In this document: positions 1-64,000 of the stretch, in pieces
Position numbering within the stretch: the first letter of the stretch is position 1
Layout: every line of letters starts with the position of its first letter
NCBI RefSeq assembly: GCF_900102875.1
Contig: NZ_FNGH01000012.1
Span: 1-64,000, forward strand
Direction of reading: 5' to 3'
DNA from: Franzmannia pantelleriensis
Lineage (GTDB): Bacteria; Pseudomonadota; Gammaproteobacteria; Pseudomonadales; Halomonadaceae
Length of the DNA: 64,000 nucleotides
Translations under genes and position numbers: made by a program
Notes under the pieces: generated by a model
The model's database searches: none
Told to the model about the DNA's origin: nothing
Seen by the model: the letters and a program-made list of their open reading frames with translations, nothing else

Positions 1-1
1 C

Positions 2-412
<411 letters not shown>

Positions 413-470
413 ACGCGCCTGAATAGGGGCTACGAGGTACCAACAACAAGACCAAGAGAGGTGAACCGCC

Positions 471-1202
471 ATGCTGACACGAATGAGCCTGAACCCGGAG
501 CGCAAGCCCATGAGCCTGATGGATACGCTGAAACGCTGGTTTGGCGGCAACAGCGCCGCGCCCACGGCCAGCAGCCATCGCCAAGAGGCCAAGGCTGCGC
601 CCAGCGCTGCGGCGGCGACCCAGGCGCCACCCGCCAGCAATACCAAGATCCACCCCGCGGTGGACGGCGGCGTGAAGGCCGGCAGCGACGCCTTCAGCGG
701 CGGCACCCTGCACTGCCACTGCGACAGCAACAAGGTCGAGGTGACGGTCAAGGCGCAGTGTGCCCATAACCACGTGTGCGGCTGCACCAAGTGCTGGAAG
801 CCCAACGGCGCGACCTTCTCGATGGTCGCGGTGGTGCCCCGCGACAGCCTCAGCGTCGCCGCCAACGAAGACAAGCTCGAGGTTGTCGATGCCACGGCGG
901 CGATCCAGCGCCACGCCTGCAAGGGCTGCGGCGTGCACATGTATGGCCGCATCGAGAACACCGACCACCCCTTCCACGGCCTGGACTTCATCCACACCGA
1001 GCTCTCCAACGACAGCGGCTGGGCCGGGCCGGAATTCGCTGCCTTCGTCTCCTCGATCATCGAAGGCGGTACCCACCCGGACACCATGGGTGACGTGCGC
1101 AGCCGCCTCAAGCAGTTGGGCCTCGAGCCCTACGACTGCCTGTCACCGCCGCTGATGGACGCCATCGCCACCCACACCGCCAAGGCCAAGGGCGTGCTCT
1201 GA
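471..1202 (+). CDS. gfa: GFA-domain S-(hydroxymethyl)glutathione synthase-like protein
   Basis: This 243-aa protein has the cysteine pattern of the glutathione-dependent formaldehyde-activating (GFA/CENP-V) fold: [12 protein letters not shown], then [15 protein letters not shown], then [12 protein letters not shown], which would bind zinc. About 75 N-terminal residues before the domain are low-complexity (Ala, Ser and Pro rich) and include [10 protein letters not shown]. The start at 471 is preceded by GAGAGGTG; in-frame ATGs at 486, 510 and 519 are alternatives. It lies 58 bases after frmA on the same strand and ends in a strong hairpin terminator. The family was named for speeding formaldehyde-glutathione adduct formation; whether it catalyses this is disputed, so the biochemical role is less certain than the family. 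Confidence 0.88.
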
Positions 1203-1221
1203 CACTCCCCTGCCGCAACGT

Positions 1222-1250
1222 CAACGGGCCACCTCTAGGGTGGCCCGTTG
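1222..1250 (+). terminator. Hairpin terminator after gfa
   Basis: Perfect 12-bp arms CAACGGGCCACC and GGTGGCCCGTTG enclose a 5-base loop, followed by a short T-containing stretch (GCGTTTCT). It sits 20 bases after the gfa stop and before the convergent M20 gene, so it probably ends transcription from the frmA side and may act in both directions. Confidence 0.75.
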
Positions 1251-1271
1251 GCGTTTCTAACTGTGTGGCGC

Positions 1272-2573
1272 TCAGCCCAGATAGGCCAGCGCCCCCACCG
1301 CCATTGCCTCGATACCGGTGCGCAGGGTCACCGCATTGCCGGGGAAATAGTAAGGCGAATGCGGCATTTCCAGGTGGCGCATCTTCTCCGCTACGCCCTT
1401 GCCCGGCGCCTCGTCCCAGCGCTCGCCCGGGGTGGCGCCGATAAACCAATAGACGTAGGGGATATCCTCACCACCGAAGCCACCCGCCTCGGCGTTGCCG
1501 AAGAAGGGAAAGTCCTCGCTGCCGTTGAGCCGCGGCATGTCATAGAGGTTCACCTCGCCGAAGTGCTCGGCGTGTGCGCGGCGCACGTGCTCCACCGCCG
1601 TCGGGTCGTTGTGCAGGGCGATGGTCTGGTTGAGCACCCGGCACTCGGGGGGCTTGGGCGAGCGGCCCGCCTCGCACTCGGCGCGCACGATGCGCTCGAT
1701 GCTCTCCACCACCTGGCGGTGCAGGGTATCGTCGAAGCTGCGCACGTTGATCTCGAGCTCCGCCGAGTGGGGGATGATGTTGGCCTGGGTGCCGGCGGCA
1801 AGCTTGCCGACCGTGACCACCACGGTCTCCTCCGGCGGCACCTCACGGGCGACGATGGTCTGCAGGCGGGTCACCACGTGGGCGGCGATCACCACCGGGT
1901 CCACCGCCTGGGCGGGCATGGAGCCGTGGCCCCCGGCGCCGTGGATCGTCACCGCCAGGTTGGTGCAGGCGGCCATGCTGCCGCCGGGGCGGTGCCCCAC
2001 GCTGCCGGCCAGGGCCGGCATATTGTGCTGCCCGAGGATCACGTCGGGACGGGCGAAGCGCTCATAGAGGCTGTCGTCGAGCATCGCCTTGGCACCGCCG
2101 AAGATCTCCTCGGCGGGCTGGCAGACCAGCATCAGGGTGCCGCGCCAATGCTCCCTCAGCGCCGCCATCACGCCGGCGGCGCCGACCACGCAGCTGCTGT
2201 GCAGGTCGTGGCCGCAGGCGTGCATCAGCGGCACCTCGTGGCCATCCTCGGCGACGGCGGTCTCGCGACTGGCGAAATCGAGCCCGGTCTGCTCCTCGAT
2301 CGGCAGCGCATCCATGTCACCGCGCAGCATGATCGTGGGGCCCTCGCCGTTGCGCAGCAGGGCCACCACGCCGGTGCCGCCCACACCGCGGGTCACCTCA
2401 TAGCCAAGGCCCTCCAGGGCCTCGGCGAGTCGCGTGCTGGTCCTGTACTCCTTAAAGGGCAGCTCGGGGGTCTGGTGCAGCTGGCGATAGAGCGCCTGAA
2501 CCTGCTCGAAGGCCGCCTCCACCTGGGCGCCAACGGCGCCCTTGAGGTCCAGGGTCGGGGATTGGGTTGTCAT
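1272..2573 (-). CDS. M20 family amidohydrolase, hippurate hydrolase-like
   Basis: The 433-aa protein belongs to the M20D aminoacylase/hippurate hydrolase group of metalloproteases. Metal-site motifs are visible: MHACGHDLHSS, CQPAEEIFGG, LGQHNMPALAG and, near the C-terminus, LNGSEDFPFFG. It would cleave an N-acyl or N-aroyl amino acid to a free acid and an amino acid in the cytoplasm. I place the start at 2573 because GGAGG lies 5 bases upstream; ATGs at 2576 and 2585 are possible. It is the last gene of a DUF3311-symporter-amidohydrolase operon, starting 18 bases after the symporter stop, so the symporter probably imports its substrate. Because benzoate genes and a glycine-riboswitch gene flank this operon, hippurate (benzoyl-glycine) is an attractive but unproven substrate. 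Confidence 0.85.
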   Translation of the reverse strand: MTTQSPTLDLKGAVGAQVEAAFEQVQALYRQLHQTPELPFKEYRTSTRLAEALEGLGYEVTRGVGGTGVVALLRNGEGPTIMLRGDMDALPIEEQTGLDFASRETAVAEDGHEVPLMHACGHDLHSSCVVGAAGVMAALREHWRGTLMLVCQPAEEIFGGAKAMLDDSLYERFARPDVILGQHNMPALAGSVGHRPGGSMAACTNLAVTIHGAGGHGSMPAQAVDPVVIAAHVVTRLQTIVAREVPPEETVVVTVGKLAAGTQANIIPHSAELEINVRSFDDTLHRQVVESIERIVRAECEAGRSPKPPECRVLNQTIALHNDPTAVEHVRRAHAEHFGEVNLYDMPRLNGSEDFPFFGNAEAGGFGGEDIPYVYWFIGATPGERWDEAPGKGVAEKMRHLEMPHSPYYFPGNAVTLRTGIEAMAVGALAYLG

Positions 2574-2591
2574 CATGGCCTCCATGGCGGC

Positions 2592-4046
2592 TTAGTGACT
2601 GGGAACCGGGTGGCCATCGCGGCTGGCGCGACCCAAGTACTGCCAGGCCGCCACCACGCCGACGTTAAGCAGCATCGCCCAGACACCGGCGTGCCAGCCC
2701 AGCGGCGAGCTGAAGGCAAACTCCATCAGCAGGTAGGCCAGGCTGCCGACCAGGGCGCCGGCCATCACGCTGGTGCGACGCAGCCGCGGCATGAACAGCG
2801 CGCCGAGCACCATCGGGAAGAGCTGGACGATCAGCCCATAGGCGCCGAGCAGCAACAGCACCAGCGAGGCGGGGTTGGCCAGGGCGAACAGGTAGGCGAT
2901 CAGTGACAGGCCGAGCACGCTCCAGCGGGTAGCGCTGACCACCGCCTTCTCGCTGGCGCCCTTCATCAGGGTGGGGCCGGCCACGTCGCGGACCAGCACG
3001 ATGGCGGCGGTATGCGCTAGGTTGGCACCGGTGGACATGGCCGCCGCCAGCGCCCCAGAGAGCATCAGGCCGATCACCCAAGGCGAGAAGTTGGCCACGT
3101 CCATCACCATGCGCAGCAGCACGGTATCGGCACGTGCCAATGGATCGTCTGCAAACACCAGGATGCCGGCGAAGCCGATGAACAGCAGCGGCACCAGCAG
3201 GTAGGCGTAGAGGGGGTAGAAGACGCTGACCTTGCGCAGCGTCTTGCCGCTGTCGGCGGAGTAGAACTTCATGAACAGGTGCGGCCACATGGCGCCGCCG
3301 AAGGCGCTGACAAGTACCGCGGTGCTGAAGTAGCCCCAGTTCATGCCGGTGGCGCCGGGCATGGTCAGGTACTCGGGCATGGTCAGCTGGATCTGGCTGA
3401 ACATCTCGCCGACCCCGCCATAGAGGCGCTCGGAGATCGACAGGCCGAGGAACCAGGCGATCACGATCATCATGATGCCCTGCACCAGGTTGGTCCAACC
3501 GATGCCGTTGAGGCCGCTGCAGAACACGTAGGCGGCCACCACCACGAAGGCCAGCAGCGCGCCCAGCCAGAAGGGAATCAGGCCATCGGTGGCGGCCTGG
3601 AACAGCAGCCCGGCGCCGGCGATCTGGATGGTCAGGTAGGGCACCAGGGCCAGCACCCCGATCACCCCGGCCAGTATCCCCAGCGGCCTGCTCTGGTAGT
3701 GGTCGGCGATCATGTCGCCCTGGGTCAGGTAGCCCTTGGCGCGCCCCAGCTCGGCGACCCGCGGGCCCATGGCCCAGATGGTGATCGGCACCAGCGACAG
3801 GTAGGCGAGGATATAGAAGGCCGGCGCACCGTGCTGGTAGCTCCAGCCCGGCGCTCCCAGGAAAGCGAAGGCGGAGAAGATCTCGGCGCCGAGGATGAAG
3901 AACAGGATCACCACGCCAACGTGGCGACCGCCCGCCACATAGCCCTCCAGGCTCGAGCTCTGCTGCCCCCGGGCGCGCAGCCCCACCCACAGCACCAGGG
4001 CGAGATAGGTCAGGGTGATGCCGACGACGATCAGCGAATCAGTCAT
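2592..4046 (-). CDS. Sodium:solute symporter family protein
   Basis: The 484-aa protein is strongly hydrophobic throughout, with about 13 predicted membrane segments, the length and pattern of the SSS (SLC5-like) family. Typical features are the N-terminal ITLTYLALVLWVGLRARG helix, SSLEGYVAGGR, FILGAEIFSAFAFLG and the mid-protein STGANLAHTAAIVLVRD. It would drive sodium-coupled uptake of an organic solute at the inner membrane. Its start overlaps the 3' end of the small DUF3311 gene by 8 bases, a pairing seen often for this symporter subgroup, and the M20 amidohydrolase follows at once. The substrate cannot be read from sequence. Confidence 0.9.
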   Translation of the reverse strand: MTDSLIVVGITLTYLALVLWVGLRARGQQSSSLEGYVAGGRHVGVVILFFILGAEIFSAFAFLGAPGWSYQHGAPAFYILAYLSLVPITIWAMGPRVAELGRAKGYLTQGDMIADHYQSRPLGILAGVIGVLALVPYLTIQIAGAGLLFQAATDGLIPFWLGALLAFVVVAAYVFCSGLNGIGWTNLVQGIMMIVIAWFLGLSISERLYGGVGEMFSQIQLTMPEYLTMPGATGMNWGYFSTAVLVSAFGGAMWPHLFMKFYSADSGKTLRKVSVFYPLYAYLLVPLLFIGFAGILVFADDPLARADTVLLRMVMDVANFSPWVIGLMLSGALAAAMSTGANLAHTAAIVLVRDVAGPTLMKGASEKAVVSATRWSVLGLSLIAYLFALANPASLVLLLLGAYGLIVQLFPMVLGALFMPRLRRTSVMAGALVGSLAYLLMEFAFSSPLGWHAGVWAMLLNVGVVAAWQYLGRASRDGHPVPSH

Positions 4047-4260
4047 GACGGCTACCTCCGTGACGGATCACGTAGGCCACCCACATGCCGACGAACAGCG
4101 CCAGCATCCACAGGATGTACCAGAAGAACAGGAAGGGCAGGCCCAGCACGGTGGGTTCGATACGGTTGGCGATCAGCGCGCCAGGCCAGATCATGGCCAG
4201 GGTGCACAGCGCGAAGTGCAGCCCCGTCAGCAGGTGGTAGGTCTTGGTCATGGGTCGCAT
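4039..4260 (-). CDS. DUF3311 small membrane protein, symporter partner
   Basis: This 73-aa protein has two hydrophobic segments, roughly residues 10-30 and 37-62, separated by RIEPTVLGLPFLFFWYILWM, which is typical of DUF3311. Such proteins are commonly encoded directly before SSS symporters, and here the two genes overlap by 8 bases, so they are almost certainly co-transcribed. The function in the family is unknown; a role as accessory subunit of the symporter is inferred. The ATG at 4251 is an alternative start with slightly better spacing to a GGA. Confidence 0.82.
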   Translation of the reverse strand: MRPMTKTYHLLTGLHFALCTLAMIWPGALIANRIEPTVLGLPFLFFWYILWMLALFVGMWVAYVIRHGGSRHD

Positions 4261-4386
4261 CCAGCTCGCGCAAGGCGAGACTTGTTATGGGTTGTGCCTT
4301 GACTATGGCGCAGGCCTTTCGATAGAAAAAATATGGCTTTTAGATATCATCCATATTTTTTAGGCATGGGCATTGGCCATAACAAT

Positions 4387-4412
4387 GGCTCCCGACGCGT
4401 GCGCCGGGAGCC
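4387..4412 (-). terminator. Possible terminator hairpin after the DadA-like gene
   Basis: GGCTCCCG and CGGGAGCC form perfect 8-bp arms around a 10-base GC-rich loop. On the minus strand the stem is followed by ATTGTTATG, a poor T-run, so termination may be partial and allow read-through from the FAD oxidoreductase gene into the DUF3311 operon. Confidence 0.45.
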
Positions 4413-4447
4413 GATGGGTGCCTAGAGGGAGAAAGTAAGAAGTGCCA

Positions 4448-5683
4448 CTAGCGAGCCAGGCTAGGCCTTACGCTGTGGGTGGCCGCCAGCGTGACCGAAT
4501 CGGCCAGCATTTCGGCGGTGATCGCCGACAGCGTCCAGCCCAGGTGGCCATGACCGGTGTTATAGAAGACGCTGGGCAGCCGCCCTCGCCCAACCCGCGG
4601 CATCATGTTGGGCAGCATCGGACGCAGTCCCGCCCAGGGCACCACCCGCCGGGTGCTGACGCCGGGGAAGCACTGCTCGACCCAGTCGATCAGCGGGCGG
4701 ATGCGATCGTCGCGGATATCGCGATTGAGGCCGTTGAACTCGGCGGTCCCGGCGACGCGGAAGCGGTCCTTGCCTAGTCGGCTGGTGACCAGCTTGGCCT
4801 CGTCGTCGAGCAGGCTGATCATCGGCGCCGCCTGCTGGGAGGCGGCCTCGTCGAGGTGCACGGTGATCGAATAGCCCTTGACCGGGTAGACGTTGATACG
4901 GTCGCCGAGCTTGGCGGCCATGCCGCGGCTCCCGACCCCGGCGCAGACCACCACGCCATCGTAGGCCTCACGCCCTTCTGCGGTGGTCACCCAGGCGCCG
5001 CTGGCATCGGCTTCCAGGTTGCATACGTCGTACCCGTAGCGGGTGGTGACACCGCGCCGCTCGATGGCCGCCGCCAGGCCCTGGGTGAACTTGTGGATGT
5101 CGCCGGTGGCATCGCTCTCGGTGTAGTAGCCGCCGTAGTAGTCGCCGGCCAGGCTCGGTTCGAGGGTGTGCATCTCCTCAGGAGTCACCGCACGCCGCTC
5201 AAGGCCGCCCCTGGCGAGTAGCTCGGAGACGCGGCCGGCGTGCTCGAAGTCCTGCTTCTGGCGATAGATATGCAGGATGCCGCGCCGCTCGAGGTCGAAG
5301 TCGATGCCCTCCTCCCGCGCCCACCGATAGAGGTGGTCGCGGGCGGCGATCGCCAGGCGCGCGGTCTCGGTGGTGTTATCGGCGTAGCGAGGAATGGCGG
5401 CCATGAACTCGGCGAACCAGCTCAACTTGTGCCAGGAGGGCTTGGGGTTGACCAGCAGCGGGGCGTCGGCGCGCAGCATCCAGCGCAACCCCTTGAGCAG
5501 CGTGGGCCAGTGGTTCCAGACCTCGGCATTGGAGGCCGACAGCTGGCCGCCGTTGGCGAACGAGGTCTCCATGGCGGCATAGCGGTGGCGTTCGTAGAGC
5601 GTGACGTCCAGGCCACGCTTGAGCAGGGCATAGGCGGTGGTGACACCGGTGATACCACCGCCAATAACGGCAATACGTTGCAT
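4448..5683 (-). CDS. DadA-like FAD-dependent amino acid dehydrogenase or oxidase
   Basis: The 411-aa protein starts with an FAD-binding Rossmann motif (AVIGGGITGVTTAYALLKRG, glycines at residues 8-13) and continues with SFANGGQLSASNAEVWNHW, the signature of D-amino acid dehydrogenase small subunit (DadA) relatives. The C-terminus has GLRPMLPNMMPRVGR and NTGHGHLGWTLS. It would oxidatively deaminate a D-amino acid or glycine, with electrons passing to FAD. I chose the start at 5683, with GGAG at suitable spacing, over an open extension that runs back through the riboswitch and LysR gene. A tandem glycine riboswitch sits 58-250 bases upstream on the same strand, so glycine is probably the inducing ligand and possibly a substrate. 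DadA itself is normally controlled differently, so a glycine-directed activity is worth considering. Confidence 0.85.
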   Translation of the reverse strand: MQRIAVIGGGITGVTTAYALLKRGLDVTLYERHRYAAMETSFANGGQLSASNAEVWNHWPTLLKGLRWMLRADAPLLVNPKPSWHKLSWFAEFMAAIPRYADNTTETARLAIAARDHLYRWAREEGIDFDLERRGILHIYRQKQDFEHAGRVSELLARGGLERRAVTPEEMHTLEPSLAGDYYGGYYTESDATGDIHKFTQGLAAAIERRGVTTRYGYDVCNLEADASGAWVTTAEGREAYDGVVVCAGVGSRGMAAKLGDRINVYPVKGYSITVHLDEAASQQAAPMISLLDDEAKLVTSRLGKDRFRVAGTAEFNGLNRDIRDDRIRPLIDWVEQCFPGVSTRRVVPWAGLRPMLPNMMPRVGRGRLPSVFYNTGHGHLGWTLSAITAEMLADSVTLAATHSVRPSLAR

Positions 5684-5740
5684 CGTCGTTCTCCAGACGC
5701 GTCGGGCTGACCCCGCTGCCGTCGGCAGGCGAGGACCCCT

Positions 5741-5932
5741 TCCGTCATGGAACCTGAGAGATTCGCAACGCATCGTCGCCGATGCCCGCTTGCTCCTTCG
5801 GTGTGCCGACGGACGCTGTCGCCGGCCGCTCTTCGGAATCAGTGACGCGACGGCGGTCCGGTGGCCTGAGAGTTTCCGGGGCAGTTGCTCCTTCGGCGCC
5901 GGCACCGTGAATGACGGACCGGTCTCTCCCGC
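5741..5932 (-). promoter_or_regulatory. Tandem glycine riboswitch (two aptamers)
   Basis: Read on the minus strand, two successive glycine aptamer cores appear. Each has the conserved CCGAAGGAGCAA loop (plus-strand positions 5885-5896 and 5790-5801) and a closing CTCTCAGG element (5865-5872 and 5753-5760); the first opens with GGAGAGACCGG. Two aptamers in series, about 95 bases apart, is the classic arrangement that binds two glycines. The element lies entirely between the promoter region of the DadA-like gene and its start codon, so glycine should control that gene's expression. The motifs are directly visible; the switching direction (glycine turning expression on) is taken from the known class. 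Confidence 0.93.
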
Positions 5933-6004
5933 TGTCGCGATGTCAGTCATTACACTATCCGCCCCTGGACGCCATAGCAAAAATACCAATAATAGATAAC
6001 ACCT

Positions 6005-6928
6005 ATGCCATCCAGGTATTGCTCTAGCGTGGAATTCCGTCAGCTCAGCTATTTCGTCGCCGTGGTCGAGACCGGCTCCATCTCTGCCGCCAGCCGCCGC
6101 GTGCATATTGCCCAACCGGCGCTGACCCGCCAGATCCGGCTGCTCGAGGAGGATCTCGACACCCGCCTGTTCGACCGCCACGCCCGCGGCATGCGGCTGA
6201 CGGTGGCGGGTCAGGCACTCTTCGATGAAGCCCGGCAACTGCTCGACGCACGCACGCAGATCCGCGCGCGGCTGACAGCGCTGGGTAGCGGCCTGACCGG
6301 CAAGGTCAGCCTGGGGGTGACGGTGACCCATCTGTGGGTGCCGGAGGTGGCAGGCCTGCTGAGCCGCTATCGCGACCGCTATCCGCAGGTCGCCTTCGAG
6401 GTCTTCCCGCTGCTCTCGGGGCCACAGTTGGAGCGACTGCGCGAAGGCAGCCTGGATGCCGGGGTGCTCTACCTCGACGAGACCGGCTACCCGGGGCTGG
6501 AGGCGCGCCGGCTGCAGAACGACCATCTGCTGCTCGCTGTCCCCGAGCGCTCCGCCTGGGCCCAGACGCCGCCGCAACGCCTCGCCGAGCTTGCCGACGC
6601 CGACTTCGTATGGGGCTTTCGCAGCGCCTCGCCGGTCTACTTCGACCGCATGCAGGCCCACTTCCAGCGCCTCGACTTCCACCCCCGGGTGGTGCAGTAC
6701 GGCGCCGACAATATCGCCATCCTGAGCATGGTGGCGGCGGGCCTGGGGGTTGCCATCCTGCCCGCCGCCAGCAGCTGCCATCCCATGCCGGGCATCCGCT
6801 TCCTGCGTCTTCCGGAGCTCGACGCCTGCAGCATGCCGCTGTGGTTCGCCTGGCGCCCCGACAACGACTCACCGGCGCTGCATAACCTGATCGCGCTGGT
6901 CGACGGCGCGGCGCCAGGGTCGGTGTAG
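6005..6928 (+). CDS. LysR family transcriptional regulator
   Basis: The 307-aa protein has a standard N-terminal winged helix-turn-helix (VEFRQLSYFVAVVETGSISA, then ISAASRRVHIAQPALTRQIR) and a periplasmic-binding-like effector domain (residues about 95-295, including LDAGVLYLDETGYPGL). A GTG at 6029 would give VEFRQLSYFVAV as the start, matching many family members; the ATG at 6005 adds eight residues. It is divergent from the riboswitch-controlled FAD oxidoreductase gene and probably regulates it or itself. Its 3' end overlaps the convergent benE gene by 60 bases. The effector is unknown. Confidence 0.88.
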   Translation: MPSRYCSSVEFRQLSYFVAVVETGSISAASRRVHIAQPALTRQIRLLEEDLDTRLFDRHARGMRLTVAGQALFDEARQLLDARTQIRARLTALGSGLTGKVSLGVTVTHLWVPEVAGLLSRYRDRYPQVAFEVFPLLSGPQLERLREGSLDAGVLYLDETGYPGLEARRLQNDHLLLAVPERSAWAQTPPQRLAELADADFVWGFRSASPVYFDRMQAHFQRLDFHPRVVQYGADNIAILSMVAAGLGVAILPAASSCHPMPGIRFLRLPELDACSMPLWFAWRPDNDSPALHNLIALVDGAAPGSV

Positions 6929-8074
6929 CACCAGATAGGCCGCACTACCGATCAGCACCCCCCAGAAGGCCGAGCCCAGCCCCCATAGGCTCATGCCAGA
7001 GGCAGTCGCCAGAAAGGTGATGATCGAGGCTTCGAGATGATCGCGCTGAGCCGCCGCCTGGCTGATATTGGTGGCAATCGCGCCGATCAGCGCCAGGCCC
7101 GCCAACAGCGCCACGAAGGTGCCCGGCAGCGAGGTGAACAGCAGCACGATGCTGCCCGAGAACAGCGCGCCGATCAGGTAGAAGACGCCATTGGCGACCC
7201 CCGCCACGTAGCGCTTTTCGGGGTCGGGATGCGCCTCCTTGCCGGTGCATAGCGCCGCGGTGATCGCCGCCACCACCGTGGTAATGCCGCCGAACAGCGC
7301 CATCGGCAGCGACACCAGGCTGGCTACCGTGAGGATCGGCCGCGCCGGGGTGCGATAGCCCGCGCCACGCAGGATCGCCATGCCCGGCAGGAACTGGCCG
7401 GTAAGGCTGACCAGCGCCAGCGGTATCGCCAGGCTCAGGGTCGCGCCGAGCGTCCACTCGGGGCGGATCAGCTGCGGCGCCGCCAGCTGCCAGGAGACGC
7501 CCTGCAGGCTGGCGCCCTCGAACAGCACCGCCAGCGTGATCCCGGCGATCAGCAGCAGCACCAGGAAGTAGCGCGGTGACAGCCGCTTGAAGCCCAGGTA
7601 GGCCGCCAACATGCCCACCGCCAGCGCCGGAGCCTGCTCCAGCGAGGTGAACACGCCGACCCCGAACTGGAACAGAATCCCCGCCATCATCGCCGCGGCG
7701 ATGCCCGGCGGAATCAGCCGGATGATGCGATCGAAGGTGCCGGTCACGCCAATCATCAGGATGATTAGCGCCGCCGTGATATAGGCACCCACCGCCTCGT
7801 TCAGCGACAGCCCCGGGAACAGGCTGACCAGCAGCGCCGTGCCCGGCGCCGACCAGGCGGTCACCACCGGCACCTTGAGCCACAGGCTCAGGCCGATACC
7901 CGATACCGCTGCGCCGATGGAGATCGCCCACACCCAGGAGCTCATCATCGCCGCCGAGATCTCGGCGCTTTGTGCCGCCTGGAAGAAGATCGCCAGCGGC
8001 CCGGCATAGGAGATCAGCACCGCCACGAAGCCGGCGGTCAGGGTCGAGAGAGAAAGGTCCTTGTATAGCGACAT
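6869..8074 (-). CDS. benE: BenE family benzoate:proton symporter
   Basis: The 401-aa integral membrane protein matches the BenE benzoate transporter family: N-terminal LSTLTAGFVAVLISYAGPLA, a long series of about 12 hydrophobic segments and the internal stretch FGGITTVVAAITAALCTGKE. It would import benzoate with protons. I placed the start at 8074, preceded by AAGGAG; a longer frame exists but lacks a site. It is the last gene of the cat-ben minus-strand series, 96 bases after a second BenE-like gene. The 3' end overlaps the opposing LysR gene by 60 bases, so antisense effects are possible. Confidence 0.92.
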   Translation of the reverse strand: MSLYKDLSLSTLTAGFVAVLISYAGPLAIFFQAAQSAEISAAMMSSWVWAISIGAAVSGIGLSLWLKVPVVTAWSAPGTALLVSLFPGLSLNEAVGAYITAALIILMIGVTGTFDRIIRLIPPGIAAAMMAGILFQFGVGVFTSLEQAPALAVGMLAAYLGFKRLSPRYFLVLLLIAGITLAVLFEGASLQGVSWQLAAPQLIRPEWTLGATLSLAIPLALVSLTGQFLPGMAILRGAGYRTPARPILTVASLVSLPMALFGGITTVVAAITAALCTGKEAHPDPEKRYVAGVANGVFYLIGALFSGSIVLLFTSLPGTFVALLAGLALIGAIATNISQAAAQRDHLEASIITFLATASGMSLWGLGSAFWGVLIGSAAYLVLHRPWRRAVDQRDQVMQRR

Positions 8075-8170
8075 ACCGCTCCTTGTTCGGCGCCCTGCGC
8101 CGCAACGGAAAAAAGACCCGCCGTAGCACGTTCGGCAGGTCAAGGAGGATAGTGAGTCAACCGGACATCG

Positions 8171-9406
8171 CTAGGCCGCCGCGGGCTTGCCCTTGGCGAA
8201 CTCGAAGTCCTTGGTTTCGAAGATCATCGACACGATCACGCCCAGCACCAGCGCCCAGAAGGTGGCGCCGATCTCGAGGATCTGGATGCCCGAAGCGGCG
8301 ATCAGGAAGGCGAACAACGCCCCCATCTCATGCTTCTTGCCGGAGAAGGCAATCGCCATCGACGAGGTGATCACCCGCATCAGCGCCAGGCCGGCGATGA
8401 TGGTGATGAAGTAGTTCGGTGTCGCCTCGAGCAGGCTCACCACATAGCCGTAGAAGGGAGCAAAGACCACGAAGATCGCCCCGGCGATCACCGCCGCTAC
8501 CCAGCGCTTGTCGTGCTCGCCGGCCTCCGGCGAGGAGCAGATACCGGTCATCGGCGCGGCGATGCAGGTGCTGTGCAGGTTGAAGAAGGACGAGACCATG
8601 GTCCCCAGGCCGCCTATTGCGGTGATGCCGTTGGCCGGTACCTGCTGGTAGCCCATGCCCTTGAGCAGGCCGACACCGGCCGGGGTTTCCATGCCGACCA
8701 GAATGATCGCCAGCGGCAGGCCGTAGGCCAGGAAAGCACCCAGGGTGAACTCGGGCGCGATAAATTCGGGGAATCGGATGGTCGCCTCGATACCGGAGAG
8801 ATCCACCCCGGTGGCGATCAGGTAGACGATGCCGGCAAGCATGGCCGTCACCAGCGGCGGTATCTTGCGAAACAGCCGCGCCGAGATGAAGAACGCCAGG
8901 ATCATGATCGTCGCCGGCACGATGGCATTCTCCAGCGGCTTGACCATGTTGAGGCCGAAGCTCAACAGCATGCCGGCCACCATCCCCATCACGATGGGCA
9001 TCGGGATCAGCCGCATCACCATCCCCATCACCCCGGTCAGACCGGCTACCAGCGAGATGGCCCCGGCGATCAGGGTCGCCCCCAGTGCCGCTTCTAGGCC
9101 CACCACCGGAATCACCGCGGCGAACATCAGCGCGCCGGGAATCGAGTTGGCCATCGGCAGCGGCAGCCGGTAGTAGGCCGGCACGAGCAGCCCGAACAGG
9201 CCGTTGATCATCAGGTAGCTGATCACCCAGATCATGATGAACGAGGAGTCGAGGCCGGCGGCGCTGCCGGCGCTGATATGCACCACCCCGACGCTAAGCC
9301 CCAGGATACCGGCCACCAGGCCGGTACTGGCGTTGTCGACGTTGAGGTCTCTGACAAAGGCCCCAGGCGCATGCCTGAGGCTGATGCCTTTTTCGATGTG
9401 TTTCAT
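8171..9406 (-). CDS. Second BenE-type benzoate/aromatic acid transporter
   Basis: This 411-aa polytopic protein is another BenE-family member but clearly diverged from its neighbour. It begins RDLNVDNASTGLVAGILGLS, has LVPAYYRLPLPMANSIPGAL and a central NGITAIGGLGTMVSSFFNLH followed by CIAAPMTGICSSPEAGEHDKR, equivalent to the TTVVAAITAALCTGKEAHPD region of the other protein. It is likely a proton-linked carrier for benzoate or a related aromatic acid. It lies between benD and benE in the same orientation. Two BenE paralogues in tandem suggest different substrate range or affinity. Confidence 0.88.
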   Translation of the reverse strand: MKHIEKGISLRHAPGAFVRDLNVDNASTGLVAGILGLSVGVVHISAGSAAGLDSSFIMIWVISYLMINGLFGLLVPAYYRLPLPMANSIPGALMFAAVIPVVGLEAALGATLIAGAISLVAGLTGVMGMVMRLIPMPIVMGMVAGMLLSFGLNMVKPLENAIVPATIMILAFFISARLFRKIPPLVTAMLAGIVYLIATGVDLSGIEATIRFPEFIAPEFTLGAFLAYGLPLAIILVGMETPAGVGLLKGMGYQQVPANGITAIGGLGTMVSSFFNLHSTCIAAPMTGICSSPEAGEHDKRWVAAVIAGAIFVVFAPFYGYVVSLLEATPNYFITIIAGLALMRVITSSMAIAFSGKKHEMGALFAFLIAASGIQILEIGATFWALVLGVIVSMIFETKDFEFAKGKPAAA

Positions 9407-9464
9407 GGCGGTCTCCAGGGAATTTTTATACTTGAAATGTGCGTCAGCAGGGGTCGGGAGGGCT

Positions 9465-9516
9465 TAGGCTTTATCTGAAAAGTCGGCGAGCGCAGCCAGT
9501 TTTCGGACAGAGCCTA
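9465..9516. repeat. Imperfect inverted repeat overlapping the benD stop codon
   Basis: The 17-base arms TAGGCTTTATCTGAAAA (9465-9481) and TTTTCGGACAGAGCCTA (9500-9516) match at 13 of 17 positions across an 18-base spacer. The right arm contains the last codons and stop of benD. It may be a stem-loop that attenuates transcription between benD and the carrier genes, or a trace of a small inserted element; nothing in the sequence decides. Confidence 0.5.
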
Positions 9517-10296
9517 GCCGCTGTCGCCGCCAGCCACCGGTAATACGCTGCCGGTGATGTAGCTGGCATCGTCGGAGGCCAGGAACAGGATCGGCGCGGC
9601 CATCTCGTCCAGGGTGCCGTAGCGCCCCATCAGGCAGCTCTGCTTGGTCTGGTCGATATGCGCCTGGAACCAGGCCTGCTCGGTCTCGTTGCGCGGCTCG
9701 GGGGTGCCCCGCGAGATGCGCCGCGGCGGCGCCTCGGTGCCTCCTGGTGCGGTGGCCACCACGCGGACGCCGTGCTCAGCGTACTCGAAGGCCAGCGAGG
9801 CGGTCATGGCGTTGACCCCGCCCTTGGCCGCCGAGTAGGGAATTCGGTGGATGCCGCGGGTCGCCGCCGAGGAGACGTTGACGATGACCCCGCCGCCCTG
9901 GGCCACCATGCCCGGCAGTGCGGCACGGCAGCACCACAGCGTGGGCATCAGCGAGCGGCTGATCTCGGCCTGAATCTCGGCCTCGCTGAAGGCGGTGAAC
10001 GGCTTGAAGTTGATCGCGCCGCCGACGTTGTTGATCAGGATGTCGAGGCGACCAAAGTGGTCGTGGGCCTGGCGGATTGCGCCTTCGGCGCCTTCCCAGG
10101 TCTCCAGGTCGGCCTGCAGGGCGATGGCGTCCGTCCCCTGGTTGCGCAGCTCCGCGGCCACCCGCTGGACGTCCTCGGCGCGGTCGACCAGCGCCAGCTG
10201 CGCGCCTTCGGCAGCGGCCCGCTCGGCGACCCGCTGGCCGATGCCTTGGGCGGCGCCGGTGACCAGCATCACACGGTTCTCGAAGCGCAGGCTCAT
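9514..10296 (-). CDS. benD: Benzoate diol (1,6-dihydroxycyclohexadiene carboxylate) dehydrogenase
   Basis: The 260-aa protein is a classical short-chain dehydrogenase: NAD motif LVTGAAQGIGQRVAER near residue 11, NNVGG at about 88, and catalytic Ser/Tyr/Lys in NVSSAATRGIHRIPYSAAKG. It oxidises and decarboxylates the cis-diol made by BenABC to catechol. Its ATG overlaps the benC stop as ATGA, so translation is coupled, and this position after benABC identifies it as BenD rather than a generic SDR. The start at 10296 matches the family; a longer frame running into benC has no support. Confidence 0.94.
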   Translation of the reverse strand: MSLRFENRVMLVTGAAQGIGQRVAERAAAEGAQLALVDRAEDVQRVAAELRNQGTDAIALQADLETWEGAEGAIRQAHDHFGRLDILINNVGGAINFKPFTAFSEAEIQAEISRSLMPTLWCCRAALPGMVAQGGGVIVNVSSAATRGIHRIPYSAAKGGVNAMTASLAFEYAEHGVRVVATAPGGTEAPPRRISRGTPEPRNETEQAWFQAHIDQTKQSCLMGRYGTLDEMAAPILFLASDDASYITGSVLPVAGGDSG

Positions 10297-11333
10297 GCCG
10301 CCTCCTCCGCTGCATTGGGGGTGAACTTCTCGTAGTAGAAGTTGGCCGGAATGATGTCCTGCTCGCGGAAGTGGCCGAGCACCGCATCGACCATCGGCGG
10401 CGGCCCGCACAGGTAGACGTCGACATCACCGTTGTGCAGCACCTCGGCCGGCATATGGTGGGTCACGTAGCCGCGCTGCGGATGCTGGCTCTGCTCGTCG
10501 ACCACCACCGTGGTGTAGCTGAACTCCGGCAGGCGCTCGACGAAGGCCTCCAGCGCCTCGCACTTGACCAGATGATCGTCGCGATTGACGCCATAGATCA
10601 GGTGGATCGGCTGGTCGCAGCCGTTGCCCTCCTCGCCCTGCTGGGCCAGCTTCTCGAGCATGGCGAGAAACGGCGCCAGGCCGGTGCCGCCGGCCAGCAT
10701 CAGCACCGGACGCGTGACCTGGCGCAGGTAGAAACTGCCCAGCGGGCCGGTCAGGGTCAGGCGATCCCCCGGCGCGGCCCGCTCGCTCAGGTAGCCGCTC
10801 ATCAGGCCCTGCGGCAGATGGCGGATCAGGAAACTGGCCCGACGGATGCCGGGCAGCGAGCTGAACGAGTAGGAGCGAGTGTGATCGCTGCCCGGCACCC
10901 GGATATTGACGTACTGGCCGGGCAGGAACGCAAGGCCGGCCTCGTCGTCTAGGTCGACCGCCAGCTCCAGGCTATCCTCGGAGAGGCGCTCGACCGAGGC
11001 CAGGGTGGCGTCTACCGATCCCACCGCCGTCTTGCACAGGCTCGATGCCACCGGCACCTGGATCACGCAGTCCGACGCCGGCACCATCTGGCAGGTCAGC
11101 ACCTGGCCCTCGGCCTCCTCCTCCTCGGAGAGCGCCTCCTCCAGGTAGTCGTCGCCCATCTCGAAGGCGCCCTGCTCGCAGTGGCCCTTGCAGGTACCGC
11201 AGACCCCATCGGAGCAGTCCATCGGCAGGTTGACCTTCTGCCGGTAGGCGGCGTCGAGTACCGTTTCACCGGCATTACAGCCGATGAAGCGGGTTACGCC
11301 GTCCTCGAAGTTGAGAGCAATGGTGTAACTCAT
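10293..11333 (-). CDS. benC: Benzoate 1,2-dioxygenase electron transfer component (reductase)
   Basis: The 346-aa protein has an N-terminal plant-type [2Fe-2S] ferredoxin domain (CNAGETVLDAAYRQ, then CSDGVCGTCKGHCEQG, fourth Cys in LTCQMV), an FAD domain with RSYSFSS and an NADH domain with MLAGGTGLAPFLAMLE and the C-terminal CGPPPMVDAV. It passes electrons from NADH to the BenAB oxygenase. Order and length (family about 340 aa) match BenC. It begins 20 bases after benB and overlaps benD by 4 bases. Confidence 0.96.
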   Translation of the reverse strand: MSYTIALNFEDGVTRFIGCNAGETVLDAAYRQKVNLPMDCSDGVCGTCKGHCEQGAFEMGDDYLEEALSEEEEAEGQVLTCQMVPASDCVIQVPVASSLCKTAVGSVDATLASVERLSEDSLELAVDLDDEAGLAFLPGQYVNIRVPGSDHTRSYSFSSLPGIRRASFLIRHLPQGLMSGYLSERAAPGDRLTLTGPLGSFYLRQVTRPVLMLAGGTGLAPFLAMLEKLAQQGEEGNGCDQPIHLIYGVNRDDHLVKCEALEAFVERLPEFSYTTVVVDEQSQHPQRGYVTHHMPAEVLHNGDVDVYLCGPPPMVDAVLGHFREQDIIPANFYYEKFTPNAAEEAA

Positions 11334-11353
11334 GCGGGTTCTCCTGCCACCGG

Positions 11354-11842
11354 TCAGATGTGATAGACGTCGATGACCTGGTGGATATAGTCGTTGTTGA
11401 GCTGCACGACCTTGTTGGTGATCAGCGGTGCTTCGCCGGACACGTCCAGGGTGTAGAAGGAGGTGCCGAAGAAGCTGGTGGTCTGCTGGTAGCGGTGGCT
11501 CAGGGTATGCCAGTTGAAACGCAGCTCGACCTCGCCGTCGGCCTCGCTCAGCACCTCGAGGTTGCTGATCTGGTGCGTGGTGCGCGGCTCCGGGGTACTG
11601 GCCCCCGAGCGCTCGGTCTTGATGCGATAAACCCGGTCCTCTAGCCCCTCGCGGTTGGGGTAGTAAATCAGCGAGATCTCGCTGTGTGGGTCGCGGGTCA
11701 GCTGGTCGTCGTCGTCCCAGGCCGGCATCCAGAACACTGCGTCGCTGCGATAGCACGCCACCCAGTCGTCCCACTGACGGTCGTCGAGCAGCCGCGCCTC
11801 GCGGTACAGAAAGGCCTGAATATCGTGGTAACTGATGCTCAT
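11354..11842 (-). CDS. benB: Benzoate 1,2-dioxygenase small (beta) subunit
   Basis: The 162-aa protein is a ring-hydroxylating dioxygenase beta subunit with the usual NTF2-like fold sequence: YREARLLDDRQWDDWVACY, then FWMPAWDDDDQLTRDPHSEI, YYPNREGLEDRVYRI and a C-terminal FYTLDVSG. It forms the structural alpha3beta3 partner of BenA in the cytoplasm. It starts 23 bases after benA and is followed at once by benC, the standard ben order. Confidence 0.96.
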   Translation of the reverse strand: MSISYHDIQAFLYREARLLDDRQWDDWVACYRSDAVFWMPAWDDDDQLTRDPHSEISLIYYPNREGLEDRVYRIKTERSGASTPEPRTTHQISNLEVLSEADGEVELRFNWHTLSHRYQQTTSFFGTSFYTLDVSGEAPLITNKVVQLNNDYIHQVIDVYHI

Positions 11843-11865
11843 CTAGGTATCCTCCCGCCCTGCTA

Positions 11866-13233
11866 TCAGGCGCTCTCGGTGGCGATGTATTGGCTGCGTT
11901 CCTTGTCGACGGCGCGCAGCATCTCGTCGACCCAGTGCTTGTGGTGCAGCACGTAGAGGCCTTCGTCCTCGGGGGAGGCGCCGCTGAGCAGCGGCTTCAT
12001 GTCGATCGCGCGGGCGTTGTCGTCGGCGCCCTCGATCCACTGCTTGGCGCCGCGGGAGAGATCGTTCCACTCGGCGTCGAGCCCGGCGTAACCGGCCTGG
12101 CAGGCGCGGAACTCCTCGAGGTCGTCCGGCGTGCCCATGCCGCTGACGTTGAAGAAATCCTCGTACTGGCGGATGCGCACGCGGCGGTTCTCGGCCGACT
12201 CGTCCTTGGGCGCGAAGCAGTAGATGGTGACTTCGCTCTTGTCGACGTCGATGGGACGAATCACCCGGATCTGGGTCGAGAACTGATCCATCAGGTAGAC
12301 GTTGGGGTAGAGGCAGAGGTTACGGGTCTGGTTGACGATGGAGTCGGCCCGCGCCTCGCCCAGCTCCCGCTCGATCCAGTCTTTCTGGGTGTAGACCGGG
12401 CGCACTTCGGGGTTGAGTAGGCGGGTCCACAGCATCATGTGGCCGTTCTCGTAGGAGTAGAAGCCGCCCTGGCTCTTCGACCAGCCGTCGGCGTCCACCG
12501 CCTTGGTGCCGCCGGCGTCGTAGTTGCGGCGATCCATGGTCGAGGCGTAGTTCCAGTGCACGGTGCTCACGTGGTAGCCGTCGGCGCCGTTCTCCGCGCC
12601 CAGCTTCCAGTTGCCCTGGAAGGTGTAGGAGGAGGTGCCGCGCAGCACTTCCAGGCCTTCCGGCGCCTGATCGACGATGTTGTCGATGATCTTGCGGGTC
12701 TCGCCGAGGTAGTCGTCGAGGGGCATCACGTCGTCGCTGAGGCTGCCGAACAGGAAGCCGCGATAGTTCTCGAAGCGCGGCAAACGCTTGAGGTCGTGGG
12801 AGCCGTCCTGCTTGAAGCCGTCGGGATAGGCGCCGGTCTTCTCGTTCTTGGCCTTGAGCAGCTTGCCGTCGTTCTTGAAGGTCCAGCCGTGGAACGGGCA
12901 GGTGAAGGTGCCTTTGTTGCCCTGCTTGCGACGGCACAGGGTGGCGCCGCGGTGGGCGCAGGCGTTGATCAAGCCATGCAGCTCGCCCTGCTTGTCGCGG
13001 GTGATCACCACCGGCTGGCGCCCCATGGTGACGGTAAAGTAGTCACCCGGTTCGCTGATCTGGCTCTCGTGGGCCAGGAACAGCCAGTTGCCCTCGAAGA
13101 TATGCTTCATCTCGAGTTCGAAGAAATCGCGGTCGGTGAACATGCTACGGTGGCAGCGGAAGATGCCGTTGGCGGGGTCATCGACCACCGCGCCGCGGAT
13201 GCGCGTTTCGAGTTGATCAAGCTTGCTGGTCAT
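11866..13233 (-). CDS. benA: Benzoate 1,2-dioxygenase large (alpha) subunit
   Basis: The 455-aa protein is the catalytic alpha subunit. The Rieske [2Fe-2S] site is visible at residues about 91-116 (CAHRGATLC, then CPFHGWTF). The mononuclear iron site follows in the catalytic domain, with ENGADGYHVSTVHWNY supplying the histidines. With BenB and BenC it converts benzoate to the cis-1,2-dihydrodiol. It is the first ben gene and lies 310 bases after catA in the same direction; the gap holds a palindromic repeat and no recognisable CatM/BenM-type site, so it may be read through from the cat genes. Confidence 0.97.
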   Translation of the reverse strand: MTSKLDQLETRIRGAVVDDPANGIFRCHRSMFTDRDFFELEMKHIFEGNWLFLAHESQISEPGDYFTVTMGRQPVVITRDKQGELHGLINACAHRGATLCRRKQGNKGTFTCPFHGWTFKNDGKLLKAKNEKTGAYPDGFKQDGSHDLKRLPRFENYRGFLFGSLSDDVMPLDDYLGETRKIIDNIVDQAPEGLEVLRGTSSYTFQGNWKLGAENGADGYHVSTVHWNYASTMDRRNYDAGGTKAVDADGWSKSQGGFYSYENGHMMLWTRLLNPEVRPVYTQKDWIERELGEARADSIVNQTRNLCLYPNVYLMDQFSTQIRVIRPIDVDKSEVTIYCFAPKDESAENRRVRIRQYEDFFNVSGMGTPDDLEEFRACQAGYAGLDAEWNDLSRGAKQWIEGADDNARAIDMKPLLSGASPEDEGLYVLHHKHWVDEMLRAVDKERSQYIATESA

Positions 13234-13347
13234 GATCCAGGTCCTCGGTGTCTTGTCGTGTCGTGCCGGCGAGCCCAGAGGGCCCAGGCGTCAAGAGAAC
13301 GATCGTAGGGTTATCGCTGAGGCTTCCTTCGCACTCGGGGCTGCTCC

Positions 13348-13501
13348 GTCGGCAGGTCGACGGGGAGGCGCTGTAAACCCATCCCTGGGCGCTAACTTGC
13401 GCCCTGCTGCGCTTGCAGGACCGGAGCTGGTCATCCTTGGCCATCTCGTTCGGAGCAGTGCTCCGAACCCATGGCGCAAACCTCCCCTTTGACCTGCCCA
13501 C
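13348..13501. repeat. Intergenic palindromic element between catA and benA
   Basis: Outer arms GTCGGCAGGTCGACGGGGAGG (13348-13368, read in parts) and its imperfect complement at 13481-13501 (CCTCCCCTTTGACCTGCCC) flank about 110 bases of further internal pairing, such as TTGCGCC (13398) with GGCGCAA (13473) and the hairpin CGGAGCAGTGCTCCG. Inside the left edge is a 27-base sequence at 13367-13393 (GGCGCTGTAAACCC, then ATCCCTGGGCGCT) that recurs inverted at 22169-22195. It carries no gene and fills most of the 310-base gap. It looks like a dispersed small intergenic repeat. Confidence 0.7.
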
Positions 13502-13543
13502 GGCGCCCCTTGCGTGTCACTGCGGCGAAAGCTCTGGTACTGC

Positions 13544-14518
13544 TCAAACCTTGGCGGTGCTGGCCAACTGGCTGTGCTGGTCCTGCTCGTCTTCCTTGGC
13601 CCGCGGGCGGGCGTGACGCGCCTGCAGCTCCGGCTTGTCGGTCTTGGCCAGCTCGACGTCGAACACCACCTCGGAGAACGGGCCGTCCAGCTCGCGCTTG
13701 TCGATCTCGGCCGGGTCTTCGATGCGGGTCGCCGGCACCACCAGTTCCTCGCGGGTGGCGAAGGCGAAATCGTCCCAGGTGTACTTGTCACCGGCCAGGT
13801 TGATCTGGGTGGTCAAGTGCTGGTGGCCCGGCGCGGAGATGAAGTAGTGGATGTGCGCCGGACGCTCGCCATGCCGGCCCAGCGCCTTGAGCACCTGGTC
13901 GGTGGGTGCGCCTTCCGGCACGCCGTAGCCGGAGGGGATGATGCTGCGCGCGGTATAGCGGCCCTCGCTGTCGGCATAGATGGTGCGGCGCATGTTGTAC
14001 TCGCTCTGGGTCGGGTCGAAGAACGAGTAGTTGCCCTTGGAGTTGCAGTGCCAGATCTCGACCTTGGCGCCGGGGATCGGCTGGCCGTTCACGTCGCGTA
14101 CCTGGCCAGTCAGCCACATCACCTCGCCGTCGGGGTCGCTGCCGTCGTCCAGGCGGGCGAAGCCCTCGGCTTCCGGAGCGCCGGCCACGTACAGCGGGCC
14201 CTCGATGGTGCGCGGTGTGCCGCCGGTGCGCTTGGCCTCGGCGTCGGCGGCGTCCTGGCGCATGTCCAGGTAGTGGTCGAAGCCCAGGCCAGGCGAGAGC
14301 AGGCCGAACTGGGTATCGTGGCCGAGGGCGTTGAGCAGGCTGACGGCGGACCAGTACTCCTCCTCGCTGACGTCGAAGTCATCGATCAGACGATAGAGGT
14401 CGGAGAGCAGGCGGTGCATGATCTGCTTGGCGCGATCGTTGCCGCCCTGCTGGTCGAAGCCGGCAACGGTCTTCAGGAAGTCCTGGACTTCGGGGGTGTC
14501 GAAAATCTTGACGCTCAT
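13544..14518 (-). CDS. catA: Catechol 1,2-dioxygenase
   Basis: The 324-aa protein is an intradiol dioxygenase of the catechol type. The N-terminal helical dimerisation region is present (IFDTPEVQDFLKTVAG). Iron(III) ligands can be located: Tyr in GPLYVAGAPE, Tyr in SEGRYTARSIIPSGYG and the two His in PAHIHYFISAPGHQH. It opens catechol between the hydroxyls to cis,cis-muconate. It is slightly longer than usual because of a charged C-terminal tail (ARHARPRAKEDEQDQHSQ). It lies in the catB-catC-catA-benABCD series, 68 bases after catC. Confidence 0.97.
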   Translation of the reverse strand: MSVKIFDTPEVQDFLKTVAGFDQQGGNDRAKQIMHRLLSDLYRLIDDFDVSEEEYWSAVSLLNALGHDTQFGLLSPGLGFDHYLDMRQDAADAEAKRTGGTPRTIEGPLYVAGAPEAEGFARLDDGSDPDGEVMWLTGQVRDVNGQPIPGAKVEIWHCNSKGNYSFFDPTQSEYNMRRTIYADSEGRYTARSIIPSGYGVPEGAPTDQVLKALGRHGERPAHIHYFISAPGHQHLTTQINLAGDKYTWDDFAFATREELVVPATRIEDPAEIDKRELDGPFSEVVFDVELAKTDKPELQARHARPRAKEDEQDQHSQLASTAKV

Positions 14519-14586
14519 GGGGATATCCTCATCGTTATCGTTATGGCCGCAGCGGTGCGGCCTGTCTGGCGTGGCTCGTCGGTGCC

Positions 14587-14877
14587 TCAGCTATCGTCTT
14601 CGCGAACCGACGATGGATGGCGACACAGCGGCTTGACGCTGATCTCCATGTAGGGGAAGAGCGGCAGGTTGGAGACGATCTCCTGCAGCTCGGCGTTGTC
14701 CTCGACGTCGAAAACGCTGACGTTGGCGTAGCTGCCGGCGACCCGCCACAGATGGCGCCACTTGCCGGCGCGCTGCAGCTCCTGGGCGTAGGCTTTTTCG
14801 GTCGCCTTGATCTTGGCGGCCTGCTCGGCGGGCATCTCCGGCGGCAGCTTTACGGTCATTTCCACTTGAAACAGCAT
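14587..14877 (-). CDS. catC: Muconolactone delta-isomerase
   Basis: The 96-aa protein has the length and sequence of CatC: MLFQVEMTVKLPPEMP at the start, KATEKAYAQELQRAGKWRHL in the middle and LFPYMEISVKPLCRHPS at the end. It isomerises muconolactone to beta-ketoadipate enol-lactone as a small decamer. It lies 29 bases after catB and precedes catA. Confidence 0.97.
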   Translation of the reverse strand: MLFQVEMTVKLPPEMPAEQAAKIKATEKAYAQELQRAGKWRHLWRVAGSYANVSVFDVEDNAELQEIVSNLPLFPYMEISVKPLCRHPSSVREDDS

Positions 14878-14906
14878 GTCGTTCTCCTCCTCAGCGCTGG
14901 CGCGGC

Positions 14907-16028
14907 TCAGTCCTTGCGCGAATAGTGGGCAAGCTTGTCTTCATCCAGGGTGATGCCGAGGCCCGGCCCGCGCGGCAGCGCGACGCCGAACTCGCGGTAG
15001 TCGAGCGGCTGGCTGACGATGTCGTCCTTGAGCAGCAGCGGACCGAACATCTCGCTGCCCCAGGCCAGCTCGGGCAGCGTGGCCCAGGCGTGCAGCGAGG
15101 CCGCGGTGCCGATGCTGCCCTCGAGCAGGGTGCCGCCGTAGAGGCCGATGCCCGCGGCCTGGGCCACATGGGCCAGCTCCAGCACGCCGTACAGCCCGCC
15201 CGACTTGGCGATCTTCAGCGCATAGGCGCCGCTGAAGCCGGCGGCGGCGAGCTCGAAGCCGTCGCGGGCATCCTGCACCGCCTCGTCGGCGAGCATCGGC
15301 ACGCGAAAGCGGTTGGCCAGCCGGATCAGGCCGGCGTGCTCGCGGGCCGGTATGGGCTGTTCGATCAGGTCGATGCCGGCCTCCTGCAGGGCGGCGATGC
15401 CGCGCACCGCGGTGGCTTCGTCCCAGGCCTGGTTGACGTCGACGCGCACGCTGGCCCGGTCGCCCAGCGCGGCCTTGATCGCCGCCACATGGGCGACGTC
15501 CTGGGCCACCGGGTTGGCGCCGATCTTGAGCTTGAAGTCGCAGTGGCGGCGGTCATCCAGGCGCTGGAAGGCCTCGTCGATATCGCGCTGGGTATCGCCG
15601 CTGGCCAGAGTCCACAGCACCGGCAGGTGGGTCTGCCGGGCACCGCCCAACAGCTCGGCAACCGGTAACCCCTGGCGCTTGCCCTGGGCATCCAGCAGCG
15701 CGGTTTCCAGCGCCGACTTGGCGATCATGTTGCCGCGGGCGTGGCGGTTGAGGCGTGCCCGCAGGGCATTGAGATTGCTGGCCGGCTGGCCGATCAGCAG
15801 CGGTGCAAGGTAGGTATCGATATTGCGCTTGATGCTCTCGGGGCTCTCCGGCCCGTAGGCCAGGCCGCCGATGGTGGTGCCTTCGCCGAGGCCCTCGACG
15901 CCGTCGCTGTCGCGCAGCCGCACGATGACCATCGACTGGCAGGCCATGGTGGTCATGGAGAGCTTGTGCGGACGGATGGTCGGCAGGTCGACCAGCAGCG
16001 TGTCGATGGTGGTGATGACGGCGGACAT
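14907..16028 (-). CDS. catB: Muconate cycloisomerase
   Basis: The 373-aa protein belongs to the enolase superfamily, MLE subgroup. Typical stretches are FKLKIGANP (the KxK base motif), VRVDVNQAWDEATA, DLIEQPIPAREHAG, MLADEAVQDARD and ALKIAKSGG; the C-terminal part has GTLLEGSIGTAASLH. It lactonises cis,cis-muconate to muconolactone. It is the first gene of the cat-ben series and is divergent from catR, with 108 bases between. Confidence 0.97.
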   Translation of the reverse strand: MSAVITTIDTLLVDLPTIRPHKLSMTTMACQSMVIVRLRDSDGVEGLGEGTTIGGLAYGPESPESIKRNIDTYLAPLLIGQPASNLNALRARLNRHARGNMIAKSALETALLDAQGKRQGLPVAELLGGARQTHLPVLWTLASGDTQRDIDEAFQRLDDRRHCDFKLKIGANPVAQDVAHVAAIKAALGDRASVRVDVNQAWDEATAVRGIAALQEAGIDLIEQPIPAREHAGLIRLANRFRVPMLADEAVQDARDGFELAAAGFSGAYALKIAKSGGLYGVLELAHVAQAAGIGLYGGTLLEGSIGTAASLHAWATLPELAWGSEMFGPLLLKDDIVSQPLDYREFGVALPRGPGLGITLDEDKLAHYSRKD

Positions 16029-16120
16029 GTGCGTTGGCGCTCCAGCAATCGATTTCGTTGATTGGGGAGCAGTCTGATTGCGTCAGGCCAGCGCAACCAA
16101 TATCGTTTGAGTGCCCAGCC

Positions 16121-16135
16121 ATACCCAGGAGGTAT
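16121..16135 (+). promoter_or_regulatory. CatM/BenM-type operator (ATAC-N7-GTAT) at the catR ribosome binding site
   Basis: ATAC (16121-16124), seven bases CCAGGAG, then GTAT (16132-16135). This matches the ATAC-N7-GTAT consensus known for CatM and BenM of Acinetobacter. The AGGAGG Shine-Dalgarno of catR lies inside the site, one base before the ATG context, so binding here would repress catR. The exact match is seen; occupancy is inferred. Confidence 0.68.
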
Positions 16136-16136
16136 C

Positions 16137-17039
16137 ATGGAGCTTCGCCACCTGCGCTACTTCTGCGTCGTCGCCGAGGAGCTCAACCTCACCCGCGCCG
16201 CCGCCAGGCTGCATATGGCCCAGCCGCCTTTATCAAGGCAGATCAAGCAGTTGGAATCAGAAGTGGGAGCCGACCTGTTTCAACGAGGATCGCGTGGCCT
16301 GCGCCTCACCGCGGCCGGCCAGTTCTTTTATGAGCATACCCTGCAGATACTGGAGAAGGTCGAGGTCACCACCGCCGCGACCCGCCGCATGGCGCGTAGC
16401 AAACGCCGCCTGTTCGGCATCGGCTTCGTGCCGTCGGTGTTCTACGGCCAGCTGCCGCTGCTGGTGCGCGATTTACGACAAAAGGATGATGTCGAGCTGA
16501 CCCTCGCCGAGCTGACCACCGTGCAGCAGATCCAGGCGCTCAAGGCCGGCCGCATCGACATCGGCTTCGGCCGCCTGCGCATCGACGACCCCGATGTGGA
16601 GCAGGAGGTACTGTTCGACGAGCCGCTGATGGCGGCACTGCCCAGCGACCACCCGCTGGCCAACACTCGCCCGACCCTGGCCCAGCTAGCCGATTACCCG
16701 CTGGTGCTGTTTCCGGCCAAGCCGCGCCCCAGCCTTGCCGACATCACCCTGGGCCTATTCCGCCGCCAGGGCCTCAAGGTCAGCGTGGCCCAGGAAGCCA
16801 ACGAGCTGCAGACCGCGCTGAGCCTGGTCGCCTCGGAGATCGGCATCACCCTGGTGCCGGAGCAGGTCAAGCGCGTGCAACGCGACGGCATCGTGTTCGT
16901 CTACCTGGACGACCGCAACATCACCTCGCCGGTGATCTGCAGCCGCCGCAAGGGTGAGCCACCCTCCGACATCATGCGCCAGGCCAACGCCATCCTCGAG
17001 GTGCTGGTGGAGAATCGCCTGACCGGGCGCTATCCGTGA
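16137..17039 (+). CDS. catR: LysR family regulator CatR/BenM type
   Basis: The 300-aa protein starts MELRHLRYFCVVAEELNLTR, with helix-turn-helix ARLHMAQPPLSRQIKQLE, the pattern of the CatR/CatM/BenM/ClcR group. The effector domain contains RIDIGFGRLRIDDPDV. Such regulators respond to cis,cis-muconate and sometimes benzoate, and activate cat or ben genes. The start at 16137 has AGGAGG upstream and is preferred over a longer frame from 16062. It is divergent from catB. Its last 10 bases overlap the convergent hydratase-like gene. Confidence 0.92.
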   Translation: MELRHLRYFCVVAEELNLTRAAARLHMAQPPLSRQIKQLESEVGADLFQRGSRGLRLTAAGQFFYEHTLQILEKVEVTTAATRRMARSKRRLFGIGFVPSVFYGQLPLLVRDLRQKDDVELTLAELTTVQQIQALKAGRIDIGFGRLRIDDPDVEQEVLFDEPLMAALPSDHPLANTRPTLAQLADYPLVLFPAKPRPSLADITLGLFRRQGLKVSVAQEANELQTALSLVASEIGITLVPEQVKRVQRDGIVFVYLDDRNITSPVICSRRKGEPPSDIMRQANAILEVLVENRLTGRYP

Positions 17040-17782
17040 GGCCTGCTGAAGAAGCCATCGATCGCCGCCTGCGCCTCGGGCGAGCGGCAGCGCTCCAGCA
17101 GCTGCTGCTCTTCGCGGTCGAAGGCGCGCCCGATCGCCTCGGCGTCGCCCTCGCGCAGCAGGGCCTTGGTGGCCAGCAGCGCAGCGAAGGGCTTGGCGAT
17201 CAGGCGCGTGGCACAGGTGTAAGCTTGCTCCAGCGCCATGCCATCCGGGGTGGTATCGGTCAGCAGACCCAGCTCACAGGCACTGGTTGCGGAAAAAGAG
17301 GAACCCAGCATGAGCATCTCACTGGCCGCCTTGCTGCCGGCCAGCTTGGGCAGCATGTAGGTGGTGGCACCCAGGGGCGTCAGGGCAAAGTTGACGAAGG
17401 GCAGGTAGAAGGTGGTCGAGTTCCCCGCGTAGGCGAAGTCGCAGTGCATCAGGATCGATGAGCCGAGCCCCAGGGCGAGGCCCTCCGCGGCGGCGATGAC
17501 CGGCTTGGGAAAGGCATGCAGACGGCGCAGGAAGGTGATCGCCGGCACCTCCGTCGCCTCTGCCAGCGCCCTGTAGTTGGCCAGATCGTTGCCTGCGGTG
17601 AAGCAGTTCTCGCTGCCGGTGATGATCAGGACCTTGACCGCGTCGTCTGCCTCGACCGCGGTGAGCGCCTCGATCAGTTGGGCGTAACTCGCCTCATCCA
17701 GGATATTGCGTCGCTCGGGACAGCTGATCTTCAGCAGCGTGATGCCATCCGCCCGGCGGGACGTCGTGATTCGAGTCGCCAT
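17030..17782 (-). CDS. Enoyl-CoA hydratase/isomerase family protein
   Basis: The 250-aa crotonase-fold protein has PERRNILDEASYAQLIEAL, ITGSENCFTAGNDLANYRAL (oxyanion loop) and KPVIAAAEGLALGLGSSILM. The usual catalytic glutamate region reads FVNFALTPLGATTYMLPKLAG, without an obvious acidic residue at the usual place, so it may be an isomerase or have another activity. It sits alone between catR and pobA, overlapping catR by 10 bases at the 3' end. Participation in phenylpropanoid or fatty acid beta-oxidation is possible but not shown by context. Confidence 0.8.
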   Translation of the reverse strand: MATRITTSRRADGITLLKISCPERRNILDEASYAQLIEALTAVEADDAVKVLIITGSENCFTAGNDLANYRALAEATEVPAITFLRRLHAFPKPVIAAAEGLALGLGSSILMHCDFAYAGNSTTFYLPFVNFALTPLGATTYMLPKLAGSKAASEMLMLGSSFSATSACELGLLTDTTPDGMALEQAYTCATRLIAKPFAALLATKALLREGDAEAIGRAFDREEQQLLERCRSPEAQAAIDGFFSRPHG

Positions 17783-17873
17783 GCGCCACCTCTATTGCAG
17801 ACAGGGAACCTGCTCCTAGCATAAGCATTTTTCGATGCAAGTGCTAAATTTGCTTTGGCGATGTGCTGGCGAT

Positions 17874-17898
17874 AAAAAAGCCCGGGAAGAGCCCGGGC
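17874..17898 (-). terminator. Rho-independent terminator after pobA
   Basis: GCCCGGG and CCCGGGC arms (17880-17898, loop AAGAG) are followed on the minus strand by six T residues (complement of 17874-17879). It sits 29 bases past the pobA stop. Confidence 0.88.
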
Positions 17899-17927
17899 CA
17901 AGAAGGACGAGATGATCGGTTGGTGCG

Positions 17928-19163
<1,236 letters not shown>

Positions 19164-19221
19164 TCAGTGATAGGGCGCGCTTTTTAAGGCACAATCGCGC
19201 CATGAAATAGGACAAATGGCG

Positions 19222-19227
19222 TATAAT
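19222..19227 (+). promoter_or_regulatory. Likely -10 box of the pobR promoter
   Basis: A perfect TATAAT occurs 38 bases before the pobR ATG. No good TTGACA is seen about 17 bases upstream (GCCATG), as is common for activator-dependent or weakly expressed regulator promoters. Confidence 0.45.
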
Positions 19228-19264
19228 GGCTAGACGTTAGTCGATGCCGTGAGAGGAGTCTTGC

Positions 19265-20182
19265 ATGCCTGCCCTCAGTCCCGACGCCGTGCCGGTGTTC
19301 AAGCTATACGGCGAGACGCGACACTGGCCAACCCCGGATCTGTTGCACTGCGAATCCATCGCCGAGCGCAGCCGACTGCACGATTGGCATATCATGACCC
19401 ACCGCCACGCCGACCTGCTGCACCTGCTGCATATCGCCGCCGGCGAGGTGGTGCTCGACCTGGAGGGGAGCCAGACACGCTTCTGCGGCCCAGCGCTGAT
19501 CGTGGTACCGGCCATGGCGATTCACGGATTTCACTTCGAACAGCAGATTCGCGGCCATATCATCACCCTGGCCCAACCGCTGGCCGAGCACCTGATCGAT
19601 GCCCTCGGCCATCAGGGGGGCGCGCTGCAGCGCGGCGGTCACTACCGGCTGGTGGATAGCGGCGAGGCCCAGGCCATCGCCCTGCTGGTGGCGCAGATCG
19701 CCGATGAATACCGCCGCCCGGCGATCAATCGCGACCTGGTGCTGCATGCCCTCATCCAGGCCCTGGCCGCCCAGGTTGCCCGCCGCGCCGAGCGCCAGCG
19801 AAGCCACTCCACCGTGCTACGCGCGACGCCGAGTGCCAATGACCGCGCGCGCACCCACCTGCAGCGATTCCAGGCACTGATCGAGGCCCACTACCGCGAG
19901 CAGCCCACCGTCGGCGCCCTGGCCAAGCAGCTCGGTATCACCGCCGCCCACCTCAATAGCCTGTGCCGCCAGTTGGCCGACCGCAGCGCCCTGCAGTTGC
20001 TGCATGAGCGCATCCTGCTCGAGGCCAAGCGCCAGCTCACCTACACCAACATGACCATCAGCGAGGTCGCCGATAGCCTCGGCTTCTCCGAGCCGGCCTA
20101 CTTCACGCGCTTCTTCAAGCGGCTCACCGGGCTAACACCCAAGGGATTTCGGCTGCGCCAACACAGCGCACCTCCCGATTGA
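19265..20182 (+). CDS. pobR: AraC family transcriptional regulator PobR type
   Basis: The 305-aa protein has an N-terminal cupin sensor (PVFKLYGETRHWPTPDLLHC, HRHADLLHLLHIAAGEVVLD) and a C-terminal double helix-turn-helix (VGALAKQLGITAAHLNSLCR, then ISEVADSLGFSEPAYFTRFF). AraC-type PobR proteins activate pobA in response to 4-hydroxybenzoate. Divergence from pobA, separated by 152 bases, supports the assignment. GAGAGGAG lies upstream of the chosen start. Confidence 0.93.
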   Translation: MPALSPDAVPVFKLYGETRHWPTPDLLHCESIAERSRLHDWHIMTHRHADLLHLLHIAAGEVVLDLEGSQTRFCGPALIVVPAMAIHGFHFEQQIRGHIITLAQPLAEHLIDALGHQGGALQRGGHYRLVDSGEAQAIALLVAQIADEYRRPAINRDLVLHALIQALAAQVARRAERQRSHSTVLRATPSANDRARTHLQRFQALIEAHYREQPTVGALAKQLGITAAHLNSLCRQLADRSALQLLHERILLEAKRQLTYTNMTISEVADSLGFSEPAYFTRFFKRLTGLTPKGFRLRQHSAPPD

Positions 20183-20339
20183 TCGTCGTGGCAGGTTTGT
20201 TGAAACGCTCATCACACTCGACCAAAGGCTTAGCCACAGGTGGTGACCTAATGGCGTGACTGTTGTAACCTGCAATAATGTTTAATACAACAACAGTATC
20301 TACGAACAACATACTCTTCCGCACAACGCCGGAGCGGAT
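20183..20339 (+). promoter_or_regulatory. Promoter region of the hydratase-SDR-dehydrogenase operon with MarR-like operator
   Basis: At 20279-20293 lies TGTTTAATACAACAA, nearly identical to TGTTTAATCAACAA at 31122-31135 upstream of the CoA-transferase gene and related to sites before the ligase, porin and TRAP genes. It overlaps a wider inverted repeat, TGTTGTA (20261-20267) with TACAACA (20286-20292). No gene is recognisable in 20183-20339. The repeated motif is visible; assigning it to the MarR protein at 40452 is inferred. Confidence 0.55.
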
Positions 20340-20483
20340 ATGACAGCCTCCACGCTCGACCCAACACAAGCTACTGCTTTCACCACCCCTCAGCTGCGTC
20401 AGGAGCGTCGCGCCGGGCTGGTTGAGGCCCACGACATAGTCACTGCAACCGAGACGCCGTCCACGGCTGTCATCGCGCTATAA
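20340..20483 (+). CDS. Small open frame of 47 codons in the operon leader
   Basis: ATG at 20340 preceded by a GGAG-like sequence gives MTASTLDPTQATAFTTPQLR followed by QERRAGLVEAHDIV and a Thr/Ala-rich end, stopping 28 bases before the enoyl-CoA hydratase ATG. I do not recognise it. It may be a small protein, a leader peptide or the decayed start of a lost gene; GC content and codon use look ordinary for the region. Confidence 0.3.
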   Translation: MTASTLDPTQATAFTTPQLRQERRAGLVEAHDIVTATETPSTAVIAL

Positions 20484-20511
20484 CTCCATACCATTTACCG
20501 CCGAGGCCCTC

Positions 20512-21282
20512 ATGAGCGAGACACTCGTCAAGACGTCACTGGACGACAGCATCTACACCGTCACCCTGGCACGCCCCGAGAAGCGCAACGCGGTCAGCGA
20601 CCGTCTGCTGGGCGCCCTGGAGGAATCCTTGCTGGACATACCGCAGGACGCCAAGGTGATCATCCTCGCCGCCGAGGGCAAGCACTTCTGCGCCGGTCTC
20701 GACCTTGCCGAGCACCAGCACCGCGACCCCTTCGGCGTGGTGCAGCACTCCCGCGGCTGGCACCGCATTTTCGACCGCCTGCAGAACGGCGGCCTGCCGG
20801 TGGTGACCGCCATGCAGGGCGCGGTGATCGGCGGTGGCCTGGAGCTGGCCACCGCCACCCATGTACGGGTCGCCGAAACCAGCACCCTCTACCAACTGCC
20901 CGAGGGGCGCCACGGCATCTTCGTCGGTGGCGGCGCCTCGGTGCGGGTATCCAATATCATCGGCCCCGGCCGCATGTGCGAGATGATGCTCACCGGTCGC
21001 GTCATGGAGGCCGACGAGGGTCAGCGGCTGGGACTGTCACACTATGTGGTCGGCGAAGGCGAGAGCCTCGACAAGGCTCGCCAGCTCGCCGCACGTATCG
21101 CCGAGAACGCCCCGATGGCCAACTGGGCCATGGTCTCGGCGATCTCGCGCATCGACAACATGGCCAGCGACGACGGGCTATTCGTGGAATCACTGACCGC
21201 TGCGTTGACCCAGACCAGTCCCGAAGTCGCCGAACGCATCGGTAGCTTCTTCAAGCACAAGGGCCAAGGGCCTCGCACTTGA
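20512..21282 (+). CDS. Enoyl-CoA hydratase (crotonase family), probable hydroxycinnamoyl-CoA hydratase
   Basis: The 256-aa crotonase protein has [20 protein letters not shown], the oxyanion segment [16 protein letters not shown] and [20 protein letters not shown], with an acidic residue in [18 protein letters not shown]. It would add water to an enoyl-CoA. It lacks the FGLSEINWGIPPG type signature of feruloyl-CoA hydratase-lyase, so simple hydration in beta-oxidation is more likely than vanillin formation. It starts an operon with an SDR (19-base gap) and an acyl-CoA dehydrogenase. A MarR-like operator upstream links it to the ligase locus at 38317. Confidence 0.86.
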
Positions 21283-21301
21283 TTCGCCAGGAGAGAAGCG
21301 C

Positions 21302-22087
<786 letters not shown>

Positions 22088-22113
22088 GACCATATTTCAA
22101 AGCATTGTCCGAT

Positions 22114-22227
22114 GGAGGGCGCCGGGGGCAAGCTGGCGCGAGGGTTCTATTCCAGGGATGGAATAGGTAGCGCCCAGGGATGGGTTCACAGCGCCCTCGC
22201 AAAAGCTTGCCGCCGGGATAGCCCTCC
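22114..22227. repeat. Large intergenic palindrome with the shared 27-base repeat
   Basis: Arms GGAGGGC (22114-22120) and GCCCTCC (22221-22227), then GCCGGGGGCAAGCTGGCG (from 22121) paired with the complement in AAAAGCTTGCCGCCGGG (22201-22217), continuing to CGCGAGGG/CCCTCGC. The loop contains the smaller palindrome TATTCCAGGGATGGAATA and, at 22169-22195, AGCGCCCAGGGATGGG then TTCACAGCGCC, which is the inverse of the catA-benA element with one mismatch. It interrupts the operon between the SDR and acyl-CoA dehydrogenase genes and could attenuate or process the transcript. Confidence 0.75.
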
Positions 22228-22278
22228 CCCCACCAGGTCCTATCTACGTCCGGCCAGCAACGAGGAACGACCATCATC

Positions 22279-24063
22279 ATGCTCGATTACCAAGCCCCGC
22301 TGCGCGATATGCAGTTTATCCTCGACGAACTGGCCGGTCTCGAGCGGATCGGCGAGCTGCCCGGCTGCGAGGACGCCTCGCCGGATCTGGTCAGCGCCGT
22401 GCTGGAGGAAGCTGGCAAGTTCGCCAGCGGCGTACTCGCCCCGCTCAATCAGGCCGGCGACCGTCAGGGCTGCCGCCTGGACGACGGGCAGGTATTCGTT
22501 CCCGACGGCTGGCAGGACGCCTACGACCAGTTCCGTGAGGCCGGCTGGATCGGCCTCGCCCTGCCGCCAGAGCATGGCGGCCAGGGTCTGCCCAAGCTGG
22601 TCGCCACCCCGGTGTGGGAGATGTGGTTCTCGGCCAACATGGCCTTCGCCATGCTGCCCCAGCTCAATGTCGGCCAGACCGAGGCGCTGACCATCGCCGC
22701 CAGCGAGGAGCAGAAAGCCACCTGGCTCGACAGGATCGTCAGCGGCGAGTGGGCCGCCACCATGAACCTCACCGAGCCCCAGGCCGGTTCCGACCTGGCC
22801 GCCACCCGCATGCGTGCCGAGCCGGCTGGCGATGGGCGCTACCGCCTGTTCGGGCAGAAGATCTATATCTCCTACGGCGAGCACGAGCTGACCCCCAATA
22901 TCGTTCACCTGGTGCTGGCCCGGTTGCCCGATGCCCCGCCCGGGGTCAAGGGGCTATCGCTGTTCCTGGTGCCCAAGTACCTGCTCGACGCCCAAGGCGA
23001 GCCGGGGCAACGCAACGACATTCGCTGCATCGCCATCGAGCACAAGATGGGGATCCACGGCAGCCCCACCTGTACCCTCAGCTACGGCAACGACGGCGGC
23101 GCCCTGGGCAAACTGGTCGGCGAGCCGCACCAGGGGCTCAAGACCATGTTCGTGATGATGAACGACGCCCGCTTCAACGTGGGGGTGCAGGGGGTGGCGC
23201 TGGGCGAGCGCGCCTACCAGGCGGCGCTGGACTACGCCTGCGAGCGTGTCCAGGGGCGCGATGTGGTCAGCGGCGAGAGCGGCCAGCCCATCCTCGTCCA
23301 CCCCGACGTCAAGCGCATGCTGGTGTCGATGCGCGCCCGCCTGATGGCCATGCGCGGCCTGCTCTACACCGCCGCCGGCTGGTTCGATACCGCCCGCCAG
23401 CACCCGGATAGCGAGGTCGCCGACAAGCATCGCCGCTACGTCGACCTGCTGATGCCGGTGGCCAAGGGCTGGTGCACCGAGGTGGGTAACGACCTCTGCG
23501 ACGAGGCGATCCAGGTATTCGGCGGCATGGGCTTCGTCGAGGAGACCGGGGTCGCCCAGCTGTTCCGCGACGCCCGCGTCATCACCATCTACGAGGGCAC
23601 CACCGGCATCCAGGCCAACGACCTGCTGGGCCGCAAGATCCTGCGTGAGGACGCCGCCACCCTGCGCGAGCTGATCGGTGATATCCGCGCGACCGCCACC
23701 CAGCTCGGCGACCACGACCGGCTCGCGGACCTGGCGAAACCGCTTGGCGACCAGGTAGCGCTTCTCGACGAGACCTGCGCCTGGCTGCTCGAGCAGCGTG
23801 CCGAGACCGCCGACCTCTACGCCGGTGCCGTGCCGCTGCTGCACCTGCTCGGCACCGCCTGCGGCGCCTGGCAGATGGCGCGCCTGGCGCTGGCCGCCGA
23901 GGCCCGCCTCCAGGCCGATGACGGCGACACCGACTACCTGCGGGGCCTGGTGGAACTTGCGCGCTTCTATATGGCCACCCAGGCACCCCAGTCGCACGCC
24001 CACGCCCATGCCGTTCGCCGTGCCGGCCGGGTGCTGACTGGCTTTCCCGTGGCTGCGCTTTGA
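22279..24063 (+). CDS. Acyl-CoA dehydrogenase, DmdC-like
   Basis: The 594-aa protein belongs to the long acyl-CoA dehydrogenase group (DmdC/AcdA type). It has the FAD/substrate motifs MNLTEPQAGSDLAATRMRA and GQKIYISYGEHELTPN, then HKMGIHGSPTCTLSYG, the QVFGGMGFVEETGVAQLFRD region and TIYEGTTGIQANDLLGRK, plus a C-terminal extension. It would introduce the alpha-beta double bond in an acyl-CoA, for example a dihydrocinnamoyl-CoA (phenylpropionate series), passing electrons to ETF. It is separated from the SDR gene by a palindrome but is in the same direction and probably the same operon. No hit-level substrate evidence is available. Confidence 0.9.
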   Translation: MLDYQAPLRDMQFILDELAGLERIGELPGCEDASPDLVSAVLEEAGKFASGVLAPLNQAGDRQGCRLDDGQVFVPDGWQDAYDQFREAGWIGLALPPEHGGQGLPKLVATPVWEMWFSANMAFAMLPQLNVGQTEALTIAASEEQKATWLDRIVSGEWAATMNLTEPQAGSDLAATRMRAEPAGDGRYRLFGQKIYISYGEHELTPNIVHLVLARLPDAPPGVKGLSLFLVPKYLLDAQGEPGQRNDIRCIAIEHKMGIHGSPTCTLSYGNDGGALGKLVGEPHQGLKTMFVMMNDARFNVGVQGVALGERAYQAALDYACERVQGRDVVSGESGQPILVHPDVKRMLVSMRARLMAMRGLLYTAAGWFDTARQHPDSEVADKHRRYVDLLMPVAKGWCTEVGNDLCDEAIQVFGGMGFVEETGVAQLFRDARVITIYEGTTGIQANDLLGRKILREDAATLRELIGDIRATATQLGDHDRLADLAKPLGDQVALLDETCAWLLEQRAETADLYAGAVPLLHLLGTACGAWQMARLALAAEARLQADDGDTDYLRGLVELARFYMATQAPQSHAHAHAVRRAGRVLTGFPVAAL

Positions 24064-24131
24064 CACCGGTGTCATGAGGCATGGGGCAACGGGCGCATGA
24101 TTATCGTCACAGGCGCTTCGCAAAGATGCTC

Positions 24132-24149
24132 GATATGATGCATAGTATC
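24132..24149 (+). promoter_or_regulatory. Palindromic operator of the VapBC module
   Basis: GATATGATGCATAGTATC is an 18-base palindrome centred on ATGCAT with two mismatched pairs. It lies 26 bases before the antitoxin ATG, where VapB-type antitoxins bind to repress their own operon. Confidence 0.5.
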
Positions 24150-24174
24150 ATCAATCCAGATGCGAGCCCTTGCC

Positions 24175-24384
24175 ATGCGTACGACCATCACCATCGATGA
24201 CGCCCTGTACGAGCAGGCGTTGAACCTTGCCGAACCCGGGATGGATAAACCCGCCGATATCGTCCGCGAAGCCATCCAGACCTATGTGCGAGTGCAAGCG
24301 GGGCGGCGCCTTGCCGCCTTGGGGGCTACGGCACCCGACATGCAGGATGTGCCTCGACGTCGGGACGCGCCCACCGGGCCATGA
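24175..24384 (+). CDS. vapB: VapB-type antitoxin
   Basis: The 69-aa protein starts MRTTITIDDALYEQALNLAE, the ribbon-helix-helix pattern of type II VapB antitoxins, and has DIVREAIQTYVRVQAGRRLA, followed by a short toxin-wrapping tail (GATAPDMQDVPRRRDAP). It would bind its toxin and the palindrome upstream. An ATG at 24160 would add five residues but has a poorer ribosome site. It overlaps the toxin gene by 4 bases (ATGA). Confidence 0.88.
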   Translation: MRTTITIDDALYEQALNLAEPGMDKPADIVREAIQTYVRVQAGRRLAALGATAPDMQDVPRRRDAPTGP

Positions 24385-24764
24385 GCATACTCGTCGACAC
24401 CTCGGTATGGGTAAATCACTTCAGGCACCGCAACGCAGCCCTGGTCGAACTGCTCGAGGGCGATCAAGTGATGTGCCATCCGATGGTGGTGGCCGAGTTG
24501 GCCTGCGGAACACCTCCGGCACCGCGTGCTCAAACCCTGAATGCCATTGAGCTGCTACGCCCTTGTCAGCAGGCAAGCTTGCTCGAAGTGAGAGAGTTCA
24601 TCGAGCACAACCGGCTCTATGGGCTGGGATGCGGCCTGGTGGATATGGCCTTGCTAGCCTCGACACTGATTACCCCTGAGGGGTAGTTATGGACATTGGA
24701 TAAGCGCCTCGCCGATATGGCGGGGCGCTTCGGTGTGGCATATCAACCCACCCACTACATCTGA
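24381..24764 (+). pseudogene. vapC: VapC-type PIN-domain ribonuclease, interrupted by an in-frame TAG
   Basis: The frame starts SILVDTSVWVNHFR (catalytic Asp at residue 6) and has VVAELACG and GCGLVDMALLAS, all typical of VapC. After ITPEG a TAG stands at 24684-24686; the same frame then continues LWTLDKRLADMAGRFGVAYQ to a TGA at 24762-24764, which is the expected VapC C-terminus. The truncated 101-aa product lacks the last PIN aspartate (in WTLDKRL) and is probably inactive. One base change of the TAG would restore a 127-aa toxin. The intact reading would overlap the opposite TRAP gene by 10 bases. Confidence 0.85.
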
Positions 24765-26053
24765 TTCGGCAGGAAGAGCACCAGCGCCGGGAACAGGATC
24801 AGCAGAGCCAGGCGCACCAGATCCGCCGCCACGAACGGCATCACGCCCTTGAAGATTCGCCCCAGCGGCACATCGGGCGCCACCGAGCGGATCACGAAGA
24901 CGTTGATGCCGATCGGCGGCGTGATCATGCCGAGTTCAACCGCCACCACCACGATGATGCCGAACCAGATGGGATCGAAGCCGAGGCTGGTGACCACCGG
25001 GTAGAGGATCGGCACCATCAGGATGATCATTGCCATCGGGTCGAGCACGCAGCCAAGCACCAGAAACAGCGCCAGGATCAGCAGCAACACGCCGTATTCC
25101 CCCACCGGCAAGGCGGTGAGCCAGGCGGTCAGCAGCTGCGGGGTCTGGGTCACGGTCAGGAAGTAGCCGAACAGCAGCGCACCGATCAGGATGGTGAAGA
25201 TCGCCACCGAGGTGCGCAGCGCATCGAGCAGGCAGGCCAGGGTCGTACGCAGGGTCAGCCGCCGGCGCAGCACGCCGATTAGGAAGGTACAGAAAGCCCC
25301 CAGCGCCGCGGCCTCCACCGGCGTTACCACGCCCAGATAGATGCCGCCGACAATGGCGATGAACAGCAGCATCACCGCCCAGATGCCGCGCAGCGCGGCG
25401 AATTTCTCGCCCCAGCTGGAACGCTCCCCCGCCGGCATGGAATCCGGCCGCAGCATGCCCAGCACGCGGATAGTGACGAAGGCGAGCAGGATCGACAGCA
25501 GGCCGGGGATCACGCCGGCCACGAACAGCTGGCCAATATCCTGGTCGGTGAGGAAGCCGTAGAGCACCAGCACCACCGACGGCGGAATCAGGATACCCAG
25601 GGTGCCGCCGGAGGCGATCAGCCCGGTGGAGAGGCTATCGGCATAGCCAGCGCGGCGCATCTCCGGCAGCGCCACCCGTGTCATGGTGGCGGCGGTGGCC
25701 ACCGAGGAGCCGCAGATCGCCGCGAAACCGCCGCAGGCGGTCATGGTCGACATCGCCGCGCCGCCGCGGAAGCCGCCCAGCCAGGCCTGGCCGGCACGAA
25801 ACAGTTCGCGACTCATGCCGGTGGCCGAGGCGAATACCCCCATCAGAATGAACATCGGGATCAGGCTGAGGTTGTAGTTGGTGACGGTGCGCAGTGGCGA
25901 CGTGGTCAGCACACCCAGCGCCGCATCCAGGCTGGTGACCGCCGCGAAGCCGATCACGCCAACGATGCCCATGGCGATCCCCACCGGCACGCGCAGCGCG
26001 ATCATGCCAAACAAGCCGACGAAGCCCAGCAGGGCAATCAGGTTGTTATCCAT
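24755..26053 (-). CDS. TRAP transporter large membrane subunit (DctM), system 2
   Basis: The 432-aa polytopic protein has the DctM pattern: MDNNLIALLGFVGLFGMIAL then RVPVGIAMGIVG, GGFAAICGSSVATAATMTRV, ASGGTLGILIPPSVVLVLYG and the C-terminal MITPPIGINVFVIRSV. It forms the solute channel of a sodium-dependent TRAP importer. The start at 26053 has AAGGAG seven bases upstream and gives an 8-base overlap with dctQ. Gene order is dctP (27146), DUF3237, dctQ, dctM, so it is the last gene of a unit that begins after the thiolase gene. Confidence 0.94.
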   Translation of the reverse strand: MDNNLIALLGFVGLFGMIALRVPVGIAMGIVGVIGFAAVTSLDAALGVLTTSPLRTVTNYNLSLIPMFILMGVFASATGMSRELFRAGQAWLGGFRGGAAMSTMTACGGFAAICGSSVATAATMTRVALPEMRRAGYADSLSTGLIASGGTLGILIPPSVVLVLYGFLTDQDIGQLFVAGVIPGLLSILLAFVTIRVLGMLRPDSMPAGERSSWGEKFAALRGIWAVMLLFIAIVGGIYLGVVTPVEAAALGAFCTFLIGVLRRRLTLRTTLACLLDALRTSVAIFTILIGALLFGYFLTVTQTPQLLTAWLTALPVGEYGVLLLILALFLVLGCVLDPMAMIILMVPILYPVVTSLGFDPIWFGIIVVVAVELGMITPPIGINVFVIRSVAPDVPLGRIFKGVMPFVAADLVRLALLILFPALVLFLPNQM

Positions 26054-26582
26054 CTCGGGGCTCCTTGGCGGCATCGTCGACGATCGAGGCCGACACCGGC
26101 AGCGACGCCGGGCGCCAGATCAGCAGCACCAACCGCGCCAGCGCCAGCAGGGTGGCGGCCAATACGCCCAGCCAGGCCATGGCGTAGAAGGGCCACAGCG
26201 GCAGCTGCAGGTCGGAGGTGGTCTGGCCGGCATGCATGATGGTCATCACGCGGCTGAACAGCGCCCAGGCCAGTGCCACGATGAAGGCGGTCACCAGCAG
26301 ATGGGCGAAGATATCCATCAGCCGCCGCAGCGGTGCTGGGCACAGCTGCCAGACCAGGTCTACGGCAATATGGTCGTTGCGCCAGGTGGTGGAGCCGAGC
26401 CCCCACAGAATGGCGATGCCCAGCAGCAGGCTGGCGATGGCATGGGCATCGGGGATCGAGGTCGCAAACAGATAGCGCGACAGCGACGCCACGAAAATCA
26501 GCAGGGTGATCACCGCCAGGCTGAGGCTGGCGATGCGCTCGATCAGCGTCGCGGCAGCCGTGATCATGGAAGGCGTTGCCAT
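26046..26582 (-). CDS. TRAP transporter small membrane subunit (DctQ), system 2
   Basis: The 178-aa protein has four hydrophobic segments. It includes DAHAIASLLLGIAILWGLGS then TTWRNDHIAVDLV, the usual DctQ middle, and PFYAMAWLGVLAATLLALAR in the last helix. It pairs with DctM to form the membrane complex. It follows the DUF3237 gene by 18 bases and overlaps dctM. Confidence 0.92.
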   Translation of the reverse strand: MATPSMITAAATLIERIASLSLAVITLLIFVASLSRYLFATSIPDAHAIASLLLGIAILWGLGSTTWRNDHIAVDLVWQLCPAPLRRLMDIFAHLLVTAFIVALAWALFSRVMTIMHAGQTTSDLQLPLWPFYAMAWLGVLAATLLALARLVLLIWRPASLPVSASIVDDAAKEPRDG

Positions 26583-26600
26583 ACGAAGACTCCCTCGGCG

Positions 26601-27086
26601 CTAGCCGACACGAAAGACCTGGATCAATACGCGCTCGGGTTCACGAACCCCCCGCGCCACGAACAGGTCGCGGGTCAGCCAGGCGAGTGCGGGATCGGCG
26701 GTCTGGAAGGTCGGTACGGTGCGGAAGTAGTACTGATCGGGCGGCACGTGCTCGCCCTTGATCAGCTGCTGCATGATCGGCTCGGGGGCGTGGCGCACCC
26801 CGCGGTTCTCGACCTCGATCAAGCTGCCTTGCGCGGTTCTCAAGGTATAGCGGGCCAGCACCTCGGCGCAGCCGTCGGCACGAATCGACTGCCAGTCTGC
26901 GCCGCCGGGCAATACCTCACCGGCCAGGCGAGGGCCGTCGAAGCTGCCGCCGAGGATGGGTATGATGCGCCGACGGCCATTGACCAGCTCGCCGATCTCG
27001 AGGGGCGTGTCGACATGTACGGCCAGGGTGGTAACGGGCTCGAGCCGCGGCGGTGCATCGAGGTGGAGGGAAGAATCAGTGGCCAT
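26601..27086 (-). CDS. DUF3237 domain protein
   Basis: The 161-aa protein matches DUF3237: an early VTTLAVHVDTPLEIGE, IPILGGSFDGPRLAGEVLPG, ADWQSIRADGCAEVLARYTL, ENRGVRHAPE and YFRTVPTFQTADPALAWLTR. The family is a small beta-barrel fold of unknown role often found with aromatic or beta-oxidation genes. It lies between the TRAP binding protein and DctQ genes, an unusual insertion in a TRAP operon. I place the start at 27086 (GGAG upstream), not at 27098. Confidence 0.85.
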   Translation of the reverse strand: MATDSSLHLDAPPRLEPVTTLAVHVDTPLEIGELVNGRRRIIPILGGSFDGPRLAGEVLPGGADWQSIRADGCAEVLARYTLRTAQGSLIEVENRGVRHAPEPIMQQLIKGEHVPPDQYYFRTVPTFQTADPALAWLTRDLFVARGVREPERVLIQVFRVG

Positions 27087-27145
27087 GCGGGTCTCCACAG
27101 GCTAGTGGGTCACACCGGCCCCGCGGGGCCGGTCGCTCCTATCGA

Positions 27146-28165
27146 TTACTCGAACAGCGCATCCACTGCTGCCAGGCGCTCTTCCAGATCGGCCCGCAGC
27201 TGCTCTGGATCATGCCCAGCATCGCGCACGCGCTCGGCCCAGGCCTCGCGCAGCGGTTCGGCAGCCTCACGCCAGGCCGTCATCTCCTCGTCGCTCAGCT
27301 CGATCATGGTGTGGTCGGGCGAGTCGCGGAACTGCTCGTGGCCCTCGCGCTCCATCTCTTCCCAGCCGCGGGTGATCCGTGTCGCCCACTCCCCGGTGCA
27401 GTGGTCATCGATCACGCCCTGTTGCTCGGCGCTCATCTGCTGGTAGGCATTCTGATTGATGAGCAGCGCCTGCCATGAGGAGTACATCGGAAATTCAATG
27501 TGGTAGGTGGTAATCTCATCGATGCCGAACAGGATCGTCGAGCCGGACGGGAAGGTGATGGCGTCCGCCACGCCTCGTGACAGCGCTTCACGGGTCTCCG
27601 GTGCGGATACCTGCACGCTGGCTCCGCCCAGCTCGCTGACGAAGCTGGCGATCGAGGAGTTGGCCGGCCTGATCGTCATGCCACTGATCTGGTCGGGATG
27701 ACGGATCTCCTCCTTGGTATGCAGAGTCCCGGGATAGTGACCATGGATCAGGCACATCACCACGCCGTCCATCTCCTGGTCGGCGTGCTGCTGGTACCAC
27801 TCGGTCGCCGCCGCAGCGCCGTTCAGGGTATCGCTTGTGACGAAGGGCAACTGCAGCAGATCGGAGATCGGGAAGCGTCCCGCGCTATAGCCGGGATTGA
27901 CCCAGGCAATATCGGCGATGCCGTTGGCCACCATATCGAAGTGGTCTTCGGCGCTGCCGAGCTGCTGGGCGGGGAACATCTGGAAGTCGATGGTACCGTC
28001 AGAGGCCTCGTTGATTGACTCGGTCCACTCCTTGAAGCCGGTGGACGGGAGGGCGTGCTGCTCCGGCAGCCAGTGAGCGAACCTCAGCGTCTGCGCCTCG
28101 GCGATGGCCGGGGCAGACCAGAGTCCCACGCACAGCGTGCCGATCAGGAGTTTGCGGTGTGTCAT
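27146..28165 (-). CDS. TRAP transporter periplasmic binding protein (DctP), system 2
   Basis: The 339-aa protein has a signal peptide (KLLIGTLCVGLWSAPAIAEA) and DctP family stretches: LRFAHWLPEQHALPSTGFKE, NGIADIAWVNPGYSAGRFPI and FPSGSTILFGIDEITTYHIE. It would bind a carboxylated solute in the periplasm for system 2. The start MTHRKLLIG at 28165 (GAGGAG upstream) is preferred. It lies 82 bases after the thiolase gene, suggesting the operon moves a CoA-degraded substrate such as a phenylpropanoid. The third recognisable binding-protein type here, only distantly similar to the trio at 44229, 48446 and 60280. Confidence 0.92.
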   Translation of the reverse strand: MTHRKLLIGTLCVGLWSAPAIAEAQTLRFAHWLPEQHALPSTGFKEWTESINEASDGTIDFQMFPAQQLGSAEDHFDMVANGIADIAWVNPGYSAGRFPISDLLQLPFVTSDTLNGAAAATEWYQQHADQEMDGVVMCLIHGHYPGTLHTKEEIRHPDQISGMTIRPANSSIASFVSELGGASVQVSAPETREALSRGVADAITFPSGSTILFGIDEITTYHIEFPMYSSWQALLINQNAYQQMSAEQQGVIDDHCTGEWATRITRGWEEMEREGHEQFRDSPDHTMIELSDEEMTAWREAAEPLREAWAERVRDAGHDPEQLRADLEERLAAVDALFE

Positions 28166-28247
28166 TGTTATCTCCTCGGGGTCGTTGAGGCATCGAAGCC
28201 TCACTCAAGCAGAGGGCCTGGCGTGGCCCTTCACGGTCTTACCTGTT

Positions 28248-29438
28248 TCACCCCACCTTGACGATCAGCGCTGCGGCGGAGTCGCCGGCCGCACAGCCGG
28301 TCACCAGGGCGTAGCCACCGCCCTTCAGGGCGGTCTCCTCGATGGCCTCGATCAGCAGGCGCGCCAGGGTCGGGGCCTGGGGGTGGCCGTAGACCAACGA
28401 GGTGCCGTAGTTGTTGAAGGTGTGCGCATCCAGCCCCAGCGCCTTGGCCAGATGCAGGTCGTTGGCGATGAACGGCGAGTGATTCTTGACCGTCTTGATC
28501 TGGTCCAGCGTCAGGCCAGCCTGGTTGAGCGCACGCTTGAACGACTCCGCCGGCGCCATGGGCATGTGCGCCGGCTTGGTGCGGGCATGGCCGTAGGCCA
28601 CCACCTGCACGACCATCCGCGGGTCGCGGCTCATCGCCTCGGCCCGCTCGCGAGTGGTGACGATGATGCCGGCGTTGGCATCCGCGGGATGGGTCTGGGC
28701 ACCGAAGGTGTGGATGCCGTCGGGCTGTACCGTGCGCAGCCTGGCCAGCGCCTCGCCGCTGGTGGCGGTCACCCCCTCGTCGGCCTCGACGAGTTTGGTC
28801 TCCTTGCGCGAGACGGCGACCTCCACCGGAAACATGTAGCGCTTCTGGAAGGCGCGATCGTCGGCCAGCGCCTCGGCGTACTGCTCGTAGCGGCGCAGGG
28901 TCAGCTCATCGGCCTGCTCACGGCTGAAGCCGTGCTCGCGGGCAACGTTCTCGGCGGTGGTCAGCATGTCCTTGCCGGTGGCCGGGTCGGCGGCGATGTT
29001 GTCCATGTTCCAGTTTTCGGCAATCACCTCGCCCCCCGGCCCGTTGGGGTTGGGCCAGATGGTGTGCGGGCCGTTGGAGGGGCGATCGGCGAGCAGGCAG
29101 TAGGTGGTCTCGAAGTTGCCGGCACTCACCGCCAGCGCGGCGTTGAACACCGCGGTGGTGGCGGTGGCACAGGCCTGGGTGATGTTCTGGCCCGGCGCCT
29201 GGGGAGCACCCATCATCGCCGCCGCCCAGGGCGCGCCGTAGAAGATCGACTTCTGCCCCACCGAAACGCCGAGGTAGAGGTAGTCGATCAGGGTGGGATC
29301 GACATCCCGCGCGGCGAACCAGCGCTTGCTGGTGGCGGCGCCGAGTTCGATGGAATTGACATTGGCCAGGCTGCCCATCCATTTGCAGAACGGGCTGGAG
29401 TAGTAGCCACCGTAGGGGATGTAGGCGTTGTTGAGCAT
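28248..29438 (-). CDS. Thiolase family protein, candidate hydroxybenzoyl-acetyl-CoA thiolase
   Basis: The 396-aa thiolase has the active-site cysteine in QNITQACATATTAVFNAALA, the histidine region NNYGTSLVYGHPQ and a C-terminal GGGYALVTGCAAGDSAAALI with the second cysteine. The usual NEAF box is replaced by KNHSPFIANDLHLAKALG, which marks a divergent subgroup. It would cleave a beta-ketoacyl-CoA with CoA to give acetyl-CoA and a shortened acyl-CoA, here plausibly aroyl-CoA. I chose MLNNAYIPYGGYYSS at 29438. It is followed downstream by TRAP system 2 and preceded by the CoA-transferase gene. Confidence 0.86.
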   Translation of the reverse strand: MLNNAYIPYGGYYSSPFCKWMGSLANVNSIELGAATSKRWFAARDVDPTLIDYLYLGVSVGQKSIFYGAPWAAAMMGAPQAPGQNITQACATATTAVFNAALAVSAGNFETTYCLLADRPSNGPHTIWPNPNGPGGEVIAENWNMDNIAADPATGKDMLTTAENVAREHGFSREQADELTLRRYEQYAEALADDRAFQKRYMFPVEVAVSRKETKLVEADEGVTATSGEALARLRTVQPDGIHTFGAQTHPADANAGIIVTTRERAEAMSRDPRMVVQVVAYGHARTKPAHMPMAPAESFKRALNQAGLTLDQIKTVKNHSPFIANDLHLAKALGLDAHTFNNYGTSLVYGHPQAPTLARLLIEAIEETALKGGGYALVTGCAAGDSAAALIVKVG

Positions 29439-29513
29439 GTCGGCTTCTCGTTGGGGAAGAAAAAGGGGGCTCGCCGACCTCACCGGGTGCGAAGAGCCCC
29501 AACCTGATGATCG

Positions 29514-31070
29514 TTATGCCACTAGATGTGCACGCAGCTCACCCCACTGGGGCTGGAAGATGCCCGCGGGCATCTCGCGCAGCTCCTCGGCAATGCGCGG
29601 CACGAAGTCCATGGCGGCCAGGATGTCGCGCTCGACGTCGATGCCCGGCGCCACTTCGGTCAGGGTGATCTCGCCGTCGATCAGTTCGAAGACGCAGCGC
29701 TCGGTGACGAACAGCACCGGCTTGCCGGTTTCCTGGGCATAGCGGCCGCTGAAGGTGATCTGGTCGACGCGCTGCACGAACTTGCGCCGCGGCCCCTCCT
29801 TGTCGATCCTGATGCTCCCGTCGCTGACCGCCACCTCGCCGCCGTTGGTGAAGGTCCCGCAGAACACCACCTTGCGGGCGTTCTGGCTGATATTGATGAA
29901 GCCGCCTGGGCCAACCACCTTGTCGCCGAACTTGCTGACGTTGAGGTTGCCTTCGTGGTCGGTCTGGGCCAGGCCCAGAAAGCAGACATCCAGGCCGCCG
30001 CCGTCGTAGAAGTCGAACTGGTAGCCGTGGTCGATGATCGCCTCGGCGTTGTAGGCGGTGGCGAAGTCGCCGCCGCTGGCGGGCACGCCGCCGTAGGTGC
30101 CGAGCTCGGTGGTCAGGGTCATCAGGTCACTGACGCCCTCCTCCGCCGCCACGCTGGAGACCCCTTCGGGCATGCCGATGCCGAGGTTGACCATGCCGCC
30201 CGCCGGCAGCTCCATGGCGGCACGCCGGGCGATCACCTTGCGCGGGTCCAGCGACAGCGGCTTGATGCCGTCCAGCGGCACCTTGAGATCGCCAGCCAGC
30301 GCCGGGTTATAGGTTGTGGTGATGGTCTGCATGTGGTGTTCAGGCTCGGCCACCACCACGTGGTCGACCAGGTCCCCCGGCACCTTGACCTGCTTGGGGT
30401 GCAGGCTGCCCTGTGAGGCCAGGTACTCGACCTGGGCGATGACGATACCGCCGCTGTTCTTGGCTGCCTGGGCCATCGAGAGCTGCTCGAGGAACAGCGC
30501 CTCGCGCTCCATGCTAAGGTTGCCGCGCTCGTCGGCGGTGGTGGCACGGATCACTGCCACGTCCACCGGGAAGGTGCGATACAGCAGCCACTCCTCGCCC
30601 TCGAGCTCGACCAGCTTGACCAGGTCCTCCTCGGCCGCCGTATTGGCCTTACCACCTTCGAGACGCGGATCGACGAAGGTGCCGAGCCCCACCTTGCTCA
30701 GCACACCGGGCTTTTTGCCGGCGATATGCCGCCATAGATGCGCCAGCACGCCCTGGGGCAGCAGGTAGCCCTCGGCATGGTTCTCGCGGAGCAGGTCACC
30801 CATGCGCGGCGCCTGGCCCGTATGGCCGCTGATCAGCCGCTTGACCAGACCGACATGACCGAGGTGATTCATGCCGCGGGCCTTGCCATCGCCGCAGCCA
30901 CAGCTGTGCGCCACGGTCAGGTCGCGCGGCGCGCCGGTCTCCACAAAGCGTGCCTCCAGCGCCGTGGCCACGGCCTCGGCAAAGCCGCATAGGCCGGCGG
31001 TGGTCCAGATGACGGTATCGCCGTCCCGGATCAGTCTCGCTGCGGTGGTGCTGTCGATGATCTTGCTCAC
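29514..31070 (-). CDS. Acyl-CoA:carboxylate CoA-transferase (family I, single chain)
   Basis: The 518-aa protein is a fused alpha-beta CoA-transferase like YdiF or propionate CoA-transferase. The first half has IWTTAGLCGFAEAVATALEA and MNHLGHVGLVKRLISGHTGQ; the second half has VNLGIGMPEGVSSVAAEEGV and the catalytic-glutamate segment LTTELGTYGGVPASGGDFA. It would move CoA between carboxylic acids, either activating an imported acid or recovering CoA from a product. It is 75 bases upstream of the thiolase gene. An operator-like site TGTTTAATCAACAA sits 52-65 bases upstream of its start. Confidence 0.9.
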   Translation of the reverse strand: MSKIIDSTTAARLIRDGDTVIWTTAGLCGFAEAVATALEARFVETGAPRDLTVAHSCGCGDGKARGMNHLGHVGLVKRLISGHTGQAPRMGDLLRENHAEGYLLPQGVLAHLWRHIAGKKPGVLSKVGLGTFVDPRLEGGKANTAAEEDLVKLVELEGEEWLLYRTFPVDVAVIRATTADERGNLSMEREALFLEQLSMAQAAKNSGGIVIAQVEYLASQGSLHPKQVKVPGDLVDHVVVAEPEHHMQTITTTYNPALAGDLKVPLDGIKPLSLDPRKVIARRAAMELPAGGMVNLGIGMPEGVSSVAAEEGVSDLMTLTTELGTYGGVPASGGDFATAYNAEAIIDHGYQFDFYDGGGLDVCFLGLAQTDHEGNLNVSKFGDKVVGPGGFINISQNARKVVFCGTFTNGGEVAVSDGSIRIDKEGPRRKFVQRVDQITFSGRYAQETGKPVLFVTERCVFELIDGEITLTEVAPGIDVERDILAAMDFVPRIAEELREMPAGIFQPQWGELRAHLVA

Positions 31071-31117
31071 TGTATTGGTCCCCTTGATGGGAGGCGCTAT
31101 ACGCTACAACCCCATAC

Positions 31118-31135
31118 AAATTGTTTAATCAACAA
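31118..31135 (-). promoter_or_regulatory. MarR-like operator before the CoA-transferase gene
   Basis: AAATTGTTTAATCAACAA. The arms TTGTT (31121-31125) and AACAA (31131-31135) are perfect; the 11-mer AAATTGTTTAA is identical to one at 40252-40262 before the ligase gene. It lies 48 bases upstream of the CoA-transferase start. Confidence 0.55.
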
Positions 31136-31178
31136 ACCTTAATGCTGACACCCATGACCATCCCCGCGGGTGCACCGG

Positions 31179-32474
31179 TCAGCCAGTCAGCACCAGTACG
31201 ATCTGCGGATAGAAGATCACCAGGGCCACCACCACGATATCGGCGATCAGGAAGGTCGAGACGCCCTTGAAGATATCCATCAGCGAGGCGTACTTGCCCG
31301 CCACGCCCTTGATCACGAAGATGTTCATGCCCACCGGTGGCGTGATCATGCCGATCTCCAGCAGCTTGACCAGCAGCACGCCGAACCAGATCAGGCTGAC
31401 GTCATAGAGTTCGAATATCGGCAGCAGTACCGGCAGGGTCACCAGCATGGCACCGAAGGGCTCCATGAACAGGCCCAGGAAGAGATAGATCAGCACCACG
31501 ATCAGCATCAGCTGCAGGTAGGAGGGATCCCAGCCGCCAACCGCACTGGTGATATAACCGGCCACGCCGCTGAGGCTCAGGAACAGCGTGAACATGCTGG
31601 CACCGACGCCGATGATCAGCAGCGCCGAGGTGGTCGAGAGCGTCTCGAGCAGGGCATCTTTCATCTCCCGCTTGCCAAGGCGGCGCAAGACCAAGCCAAT
31701 CAGGATGGCCCCGGCAGCACCGACGGCACCGGCCTCGGTGGCGGTAAAGAAGCCCGAGAAGAGCCCACCAAACACCAGCACGCCCAGCGCCAGTACCGGC
31801 CAGATATCGATCAGCGCCTGGCGCGGCGACACATCGCGGGCACCGGTCGCCTCGCGGGGCACGATGTCCGGGCGCAGCCAGCTGACCATCAGGATCACGA
31901 TGCAGTAGCTCACCGCGGTCAGTAGGCCGATGGTGATGCCACCCAAGAACACCTGGGTGATGGAGACCTGGGCGAACACGCCGTAGACGATCATCAGGAT
32001 GCTGGGGGGTATCAACGCGCCGATGGTGCCCCCCGCGGCGATGGTGCCGCAGGCGAAGCTTGGCTTGTAGCCACCCTTGACCATCTCGGGAATGGCGATG
32101 CGCCCCATCGCCGCCGAGCAGGCCACGCTGGAACCACTCACCGCGGCAAAGCCGGAACTGGCGAAGATGCTGGAAATCGCCACGCCCCCCGGCAGCCAGC
32201 GAAACACCACCTTGGCGGCGTTGAACAGGCCGTTGGTGAGGCCGGTGTGATAGCAGACGAAGCCCATCAGCAGGAACATCGGTACCGCGCTGAGCGTCCA
32301 CTTGGCGATAAACTCATAGGGCGTCGAGGAGAGCATGCCGATGGCGGTATCCCAGCCGAACATGGTCGTCATGCCCCCCAGCGACACCGCCACCAGCGCC
32401 AGTGCCACCGGCACTCGCAGCGCCAGCAGCAACAGCAGGATCGCCAGGCCTGTAAAACCGATCGCAACGGACAT
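31179..32474 (-). CDS. TRAP transporter large membrane subunit (DctM), system 1
   Basis: The 431-aa protein is a DctM: FTGLAILLLLLALRVPVALA, FAAVSGSSVACSAAMGRIAI, AAGGTIGALIPPSILMIVYG and MITPPVGMNIFVIKGVAGK at the end. AAGGT lies seven bases before the ATG. It follows dctQ by 4 bases. With dctP at 33054 and dctQ it forms a complete system upstream of the CoA-transferase and thiolase genes. Confidence 0.95.
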   Translation of the reverse strand: MSVAIGFTGLAILLLLLALRVPVALALVAVSLGGMTTMFGWDTAIGMLSSTPYEFIAKWTLSAVPMFLLMGFVCYHTGLTNGLFNAAKVVFRWLPGGVAISSIFASSGFAAVSGSSVACSAAMGRIAIPEMVKGGYKPSFACGTIAAGGTIGALIPPSILMIVYGVFAQVSITQVFLGGITIGLLTAVSYCIVILMVSWLRPDIVPREATGARDVSPRQALIDIWPVLALGVLVFGGLFSGFFTATEAGAVGAAGAILIGLVLRRLGKREMKDALLETLSTTSALLIIGVGASMFTLFLSLSGVAGYITSAVGGWDPSYLQLMLIVVLIYLFLGLFMEPFGAMLVTLPVLLPIFELYDVSLIWFGVLLVKLLEIGMITPPVGMNIFVIKGVAGKYASLMDIFKGVSTFLIADIVVVALVIFYPQIVLVLTG

Positions 32475-32478
32475 GAAA

Positions 32479-32997
32479 TTACCTTTCGTCTTGCTCAGGA
32501 GTGTCGTAGTTAGTGCCCGTTGCCAGCAGCGGCAGCCTCACCAAGCAGACCAGCGCCGCCAGTGAAAACGCCGCGGGAAGCACAAAGTAGGTCGGCCAGA
32601 CCGGCATGGGCACATTGAGCGACATGACATAGGCGCCGATCTGGTACTGCTCCATCGCCTTATCCCAAGTGGCCACGGCAAGCACCAGATAGATGGCGGC
32701 GGACAACACCGAGACCAGTACGTCGGAGACACGAATGAGCCATGGCCCCATCATGCCCTCCAGCGCCTCGACACGGATCATCCCGCGCCGCCACTCGACC
32801 CAGCCCAGCGGTAGCAGCGCCAAGGTGATCAGGTAGTAGCGGGTGACCAACTCAAGGGTGGCGGGAATCGACACCGACAGCGTCGAGCGCAGCACCACGT
32901 CGAGCGTGATATGCAGCACCATCAGCAGGATGCCCAGGGTCCCGAGCAGCGCCAGGCCGACGGCGGCCTGGTTGGTCAGGCGGTAGAGAAAAGCCAT
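32479..32997 (-). CDS. TRAP transporter small membrane subunit (DctQ), system 1
   Basis: The 172-aa protein has four hydrophobic segments: VGLALLGTLGILLMVLHITL, YLITLALLPLGWVEWRRGMI (with the typical charged break), VLVSVLSAAIYLVLAVATWD and a C-terminal VLPAAFSLAALVCLVRLPLL. It is the DctQ partner of system 1. The start MAFLYRL at 32997 has GGAG eight bases upstream and is preferred over 33039. Confidence 0.92.
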   Translation of the reverse strand: MAFLYRLTNQAAVGLALLGTLGILLMVLHITLDVVLRSTLSVSIPATLELVTRYYLITLALLPLGWVEWRRGMIRVEALEGMMGPWLIRVSDVLVSVLSAAIYLVLAVATWDKAMEQYQIGAYVMSLNVPMPVWPTYFVLPAAFSLAALVCLVRLPLLATGTNYDTPEQDER

Positions 32998-33053
32998 GAT
33001 GGAGTCTCCAGCGTCACATGCCGGCCCGCAGGCCGGCATTCAACGGATCAGCA

Positions 33054-34187
33054 TCAGCTGCCGTAGGAGGCGAAATCGACGTCACTCCAGATTTCGCGCT
33101 TCATGGCCTCGGCAACCGCCTCGGGATCGTCACCGGTCTCCTCGACGATCTCTGTCCATTTGTCGACCAGCGCCTGGAAACGCTCGATCTTGCTCTCGGC
33201 ATCCTCGACGCCATAGCGGCTCTCGGCCTGCTCGGCGGCGTAGACGAGATCCTCTTCGAGGAAGGCGGGAATGGCGTCGAGCAGGTCCTGCTCGGGTTCG
33301 AGAATTTCGATGCCGCTGTCGTGGGCGATTTCACGCGCCTCATCGGCCATCTCGTAACCCCAGCGCTGGGTAATCGCCGCACTGGCTTCGACGGACGCGT
33401 GGATCATCGCCTCACGCTCCTCGGCGGAGAGCGTCTCCCAGGTACGCTGGCCAATGGCATGGGAAATGGTGCTGTGGAAGGTCCCCAGTTCGATGTCCGT
33501 CACATAGTTGAGCACGTCGTCGAGGCGGAAGGAGATGATATCGGCGATGGAGGCAACCGTGCCCTCGATCACGCCCTGAGAGAGCGACTCGTAGGTCTCG
33601 CCCACCGACATGGTCGCCGGGGTCAGGCCGACCGACTCGGCCCAGCGCGAGTACTGCGGGCCGCCGACCCGCATGCGCAGGCCGCGCAGATCATCCAGCG
33701 AGCGCACCGGCTCGGTGCTCAGGATGCGATAAAGATCCGAGGCGTGGGAGCTGGTAAAGACGATGCCCAGCTCGCGCAGCTCGTCCTGGCACTCGGCGCA
33801 GGTGACGATGTATTCGGTGACCGCGGCGCCCATGGCATGCGGCGTAGTGCCGAGGAAGGCCATATCACCGACCAGATTGATCTCCGGCAGGTCGGCCGGG
33901 AAGTAGGCCGGCAGGAACAGCCCCGCCTCCACCAGGCCACTGCGGATGGCGTTGCGCATATTGCCGATGTTGGCTACCTCGGTGCCCAGCAGGGTGCCCG
34001 TCAGCACGCCGTCTGTCTTCTCCTCGAGGCGCTCGGCGAATTCGGTGAACATCGGGTCGTAGGCCGGGTGCGCTGGCGGCACCCCGGGGGCCATGCGCAG
34101 CTCACGCGCCTGTGCATGGCTGGCGATTGCCAGGCTGCTAACGGTCACAGCGATGGCCAGGGTCTTGAGCAGCGGGCGTGTCATCAT
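33054..34187 (-). CDS. TRAP transporter periplasmic binding protein (DctP), system 1
   Basis: The 377-aa protein has a signal peptide (LLKTLAIAVTVSSLAIASHA, cleavage near AQA) and DctP features: LRMAPGVPPAHPAYDPMFTE, LRGLRMRVGGPQYSRWAESV and SQGVIEGTVASIADIISFRL. It is longer than the other DctP proteins of the window. AGGTGA lies just before two adjacent ATGs (34187 and 34184); either may be used. It heads the system 1 operon. Confidence 0.92.
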   Translation of the reverse strand: MMTRPLLKTLAIAVTVSSLAIASHAQARELRMAPGVPPAHPAYDPMFTEFAERLEEKTDGVLTGTLLGTEVANIGNMRNAIRSGLVEAGLFLPAYFPADLPEINLVGDMAFLGTTPHAMGAAVTEYIVTCAECQDELRELGIVFTSSHASDLYRILSTEPVRSLDDLRGLRMRVGGPQYSRWAESVGLTPATMSVGETYESLSQGVIEGTVASIADIISFRLDDVLNYVTDIELGTFHSTISHAIGQRTWETLSAEEREAMIHASVEASAAITQRWGYEMADEAREIAHDSGIEILEPEQDLLDAIPAFLEEDLVYAAEQAESRYGVEDAESKIERFQALVDKWTEIVEETGDDPEAVAEAMKREIWSDVDFASYGS

Positions 34188-34213
34188 GGGTCACCTCAGC
34201 GGTTGGGTTATAT

Positions 34214-34232
34214 TTGTTTATTTACACAACAA
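34214..34232 (-). promoter_or_regulatory. MarR-like half-site pair before TRAP system 1
   Basis: TTGTT (34214-34218) and AACAA (34228-34232) flank TATTTACAC, in an AT-rich stretch 27-45 bases upstream of dctP. It resembles but does not exactly match the sites at 20279, 31118 and 40252. The rest of 34233-34321 shows no other signal. Confidence 0.38.
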
Positions 34233-34321
34233 TAGATATCTACATCTATCTTTCGCTCGATTATAGTCCACAGCACCACCATCTCCGATACCAGACTTTG
34301 GTATGAACTTTGCCCACACGC

Positions 34322-34352
34322 AGAAGGGCCAGCGCAATGCGCTGGCCCTTCT
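34322..34352 (-). terminator. Terminator-like hairpin after the 43-aa gene
   Basis: AGAAGGGCCAGCGC and GCGCTGGCCCTTCT form perfect 14-bp arms around a 3-base loop. It lies 50 bases past the stop of the 43-aa gene. No strong T-run follows on either strand. Confidence 0.6.
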
Positions 34353-34401
34353 GTTGACCGCTTACCCTTGACCGCGGCCGGCGCCGCGGATTCTCGAGCG
34401 G

Positions 34402-34533
34402 TTAGATGGCGTATCGGGTCAGGAGATGAGCCCGATGGGTACGATAGGCACGCTCGCTCATACGCTCGAGCAGACGATAGCCCATCTGGCCAGCACGCTT
34501 GATCAGAGGAAAGTGGGAGTTGAACGTCTTCAT
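34402..34533 (-). CDS. Small basic protein of 43 residues, unknown
   Basis: An ATG at 34533 opens MKTFNSHFPLIKRAGQMGYR, LLERMSERAYRTHRAHLL and TRYAI, stopping at 34404-34402. The product is rich in Arg and His, and codons are biased to CGT and CTG, as in well expressed genes. Promoter-like TTAGAC and TATTCT boxes 18 bases apart lie upstream, overlapping a perfect palindrome (34584-34599), and a hairpin follows downstream, so it looks like a stand-alone gene. I do not recognise the family. The ribosome site (CAGGTCCC) is weak. Confidence 0.55.
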   Translation of the reverse strand: MKTFNSHFPLIKRAGQMGYRLLERMSERAYRTHRAHLLTRYAI

Positions 34534-34583
34534 GGTAGTGGGACCTGATAGTTTCATGAGGATGCTAACAGAATACCCGATAA

Positions 34584-34599
34584 TTAGACCTTAGTCTAA
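34584..34599. promoter_or_regulatory. Perfect palindrome TTAGAC-CTTA-GTCTAA
   Basis: Six-base arms around a 4-base spacer, lying 51-66 bases upstream of the 43-aa gene and overlapping its likely -35 box. It is probably a repressor or activator binding site; the factor is unknown. Confidence 0.5.
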
Positions 34600-34689
34600 C
34601 CCGCTCCTCTTCCGCGCCAGCGGGCACGTGACCCTGCACGGCGGAATAATCCGCCGCACATGGCCGTGTACGCCTTCGAGGCGACCCAT

Positions 34690-36339
34690 TTACTCACACA
34701 CGAAGCTGTCGGCGCTGCTCTTATCACCATCGTGGTAGCGTGCCACCCGTGGGTAGGGGCAAAGCGGACGGCTGATGTCACCAAGGGCGTCGAGCGCCTC
34801 CTGGTTATCGGGCTGCACCCCAGCCAGGATCGCGTCAGGGCGTTCGCCCTCCTCCACCCAAGCCGTCAGCGCGGAGAGGAAGTCGATGTCCGCCGTGACC
34901 ACACCATCTACGCCATGGGGCATGCCGGGCACCCGATAGAAGCGCACGAACTCATCCGCCCGCCCGTCGTGATTGTGGTCTAGCTGACGATACCAGCGGG
35001 TGGTGTCATTCACCGAAAAGACCGGATCACTGTTACCGTGAAATACCAGCATGCGCCCGCCTGCCGCCTTGAACTCGACCATCTCGGGATCATCGACGCC
35101 CGGTGGCGTCATGAACGCCATGGCCGATTCGGAGAAGGTGTCGTTGCTGGCATAGATGCGCGGCGCATCACTGTCGAAATCGAACGTCAGCAGGTACTCC
35201 TCGAGCGACGCCGGATCTCCGGCCACCTCGGTGGGTGGCGTGGTAAACACCTGCGCCAGGGCCGAGGCCCCCATCACGCCAATGATGGGCCGGTTGTCCC
35301 AATCGTCGATAGGCGATTCCAGCTTCCACATACGCCAATTCTGCGAGGCGATGCCGGTATCCCATGGCCAGTCACTATAGAGGGGCACGCCCTGGGAGTT
35401 GTGGGGCCCACCATGCACAGCCTTTAGCGCCGCGACCTGGGCACTGCTGAGGCACGCCTGGGTGTGGCCCGCCTCGCAGCGCAACTGCTCGATATCGAAG
35501 TACTCCTGGCAGGCATCGATATCGGCGACGATACCATCCTCCACGCCGTCAAGATGGTCACAGGATTGCCGCACGGCATTCGCCACGAGGGCGAGGTCGT
35601 CACGACTGAAGGCGCGCCTGACATCCCCCTCGATCGCAGTGAAGGCCTGAATGTCCCAGGCGTGCTGCAGCGCCGCCTTGGGCAGGTTGAGGCCTGGGTA
35701 GCCGACCAGCAAGCCATCGAAGGCGTCGGGCATCCGTGCGGCCGCCACCATGGCGTGCCGCCCGCCGTTGGACCGCCCGACACCATAGGTATAGCGCACC
35801 TCGGTGGCGTAGAAATCCTCCACTAATGACACCGCAAGCGGATGGAGCTTGGCCACGGCGGCGTAGCCATAGTCCTGCCGCGCTTGGGGATCCAGCCCGA
35901 AACGTGCCCCGCTGGCAAGTCCGGCATCCTGAGCATAGCTGTCATGCCCGGCATCACTGGAGACCACGGCAAAACCACGGGCAAGCGCACTGCCGGTTCC
36001 TGGCAGCACCTCGCCAGTGGCGGGCACCACCTCACCATCGGTGCCACCATTGAACTGATGAATGAAGCCGTGATTCCACTCCTCCGGCAGCCTCAACTCG
36101 AAGCGGATCCCATACTCCTGACCATCGATGCCAGTGTGCTCATGTGTTACCCCCTGCACATGGCAGTGGGCAATACCCCACTCACTCTCCCTGGGCAGCG
36201 CCTCGCTAGCCGTGATGCGCATATCCGCTGACGTTGAGTAGGCTTCGCTTAACGCCTCGCACTGGCTCTCCGCCGCGACGGGAGCCGACAACAGCACAGC
36301 ACCTGATACCAGTAAGATATTAATAGATAAGAGCTTCAT
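34690..36339 (-). CDS. Tannase/feruloyl esterase family alpha/beta hydrolase, exported
   Basis: The 549-aa protein has a signal peptide (LLSINILLVSGAVLLSAPVA, cleavage near AAA/ES) and the tannase/feruloyl esterase fold. It has a nucleophile elbow YGVGRSNGGRHAMVAA (Ser near residue 190), Asp in VFHGNSDPVFSVND (about 436) and His in PGMPHGVDGV (about 474), and a calcium-type loop DHNHDGRADEF. It would release hydroxycinnamic or gallic acids from plant esters in the periplasm or outside. In most studied members a cysteine precedes the Ser and follows the His (CS-D-HC); here the residues are Arg and Gly. It lies beside porin, CoA-ligase and thioesterase genes, fitting ferulate or coumarate supply. 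Confidence 0.9.
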   Translation of the reverse strand: MKLLSINILLVSGAVLLSAPVAAESQCEALSEAYSTSADMRITASEALPRESEWGIAHCHVQGVTHEHTGIDGQEYGIRFELRLPEEWNHGFIHQFNGGTDGEVVPATGEVLPGTGSALARGFAVVSSDAGHDSYAQDAGLASGARFGLDPQARQDYGYAAVAKLHPLAVSLVEDFYATEVRYTYGVGRSNGGRHAMVAAARMPDAFDGLLVGYPGLNLPKAALQHAWDIQAFTAIEGDVRRAFSRDDLALVANAVRQSCDHLDGVEDGIVADIDACQEYFDIEQLRCEAGHTQACLSSAQVAALKAVHGGPHNSQGVPLYSDWPWDTGIASQNWRMWKLESPIDDWDNRPIIGVMGASALAQVFTTPPTEVAGDPASLEEYLLTFDFDSDAPRIYASNDTFSESAMAFMTPPGVDDPEMVEFKAAGGRMLVFHGNSDPVFSVNDTTRWYRQLDHNHDGRADEFVRFYRVPGMPHGVDGVVTADIDFLSALTAWVEEGERPDAILAGVQPDNQEALDALGDISRPLCPYPRVARYHDGDKSSADSFVCE

Positions 36340-36395
36340 CGCCTCGTACCTCTTTCATGACGCCAATGGCCTTGAATAACCTGGCCATCTTCTCG

Positions 36396-36429
36396 TCAAA
36401 AATGCCCGGCGAGCAGAGGCGCGCCGGGC
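36396..36429 (-). terminator. Rho-independent terminator after the porin gene
   Basis: GCCCGGC (36404-36410) and GCGCCGGGC (36421-36429) pair; on the minus strand the stem is followed by ATTTTTGAC. It lies 30 bases past the porin stop. Confidence 0.8.
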
Positions 36430-36459
36430 AAGGAGCTAGTTAAAGGTACATCCAACGGA

Positions 36460-37461
36460 TCAGAAGCTGACGCTGATCCCCCCCGCCAGATTGTTGTCGG
36501 TATTGTCGTAGCGCGCCGCCTCGACGAAGGCATAGACATCGTCGTTGAAGTGGTAACGCACCGTGCCTACCACCGCGTCGTTCTCGAGGCCGAGGTTCTT
36601 GTCATTCTCGGCGTAGCCCACCGACACCGACCAGTCGTCGGTCAGGTTGGCCGAGACATTGACACCCCAGGCGTCGAAGTCGGCGGCGCCGCTGCTGTCC
36701 TCGCGGTCGTCGTTATGCTCGTATACCCCGCCCAATTGCACCATGCCGAAGTCGTAGCCGATACCGAAGGCGGTGCGGTGCAGGTTGTCGATACCCGGGC
36801 GGCGTACCTGGGTATGGCCGATACCAACATTCAGCGGTCCTTGGTTATAGATCAAGCGGCCGGTATAGATATCGGCATCCTGGCCACTCTGCGCGTTGGT
36901 GGTCAGCACGGCGCCGATGAACTGGAAGCCACCGCCAAACACCGGCGTACCGTAGGAGAGCACATCGCTACCCTGCTCGTTCTGCCCGAAGATGGCATTC
37001 TGGCCGGTCTGGCCGTGGAAGCGGTTGTACTCGAACACATCGATATTGTTGTAGATCTGGTTCCAGAACCCGGAAGGCACCCGCGGCTGAAAGCCGAAGC
37101 TACCGTAGTCGGTAAGCAGCAGGACCCGGGCGGTGCGGATATAGATCTCGCCGTCGTCCTGGCGATGGGCGCCGGGGGTCCAGGTCTGCTCGTCCACGGA
37201 GTTGATGGCATTGGCGAAATCCCCGACCAGGTCGTAGCGAATGCGCAGCCCATCGTTGACGTGGTAGATCCCGCCAACACCGGCTTCGGCACGGAATGCC
37301 CAGAGGTCTCTATCGCGATCTTGCACATCGAGCACACCACCGACGATCTGCCCCCCAAATGTCGGACCGGAATGGCCATCGTCGGCTACCGCTTGGGCGG
37401 CAGCGGTGATGCATAGGGTGAGCGCCAGGGGCGCAAGTGCCAGTCGTGCATAGGTTGTCAT
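36460..37461 (-). CDS. Gram-negative outer membrane porin
   Basis: The 333-aa protein starts with a signal peptide (ARLALAPLALTLCITAAAQA, cleavage near VADDG) and shows alternating beta-strand character to a C-terminal phenylalanine (LAGGISVSF), the assembly signal of outer membrane barrels. Typical segments are GGIYHVNDGLRIRYDLVGDF, PSGFWNQIYNNIDVFEYNRF, FGIGYDFGMVQLGGVYEHND and WSVSVGYAEND. It would be a 16-strand general porin. Position between the esterase and ligase loci and an operator-like AT-rich leader suggest induction by aromatic acids. Confidence 0.92.
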   Translation of the reverse strand: MTTYARLALAPLALTLCITAAAQAVADDGHSGPTFGGQIVGGVLDVQDRDRDLWAFRAEAGVGGIYHVNDGLRIRYDLVGDFANAINSVDEQTWTPGAHRQDDGEIYIRTARVLLLTDYGSFGFQPRVPSGFWNQIYNNIDVFEYNRFHGQTGQNAIFGQNEQGSDVLSYGTPVFGGGFQFIGAVLTTNAQSGQDADIYTGRLIYNQGPLNVGIGHTQVRRPGIDNLHRTAFGIGYDFGMVQLGGVYEHNDDREDSSGAADFDAWGVNVSANLTDDWSVSVGYAENDKNLGLENDAVVGTVRYHFNDDVYAFVEAARYDNTDNNLAGGISVSF

Positions 37462-37879
37462 TGTGGTTCCCCTTTGGAGTTATTGCTTTGCGTACTCACA
37501 TCGGGTCACCCCGATGTATGGCAAGGTTTGATTATTGGAAAATTGTTGTCAAACACAATATTTGAAAACAATATTGTACGTAATACGAACAATATTGCCT
37601 CGTCATCATTCGCCTAACAAGCCACTGATATAAATGGATAAAAAAATCAGGGAAACCAAAGCGAGCTTGCATGCTTGCTGCACTCCCCCCTCCTAAAGTT
37701 GATACCACTACCCCGCTATGAACGAACATGGGATGGCAAACCAGACAGCCGCCAGTACTTACAACGGCACCGTCGTCAGTCTTGTTCCAGCGCATGGCAA
37801 ACATCACAGCAAGGATCGATCAGTGCCGGGAAAAGGAAGAAAAGAGAGGAAGAGGGGCAGTCGCTCTGGCAGGCGTTGC
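37462..37879. promoter_or_regulatory. Intergenic region upstream of the porin gene with inverted repeats
   Basis: Close to the porin start (37541-37576) lie ATTGT-TGTCAAAC-ACAAT and CAATATT-TGAAAAC-AATATTG (37556-37576), the latter with perfect 7-base arms, in a markedly AT-rich stretch. They are likely operator sites of the porin promoter. The part nearer the thioesterase gene (37600-37879) shows no gene or clear structure. Confidence 0.5.
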
Positions 37880-38299
37880 TTAGGCGATGCTTAACGCTCG
37901 CCTGATGGCCTCGGGCACCGGCCGCCCCTGCATGCGCCGCGGGTCTGCCGGGTCCTGCACCGTCCATACGCGGGTCACCGTGGCCTCTACGGCCAGGGTG
38001 TCATCACGCCAGAGTCGATGCTGCACATCGAAGCTGCTGTTGCGTAACTCGGCCACCCAGGACTCGATGCGCACTTCATCGCCCTGGCGGCAGGGGGCGA
38101 GAAAGCGACTGTGCAGATCCACCACCGGATAGCCGATCACCGCGAAGCGCGCCTGCAAGGTCGCCAAGTCGAAGCCCGCCTTGGCAAACAGCAGGTTGGT
38201 GCAGTGATCGAAGTACCCTAGGTAGCGGGGATGAAAGACGATCCCCGCCGGGTCGCAGTCGCCCCACTCGATCTGCCGGGTATGCGTGTGGATCAACAT
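37880..38299 (-). CDS. 4-hydroxybenzoyl-CoA thioesterase family protein
   Basis: The 139-aa hotdog-fold protein has QIEWGDCDPAGIVFHPRYLG near the N-terminus, with the catalytic Asp at residue 16, the signature of the Pseudomonas-type 4-hydroxybenzoyl-CoA thioesterase. It would hydrolyse an aroyl-CoA to free acid and CoA. It starts 17 bases after the CoA-ligase gene and so is co-transcribed. That pairing suggests the end product of side-chain shortening is released here as 4-hydroxybenzoate or vanillate, the substrates of pobA and vanAB. Confidence 0.88.
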   Translation of the reverse strand: MLIHTHTRQIEWGDCDPAGIVFHPRYLGYFDHCTNLLFAKAGFDLATLQARFAVIGYPVVDLHSRFLAPCRQGDEVRIESWVAELRNSSFDVQHRLWRDDTLAVEATVTRVWTVQDPADPRRMQGRPVPEAIRRALSIA

Positions 38300-38316
38300 G
38301 TGTGTCCGGATGATGC

Positions 38317-40152
38317 TCAGCTGAGGCGTATCACGCTGGGCGAGTCATCGCGGTATAGCTCGTCCACCGCCGCGGCGCGGTTGTCGAGCACGGCACGCTG
38401 GTTGATCGAGCCCTTGTCGGTGATCTCGTTGGCATCCAGCCGTGGCGATTTGTCCAGCAGCAGCACCCGCCGCACACGGGTCGAACTGCCGGTGCTACTG
38501 GCATCCAGGTCGCGCAGCATCTGCTCGAAGCGCTCGCGCACCTCACCACTGGCGAGCACCGCTGCAGCGTCGGCAGAGTCTGCCAGCCCCGCCAGCTCCC
38601 GGCACTTTTCCAAATCGGGAAAGATCAACGCCGAGACGAAGGGCTTGTCGATGCCTGCGATCACTGCGTCCTTCACATGCGGCGCCCCGGCCTCGATGAT
38701 GCGCGCGCGTAGCGGCCCAACGCTGACCCAGGTGCCGGTATCCAGCTTGAAATCCTCGGTGATACGACCGTCGAAGCGCATGCCGCGCTGCGGCTCGGCA
38801 GGATCGATGAACTTGACCGCATCGCCCAGGCAGTAGAAGCCCTCCTCGTCGAAGCTCTTGGCGGTGACTTCGGGCTGGCGCCAGTAGCCCGGCATCACAC
38901 TGGGGCCCTTCACTCGGCACTCCAGCTTGCCTGCGTTGGGCACTAGTTTGACCGTCACCCCGCGGGCCGGCAGCCCCACCACCCCGGACTGCGACTCCTC
39001 CAACGAGGCAAACATCGCCGAGGGCGCGGTCTCGGTGGCACCGAGGCCGGTCAGCATCCCCACCTTGCAGCCCAGGGTCTGAATCGCCAGGCGGTCGAGC
39101 TCGTCCCAGATATGCTGGGAGAGTCCCGCCGCCGCGAAGAACATCAGGTTGAGCCGCGAGAAGAAAATCTCGCGCAGGCTATCGTCACGCTTAAGGTAGT
39201 CGACCAGGATTTCGAAGCCCTTGGGCACGTTGAAGTAGACCGTCGGCGCGATCTCACGCAGATTGGCGATGGTGGTCTCGAACTCACCAGGTACCGGGCG
39301 ACCGTCGTCGATGTACAGGCTGCCGCCGTTGTAGAGCACGATGCCGATGTTATGGTTACCACCGAAGGTGTGGTTCCAGGGCAGCCAGTCCACCAGTACC
39401 GGTGGTTCGTCGCGCAGAAAGGGCATCTGAGACGCCAGCATCTCCTGGTTGGAGCAGAGCATGCGCTGGGTGTTGATCACGCCCTTGGGCATGCCGGTAG
39501 AGCCGGAGGTAAACAGGATCTTGGCGATGGTGTCGGGGCCGACGGCGGCGTGGGCGGCATCGACAGCGTCGCTCACCGGCGTGTCCAGCAGCTCGGCGAA
39601 GGGAGCGACGCCCGACATATCGCCGGGCGACAGCGCCAGGCAGGCACAGTCATCGGGGCGCACCGCGGCCAGAGCAGACGCATAATCTTCGGCTTTGTCG
39701 ACCATCAGCATGCCCGGGGTCAGCAGCTCGACGATATGCCGCAGCTTGCCGTAATCCTTGCTGACCAGGGAGTACGCAGGCGACACCGGGGCAAAGGGGA
39801 TGCCCACGTACATCGCCGCCAGCGAGAGTAGCAGATGCTCGATGGAGTTGCCGCTAAGGATCGCCAGCGGCCGCTCGCTGCTGAGGCCGCGATCCAGCAG
39901 ACCTTGCGCCAGCCGCCGCACCTGGGTCAGGGTCTCGGCATAGCTCAACCGCTGCCACTCGCCGTGGCCATCGCGGCGCGCCACGAAGGTGCGCTCCGGG
40001 GCCTCATTGGCCCAGCGCGTCAGGCACGCCAGCAGCGTATCGGGATAGTCGCCGAGGGGCTCGGCCACGCGAAGCAGTTGAGTACCATCGGCGCGCGCCG
40101 TCAGCTCGGCGGTGGCAGTGCCCACCTGGACATCGCGAAAAGGATAAGACAT
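38317..40152 (-). CDS. fcs: Feruloyl-CoA/hydroxycinnamoyl-CoA synthetase
   Basis: The 611-aa adenylate-forming enzyme has [20 protein letters not shown] (P-loop-like A3 motif near residue 213), [14 protein letters not shown] and the A8 region [29 protein letters not shown]. The [20 protein letters not shown] segment and overall length match feruloyl-CoA synthetases. It activates ferulate, p-coumarate or caffeate with ATP and CoA. It is divergent from a MarR gene, and the upstream gap carries operator-like repeats. The thioesterase gene follows at once. Confidence 0.92.
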
Positions 40153-40251
40153 GGCCGCTCCTACATATTGTGATCACTATCAAGGTCGGGAAGCCCGCTT
40201 GCGCTACCCTCGGCATGGGAGCCTTGCTAACATGGCATCCAGTATTTTTTT

Positions 40252-40275
40252 AAATTGTTTAACTGTCAAACAGTT
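40252..40275. promoter_or_regulatory. Operator-like repeats in the fcs-marR intergenic region
   Basis: AAATTGTTTAA (40252-40262) is shared exactly with the CoA-transferase promoter; TGTTT (40256-40260) and AAACA (40268-40272) make an inverted repeat and AACTGT-CAA-ACAGTT (40261-40275) a second, perfect one. They lie between the divergent fcs and marR genes, where a MarR repressor that releases on hydroxycinnamoyl-CoA would bind. Elsewhere in 40153-40451 I see nothing notable. Confidence 0.62.
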
Positions 40276-40451
40276 TATGCAATAAACACACTACGCACCA
40301 ATCACGATGAAAAACGAAAGAATCATTTAATATCAGGCACATAAAACGATACCGCAGTGCCAGAAAAGCGCTCAGGCGGGACCATGACCCGACTAAAGTT
40401 CAACCACAATTTCCGTCTTCGAGGCACCGTCCTATCAGGATCCATACCGAC

Positions 40452-40910
40452 ATGAATACAGATGCACAGAATGGAATCGACTACGCCATGCTCCAGTCAC
40501 GTCTCGGCTATAAATTGCGGCGTGCGCAAATGGTCTACTTCGACGTTTTCTTCGAAGCGTGCGCCCAGGAGGGCATTACACCGGGGCTGTTCAGCATCCT
40601 GGCGATTGTCTATCACAACCCCGGACTGACCCAGTCGGCGGTGTCTGCCGCCCTCGACGTGGACCGCTCGGCGATGGTGGCGGCCATCGACAAGCTGGAG
40701 GGCATGGAGGTCATCGAGCGGCGCAAGTCGAAGAACGACCGCCGCTCCTATGCCCTCTATCTGACCAAAAAAGGCAAGGCCTTTACCGAGCACCTCAACC
40801 AAAAGGTCGAGGCAGGTGAGCAGCGTTTCGATGCCTTCATGCAAGAAGGCGAAAGGGAGTGGCTCCTCGATATCCTCGACCGCATCATCGAGGCGAGGAA
40901 GGGGAGCTGA
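40452..40910 (+). CDS. MarR family regulator, hydroxycinnamate-type
   Basis: The 152-aa protein has the winged helix of MarR: QEGITPGLFSILAIVYHNPG, LTQSAVSAALDVDRSAMVAA, IDKLEGMEVIERRKSKNDRR (wing). It is divergent from fcs, as are HcaR, FerR, FerC and CouR in other bacteria, which repress hydroxycinnamate genes until the CoA-thioester binds. The same role is inferred here. Confidence 0.87.
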   Translation: MNTDAQNGIDYAMLQSRLGYKLRRAQMVYFDVFFEACAQEGITPGLFSILAIVYHNPGLTQSAVSAALDVDRSAMVAAIDKLEGMEVIERRKSKNDRRSYALYLTKKGKAFTEHLNQKVEAGEQRFDAFMQEGEREWLLDILDRIIEARKGS

Positions 40911-40941
40911 TCTCCCCCACCTCGGTCGACTCAGTTACTCA

Positions 40942-42393
40942 TCAGATCGGATAGTGGCGCGGTCCCAACTGCAGGGTCATCCAGCGTAGCTCGGTGAACT
41001 CCTCGATGCCGGCCTTGCCGCCAAAGCGTCCGTAGCCGCTGTCCTTGACCCCGCCGAAGGGCATCTGCGGCTCGTCGTGGACGGTCGGCGCGTTGATATG
41101 GCAGATGCCCGACTGGATGCGCCCGGCTACCTTGATCGCCCGCGCGGTGTCGCGGCTGAAGACTGCCGCCGAGAGGCCGTACTCACTGTCGTTGGCGACG
41201 CGAATCGCCTCCTCCTCACCGTCGACGCGGATCACCGCCACCACCGGGCCGAACGACTCCTCCGAGTAGAGGCGCATCTGCTCGGTCACGCCGTCGACCA
41301 CCGTGGCCTGCATCACCACTCCGTCGGCCTTGCCGCCGGCGGCCAGCCGCGCACCCTGGCTCTCGGCATCGTCGAGCAGCGCATTGAGCTTGGTGCCCGA
41401 CTCGGCATTGATCAGGGTGCCAAGGGCGTTGCCCTCGGCGCGGGGGTCGCCGGCCTTGAGCGCCTTGGCCCGGGCGGCGAATTTCTCGACGAAGGCGTCG
41501 GCGACGCTGCTATCGACGATCAGCCGCTCGGTGGACATGCAGATCTGGCCCTGGTTGAAGAAGGCACCGAAGATCGCCGCATCCACCGCGGCGTCGAGAT
41601 CGGCGTCGTCGAGCACCAGCAGCGGTGCCTTGCCGCCCAGCTCCAGCAGCGCCGGCTTGAGATGCTTGGCGGCCTGCTCGGCAATGATGCGCCCCACCTG
41701 GGTCGAGCCGGTGAAGTTGACACGACGCACGGCAGGGTGCTCGACCAGCGCCGCCACCACCTCCGGAGCGTCGTCAGGGGCGTTGGTGATCACGTTGACC
41801 ACGCCGTCGCCGAGCCCCGCTTCGACCAGCACCTCACCGATCAGATGATGGGTCGCCGGGCACTGCTCCGAGGCCTTGAGGATCACGCTGTTGCCGCACG
41901 CCAGCGGCGTGGCCACGGCGCGGGTGCCGAGGATGATCGGCGCGTTCCATGGCGCGATGCCCAGCACCACGCCACACGGTACGCGCACGCCCATGGCCAT
42001 GTTGTCGGGCACGTTGGAGGGGATCACATCGCCCTGGATCTGGGTGGTCAGAGCAGCGGCTTCGCGCAGCATGCCGGCGGCCACCATCACGTTGAAGCCG
42101 GCCCAAGCGGGGGTGGCGCCGGTCTCGTCGACCATGCGGTCGATGAACTCCGCCTGGCGCGCCTCCATCAGGTCGGCGGCCTTGAGCAGCTTGGCGCGGC
42201 GCTCGCCGGGGCCGCTCTGCGACCAGCTGGCGAAGGCCGTCTGCGCGGCCTCGGCGGCACGCTTGGCATCCGCTACCGTGGCCGCCGCCGCAGTGGTCAC
42301 CGCCTCGGTACTAAGCGGGTTGTGTCGGGCAAAGGTCGCCCCGCCCTGGGCGGCGCTGGTGGCGCCGCCGATCAGCAGGTCTAGCTTGGTCAT
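40942..42393 (-). CDS. vdh: Aromatic aldehyde dehydrogenase, vanillin/benzaldehyde dehydrogenase type
   Basis: The 483-aa aldehyde dehydrogenase has PWNAPIILGTRAVATPLACG, FTGSTQVGRIIAEQAAKHLK, LLELGGKAPLLVLDDADLD and the catalytic Cys in FNQGQICMSTERLIV (about residue 283). The sequence is closest in style to vanillin and salicylaldehyde dehydrogenases. It would oxidise vanillin, 4-hydroxybenzaldehyde or benzaldehyde to the acid with NAD. It is the last gene of the dctP-dctQ-dctM-vdh operon. MdlC (61373) makes benzaldehyde, so this enzyme could also serve that branch. Confidence 0.87.
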   Translation of the reverse strand: MTKLDLLIGGATSAAQGGATFARHNPLSTEAVTTAAAATVADAKRAAEAAQTAFASWSQSGPGERRAKLLKAADLMEARQAEFIDRMVDETGATPAWAGFNVMVAAGMLREAAALTTQIQGDVIPSNVPDNMAMGVRVPCGVVLGIAPWNAPIILGTRAVATPLACGNSVILKASEQCPATHHLIGEVLVEAGLGDGVVNVITNAPDDAPEVVAALVEHPAVRRVNFTGSTQVGRIIAEQAAKHLKPALLELGGKAPLLVLDDADLDAAVDAAIFGAFFNQGQICMSTERLIVDSSVADAFVEKFAARAKALKAGDPRAEGNALGTLINAESGTKLNALLDDAESQGARLAAGGKADGVVMQATVVDGVTEQMRLYSEESFGPVVAVIRVDGEEEAIRVANDSEYGLSAAVFSRDTARAIKVAGRIQSGICHINAPTVHDEPQMPFGGVKDSGYGRFGGKAGIEEFTELRWMTLQLGPRHYPI

Positions 42394-42414
42394 CTCATCG
42401 CTCCTTGTCGTCGC

Positions 42415-43701
42415 TTAGATAAGCCATAGGGTCAGTACCGGGAAGGCAATCAACAGCACCAGGCGCAGCAGGTCGGCAACGATGAACGGCGCCACGCCAC
42501 GGTAGATCTCTCCCAGCTTGACGTGAGGCGCCATGGCCTTGATCACGAACACGTTCATGCCCACCGGTGGCGTCACCAGGCCCAGCTCCACCGTCAATAC
42601 GGTGAGAATGCCGAACCAGATCGGGTCGATCCCTAGCATGGTGATGATCGGGAACACCACCGGCACGGTGATCACCAGCATGGCGATGGAGTCCATGAAC
42701 ATGCCGAGCACGAAGTACATCAGCAGGATCAGCAGCAGGATGAAGATCGTCGGCACGTCCAGCCCGCCCAGGAACTGGCTGATACTGAACGAGATCCGCG
42801 ACACCGAGATGAAGTAGCCCAGCGTCTCGGCGCCCATCAGCATGAAGAACACCACCGCCGACAGCGCCAGGGTCTCCTGCACGCTGCGCCACAGCCCGGC
42901 CAGGCGCATGCCCTTGTAGAGCGCATACAGCATAGTGGCGAAGGCGCCTACCGCGGCCCCTTCGGTGGGCGTGAACATGCCCTGGTAGATGCCGAAGATA
43001 ATGATCACGAAGACCGTGAAGAACGGCACCAGACCGGCGATCGACTTGAGCTTCTCCAACGCGCTGGAGGGCTCGCCGGGTACCGCCAGCTCGGGCTTGA
43101 GGCGCATCACCACGGTCACCGTGAGGGCGTAGAACAGCAGCCCCATCAGGCCAGGGATCAGCCCCGCGGCGAACATGTCGCCCACCGACTGCTCGGTGAT
43201 CACCGCATAGATCAGCAGCGCGATGCTCGGCGGAATCATGATGCCCAGGGTACCGCCGGCGGCCAGCGTACCGGTGGCCAGCGAGCGCGCGTAGCCGTGC
43301 TTCTCCATCTCCGGCAGCGCGACCCGGGTCATGGTGCTGGCGGTGGCCAGCGACGACCCGGAGATCGCCGAGAACACCCCGCAGGAGCCCACCGTGGCGA
43401 TCGCCATGCCACCTTTCCAGCCGCCGCACATCACCCGGGTGGAGTTGAACAGCATCCCGGCCATGCCGGAGTGGGCCGCCAGCACTCCCATCAGGATGAA
43501 CATCGGAATGGCGCTGAAGCTGTAGCTGGAGAGCACATCCACCGGCACCGACTTGACCATCGACACCGCCGCCCCCCAGGAGATAACCTGGGCGAAGCCG
43601 ACCACGCCGACGATCAGCATCGCCAACGCCACCGGCACGCGCAGTACCAGCAGTACCAGCAGCCCGATCAGGCCGAGGCCGCCAATCATTTCACTGCTCA
43701 T
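42415..43701 (-). CDS. TRAP transporter large membrane subunit (DctM), system 3
   Basis: The 428-aa DctM protein contains LGLIGLLVLLVLRVPVALAM, GVFSAISGSSLATASTMTRV, AAGGTLGIMIPPSIALLIYA and LVTPPVGMNVFVIKAMAPHV. The start MSSEMIGG at 43701 has GGAGG six bases upstream; it overlaps dctQ by 11 bases. vdh follows 21 bases later. This is the only membrane module near the three similar binding proteins. Confidence 0.95.
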   Translation of the reverse strand: MSSEMIGGLGLIGLLVLLVLRVPVALAMLIVGVVGFAQVISWGAAVSMVKSVPVDVLSSYSFSAIPMFILMGVLAAHSGMAGMLFNSTRVMCGGWKGGMAIATVGSCGVFSAISGSSLATASTMTRVALPEMEKHGYARSLATGTLAAGGTLGIMIPPSIALLIYAVITEQSVGDMFAAGLIPGLMGLLFYALTVTVVMRLKPELAVPGEPSSALEKLKSIAGLVPFFTVFVIIIFGIYQGMFTPTEGAAVGAFATMLYALYKGMRLAGLWRSVQETLALSAVVFFMLMGAETLGYFISVSRISFSISQFLGGLDVPTIFILLLILLMYFVLGMFMDSIAMLVITVPVVFPIITMLGIDPIWFGILTVLTVELGLVTPPVGMNVFVIKAMAPHVKLGEIYRGVAPFIVADLLRLVLLIAFPVLTLWLI

Positions 43702-44215
43702 TGGCGCCTCCCCCTTCGGTGGCGAACAGACTGCCGAGCAGCACATGGATCAGGCTGCGCGCGGCGAGCAGCGCGCACAGCACGGCGCCGAACTGATAGA
43801 TCGGCCCCATCGGGATGCGCAGGTCCTGGGTGACCTGGCCACGCCGCGCGGCGCTGGCCGCCTCCTGCCATAGCCCCAGGGTCATCAGCACGCCGAGCAC
43901 GCAGAAGCCGATCAGGTAGATGCCGCCGAGGCGCTGCTTGAAGGCCTCGGGCAGGCGGTGGCTGAAGGCCTCCACCACCACCTGGCTCTTCTCGATATTG
44001 GCCGCCATGGCCGCCAGCAGTGCGAACATCATCAGGTAGCTGACCAGCTCCACGCTGCCGCTGACGCTCCAGTTGACGCTGCCGGCGGTGAGCCGGAACA
44101 GTAGTCGCGTCAGCACGTCGGCCATGGTCACGCTCATCAGCGCCAGCAGGGCAATGCCCGCCACCAGCTGCCCCAGCCGGGCCAGCCAGTGACTCGTCGT
44201 CGTCAGGAGTTGCAT
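43691..44215 (-). CDS. TRAP transporter small membrane subunit (DctQ), system 3
   Basis: The 174-aa protein has four hydrophobic segments: LVAGIALLALMSVTMADVLT, LVSYLMMFALLAAMAANIEK (with the usual charged break), GGIYLIGFCVLGVLMTLGLW and YQFGAVLCALLAARSLIHVL. It is the DctQ partner of the dctM gene it overlaps, and follows dctP by 13 bases. Confidence 0.92.
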   Translation of the reverse strand: MQLLTTTSHWLARLGQLVAGIALLALMSVTMADVLTRLLFRLTAGSVNWSVSGSVELVSYLMMFALLAAMAANIEKSQVVVEAFSHRLPEAFKQRLGGIYLIGFCVLGVLMTLGLWQEAASAARRGQVTQDLRIPMGPIYQFGAVLCALLAARSLIHVLLGSLFATEGGGANEQ

Positions 44216-44228
44216 TCACAGGCTCCGA

Positions 44229-45251
44229 TCAGCGCTGCGCCGGGCAGTTGTCACGCGCGTCCATGGCGGCCTGATAGACCTCCCGGGCGTTGTCGATGCC
44301 GCGCTCCTCGAGCTCGTCGAGATAGGTTTCGATGCCGGCCTTGAGCGGCTCGGCCCAGTCGTCGTGCTCCAGCGGGTTGTCGATCACGCGGATGGTATGA
44401 CCGGCCTCCTCGGCTTCGGCCTTGCCGGCTTCATCGAGGCCGTCGAACACGCCACCGGCGATCTCGCTCCAGGCCATGCCCATGTTGTCCTCGATCACCG
44501 CCTGCTGCGCTTCGCTCAGACCGTCGAAGCTGCGCTGGCTCATGGTGGCGACGAAGATCAGCGAGTAGAACGGTACCTGGGTGTGGTAGCTGGCCAACTC
44601 GTTGAGGCGGAACACCTTCATGCCCTCCCACGGGAAGCTCAGGCCATCCACTACGCCACGCTGCAGCGAGGTGTAGATATCCGGCGCCGGCATACCCACC
44701 GGCTGGGCGCCGAGGTTCTCGAGCATCTGCCCGGCTACCGCGGTGGGCCGACGGATGCGCAGGCCGGCCAGGTCATCCGGCGACTGGATATCGGTGTCGG
44801 TGGTGTGCAGGTAGCCCGGCCCGGTGGTGAACATGAACAGCACCTTGGTGTCGTCGTACTCGCTCTCCAAGTAGCCGTCGTCATACAAGCCCTGCAGGAT
44901 GCAGGCGCCCTGGCTGGCGGTATCCGAGACACCTGGCAGCTCGACGATCTGCGACAGCGGAAAGCGACCGGCAGTATAGCCCTGGGCGGTGATGGCGATG
45001 TCCGAGATGCCGTTGACCACGCCCTGATAGGCGGCATCAGCCTGGGTCAGGGTCTGGGAGGGATAGTTCTCGACGCTCAACTCGCCCCCGGACTGCTCCT
45101 CGATGGTATCGGCCCAGGCCTGGAAGATTTCCTGGTTGATGCCCGAGCCATCCGGCCAGAAATGCGACATGCGCAGCGTGGTGGCGTGAGCGGTGGTGGC
45201 GAGGCCGGCGACGGAGAGCGCCAGCAGGCAAGGGAGAAGCTTGCGGTTCAT
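44229..45251 (-). CDS. TRAP transporter periplasmic binding protein (DctP), system 3
   Basis: The 340-aa protein has a signal peptide (LLPCLLALSVAGLATTAHA) followed by TLRMSHFWPDGSGINQEIFQ, SVENYPSQTLTQADAAYQGV, GISDIAITAQGYTAGRFPLS and VDGLSFPWEGMKVFRLNEL. It is closely similar throughout to the proteins at 48446 and 60280. Encoded with its own DctQ and DctM and with the aromatic aldehyde dehydrogenase, it probably binds an aromatic acid or aldehyde. It has a cysteine pair (GACILQGL and C-terminal DNCPAQR) shared by all three. Confidence 0.94.
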   Translation of the reverse strand: MNRKLLPCLLALSVAGLATTAHATTLRMSHFWPDGSGINQEIFQAWADTIEEQSGGELSVENYPSQTLTQADAAYQGVVNGISDIAITAQGYTAGRFPLSQIVELPGVSDTASQGACILQGLYDDGYLESEYDDTKVLFMFTTGPGYLHTTDTDIQSPDDLAGLRIRRPTAVAGQMLENLGAQPVGMPAPDIYTSLQRGVVDGLSFPWEGMKVFRLNELASYHTQVPFYSLIFVATMSQRSFDGLSEAQQAVIEDNMGMAWSEIAGGVFDGLDEAGKAEAEEAGHTIRVIDNPLEHDDWAEPLKAGIETYLDELEERGIDNAREVYQAAMDARDNCPAQR

Positions 45252-45296
45252 CAGGAACCTCCGGGGTTATCGTTATCGATGATACAGTTCGCGATA

Positions 45297-45310
45297 CGAA
45301 CTAACGTTCG
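45297..45310. promoter_or_regulatory. Inverted repeat CGAAC-TAAC-GTTCG before TRAP system 3
   Basis: Perfect 5-base arms with a 4-base spacer, inside a wider imperfect palindrome that starts near CAGTTCGCGATAC and ends at CGCAATACTG. It lies 46 bases upstream of dctP and is unlike the VanR or MarR-type sites, so another regulator is likely. The remaining 45311-45505 shows no gene. Confidence 0.5.
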
Positions 45311-45505
45311 CAATACTGAGTAAAAGCTAACCCACCCGATGGATTTTCGATAACCCACTTTGGTCTTAATTGAATGGCTGAATGGCCCTTAGCGCCCGAA
45401 TTTGGCGCATTACATGGCGCTGGCCGCACGTCGACACAGGGCAAAAGCGCAGACCCTTCTTGGACATTTGGCATATCGGCAATACGACATCGGGCCGCGG
45501 TGATC

Positions 45506-46210
45506 TCAGCCGCCGTCTCGGGCCACGTCCGCTTCTGGATCCAAATCGAACAGCGCGCCGTAGCGCAGGCCGATATAGGCGTGCTCGCGCATCAGCATCT
45601 CGGCGCGCGCCCCCTCCCCGCGCTGCAGCGCCTGAAAGACCAGCTGATGCTGCTGATGGGCCAGGTAGAGCTTCTGGTACTCGCGGTTTAGCGCGGCGCT
45701 GTCGATGACGATGGAGTCCGCAGAGGCGAACGGCAGGTGGTTGTTGCGCTGGATCGCATCGCCGATCACCCGGCTACCGGTGGCCTCGACGATGGCGCGA
45801 TGGAAGGTTTCGTTGAGCGTGCTCCAGCGCGCGATATCGGCCTCCTCAAGATACCCCTTGCCCAGCAGGTCAGCCCCGCGGGCGATACAGCCTTCGAGCT
45901 GCTCACGCACCACAGGCGGCAAGCCGCGTTCGGCGAGGCGCCGCGCCGCCAGCCCCTCCAGCGCACCGCGCACCTCCACCGCGCACAACACGTCCTCCTG
46001 GGAGAACTCGCGCACCACGAAGCCGCGCTTGTTGGCCCGCTGCAGCAGCCCCTCCTGCTCTAGGGTGCGGAAGGCTAGGCGCACCGGCGTACGCGACACC
46101 CCCAGTTGCTCGGCCACCCGCACCTCGCCGATACGTTCACCGGGCTGGTAGCCGCCTTCGCTGATCAGCTTGCGCAGCCGTGTCACCACGCTCTTGTCGT
46201 CACTACTCAC
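45506..46210 (-). CDS. vanR: GntR family (FCD domain) regulator VanR
   Basis: The 234-aa protein has an N-terminal GntR winged helix (GGYQPGERIGEVRVAEQLGV, SRTPVRLAFRTLEQEGLLQR) and a C-terminal all-helical FCD ligand domain (ALEGLAARRLAERG, LNETFHRAIVEATGSRVIGD, HLPFASADS). VanR proteins repress vanAB until vanillate binds. It is divergent from vanA, and the gap carries two sites matching the VanR operator core TTGGATCCAA, which strongly supports the name. Confidence 0.92.
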   Translation of the reverse strand: MSSDDKSVVTRLRKLISEGGYQPGERIGEVRVAEQLGVSRTPVRLAFRTLEQEGLLQRANKRGFVVREFSQEDVLCAVEVRGALEGLAARRLAERGLPPVVREQLEGCIARGADLLGKGYLEEADIARWSTLNETFHRAIVEATGSRVIGDAIQRNNHLPFASADSIVIDSAALNREYQKLYLAHQQHQLVFQALQRGEGARAEMLMREHAYIGLRYGALFDLDPEADVARDGG

Positions 46211-46255
46211 CTGTTTTCCTTAGTGTTGTGTAAGGGGACCTTCAGATCGGCAGAC

Positions 46256-46263
46256 TGGATCCA
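46256..46263. promoter_or_regulatory. VanR operator, site 1 (core TGGATCCA)
   Basis: CTGGATCCAAC contains the palindromic core of the known Caulobacter VanR operator ATTGGATCCAAT, with the left end changed. It lies 46 bases upstream of the vanR start. Site 2 is 52 bases away centre to centre, about five helical turns, so two dimers could act on the same face. Confidence 0.72.
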
Positions 46264-46306
46264 ACTAAAGCATATATTGACCACGGCAAGCCACATAGCC
46301 TGTACT

Positions 46307-46316
46307 TTGGATCCAA
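46307..46316. promoter_or_regulatory. VanR operator, site 2 (TTGGATCCAA)
   Basis: A perfect 10-base palindrome, in context TTTGGATCCAAT, almost identical to the ATTGGATCCAAT operator studied in Caulobacter vanAB. It lies 66 bases upstream of vanA. Confidence 0.82.
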
Positions 46317-46381
46317 TAATAGCTAACCCATCAAATGGTTTAGCCATATAACAGCTTAACCGTGAACGAGGAGATAGCGTA

Positions 46382-47434
46382 ATGTTCCCCAAGAATACCT
46401 GGTACGTGGCCTGCACCCCTGACGAGATCGACGAGAAGCCCCTCGGCCGCACCATCTGCAACGAAACGATCGTGTTCTTTCGCGGCGAAGGCGGCAAGGT
46501 CGCTGCAGTGGAGGACTTCTGCCCCCACCGCGGCGCCCCCCTCTCGCTGGGCTTCGTCCGAGACGGTCAGCTGGTGTGTGGCTACCACGGCCTGGAGATG
46601 GGCGGCGACGGCAAGTGCTCCAGCATGCCTGGGCAGCGGGTGCGCGGCTTTCCCTCGCTGCGCGCCTACCCGGTCGAGGAGCGCCACGGTTTCATCTGGG
46701 TCTGGCCCGGCGACGCCGAGCAGGCCGACCCCGCCGAGATCCCCGAGCTGCACTGGGCCCACGACCCCGAGTGGGCCTATGGCGGTGGGCTCTACCACGT
46801 CAACTGCGGCTACCGGCTGATGATCGACAACCTCATGGACCTGACCCATGAGACCTACGTCCACGCCTCCAGCATCGGCCAGCCGGAGATCGAGGAAGCC
46901 GCCCCCGACACCCAGGTCAACGGCAACGAGGTGACCACCAGCCGGCATATGGAGAACATCCCCGCGCCGCCCTTCTGGCAGGCCGCCCTGCGCGGCAACG
47001 ACCTGGCCGATGACGTTCCCGTGGACCGCTGGCAGATCTGTCGCTTCACGCCGCCCAGCCACGTGATGATCGAGGTCGGCGTGGCCCACGCCGGCAAGGG
47101 CGGCTACGACGCCCCGGATGCCTACAAGGCGGCCAGCATCGTGGTCGACTTCATCACCCCCGAGACCGAGACCTCGATCTGGTACTTCTGGGGCATGGCG
47201 CGCCACTTCAAGCCCCAGGACCAGGCTCTGACCGACAAGATCCGCGAGGGCCAGGGCAAGATCTTCGCCGAGGACCTGGAGATGCTCGAAGCGCAGCAGC
47301 GCAACCTGCTCGCCTACCCCGAACGCCAGCTGCTCAAGCTCAATATCGACGGCGGCGGTGTGCAGGCGCGGCGCATCATCGAGCGGCTGATCGCCGAGGA
47401 GCAAGACGCCACGGCGGTGGAGAAGGCGTCATGA
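46382..47434 (+). CDS. vanA: Vanillate O-demethylase oxygenase subunit
   Basis: The 350-aa protein starts FPKNTWYVACTPDEIDEKPL and has the Rieske cluster in DFCPHRGAPLSLGFV and LVCGYHGLEM, then the iron-binding DNLMDLTHETYVHASSIG. It removes the methyl group of vanillate, giving protocatechuate and formaldehyde. It heads vanA-vanB-dctP, behind two VanR sites, and overlaps vanB by 4 bases. The formaldehyde is a likely substrate for the frmA/gfa pair at the window start. Confidence 0.97.
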   Translation: MFPKNTWYVACTPDEIDEKPLGRTICNETIVFFRGEGGKVAAVEDFCPHRGAPLSLGFVRDGQLVCGYHGLEMGGDGKCSSMPGQRVRGFPSLRAYPVEERHGFIWVWPGDAEQADPAEIPELHWAHDPEWAYGGGLYHVNCGYRLMIDNLMDLTHETYVHASSIGQPEIEEAAPDTQVNGNEVTTSRHMENIPAPPFWQAALRGNDLADDVPVDRWQICRFTPPSHVMIEVGVAHAGKGGYDAPDAYKAASIVVDFITPETETSIWYFWGMARHFKPQDQALTDKIREGQGKIFAEDLEMLEAQQRNLLAYPERQLLKLNIDGGGVQARRIIERLIAEEQDATAVEKAS

Positions 47435-48411
47435 GTGCACTGCCGCTGTCGATGTTCGTCGAGGTCACCGCAAAGCACCAGACCGCCGAGGACATCGTGG
47501 TCATCGAGCTGGCCGACCCCCACGGTCGGCCGCTGCCCGCCTTCAGCGCCGGGGCACATATCGACGTGCGTGTCCCGGCACCGGGCCAGGACGGGCTGGT
47601 CCGCCAGTACTCGCTGTGCAATCACCCCGAGGAGCGCGACCGCTATCGACTCGGCATCCTGCGTGAGCCCAACTCGCGGGGCGGCTCGACGGCCATGCAC
47701 GACACGGTCGAGATCGGCGACCTGATCGCCATCAGTGCGCCCAAGAACCACTTCCCCCTCGAGCCCGCCGGCCGCAGCCTGCTGTTCGCCGGCGGCATCG
47801 GTATTACCCCGCTGCTGTGCATGGCCGAGCGCCTGGCGCATACCCAAGCCGACTTCGAACTGCACTACTGCACCCGCTCGGCGGCGCGCACCGCTTTTCT
47901 CGACGAGATCCGCGCGGCCGACTTCGCCGACCGCGTGCAGCTGCACTTCGACGACGGCGACGCCGCCCAGAAGCTCGACCTCGCCAGCCTGGCGGCGACG
48001 CCGGATCCCGACACCCAGGTCTACGTCTGCGGCCCGGCGGGCTTCATCGATCACGTGCTGAGCACCTTTCGCGACCACGGCTGGCCGGAGGCGCAGCTGC
48101 ACACCGAGTACTTCAGCGGCGCCGAGACCGCCCGCGACGATGACGGCAGCTTCGAGGTCAAGATCGCCAGCAGCGGCGCCAGCTTCCAGATACCCGCCGA
48201 CAAGACCGTGCACCAGGTGCTCAGCGAGAACGGCATCGAGATCATGGTCTCCTGCGAACAGGGCGTCTGCGGCACCTGCCTGACACGGGTGCTCGAGGGC
48301 GAGCCCGACCACCGCGACCTCTACCTCGATGACCACGAGCACGCCGCCAACGACCAATTCACCCCCTGCTGCTCAAGAGCCAAGAGCAAGACCCTGGTGC
48401 TCGACCTCTGA
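47431..48411 (+). CDS. vanB: Vanillate O-demethylase reductase subunit
   Basis: The 326-aa protein is a class IA phthalate-type reductase: flavin region RQYSLCNHPEERDRYRLGIL, NAD region LFAGGIGITPLLCMAERLAH and CGPAGFIDHVL, and C-terminal [2Fe-2S] ferredoxin CEQGVCGTCLTRVLEGEPDH with the last Cys in FTPCCSRAK. It delivers electrons from NADH to VanA. Its ATG overlaps the vanA stop (ATGA), so translation is coupled. Confidence 0.97.
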   Translation: MSALPLSMFVEVTAKHQTAEDIVVIELADPHGRPLPAFSAGAHIDVRVPAPGQDGLVRQYSLCNHPEERDRYRLGILREPNSRGGSTAMHDTVEIGDLIAISAPKNHFPLEPAGRSLLFAGGIGITPLLCMAERLAHTQADFELHYCTRSAARTAFLDEIRAADFADRVQLHFDDGDAAQKLDLASLAATPDPDTQVYVCGPAGFIDHVLSTFRDHGWPEAQLHTEYFSGAETARDDDGSFEVKIASSGASFQIPADKTVHQVLSENGIEIMVSCEQGVCGTCLTRVLEGEPDHRDLYLDDHEHAANDQFTPCCSRAKSKTLVLDL

Positions 48412-48445
48412 CCCGACACCCATAACCATAATCAGAGAGGTTCCC

Positions 48446-49471
48446 ATGACCCTGACTGCACGCCCCACCCGACTCGCCGCCGGCATGGCACTGGCCGCTG
48501 GCCTGGCCGCCCTGCCGGCCCTGGCAGAAGCCACCACCCTGCGCATCGCCCACGTCTGGCCCGGCGGTTCGATGGTCGACCGTGAGCTGTTCGGCGCCTG
48601 GGCCGAGAGCGTCGAGGAGGCCTCCGAGGGCCGCCTCAGCGTCGAGATCTACCCCGGCCAGACCCTCGCCAGCGCCGACAACACCTACCAGGGCGCCGTC
48701 AGCGGCATCGCCGATATCGGCGCCACCGCCCAGGGCTACAGCGCCGGCCGCTTCCCGCTGACCCAGGTCATCGAGCTGCCCGGGGTATCGCTGAGCAGCC
48801 GCCAGGGCTCATGCATCCTGCAGTCGCTCTACGACGACGGCCACCTGGATGACGAATACGACGACTCCCACGTCCTGTTCATGTTCACCACCGGCCCCGG
48901 CTACCTGCATACCAGCGACCGCCTGATCGAGACGCCGAGCGACCTCGAAGGGCTGCGCATGCGGCGCCCCACCGCCGTGGTCGGCGACATGTTCTCGCGG
49001 CTCGGCGCCCAGGCCATCGGCATGCCGGCGCCGGACGTCTTCACCTCGATGCAGCGCGGCGCCATCGACGGGCTCAGCTTCAACTGGGAGGGCATGAAGA
49101 CCTTCCGCCTCAACGAGCAGGCCCACTATCACACCGAAGTGCCGCTCTACGACCTGGCGCTCACCGCCACCATGAACCGCGACACCTATGAGAGCCTGCC
49201 CGACGACCTGCGCCAGGTCATCGACGACCACAGCGGCCTCGAGTGGTCGCTGCGCGCCGCCGCCGTCTACGACGAGCTGATTCGCCAGGGCCGCGAGGAA
49301 GCACAAGAGGCCGGCCACGAGTTCCTGGTCATCGATGACGCCATGAACGACGATGCCTGGGGTCCGGTACTGCAAGAGACCATCGACCGCTACCTGGCTG
49401 ATACCGGTGGTGAAGCCGAGACCCTCTACGCAGAGAGCCTGCGTCTCCAACAGGAGAGCTGTGACGTGTGA
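48446..49471 (+). CDS. Orphan TRAP binding protein (DctP) in the vanAB operon
   Basis: The 341-aa protein has a signal peptide (LAAGMALAAGLAALPALAEA) and TLRIAHVWPGGSMVDRELFG, SVEIYPGQTLASADNTYQGA, GIADIGATAQGYSAGRFPLT and IDGLSFNWEGMKTFRLNEQ. It is a close paralogue of the proteins at 44229 and 60280. The start at 48446 has AGAGAGG upstream. It lies 34 bases after vanB and is followed by a strong terminator, with no DctQ or DctM gene; it probably presents vanillate to the membrane module of system 3. Confidence 0.92.
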   Translation: MTLTARPTRLAAGMALAAGLAALPALAEATTLRIAHVWPGGSMVDRELFGAWAESVEEASEGRLSVEIYPGQTLASADNTYQGAVSGIADIGATAQGYSAGRFPLTQVIELPGVSLSSRQGSCILQSLYDDGHLDDEYDDSHVLFMFTTGPGYLHTSDRLIETPSDLEGLRMRRPTAVVGDMFSRLGAQAIGMPAPDVFTSMQRGAIDGLSFNWEGMKTFRLNEQAHYHTEVPLYDLALTATMNRDTYESLPDDLRQVIDDHSGLEWSLRAAAVYDELIRQGREEAQEAGHEFLVIDDAMNDDAWGPVLQETIDRYLADTGGEAETLYAESLRLQQESCDV

Positions 49472-49496
49472 TGCCAAGGCGTCGGCGTCCTCCGTT

Positions 49497-49520
49497 GCCC
49501 CGCTATGGCGGGGCTTTTTT
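49497..49520 (+). terminator. Rho-independent terminator of the vanAB-dctP operon
   Basis: GCCCCGC-TATG-GCGGGGC followed by six T residues, 25 bases past the dctP stop. Confidence 0.93.
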
Positions 49521-49623
49521 GTGGCGGAAAATCGACGCGCAGCTATTCTTCAGATTGAAAGTGGGCCTAATCAAAGAGCCGTTAAGACTAGCGACTCCAT
49601 TTTTCACCTGATGCCTATTTTAA

Positions 49624-49758
49624 TTAGCCAGGAGGGTAGCTTGTTACCGTAATGATTATAGATGCATGGAAAAACAAGCTGATGACCAAAGCAAACGTAA
49701 CCATGTAAGGATGAAGTCCCTCATCACGCCCAAATACAACAACACCTACTAAAGCCAT
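49624..49758 (-). CDS. Small hydrophobic open frame after the immunity-like gene
   Basis: Minus-strand frame of 44 codons from ATG 49758: MALVGVVVFGRDEGLHPYMV, TFALVISLFFHASIIITV, TSYPPG. A TTG at 49773 in the same frame overlaps the stop of the neighbouring 89-aa gene, so translation could be coupled. It has one or two membrane segments. It may be a second small membrane protein of the immunity module or a frameshifted tail of the first. The rest of 49521-49769 is AT-rich and shows no other gene. Confidence 0.35.
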   Translation of the reverse strand: MALVGVVVFGRDEGLHPYMVTFALVISLFFHASIIITVTSYPPG

Positions 49759-49769
49759 GCTTGTCCACG

Positions 49770-50039
49770 TCAATCCCTGTAGTTCTTTATTTTACTAACA
49801 GACTTCCAAACGTACACAACACATGTACCCACCATAAAATAAATCAATATGATGGAAAGAGCTGTTTTTTCAAAGAAAAGTTCTTTGTCCACTATCTCAC
49901 CAGCTGCAAAGATGAAGAAAATAATTACAGCGTAGGACAAAAGAGTTGCGCTTCCCCCGATTCTTTTGACGTTATCCTTTAGCAACCTAGACACAAAAAC
50001 AACCACAGAGAGCATAAACAATAACATAATATCCAACAT
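49770..50039 (-). CDS. Small membrane protein, candidate immunity protein to the Rhs toxin
   Basis: The 89-aa protein has three hydrophobic segments: MLDIMLLFMLSVVVFVSRLL, LLSYAVIIFFIFAAGEIV and ALSIILIYFMVGTCVVYVW. It begins 2 bases after the stop of the VgrG-Rhs gene on the same strand, the usual place of an immunity gene, and is AT-rich like the toxin tail and unlike the surrounding GC-rich DNA. I find no named family. A role in protecting the membrane against the toxin tail is inferred from place and composition. Confidence 0.6.
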   Translation of the reverse strand: MLDIMLLFMLSVVVFVSRLLKDNVKRIGGSATLLSYAVIIFFIFAAGEIVDKELFFEKTALSIILIYFMVGTCVVYVWKSVSKIKNYRD

Positions 50040-50041
50040 TG

Positions 50042-53000
50042 CTAGCGCCCTCTACTTCCGTTTGCATAATTACCAACACCATTATAGACACCTATGCCTG
50101 AAGCACCCGCCTCAACAGTTAAACCCGTTGCAGTTGCACTTTGATAGGCCGGTATAAAGTCGTCAGGCAAGCTACGAAATAGCTGAAAGGTATCGGGGTT
50201 CCGCACCGGTCTCAACAGCCCGCCTACAGAAGTGCCTAGATTTGCACCATCTACTGTCAGATTACCCAACTGTTCCCCTAGCTGATCAACAGCTGCCTCA
50301 CGAGCGAAGCCCCTTCCACTCTCAGAAAATCCTTCTTGTATATTGCTGGCCCCTAAGCCTGCAATAGGAGCACCAGCTACGCAGCCAGCCACCGTTTTAC
50401 AGAGGGCACCACCTAATAGCACTTGGCCACCCCCACCTATGACAGTAGCAGTGCGTGTGAGCACTTCCATACCTTCATCACGAATAAAACGAGGAATCAT
50501 TCGTGAATGGAATTTGATCGTCTCCCAAGCACTCAACCCCAGCGGATCCACCATCCCGGTCGGGTTGCTGACATACCCATACAGGTTGGTGCCGCCGTTC
50601 AGGCCAATCGGGTCCTGGCTGATGTAGCGCCCCTGCTGTGGATCGTAGTAGCGGTGGCGGTTGTAGTAGAGGCCCGATTCTTCATCGTACCACTGGCCCT
50701 GGAAGCGGATCGGCTGGGGCGTGTTGCCGCGCTCATTCCTGACAGCGGCCCAGTCATCAGGCTGGGCCTGCCATAGGGTCTCGCCCTTTGGCGTAACGAG
50801 CTGCATGGGGGTGCCCAGGGCATCGGTGACATAAGCACTGATCTGCTTGGGCGCGTCGTGGCCGGCTTGGTCGATTCTGAGCATGGGCACGAAGCTACCC
50901 GGTTCGTAGACCACGGTGGTTTGGTGGCGCTCTTTCGCTTCGTGCACGAGCCGGTCGCCGTCCCAGCCGTAGTGGGTGGTGGCGGTGGTGCCGTTGGCGT
51001 GTTGGACGGTCTTGCTGATGCGCCGCCCCAGGGCGTCGTAGCGGTAGTGGGCTTCCTGGGTGGTGCCCTGGGGGCTGGTGCGAGCCAAGCGTACCAGGCG
51101 GTTGGCACCGTCGTAGCCGAGGCTGAGGCGCTCGCCGTTGCGCTGTTCACGCTCGATCAGGTTACCGGCGCCATCATAGCGGTAGCGGGTGCCATCGAGC
51201 TGGGTCTGACGGTTGTCGGGCTGGGCGCTGGCTTGGCCTTCGAGGCGGTTGCCGGCGGCGTCCACCGGGTAGCGCTGGGCGCGGTCGCCGTGCTGGCTGG
51301 CGATCAACCGCCCGGCGGGGTCGTAGGTGTAGGCGATGACCGGGCTGCTACCGCCCTGACCGGCGCTGCGGAAGCTGAGCCGGCCAAGGGTATCGTAGCG
51401 GTAGTGCTGCTCATCCTTGGCGCTGCCGGGGCCGCGCAGGCTGAGATGATCGAGCTGGCCGAGCGCGGTATAGCCGCGCTCGAGGATCAGCGGCTGGGGC
51501 TGGTCGGCGGCGCTCAGGCGGCGCTGGGTCTCGCGGTGCAGGGCGTCGGGCTCCAGGGCGATCTCGAACCTGAGGCCTGGGGCGCTCATGCCGTGCAGGT
51601 GGCCGCTGCCGTAGGTGTGCCAATTCAGCGCGGGTAGGTCACCGAACTGGCTGGCCTGGGGCGCGCCGTTGGCGGTCAGGCGTTGCTCGTGCTGCCAGCG
51701 CCAGCCCATGGTTTCGCTGGTGGTATCGCCCTGGGCGAGATGCTGCTGGCGTTCGCCCACTGGGCGCCCCGCTGCGTCATAGGCCAGGCGAACCTCTCCA
51801 TCGGCATTGCTGGCGCCGCTGAGCTGGCCGTCGGCGCGCCACTGGTAGCGCTCGGTGCTGGCCGGGGCCGAATCGGTTGCGGGCAGATGGCGGGCGATCA
51901 GCCGACCGTTGGCATCGAACTCATAATGAACGGCGAGCGGCTGCCCGTCGGGACCGAGCCGGTGGGCTTCGGTGCGCGTACTCAGTTGACCTGCGGCGTC
52001 GTAGGCGTAGCGCTGCTCACGGCCGTCCGGACCGGTTTCGCTGACGAGGCGATCCATGTCGTCATAGGTAAAGCGGTAGACGGCGCCGTTGGCCAGGGTC
52101 AGTTTGCTGAGTCGGCCGGCGGCGTCGTAGGCATAGTGCTCCTGGCCGGTATCAGCGTCGATGCGACGCTCGGGGCGACCTTGGGCATCGAAGAAGAACT
52201 GTTGGCGATACCCTAGTGGCCCCTCGACCTCCACCAGCCGCCCCTGCGGGTCATGGTGGTGCTGCCAGCGGCTGCCGTCGGGGAGCTGGGTGGCGATGCG
52301 CCGGCCCATCTCGTCATGGCTGGTGCGGGTGGTCTCGCCCAGGGCGTTGGTCACGGCGAGCAGATGACCGCGACTGTCGTAGTCGTAGCGAGTGCACTGC
52401 TCGGAGCAGTCGGTCTCGACGGCGAGCTGGCCCAGGGCGTTCCACTCGAGCTGGCGAGTGTTGCCGCCGGCATCGGTGACGGCGGTGGGGCGATCAGGCA
52501 GGCTGTCGGTGCCGTAGCGGAAGATGGTGGTGCCTTCGGGGCCGACGACCTGGGTGAGGTTGCCACGGGCATCGCGCTCGAGCTGCCAGTGGAGGTTTTC
52601 CGGGCCGGCCAGCGCGGTGGGCTCGCCCAGAGCATCGCGGGTGATGGTCCAACGGCTGCCGTCGGGGCCTCTCTGGGCGATCACCTGCCCGCTTTCATCG
52701 CGTTCGAGCGCGGTCTCGCGACCCAGCGGGTCGACGCTGGCGATGCGCTGTCCGGCGTGATCGTAGCGGTATTGGATAACCGAGCCGTCGGCACGGGTGT
52801 GGGCCGTCCAGCGCTGGCCGGGGCCAGTGCCGCTGAAGTGATAGCGCTCCTCGCGACCGAGGCTGTCGGTCACCAGGGTGTGATCCGGGTGGTAGGCGTA
52901 GGTGCGTGCCAGGCCGCCGCTCTCCTCCTGGGCGATGACCCGGCCTTCCGGCGTATACCGATCCCAGGTGTAGCGAGCTTCCATGCCCCCGGGCACACGG

Positions 53001-55864
53001 TGGGCGGTGAGCATATGCGCTTGCCACTCGAACTCGCGGACCACCTCGCCATGGCGATGGCGCACGGCGATCAGATCGCCTTCAGGGCTGTAGGCGTAGC
53101 GCACCAGCCAGTCGTCCTGGCGGCTGCCATCGGCCTCACCTACCAGGCGTACGCCGCTGAGGCGCTGGCCGCTGTCCTGCGCGCTGGCGGGCAGCAACGC
53201 CTCGTACTCGAAAGCATAGTGGCGCCCGGCGCTGTCCTCGACCTGGACGAGCAGCTCGGCTTCCCAGCGGTAGGTGGTGGCGTAGCCGTTGCGGTCCAGT
53301 TCCTGGGCGAGGCGCCAGGTGGACGATGCCGCCTGCGTCGGTGCGAAGACGTAGTAGAGGCCACCGGCATCGCTCAGCACGATGGTCTGCGGGTCGTGGC
53401 GCAGGGTGTCGGGCAGTGCCGCCCAGCGAACGCTTTCACCATCTTTGCCCGCTTCCTGCGCGGTCGGCTCGCCACCGCGCCGCAGCCACAGCTGCTCGGT
53501 GGGCGAATAGCGCGACTGCCCCGGCGCCAGGGCGCCGAAGGTGATGTCGCGGCCTTGGGCGTCGTGGATCACGCAGGCATCGTCCCGCAGGGTGAGCGAG
53601 AGGCTGTCGCCGGGCACCGACCACCCCTGCCCCAGCACACCGATACGGGCGTTGGCGGAGAGGTAGCCGCGCGAGAATACGAAGGGTCGCGGTGCCGGCA
53701 GGGCGAAGTCCGTCTCGGCGGGCAGCAGCTTGGCGCCCAGCAGCGGGTTGACCGGGCTGCCCACGGCGGGCTCGCAGGCACTGCAGCGGTTGGCCAGGCC
53801 ATCGAGCATGGCGGGATCGTTGAGATCCAGCAGGTTGCCGAGCTGGGAAAGCAAGCCTGAGCCGGTCGACTTGAGCGTGACGTACTCGCTCGCTTCCGGC
53901 GTGGCGGCGCCCGGCAGTCGTGCGGCGGCTACCGCCTGCCCGCTGCCCACCCCAGGGCTGCCGCCGGAGTTGATCTTGACCTGGGCGCCGATGATGGTGA
54001 CACCGCTAGGGTCGAGCTTGATAACGCTGCCGCCGGCGTTGAGGGTGATCTCGGCGCCGGCGTCGATCACGGTCTTGCTGCCGGCCTTGTAGTGGATCTC
54101 CTGCCCCGCCTCGATGAGCTGGGCGCGGCCCGTCTTTTCGTGGCGAGTGGCGTCGACGCTCAGGTGGTCGTCGCCGTCGACCTGGACGTGGCGGCTGCCG
54201 TGCACGGTGAGGTGGTCGTCGTTGTCGATCTCGCTGATGCGGTCGTGGCGGACCGTGAGATGGCTGTCGTTGCCGATCTCTTCAGTGCGATCGTGGTGGG
54301 TGAGCAGTTCCAGGTCCTTCTGGGCGTGCAGCCAGATCTGCTCCTGGTCGGCCTGGTCTTCGAAGCGCAGCTCGTTGAAGCCGTCGCCCTGGTGGCTCTG
54401 GGTGCGGATCACGGTGCGCGTCTTGTGCTCGGGCAGCGCGTAGGGCGGGGTGTTGACCGCGTGGTAGGTGCGCCCGGTGATCAGCGGCTGGTCCGGATCG
54501 CCCTCCAGGTAGCTGACGATCACCTCGTGGCCGATGCGCGGGATGGCGATGCTGCCGTAGCCGCCACCGGCCCAGTCCTGACTCACTCTCAGCCAGGCGC
54601 TCGCCGTTTCATTAGGCTCGGCGTAGCGGTCCCAGGGGAACTGTACCTTGACCCGGCCGTGTTCGTCGCAGTGGATCTCTTCGCCCTCGGGGCCGACCAC
54701 GAAGGCGACCTGGGGGCCGTCGACCCGGGGCCGGGGGTTGGGCATGGGCCGCCAGGCCTGGTCGGCGGGCATCAGCAGCAGGTCATTGTGGTAGCGGGTC
54801 ATGCCGACACTATCCGACTGGGTAACGCCGTCCTCCTCCAGGGCCTGGGGCTGCTCGCCGTGATGCACCACGCCGATCACCTGCCAGTCGCGGTTGAGTG
54901 CGTCGAGATCGTGGTCGCTGAGGGTGAAGCGTAACCCCGGGGCGAGCTCGGGCAGGTCGCTCTCGGCCTCGGCGGTGCTGGCGTCCTGGCGCAGCGCCTC
55001 GAGGCGTATCTGGGTAAAGGGCTCGCCGGAGGCGTCGGCCTTGTAGCGCCCAGGGTAGTCGTAGTGCTCGTAGTCGTCTCGCTGGGCGTGTTCCTTGAGG
55101 CCACCGGCCGCCTGCTCGTGAAGCTGAGCGTAGCTCGGGTTCTTGAAGGAGTAGTCCTTGAGGGTGGCGCTGGCCGGGGCGATGCGGGCAACCTGCTTGA
55201 GCTTGCGCACATGGCGCAGCTGCGGCGTGCCCCCAGCGCGGCTATGGTAGCGGCGCTCGCCCAAATGGGGCAGCACCTGGGGCGCGTCGGCGAACACCAG
55301 ACGGTGAGCGGCACTCGGCGCCTCGTCATCGCTATCGTCGCCTGCCGCAGCAACCTCGTGATAATAGAACAGCCCCTCTTCGGCCGCCAGGCGCTGGACG
55401 AAGGCGAGATCGGTCTCGCGGTATTGGGTCAGGTACTCGCGCACCTCGGGTTCCCGGGTGGCGGCGAAGGCGATATCGGCGATACCGTGCTCGTCGCACA
55501 GGGTATTGAGCACGGTGAGCGGCGAGACGTCCTGGAAGATGCGCGAATTGTGGCGCAGCCCGAGGCGCCATAGCGCGGGGCGGATCTCGACGTGGTAGAA
55601 GGTGCGGCGGTGGCCGCGATCGCCGCGGCCGAACTCGCTGACCACGCCATTGATCAGGCGCAGCGCCTCGCCGTCCTGCCAGATCGTCAGGGTCGCCTCA
55701 CGGTCGAGGATATCGCTGGCAGAGAGGCCGCTGTCGCGGCTGGCAAAGCGTACGCTGAGCGCGAAGGGCGCGGAGAGCCGCTCACGATGGGTGAAGTCGA
55801 TCACCGCCACGTCCTCGACGCCAGGCAGGCTCAAGGTGAAGTGTAATCCGCTCGCGCTGGCCAT
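50042..55864 (-). CDS. VgrG-Rhs fusion with polymorphic C-terminal toxin tail
   Basis: The 1940-aa protein joins a T6SS spike to an Rhs cage. Residues about 1-390 are the VgrG base ([20 protein letters not shown]), then the gp5 OB-fold ([15 protein letters not shown], near 408) and a beta-helix with [20 protein letters not shown] (about 538). The Rhs part starts near 695 ([20 protein letters not shown]), carries many YD repeats (YDAAGRL type), and ends near 1777 at [20 protein letters not shown] and VDPLGL. The 163-residue tail ([29 protein letters not shown]) resembles DUF4225 Rhs tails and has hydrophobic stretches; this is a tentative match. No PAAR domain is seen. The start at 55864 has GGAGG; 55888 is an alternative. 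Likely secreted by a type VI system encoded elsewhere. Confidence 0.92.
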   Translation of the reverse strand: [1940 protein letters not shown]

Positions 55865-56005
55865 CACGCCTCCCTGCGTCTGGAACATGCCACTAGGATG
55901 GATTTATTAGAGAAGCAGAAATTTTGGTGCGGCAAGAATACCAATCCCAGCGGCGGGTATCTGTGGGCGTTCGCTTAGCGCGGTGTAGGAAATAACTTAC
56001 AAAGC

Positions 56006-56040
56006 AAAAAACCCCCACACGGCTAGACGCGATGTGGGGG
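56006..56040 (-). terminator. Rho-independent terminator after pcaG
   Basis: On the minus strand CCCCCACA and TGTGGGGG pair (plus positions 56012-56040), then TTTTTTG follows. It lies 54 bases past the pcaG stop. Confidence 0.9.
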
Positions 56041-56094
56041 AGAAGAGACGTCAGGTTATCGGCGCCGAGGCGCGCCGATCAGATATCGAAGTGA

Positions 56095-56727
56095 CTAGAA
56101 GTCGAAGAACACCGTCTCGCCTTCGCCCTGCAGGCGTATATCGAGGCGGTAGCGCACCTTGCCGTCGACCTCCTCGCGCTTGGCGATCAGCGTCTGGCGA
56201 CGCGCCGGCGACTCGATGGCGTTGAGCACCGGGCAGGCGGCGTTGGCGTCCGCTTCGTCCTCAAAGTAGAGGCGCGTCTGCAGCTGGATGTTCACGCCGC
56301 GGGCGAAGATCGCCAGGTTGATGTGCGGTGCCATGGTCTTGCCGTCGCCGCGGGTGACCGCGCCGGGCTTGATGGTGGTCAGGGTCCACTCGCTGTCGCC
56401 CACCGCGGTGGTGGCGGTGCGGCCGAAACTGTTAAACGGCTTCTGTAGATCGAAGGCCGGCTGATACTGGCCCTGGCCATCGGCCTGCCAGGCCTCGATC
56501 AACGCATCGCGCACCAGGTCGCCGTTGCCGTCGATCACCCGGCCGACCACCTCGATATGCTCGCCATCGGCTTCGGGCTTGGCCAGCTGGTTCCAGATCT
56601 CTTCATCGCGCTCGGGCAGGCCGGCGACATCCAGTGCCAGGCCGATGTGCACGTAGGGGCCGGCGGTCTGGGAGGCGGTCTCGCGCAGCATCAGGTCGTG
56701 GGTACCGACGCTATTGGACTGTTGCAT
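56095..56727 (-). CDS. pcaG: Protocatechuate 3,4-dioxygenase alpha subunit
   Basis: The 210-aa protein matches PcaG: ASQTAGPYVHIGLALDVAGL, VIDGNGDLVRDALIEAWQAD, WTLTTIKPGA, MAPHINLAIFARGVNIQLQT and a C-terminal DIRLQGEGETVFFDF. It forms the catalytically inert but structural half of the iron enzyme. The start MQQSNSVGTHDLM at 56727 has GGGAGAGA upstream. It follows pcaH by 14 bases, as is usual, and ends in a clear terminator. Confidence 0.97.
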   Translation of the reverse strand: MQQSNSVGTHDLMLRETASQTAGPYVHIGLALDVAGLPERDEEIWNQLAKPEADGEHIEVVGRVIDGNGDLVRDALIEAWQADGQGQYQPAFDLQKPFNSFGRTATTAVGDSEWTLTTIKPGAVTRGDGKTMAPHINLAIFARGVNIQLQTRLYFEDEADANAACPVLNAIESPARRQTLIAKREEVDGKVRYRLDIRLQGEGETVFFDF

Positions 56728-56741
56728 GGCGGTCTCTCCCG

Positions 56742-57467
56742 TCACTGGTTTTCGAAGTAGGTCTGCAGCTCGCCGCGCACCACCAGGTCGAAGCGGTAGG
56801 CCAGGCAGTCCATGGGGCGGCTGCGCGCCATATCGAGGCGGCCGATCATGGTCTCGACGGCGTCCGGGTCGTTGATCGTCTGCACGATGGGGCAGATCGG
56901 GATCAGCGGGTCGCCCTCGAAGTACATCTGGGTGATCAGGCGGGTCGAGATCGACGGGCCCATCACCGAGACGTGGATATGTGCCGGGCGCCAGGTGTTG
57001 ATGCCGTTGGGCCAGGGATAGGGGCCGGGCTTGATGGTGCGGAAGCGGTACCAGCCGTCGTCGTCGGTGAGGCAGCGGCCGACGCCGCCGAAACTGGGGT
57101 CGAGGGGCGCCAGGTAGGCGTCCTTCTTGTGTCGATAGCGGCCGCCGGCGTTGGCCTGCCACATCTCCACCAGGGTGTGCGGCACCGGCTTGCCGAACTG
57201 GTCGACCACGCGCCCGAACATGATGATGCGCTCGCCGATGGGCAGGACGTCCTGGCCCTCGCGGTAGTTGAGCAGCAGGTCGTTGTCGTGGGGGCCCATG
57301 CGCAGGGCGCGGAAGTCCGGGCCGCCGAGCTCGGAGACGCTGGGCCGCTGCAGGCTGACCAGCGCCTGGTTCGGCGAGCGCGCCACGGTGGTCTTGTAGC
57401 CCGGCGCATAGGCCGGCGGATGCCAGTTACGGTCGCGCTCGACGTAGCGCTTGTTGTCGTCTTGCAT
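56742..57467 (-). CDS. pcaH: Protocatechuate 3,4-dioxygenase beta subunit
   Basis: The 241-aa catalytic subunit has the iron(III) ligands: Tyr in [20 protein letters not shown], Tyr in [19 protein letters not shown] and the His pair in [12 protein letters not shown]. It opens protocatechuate to beta-carboxymuconate. It precedes pcaG. A PcaQ-type operator (57572-57587) lies about 105 bases upstream, overlapping the end of the neighbouring toxin gene. Confidence 0.97.
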
Positions 57468-57571
57468 GGCGAAAAGCCCTCTGCTGGCGTGGATCGCGGG
57501 CCATGCCGCGGGTTGGCCGGTAGTGTGGCGCGTCGCCGCAGGGCTGCCAATTGACGACTCGGGACACCCAC

Positions 57572-57587
57572 ATAACCTATGGGTTAT
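57572..57587 (-). promoter_or_regulatory. PcaQ operator ATAACC-N4-GGTTAT
   Basis: ATAACC (57572-57577), TATG, GGTTAT (57582-57587) matches the PcaQ site ATAACC-N4-GGTTA known from rhizobia. It lies 105 bases upstream of pcaH, where a LysR activator would bind. It overlaps the last three codons and stop (His-Asn-Pro-stop) of the PIN gene. The pattern is seen; binding by the PcaQ-like protein at 59288 is inferred. Confidence 0.72.
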
Positions 57588-58071
57588 GGGTATCGATGCG
57601 ATCTAATGAACTGAGGGCGAGCTGCCAAGGAAGGCGTCTGCCATTTTCCCGCATCCGTGCATAGGCAGTCTTTGCCTCCTCCCTGGTGATGATCTGATGG
57701 CAAACGAGCTGATTAACGATCCATAGGGTCCCCATCACTTCGACACCTTCCCTATCGGCAGCAGCCCGAAGTCTCTGGTCCCCCGTCAGAAGTGGGCACT
57801 GCTCTTGCCTGGCCAGCGCCAGAGCGAAACAGTCGTTTCTGCTCACTCCGGAACAGCGCTGTATGAGTGCCACCGCATAATGGAGCGTCGCCGAGGTAAG
57901 CTCCCCCTGCGACAGCCCCATATCCAGAAGGTGGCTATGCTGGGCTTCCAATTCTTCTGCAAACAGAATATCGGGAACGGCGAACTCATAGGGAAGCCGA
58001 AATAGCTCGTCCATGAGCTTGCCTTCTTCAAGGTCAATCAGAATATTGGTATCGCTAATGAGCAACTGCAT
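57577..58071 (-). CDS. PIN-domain protein, putative toxin of an XRE-ImmA pair
   Basis: The 164-aa protein has the PIN pattern: [20 protein letters not shown] (Asp at residue 7), [24 protein letters not shown] and [17 protein letters not shown], giving the acidic nuclease residues. A C-terminal helix region ([20 protein letters not shown]) follows. It is probably an RNA-cleaving toxin. It overlaps the XRE-ImmA gene by 17 bases, so they form one unit, and its last codons lie in the PcaQ operator. Confidence 0.85.
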
Positions 58072-59119
58072 CCAGCTGCTCCAGCTTTCGTTCCTGGTGG
58101 AACTGCATTAGGGGAATCCCCAGCAGCTCTGCGGCCTTGGATTCGCTAACAATCCCCTCACCGAGTGCTCGATACACCAGTTGCTGGAATGTCAGGGTGA
58201 CTTCCGCAGGGTAAGCGTGCCCTGGCTCCACTTTGTGCCAGCGGTTTTTCGAGAACTTGATCATCATCCCACGATGCTCAGCCGACGTGATGATACCGAG
58301 ATCCTTGGCACGATAGAGACAAGCCTTCATGCTCAGCCCGTACTCCATCTTCATCAGGTAGAGCTCTTTCGGCTCAAGATGCTGGCGTGATGGGCCGAGC
58401 TGTTGACGCATCGGTCCGGCCGGCAACAAAAAAGCGCCAGCAAAGCGGTTACAGGCTTGCTCTTCATCCAATGTGGCAGCCAGTCGTCCCTGCAACAATA
58501 GGTGCCCAAGCTCATGAGCCAGTGTGAATCGCTGGCGGTCCCCAGGCCAATTGGACGATACGACGATGACGGGCAATCCTGCTATCTGTGCTTGCAGGCC
58601 ATCAAACTTGGACTGCTCATCGACGTCCGTCATGATCACGAGGATACCGCGGGCTTCGAGCTCATCGACCAAGTCTGGGATAGGATTCTGTCCCAGCTGC
58701 CAGCTCGACCGTAGGCCATCGGCAACAGCGTCCACCTCGTCCAGTGTCTCGACCCGCTCTGGCAAGTCGTCTGGTTCCTTGAAGTCGGCGAGCGGGAAGT
58801 TCGGCCAAAGGTTGGTTAGTTCGTGCCAACGCTCTGCCTGATCGAGCACATCTGCATGGATACGCTTGAGGATGCCTGCCGGCAACGTCGATCGCTTGCG
58901 ATACTCCACCTCACCGAGTTCGACCTGTACAGGGCGGAAGAAGTATTCGCTACGTACGCCCAGTGACTTGGACAGCTTGATCAGTACGCCTGAGCTGGGC
59001 ATGCACTGGTCATGCTCGTACTTCTTGATCATGTTGGCACTCACGCCAACCTGCTGCCCCAAGGCCTGCATGGATAAGCCAGCGGCCGCGCGTGCACGCT
59101 TGATTCGCTCTCCAATCAT
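58055..59119 (-). CDS. XRE regulator with ImmA/IrrE zinc peptidase domain
   Basis: The 354-aa protein has an N-terminal Cro/C1 helix-turn-helix (IKRARAAAGLSMQALGQQVG, VSANMIKKYEHDQC) and a central ImmA/IrrE peptidase with the HEXXH zinc motif LAHELGHLLLQGRLAATLDE, then NRFAGAFLLPA. Such proteins control mobile elements or act as antitoxins for PIN and other toxins. Directly upstream of and overlapping the PIN gene, it is the likely antitoxin or regulator. An inverted repeat lies 15 bases before its start. Confidence 0.88.
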   Translation of the reverse strand: MIGERIKRARAAAGLSMQALGQQVGVSANMIKKYEHDQCMPSSGVLIKLSKSLGVRSEYFFRPVQVELGEVEYRKRSTLPAGILKRIHADVLDQAERWHELTNLWPNFPLADFKEPDDLPERVETLDEVDAVADGLRSSWQLGQNPIPDLVDELEARGILVIMTDVDEQSKFDGLQAQIAGLPVIVVSSNWPGDRQRFTLAHELGHLLLQGRLAATLDEEQACNRFAGAFLLPAGPMRQQLGPSRQHLEPKELYLMKMEYGLSMKACLYRAKDLGIITSAEHRGMMIKFSKNRWHKVEPGHAYPAEVTLTFQQLVYRALGEGIVSESKAAELLGIPLMQFHQERKLEQLDAVAH

Positions 59120-59133
59120 GCTGGCCTCTCAAG

Positions 59134-59152
59134 GTTTATGAATCATATAAAC
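59134..59152. promoter_or_regulatory. Inverted repeat before the XRE-ImmA gene
   Basis: GTTTAT-GAATCAT-ATAAAC has perfect 6-base arms and lies 15-33 bases upstream of the XRE gene, in an AT-rich stretch. It is probably the autoregulatory site. Confidence 0.55.
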
Positions 59153-59287
59153 TCATGGTAGACGTAAACCACACAGCCTAGCAAACCACCACTGAAAGAG
59201 CACATAAAATGTTCTAATTAGAAAGCAACCAACATCATCGCCAGCGTTGCCTATCCCGTGGGTATCGAGTGAGTCATCGCACAAGCG

Positions 59288-60205
59288 CTAATACGCAGCC
59301 GCCGCCTCGCGCAGCGCCTCGCAGAACGCCTCCAGCCCCAGCGAGGGCTGCAGGCTGGCGTTACGGCAGAAGCCCACCGAGCCGCCCTGCTCCTCCAGCG
59401 GCAAAGCCAGCTCGGCCAGTAGGCCGGCGGCGAGGTCGTCGGCCACCGCCTCGCGCGGGGCGACCCACAGCGCGTCGCTGTCGAGGGTGTAGCGGCGGCT
59501 GACCGGCAGCGACAGGGTCTCCAGGCGCCGGCCGGGCAGGCCCAGGCCATGGCGCACGCAGAAGCTGTCGACCCGCTGGCGCAGGGTGGTCTGCGGCGGC
59601 GGCAGCACCCACGCCAGCTCGCTCAAGCGCTCGGCGGGCAAGGGGGCGATGCCGGCCAGCGGATGGCCGCCACGCACCACCAGCAGCAGCGGCTCGTAGT
59701 AGAGGTGTTCGAAGGTCAGGTCGCGGATCTCGCGGGCCTCGGTCATGCGCCCCACCACCAGGTCGAGCTCGCCGGCGCGCAGCTGCGAGAGCAGGTAGGC
59801 GCTGGCCCCGGTGACCACCTTGACGCCGCTGTCAGGAGCGTCGAGGCTCACCTGCCAGCGCAGGATCGCCCGCGGCAGCAGCTGGCTCTCCACCGTGGAG
59901 AGCGCCCCGACCCGCAGCCACTCGCCGCTGCCCTGGGCGGCACTCACCGCGCCGACGCCCTCCTCCAGCGCGCGCAGCGCCGGCCCGGCGTGGCGCAGCA
60001 GGGTGAGGCCGGCCTGGGTCAGCGCCACGCCCTGGGGCGTACGCTCGAACAGCGGCGCCGCGACGCTCTCCTCGAGTTCGCGAATGGCCTTGGAGATGCC
60101 CGGCTGGGTGATCGCCAGACTGTCGGCGGCACGCGCGAAGCTGCGCCGCTTGGCGACCTCGAGGAAGGCCTGCAAGTGACGCAGCTTGATACGCGGATTG
60201 AGCAT
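59288..60205 (-). CDS. pcaQ: LysR family regulator PcaQ type
   Basis: The 305-aa protein starts LNPRIKLRHLQAFLEVAKRR and has the helix-turn-helix DSLAITQPGISKAIRELEES, which is typical of PcaQ and related GbpR types. The effector domain includes LDLVVGRMTEAREIRDLTFE. PcaQ activates pcaHG and related genes in response to beta-carboxymuconate. A matching operator sits before pcaH, but the toxin-antitoxin pair now lies between regulator and target. The gene stands in the same direction as pcaHG rather than divergent. Confidence 0.88.
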   Translation of the reverse strand: MLNPRIKLRHLQAFLEVAKRRSFARAADSLAITQPGISKAIRELEESVAAPLFERTPQGVALTQAGLTLLRHAGPALRALEEGVGAVSAAQGSGEWLRVGALSTVESQLLPRAILRWQVSLDAPDSGVKVVTGASAYLLSQLRAGELDLVVGRMTEAREIRDLTFEHLYYEPLLLVVRGGHPLAGIAPLPAERLSELAWVLPPPQTTLRQRVDSFCVRHGLGLPGRRLETLSLPVSRRYTLDSDALWVAPREAVADDLAAGLLAELALPLEEQGGSVGFCRNASLQPSLGLEAFCEALREAAAAY

Positions 60206-60279
60206 GGCAAACGACCGGCGATGGCATAAAAGCGTTACCTTCGCCGATCAGGCGCCAAAACGGAACCGCTACGCGCCGT

Positions 60280-61302
60280 TCAGGACCGACACGCCTCGCC
60301 CAGCTCCAGGGCACGAGCGTGGACCTCGCGGGCGTTGTCGATGCCGCGCGCCTCGAGGCGGGTCAAGTAACCCTCGGTGCCTTCCTGCAGCGGCTCGGCC
60401 CACTCCGGGTCGTTGAGCGGATCCTCCACGCTGTGGATGGTGCCGCCCTGGGCCACGGCTTCCTCGCGCCCTTCTCGGTCGAGGCGGTCATAGACCTCGC
60501 CGGCCCGCGCCGCCCACTCCATCCCGGTGTGGGCGTCGATGGCGTCCTGTACCTCGGGGGCCAACCGCTCATAGCTGTCGAGGTTCATCACCGCCATGGC
60601 CACCCCGGTGTAGTAGGGCACCTCGAGGTGGTACTCGGCCAGCTCGTTGATGCCGAAGGTCTTCATCGCCTGCCACGGGAAGCTCAGGCCATCCATCACG
60701 CCGCGCTGCATCGAGGTGTAGATATCCGGCGCCGGCATGCCCATGGGCTGGGCGCCGAGCCGCTCGAGCATCTCGCCGGCGACGTCGCTGGGGCGGCGAA
60801 TGCGCAGGCCGCGCAGGTCGTCGGGGGACTGTAGTTCGTCGCCGCGGGTATGCAGGTAGGCCGGCCCAGTGGCGAACATGTAGAGCACCTTGACGTCGTC
60901 GTACTCGTCGCTGATCAGGCCTTCGTCATACAACGACTGCAGCACGCAGGAACCCTGGGAGGAACTAGACGAGACGCCCGGCAGTTGGACGATCTCCGAG
61001 AGCGGGAAGCGCCCTGACGTATAGCCCTGCATGGTGATGGCGATATCCGAGATGCCGTTGACCGCGCCCTGGTAGGCCTGGTCCGAGGGCCCCAGGGTCT
61101 GGGAGGGGTAGTTCTCGACCGTGACGGCGCCGTTGGTGACCTCCTCGAGGCTCGCCGCCCAGGCCTCGAAGATCTCCTGATTGACCTCCGAGCCGGAGGG
61201 CCAGAAGTGCGCCATGCGCAGGGTATCGGCGTGGGCGGTGGTGGCTGCGGCAGCGGCGGCCACGCAAGTGGCCAGCAGGCAGCGAGAGATGGCGTGTTTC
61301 AT
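60280..61302 (-). CDS. Orphan TRAP binding protein (DctP) next to mdlC
   Basis: The 340-aa protein has a signal peptide (CLLATCVAAAAAATTAHA) and TLRMAHFWPSGSEVNQEIFE, TVENYPSQTLGPSDQAYQGA, GISDIAITMQGYTSGRFPLS and MDGLSFPWQAMKTFGINEL. It is very similar to the proteins at 44229 and 48446. It lies 70 bases after mdlC in the same direction, with no DctQ or DctM gene nearby, so it probably binds benzoylformate (or mandelate) and uses the membrane subunits of system 3. Confidence 0.92.
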   Translation of the reverse strand: MKHAISRCLLATCVAAAAAATTAHADTLRMAHFWPSGSEVNQEIFEAWAASLEEVTNGAVTVENYPSQTLGPSDQAYQGAVNGISDIAITMQGYTSGRFPLSEIVQLPGVSSSSSQGSCVLQSLYDEGLISDEYDDVKVLYMFATGPAYLHTRGDELQSPDDLRGLRIRRPSDVAGEMLERLGAQPMGMPAPDIYTSMQRGVMDGLSFPWQAMKTFGINELAEYHLEVPYYTGVAMAVMNLDSYERLAPEVQDAIDAHTGMEWAARAGEVYDRLDREGREEAVAQGGTIHSVEDPLNDPEWAEPLQEGTEGYLTRLEARGIDNAREVHARALELGEACRS

Positions 61303-61372
61303 GGTGATGACCTCTGTTGTGCTTATGGTGAGTGTCGTGGTGCGAGTGGCGTGGTGCTGCCCCTGACCGGCG

Positions 61373-62992
<1,620 letters not shown>

Positions 62993-63079
62993 CTAGGCGC
63001 CAGCACTTCATCGAGCAAATCGATAGTTTTTCTAGTTAGAATAAAATGTATCTATTCCATGTCTTATCGGGGAGCGCCC

Positions 63080-63979
63080 ATGGCCCACGCCGATCTCAAC
63101 CTGGTGCGCACCTTCGTGCTGCTCTACGAGACCCGCAGCGTGACCCTCACCGCCCAGCGGCTGTTCGTCACCCAGCCGTCCGTCAGCTACGCCCTGAGCC
63201 GGCTGCGCGAACAGTTCGACGACCGCCTGTTCGTGCGCGGCCGCAATGGCATGGAGCCCACTGTGACCGCCCGCCAGCTCTACCCTGCCCTACGCGACGG
63301 CCTGCAGCAGCTCGAGGCGACCCTGGCCAGCGGGCGCGACTTCAACCCGGCCAGCTGCACGCGGCGTTTTCGCCTGGCGCTCACCGACCTGGGGGAGATG
63401 TCGCTGCTGCCCAGGATCCTGCCGCGGCTACACGCAGAGGCACCCGGTATTGAGCTCGAGGTGGTGGCGCTGGAGATCGACCGCGCCAGCGACTGGCTGG
63501 CCAGCGGCAAGGTCAATGCGGTGATCTGCAGCCGCCCGCTGAACGCCGCCGACGTCGACCGACGCGCACTCTTCGAGGATCGCTACGTGTGCCTCAGCGA
63601 TCCACAGGCGCTGGGTGGCGAGCCCCTCGACCTGGCACGCTTCAGCGCCGGACGGCATGTGGTCGTGGCTTCGGCCTCCGGTCATGACCTGGCCGACGAG
63701 GTGATGCGGCGCGACGGCATCGAGCGCAAGGTCAGCCTGGAGATTCCGCACTTCTCGGTGCTACCGCAGATCCTCCAGGGCAGCGACCTGCTGGCGATCC
63801 TGCCGGCACAGATCGCCAGCGACTTCGCCGCACGCTCATCGCTAGTGGTCAGCGAACTCCCCTTCCCGGTACCTCCCTTCGAGGTAGCGCTCTACTACCA
63901 GACCGGTGCCGAGCGCGCCCCCGCCCAGCGCTGGTTCTACGAGGGCATCGTCGCGGCGATTGGCGATCAGCACGCGTGA
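63080..63979 (+). CDS. LysR family transcriptional regulator
   Basis: The 299-aa protein has the helix-turn-helix DLNLVRTFVLLYETRSVTLT, QRLFVTQPSVSYALSRLREQ and an effector domain with ASDWLASGKVNAVICSRPLN. The start at 63080 has GGGAGCG upstream, better than the ATG at 63059. It is divergent from mdlC, with 126 bases between, and so probably controls the mdlC-dctP operon. The effector may be benzoylformate, mandelate or a related acid; this is inferred from position only. Confidence 0.87.
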   Translation: MAHADLNLVRTFVLLYETRSVTLTAQRLFVTQPSVSYALSRLREQFDDRLFVRGRNGMEPTVTARQLYPALRDGLQQLEATLASGRDFNPASCTRRFRLALTDLGEMSLLPRILPRLHAEAPGIELEVVALEIDRASDWLASGKVNAVICSRPLNAADVDRRALFEDRYVCLSDPQALGGEPLDLARFSAGRHVVVASASGHDLADEVMRRDGIERKVSLEIPHFSVLPQILQGSDLLAILPAQIASDFAARSSLVVSELPFPVPPFEVALYYQTGAERAPAQRWFYEGIVAAIGDQHA

Positions 63980-64000
63980 GGCCTGGAGCCGCCTTCCAAA

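Follow-up and report, generated by a model that had tools for sequence, protein, structure and literature searches.

A VgrG-linked Rhs protein with a DUF4225 tail in Franzmannia pantelleriensis belongs to a family of fusions in Halomonadaceae

Domain architecture of the fusion protein

We analyzed a 64,000-nucleotide stretch of Franzmannia pantelleriensis DNA (the window) that encodes a protein in which the T6SS spike protein VgrG runs directly into an Rhs cage. This protein is very probably a polymorphic antibacterial effector of the VgrG-linked Rhs kind, accompanied by its immunity gene. Its reading frame is single and uninterrupted (50042–55888, minus strand, 1948 aa, no internal stops). 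The true start is probably ATG 55864 rather than the upstream ATG 55888, judging by a GGGAGG located 4 nt before the former; the latter lacks a clear ribosome-binding site. Residue numbers throughout count from ATG 55888.

Pfam and NCBIfam assignments in this one open frame bore out a preliminary description of the locus, which had proposed a VgrG fused directly to an Rhs shell with its own cargo (Table 1). The N-terminal part has the domains of a TssI spike, that is, a gp27-like hub (Phage_GPD, residues 35–346, E 6e-82), an OB fold (Phage_base_V, 408–475) and a gp5-like trimerization/beta-helix region (Gp5_trimer_C, 493–597), and the protein matches TIGR03361 (VgrG, TssI; E 3e-178). The remainder is composed like an encapsulated Rhs toxin, with a DUF6531 cage plug (residues 710–784, E 5e-18), a YD-repeat shell (14 RHS repeats), the Rhs-associated core (TIGR03696) with its DPxGL...DPxGL protease and a variable tail. 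In the C-terminal plug, the core motif reads DPIGL-x17-DPLGL with a predicted cut after L1785, and exactly the 163 aa given in the preliminary description follow DPLGL. Its shell start near residue 695 was correct in that VgrG runs into the shell but has to be moved, as the cage begins at about 710–712. AlphaFold2 gave a pLDDT of 31 for the tail alone and of 28.5 for the junction (residues 480–800, 4 sequences), both too low for interpretation.

Table 1 Features of the VgrG–Rhs module in the window
Feature	Position	Strand	Evidence
VgrG module, residues 1–655	53924..55888	-	Pfam/NCBIfam; GGGAGG before likely start 55864
VgrG submodules: gp27-like hub 35–346, OB fold 408–475, gp5-like trimerization/beta-helix 493–~655			
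Linker, residues 656–711	53756..53923	-	Junction alignment
N-terminal cage plug, DUF6531, residues 710–784	53537..53761	-	Pfam, alignment to Tse5
Rhs/YD-repeat shell, residues 785–1712	50753..53536	-	Pfam, NCBIfam, phmmer to 8cp6
C-terminal plug/predicted aspartyl autoprotease core, residues 1713–1785	50534..50752	-	TIGR03696; motif spacing
Toxin tail, residues 1786–1948 (163 aa), DUF4225 at 1803–1917	50042..50533	-	Pfam PF13988, homologous tails, GC
Candidate immunity gene, 89 aa	49770..50039	-	Three predicted TM helices, GC, likeness to Imm4225
Whole module (6.5 kb)	49532..56006	-	Flanks adjoin in relative G060 (L178)

The preliminary description had also noted the lack of PAAR and Eag elements, and we agree on both. 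Pfam returned no PAAR match within the protein at E up to 1, which led us to reject a hidden PAAR domain, and no Eag chaperone gene lies nearby, an 89-aa ORF being the only adjacent co-oriented small gene. With VgrG as its N-terminus and neither PAAR nor Eag gene, the protein is not a PAAR–Rhs effector; VgrG and Rhs cage within a single chain place it with the 8QJA type.

PDB entry 8QJA, ‘YD repeat-containing Rhs element Vgr protein’ (1879 aa), likewise combines a VgrG N-terminus (chain 27–523) and an Rhs cage (1012–1879) in one chain. It differs in a longer, dissimilar stretch between VgrG and cage and in the absence of a tail from the matched chain, and the Rhs part of our fusion is nearer to Tse5 than to 8QJA. 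We take 8QJA to be the VgrG-linked Rhs of Advenella mimigardefordensis from Kielkopf et al. 2024 (Structure), which reportedly describes a VgrG-linked Rhs. We found no reports on VgrG–Rhs fusions in the open literature that we searched. The preliminary description had called such fusions known but seldom studied; ‘seldom studied’ is fair, and a known fusion already exists as 8QJA. The VgrG–Rhs architecture, though uncommon, is thus already known and has a solved structure, because 8QJA is such a chain, an independent fusion occurs in another family (see below) and VgrG and RHS proteins are listed among DUF4225 carriers (PMC9765294). Added here to the preliminary description are a Tse5-type cage, a DUF4225 tail and a downstream immunity gene.

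A Tse5-type cage and its N-terminal junction

The closest solved cage identified by phmmer is the Tse5 shell 8CP6 (E 9e-261), whose first residue, P48, aligns with P712 of the fusion. By sequence, we assign the cage to the Tse5 type, a class without TM helices, which would account for the absence of an Eag gene. Like Tse5 of Pseudomonas aeruginosa, the fusion has an N-terminus that is not of the TM/Eag type and combines a presumably envelope-active tail with a small immunity gene. In Tse5, however, a 47-residue N-terminal fragment docks on a separate VgrG, whereas here VgrG itself is the N-terminus, and the tail families are unlike. PAAR–Rhs effectors with EagR (RhsA, Rhs1/Tre23) share the two-plug cage and the DPxGL aspartyl protease but have prePAAR, TM helices, PAAR and EagR dependence, none of which is found in the fusion.

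The linker ends in a cage-entering segment, RCSACEPAVGS (residues 701–711). The cut in Tse5 falls at K47|P48, and part of its 47-residue N-terminal fragment is anchored in the cage (PMC10684867); from this report and our alignment, we infer that the segment corresponds to that fragment and its end to K47|P48. We regard it as an even question whether the covalent link matters for assembly only, with an early cut at S711|P712 parting VgrG from the cage and the fired complex being an ordinary non-covalent spike plus cage. Consistent with such a cut, all 25 fusions retain the segment CSxC....GSPVNP (once as CGxC), which also occurs at the start of a stand-alone Rhs, and the equivalent proline is the first residue of the Tse5 shell (PMC10684867). 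Against it, K47 of Tse5 is replaced by S in the fusion, and the residues that bear the mechanism of N-terminal cleavage are not conserved among Rhs proteins (PMC10684867). How the unfused arrangement looks is seen in relative G022, where the N-terminus of a stand-alone Rhs is 38 residues long and contains a CSSC...GNPVNP segment; its gene shares 4 nt with the end of an upstream frame that consists mostly of N and whose readable N-terminus is VgrG-like.

The DUF4225 tail and its candidate immunity protein

The tail matches Pfam DUF4225 (PF13988, residues 1803–1917, E 2e-6) with 27.7 bits, just above the curated cut-off of 25.9, and with 32.5 bits in a second profile search. Across 250 family genomes, DUF4225 exceeded the cut-off four times, always in the tail of a VgrG–Rhs fusion, with three sister fusions carrying homologues of our tail; 369 sampled genomes of the class contained no DUF4225 homologue besides this protein. 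Behind each of the four tails lies a small membrane ORF, and the four ORFs belong to one family. The 89-aa ORF in the window starts 2 nt past the toxin stop codon, has three predicted TM helices (residues 2–20, 32–50 and 59–77) and is 52%, 31% and 31% identical to its three sister ORFs. GC content is 69% in the shell, 50.6% in the tail and 35.9% in the immunity gene.

In Vibrio parahaemolyticus, DUF4225 acts as an antibacterial T6SS toxin: it lyses cells from the periplasm, and Imm4225, a protein of 89 aa with three TM helices whose gene lies directly downstream, neutralizes it (PMC9765294). The same study lists the domain together with VgrG, PAAR, Hcp and RHS proteins. The F. pantelleriensis pair has the same toxin domain and, directly downstream of it, a small multi-TM protein of the same length and helix number, which makes the 89-aa ORF the candidate immunity partner of the tail, with a protective function presumed from homology. 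Our best guess for the target of the tail is the inner membrane, because the tail has a glycine-rich hydrophobic stretch (residues 1824–1842) and the immunity protein is predicted to be membrane-embedded. While the Vibrio toxin is a protein of its own whose gene follows hcp, the present one is caged behind VgrG–Rhs, adding a natural delivery vehicle for DUF4225.

Recurrence and polymorphic tails across Halomonadaceae

A 241-aa query spanning the junction gave 26 end-to-end matches in 22 of the 250 Halomonadaceae genomes, with 70–92% identity outside the F. pantelleriensis genome, while nearly all other matches end where VgrG ends. Because the same junction recurs in this way, the fusion is neither chance nor an assembly join. 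A frameshift or sequencing join between two genes, which the preliminary description had considered, was therefore rejected for this copy together with a pseudogene, its frame being open. As far as we found, a Halomonadaceae family with 18 tails and a series of fusion, free module and empty site at one locus is unreported. The hosts of these fusions are environmental and non-pathogenic.

In the 25 copies that are readable as far as the tail, pairwise identity averages 82% for the VgrG end, 69% for the linker, 88% for the plug, 75% for the shell and 83% for the core, as against 11% for the tail. The protease motif DPxGL-x17-DPxGL has identical spacing in every copy, and the tails sort into 18 types, some matching RNase A-like, TseH-like or Ntox16 toxins and most lacking a Pfam match. 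Several relatives carry displaced core-plus-tail cassettes downstream of the fusion, and one orphan tail (L134) is identical in sequence to the one that is active in another fusion (L144). At the sequence level, a conserved VgrG/cage part with divergent tails is the signature of a polymorphic toxin, here accompanied by exchange of the C-terminal toxin/immunity cassettes and by displaced orphans.

Fusion genes also decay: tssC is missing from two of the 22 genomes, and in at least five sister copies the VgrG part is interrupted or truncated with cage and tail still open (L127 in G049, L131 in G249, L136 in G203, L146 in G141 and L148 in G159). In the two near-complete genomes without tssC (G153 and G162), the fusion is the only VgrG and is probably a relic. 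That the F. pantelleriensis gene, too, is decaying or accidental rather than a working effector is nevertheless very improbable in our view: all 1948 aa of this copy are intact, every motif is kept, an immunity gene is adjacent and the genome has T6SS genes.

A restriction of such fusions to Halomonadaceae was rejected by an independent VgrG–Rhs fusion in another family of the class (G917; L211, G917:C2), a 2060-aa frame with DUF6531 at 760 and a VgrG only 29% identical. Of 30 DUF6531 loci fetched in a phylum-wide sample, three were VgrG–Rhs fusions, two of them from Halomonadaceae. Separately, a 1564-aa frame (L153/L175, G051:C24) joins VgrG to a different C-terminal effector region, representing another covalent VgrG–effector fusion within Halomonadaceae.

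T6SS genes and a proposed delivery mechanism

The F. pantelleriensis genome encodes TssC and, on contig C12, TssM/IcmF beside PAAR and VgrG, which disposes of the absence of any T6SS that the preliminary description had named as a possible objection. tssC, the T6SS sheath gene, is present in 20 of the 22 fusion genomes. The genome contains four PF05488 matches, a 95-aa PAAR adjoins the C12 vgrG, and a sister fusion in G139 (L143) has a PAAR–lysozyme gene just upstream. Given these free PAARs and the position of the sister fusion, PAAR probably still caps such spikes, supplied in trans, and the earlier notion of a ‘complete delivery tip’ without PAAR went too far. The same genome also has a PAAR-containing frame of ~1085 aa (L019 7503–10760, G000:C13) with a stretch of N, probably a second specialized effector.

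By homology, we propose that the VgrG part trimerizes and caps the Hcp tube, with PAAR probably provided in trans. The polypeptide would leave the beta-helix through a linker of ~45 residues and enter a closed Tse5-type cage that encloses the tail, with no PAAR docking of a separate Rhs; the PAAR/Eag loading route would thus be bypassed. Inside the cage, the C-terminal plug (DPxGL-x17-DPxGL) would free the tail by cutting, and a second cut at S711|P712 is possible. Upon secretion, the spike would take the cage into the target cell, where the DUF4225 tail would escape and attack the envelope, most likely the inner membrane, from its periplasmic face, while the 89-aa three-helix membrane protein would guard the producer and its kin.

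Insertion site, module exchange and number of cages per spike

The module is inserted between a TRAP-binding-protein gene and ring-cleavage dioxygenase genes. In relative G060 (L178), where the site is empty, window positions 47000–49531 and 56007–59500 match one continuous stretch, so 49532–56006 is a discrete insertion. Other modules occupy this site in two more relatives: in G012, a free vgrG together with two additional genes, and in G049, a free vgrG followed by genes for a DUF4123 adaptor and a VasX-like effector; identity to both vgrGs stops at VgrG codon ~652. Within the same genome, the fused vgrG shares 96.2% DNA identity over 2073 bp with a free vgrG on contig C24, which precedes DUF4123 and Tle1-like phospholipase genes. 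This match takes in 115 bp upstream, breaks again at codon ~652 and exceeds the 91–92.5% identity to the same-site vgrGs of relatives. In a VgrG tree, fused domains stand beside free ones in at least four places, and the fused VgrGs form no clade of their own that would point to a single ancestral fusion; the VgrG part has therefore been repeatedly exchanged while linker and cage stay joined.

In our reading, the effector half can be exchanged: recombination at the vgrG 3' end would replace ‘vgrG tail + adaptor + effector’ by ‘linker + cage + toxin + immunity’, and toxin/immunity cassettes would be swapped again at the DPxGL site. A wider proposal, which we consider rather doubtful, is that the vgrG 3' end (~codon 652) is a recombination joint swapping whole effector modules, covalent cage included, and that the resident free VgrG repeatedly overwrites the fused one, allowing mixed single-cage spikes to assemble.

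A VgrG–Rhs chain poses the question of whether three cages are fired at once or fused and free VgrG are mixed. PAAR is a monomer, and PAAR–Rhs effectors therefore load one cage per trimeric spike. For the fusion, a homotrimer of three fused chains, with three cages and three toxin copies per shot, is a serious possibility that we place a little under even. The VgrG part retains hub, OB and trimerization domains, and in G139 and G149 a fusion is found ~21 kb from tssC, which is where other genomes usually have the free VgrG of the cluster, and appears to be that VgrG. This reading conflicts with the one cage per spike of PAAR–Rhs proteins (PMC8636562, PMC8765631), three ~120-kDa cages at a single tip may be too wide to fit and a free VgrG partner exists in all 20 tssC-positive fusion genomes (at least one gene each, some only as contig fragments). 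A heterotrimer of one fused chain and two free VgrGs would carry one cage, the fused VgrG being kept near-identical to the resident free VgrG for this purpose; we hold this to be plausible at somewhat less than an even chance. Both the closer identity to the C24 vgrG up to codon ~652 than to the same-site genes and the scatter of fused VgrGs in the tree agree with it, but long repeats undergo gene conversion even without selection for co-assembly. The Halomonadaceae series (25 fusions with 18 toxins and a site that is empty or holds a free VgrG or a fusion) allows both the number of cages and the way in which modules are exchanged to be tested directly.

Around the module, translations judged by eye suggest an aromatic-compound catabolism region (window 43691–49471 and 56095–62953) with TRAP transporter parts, a Rieske oxygenase and reductase, protocatechuate-type dioxygenase subunits, a thiamine-diphosphate decarboxylase and LysR regulators. 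At 57577–59119 (minus strand), a PIN-domain gene overlaps a gene with HTH and IrrE-type peptidase (M78) domains; the pair is conserved in G012 and G060 and looks like a toxin–antitoxin or stress-response pair.
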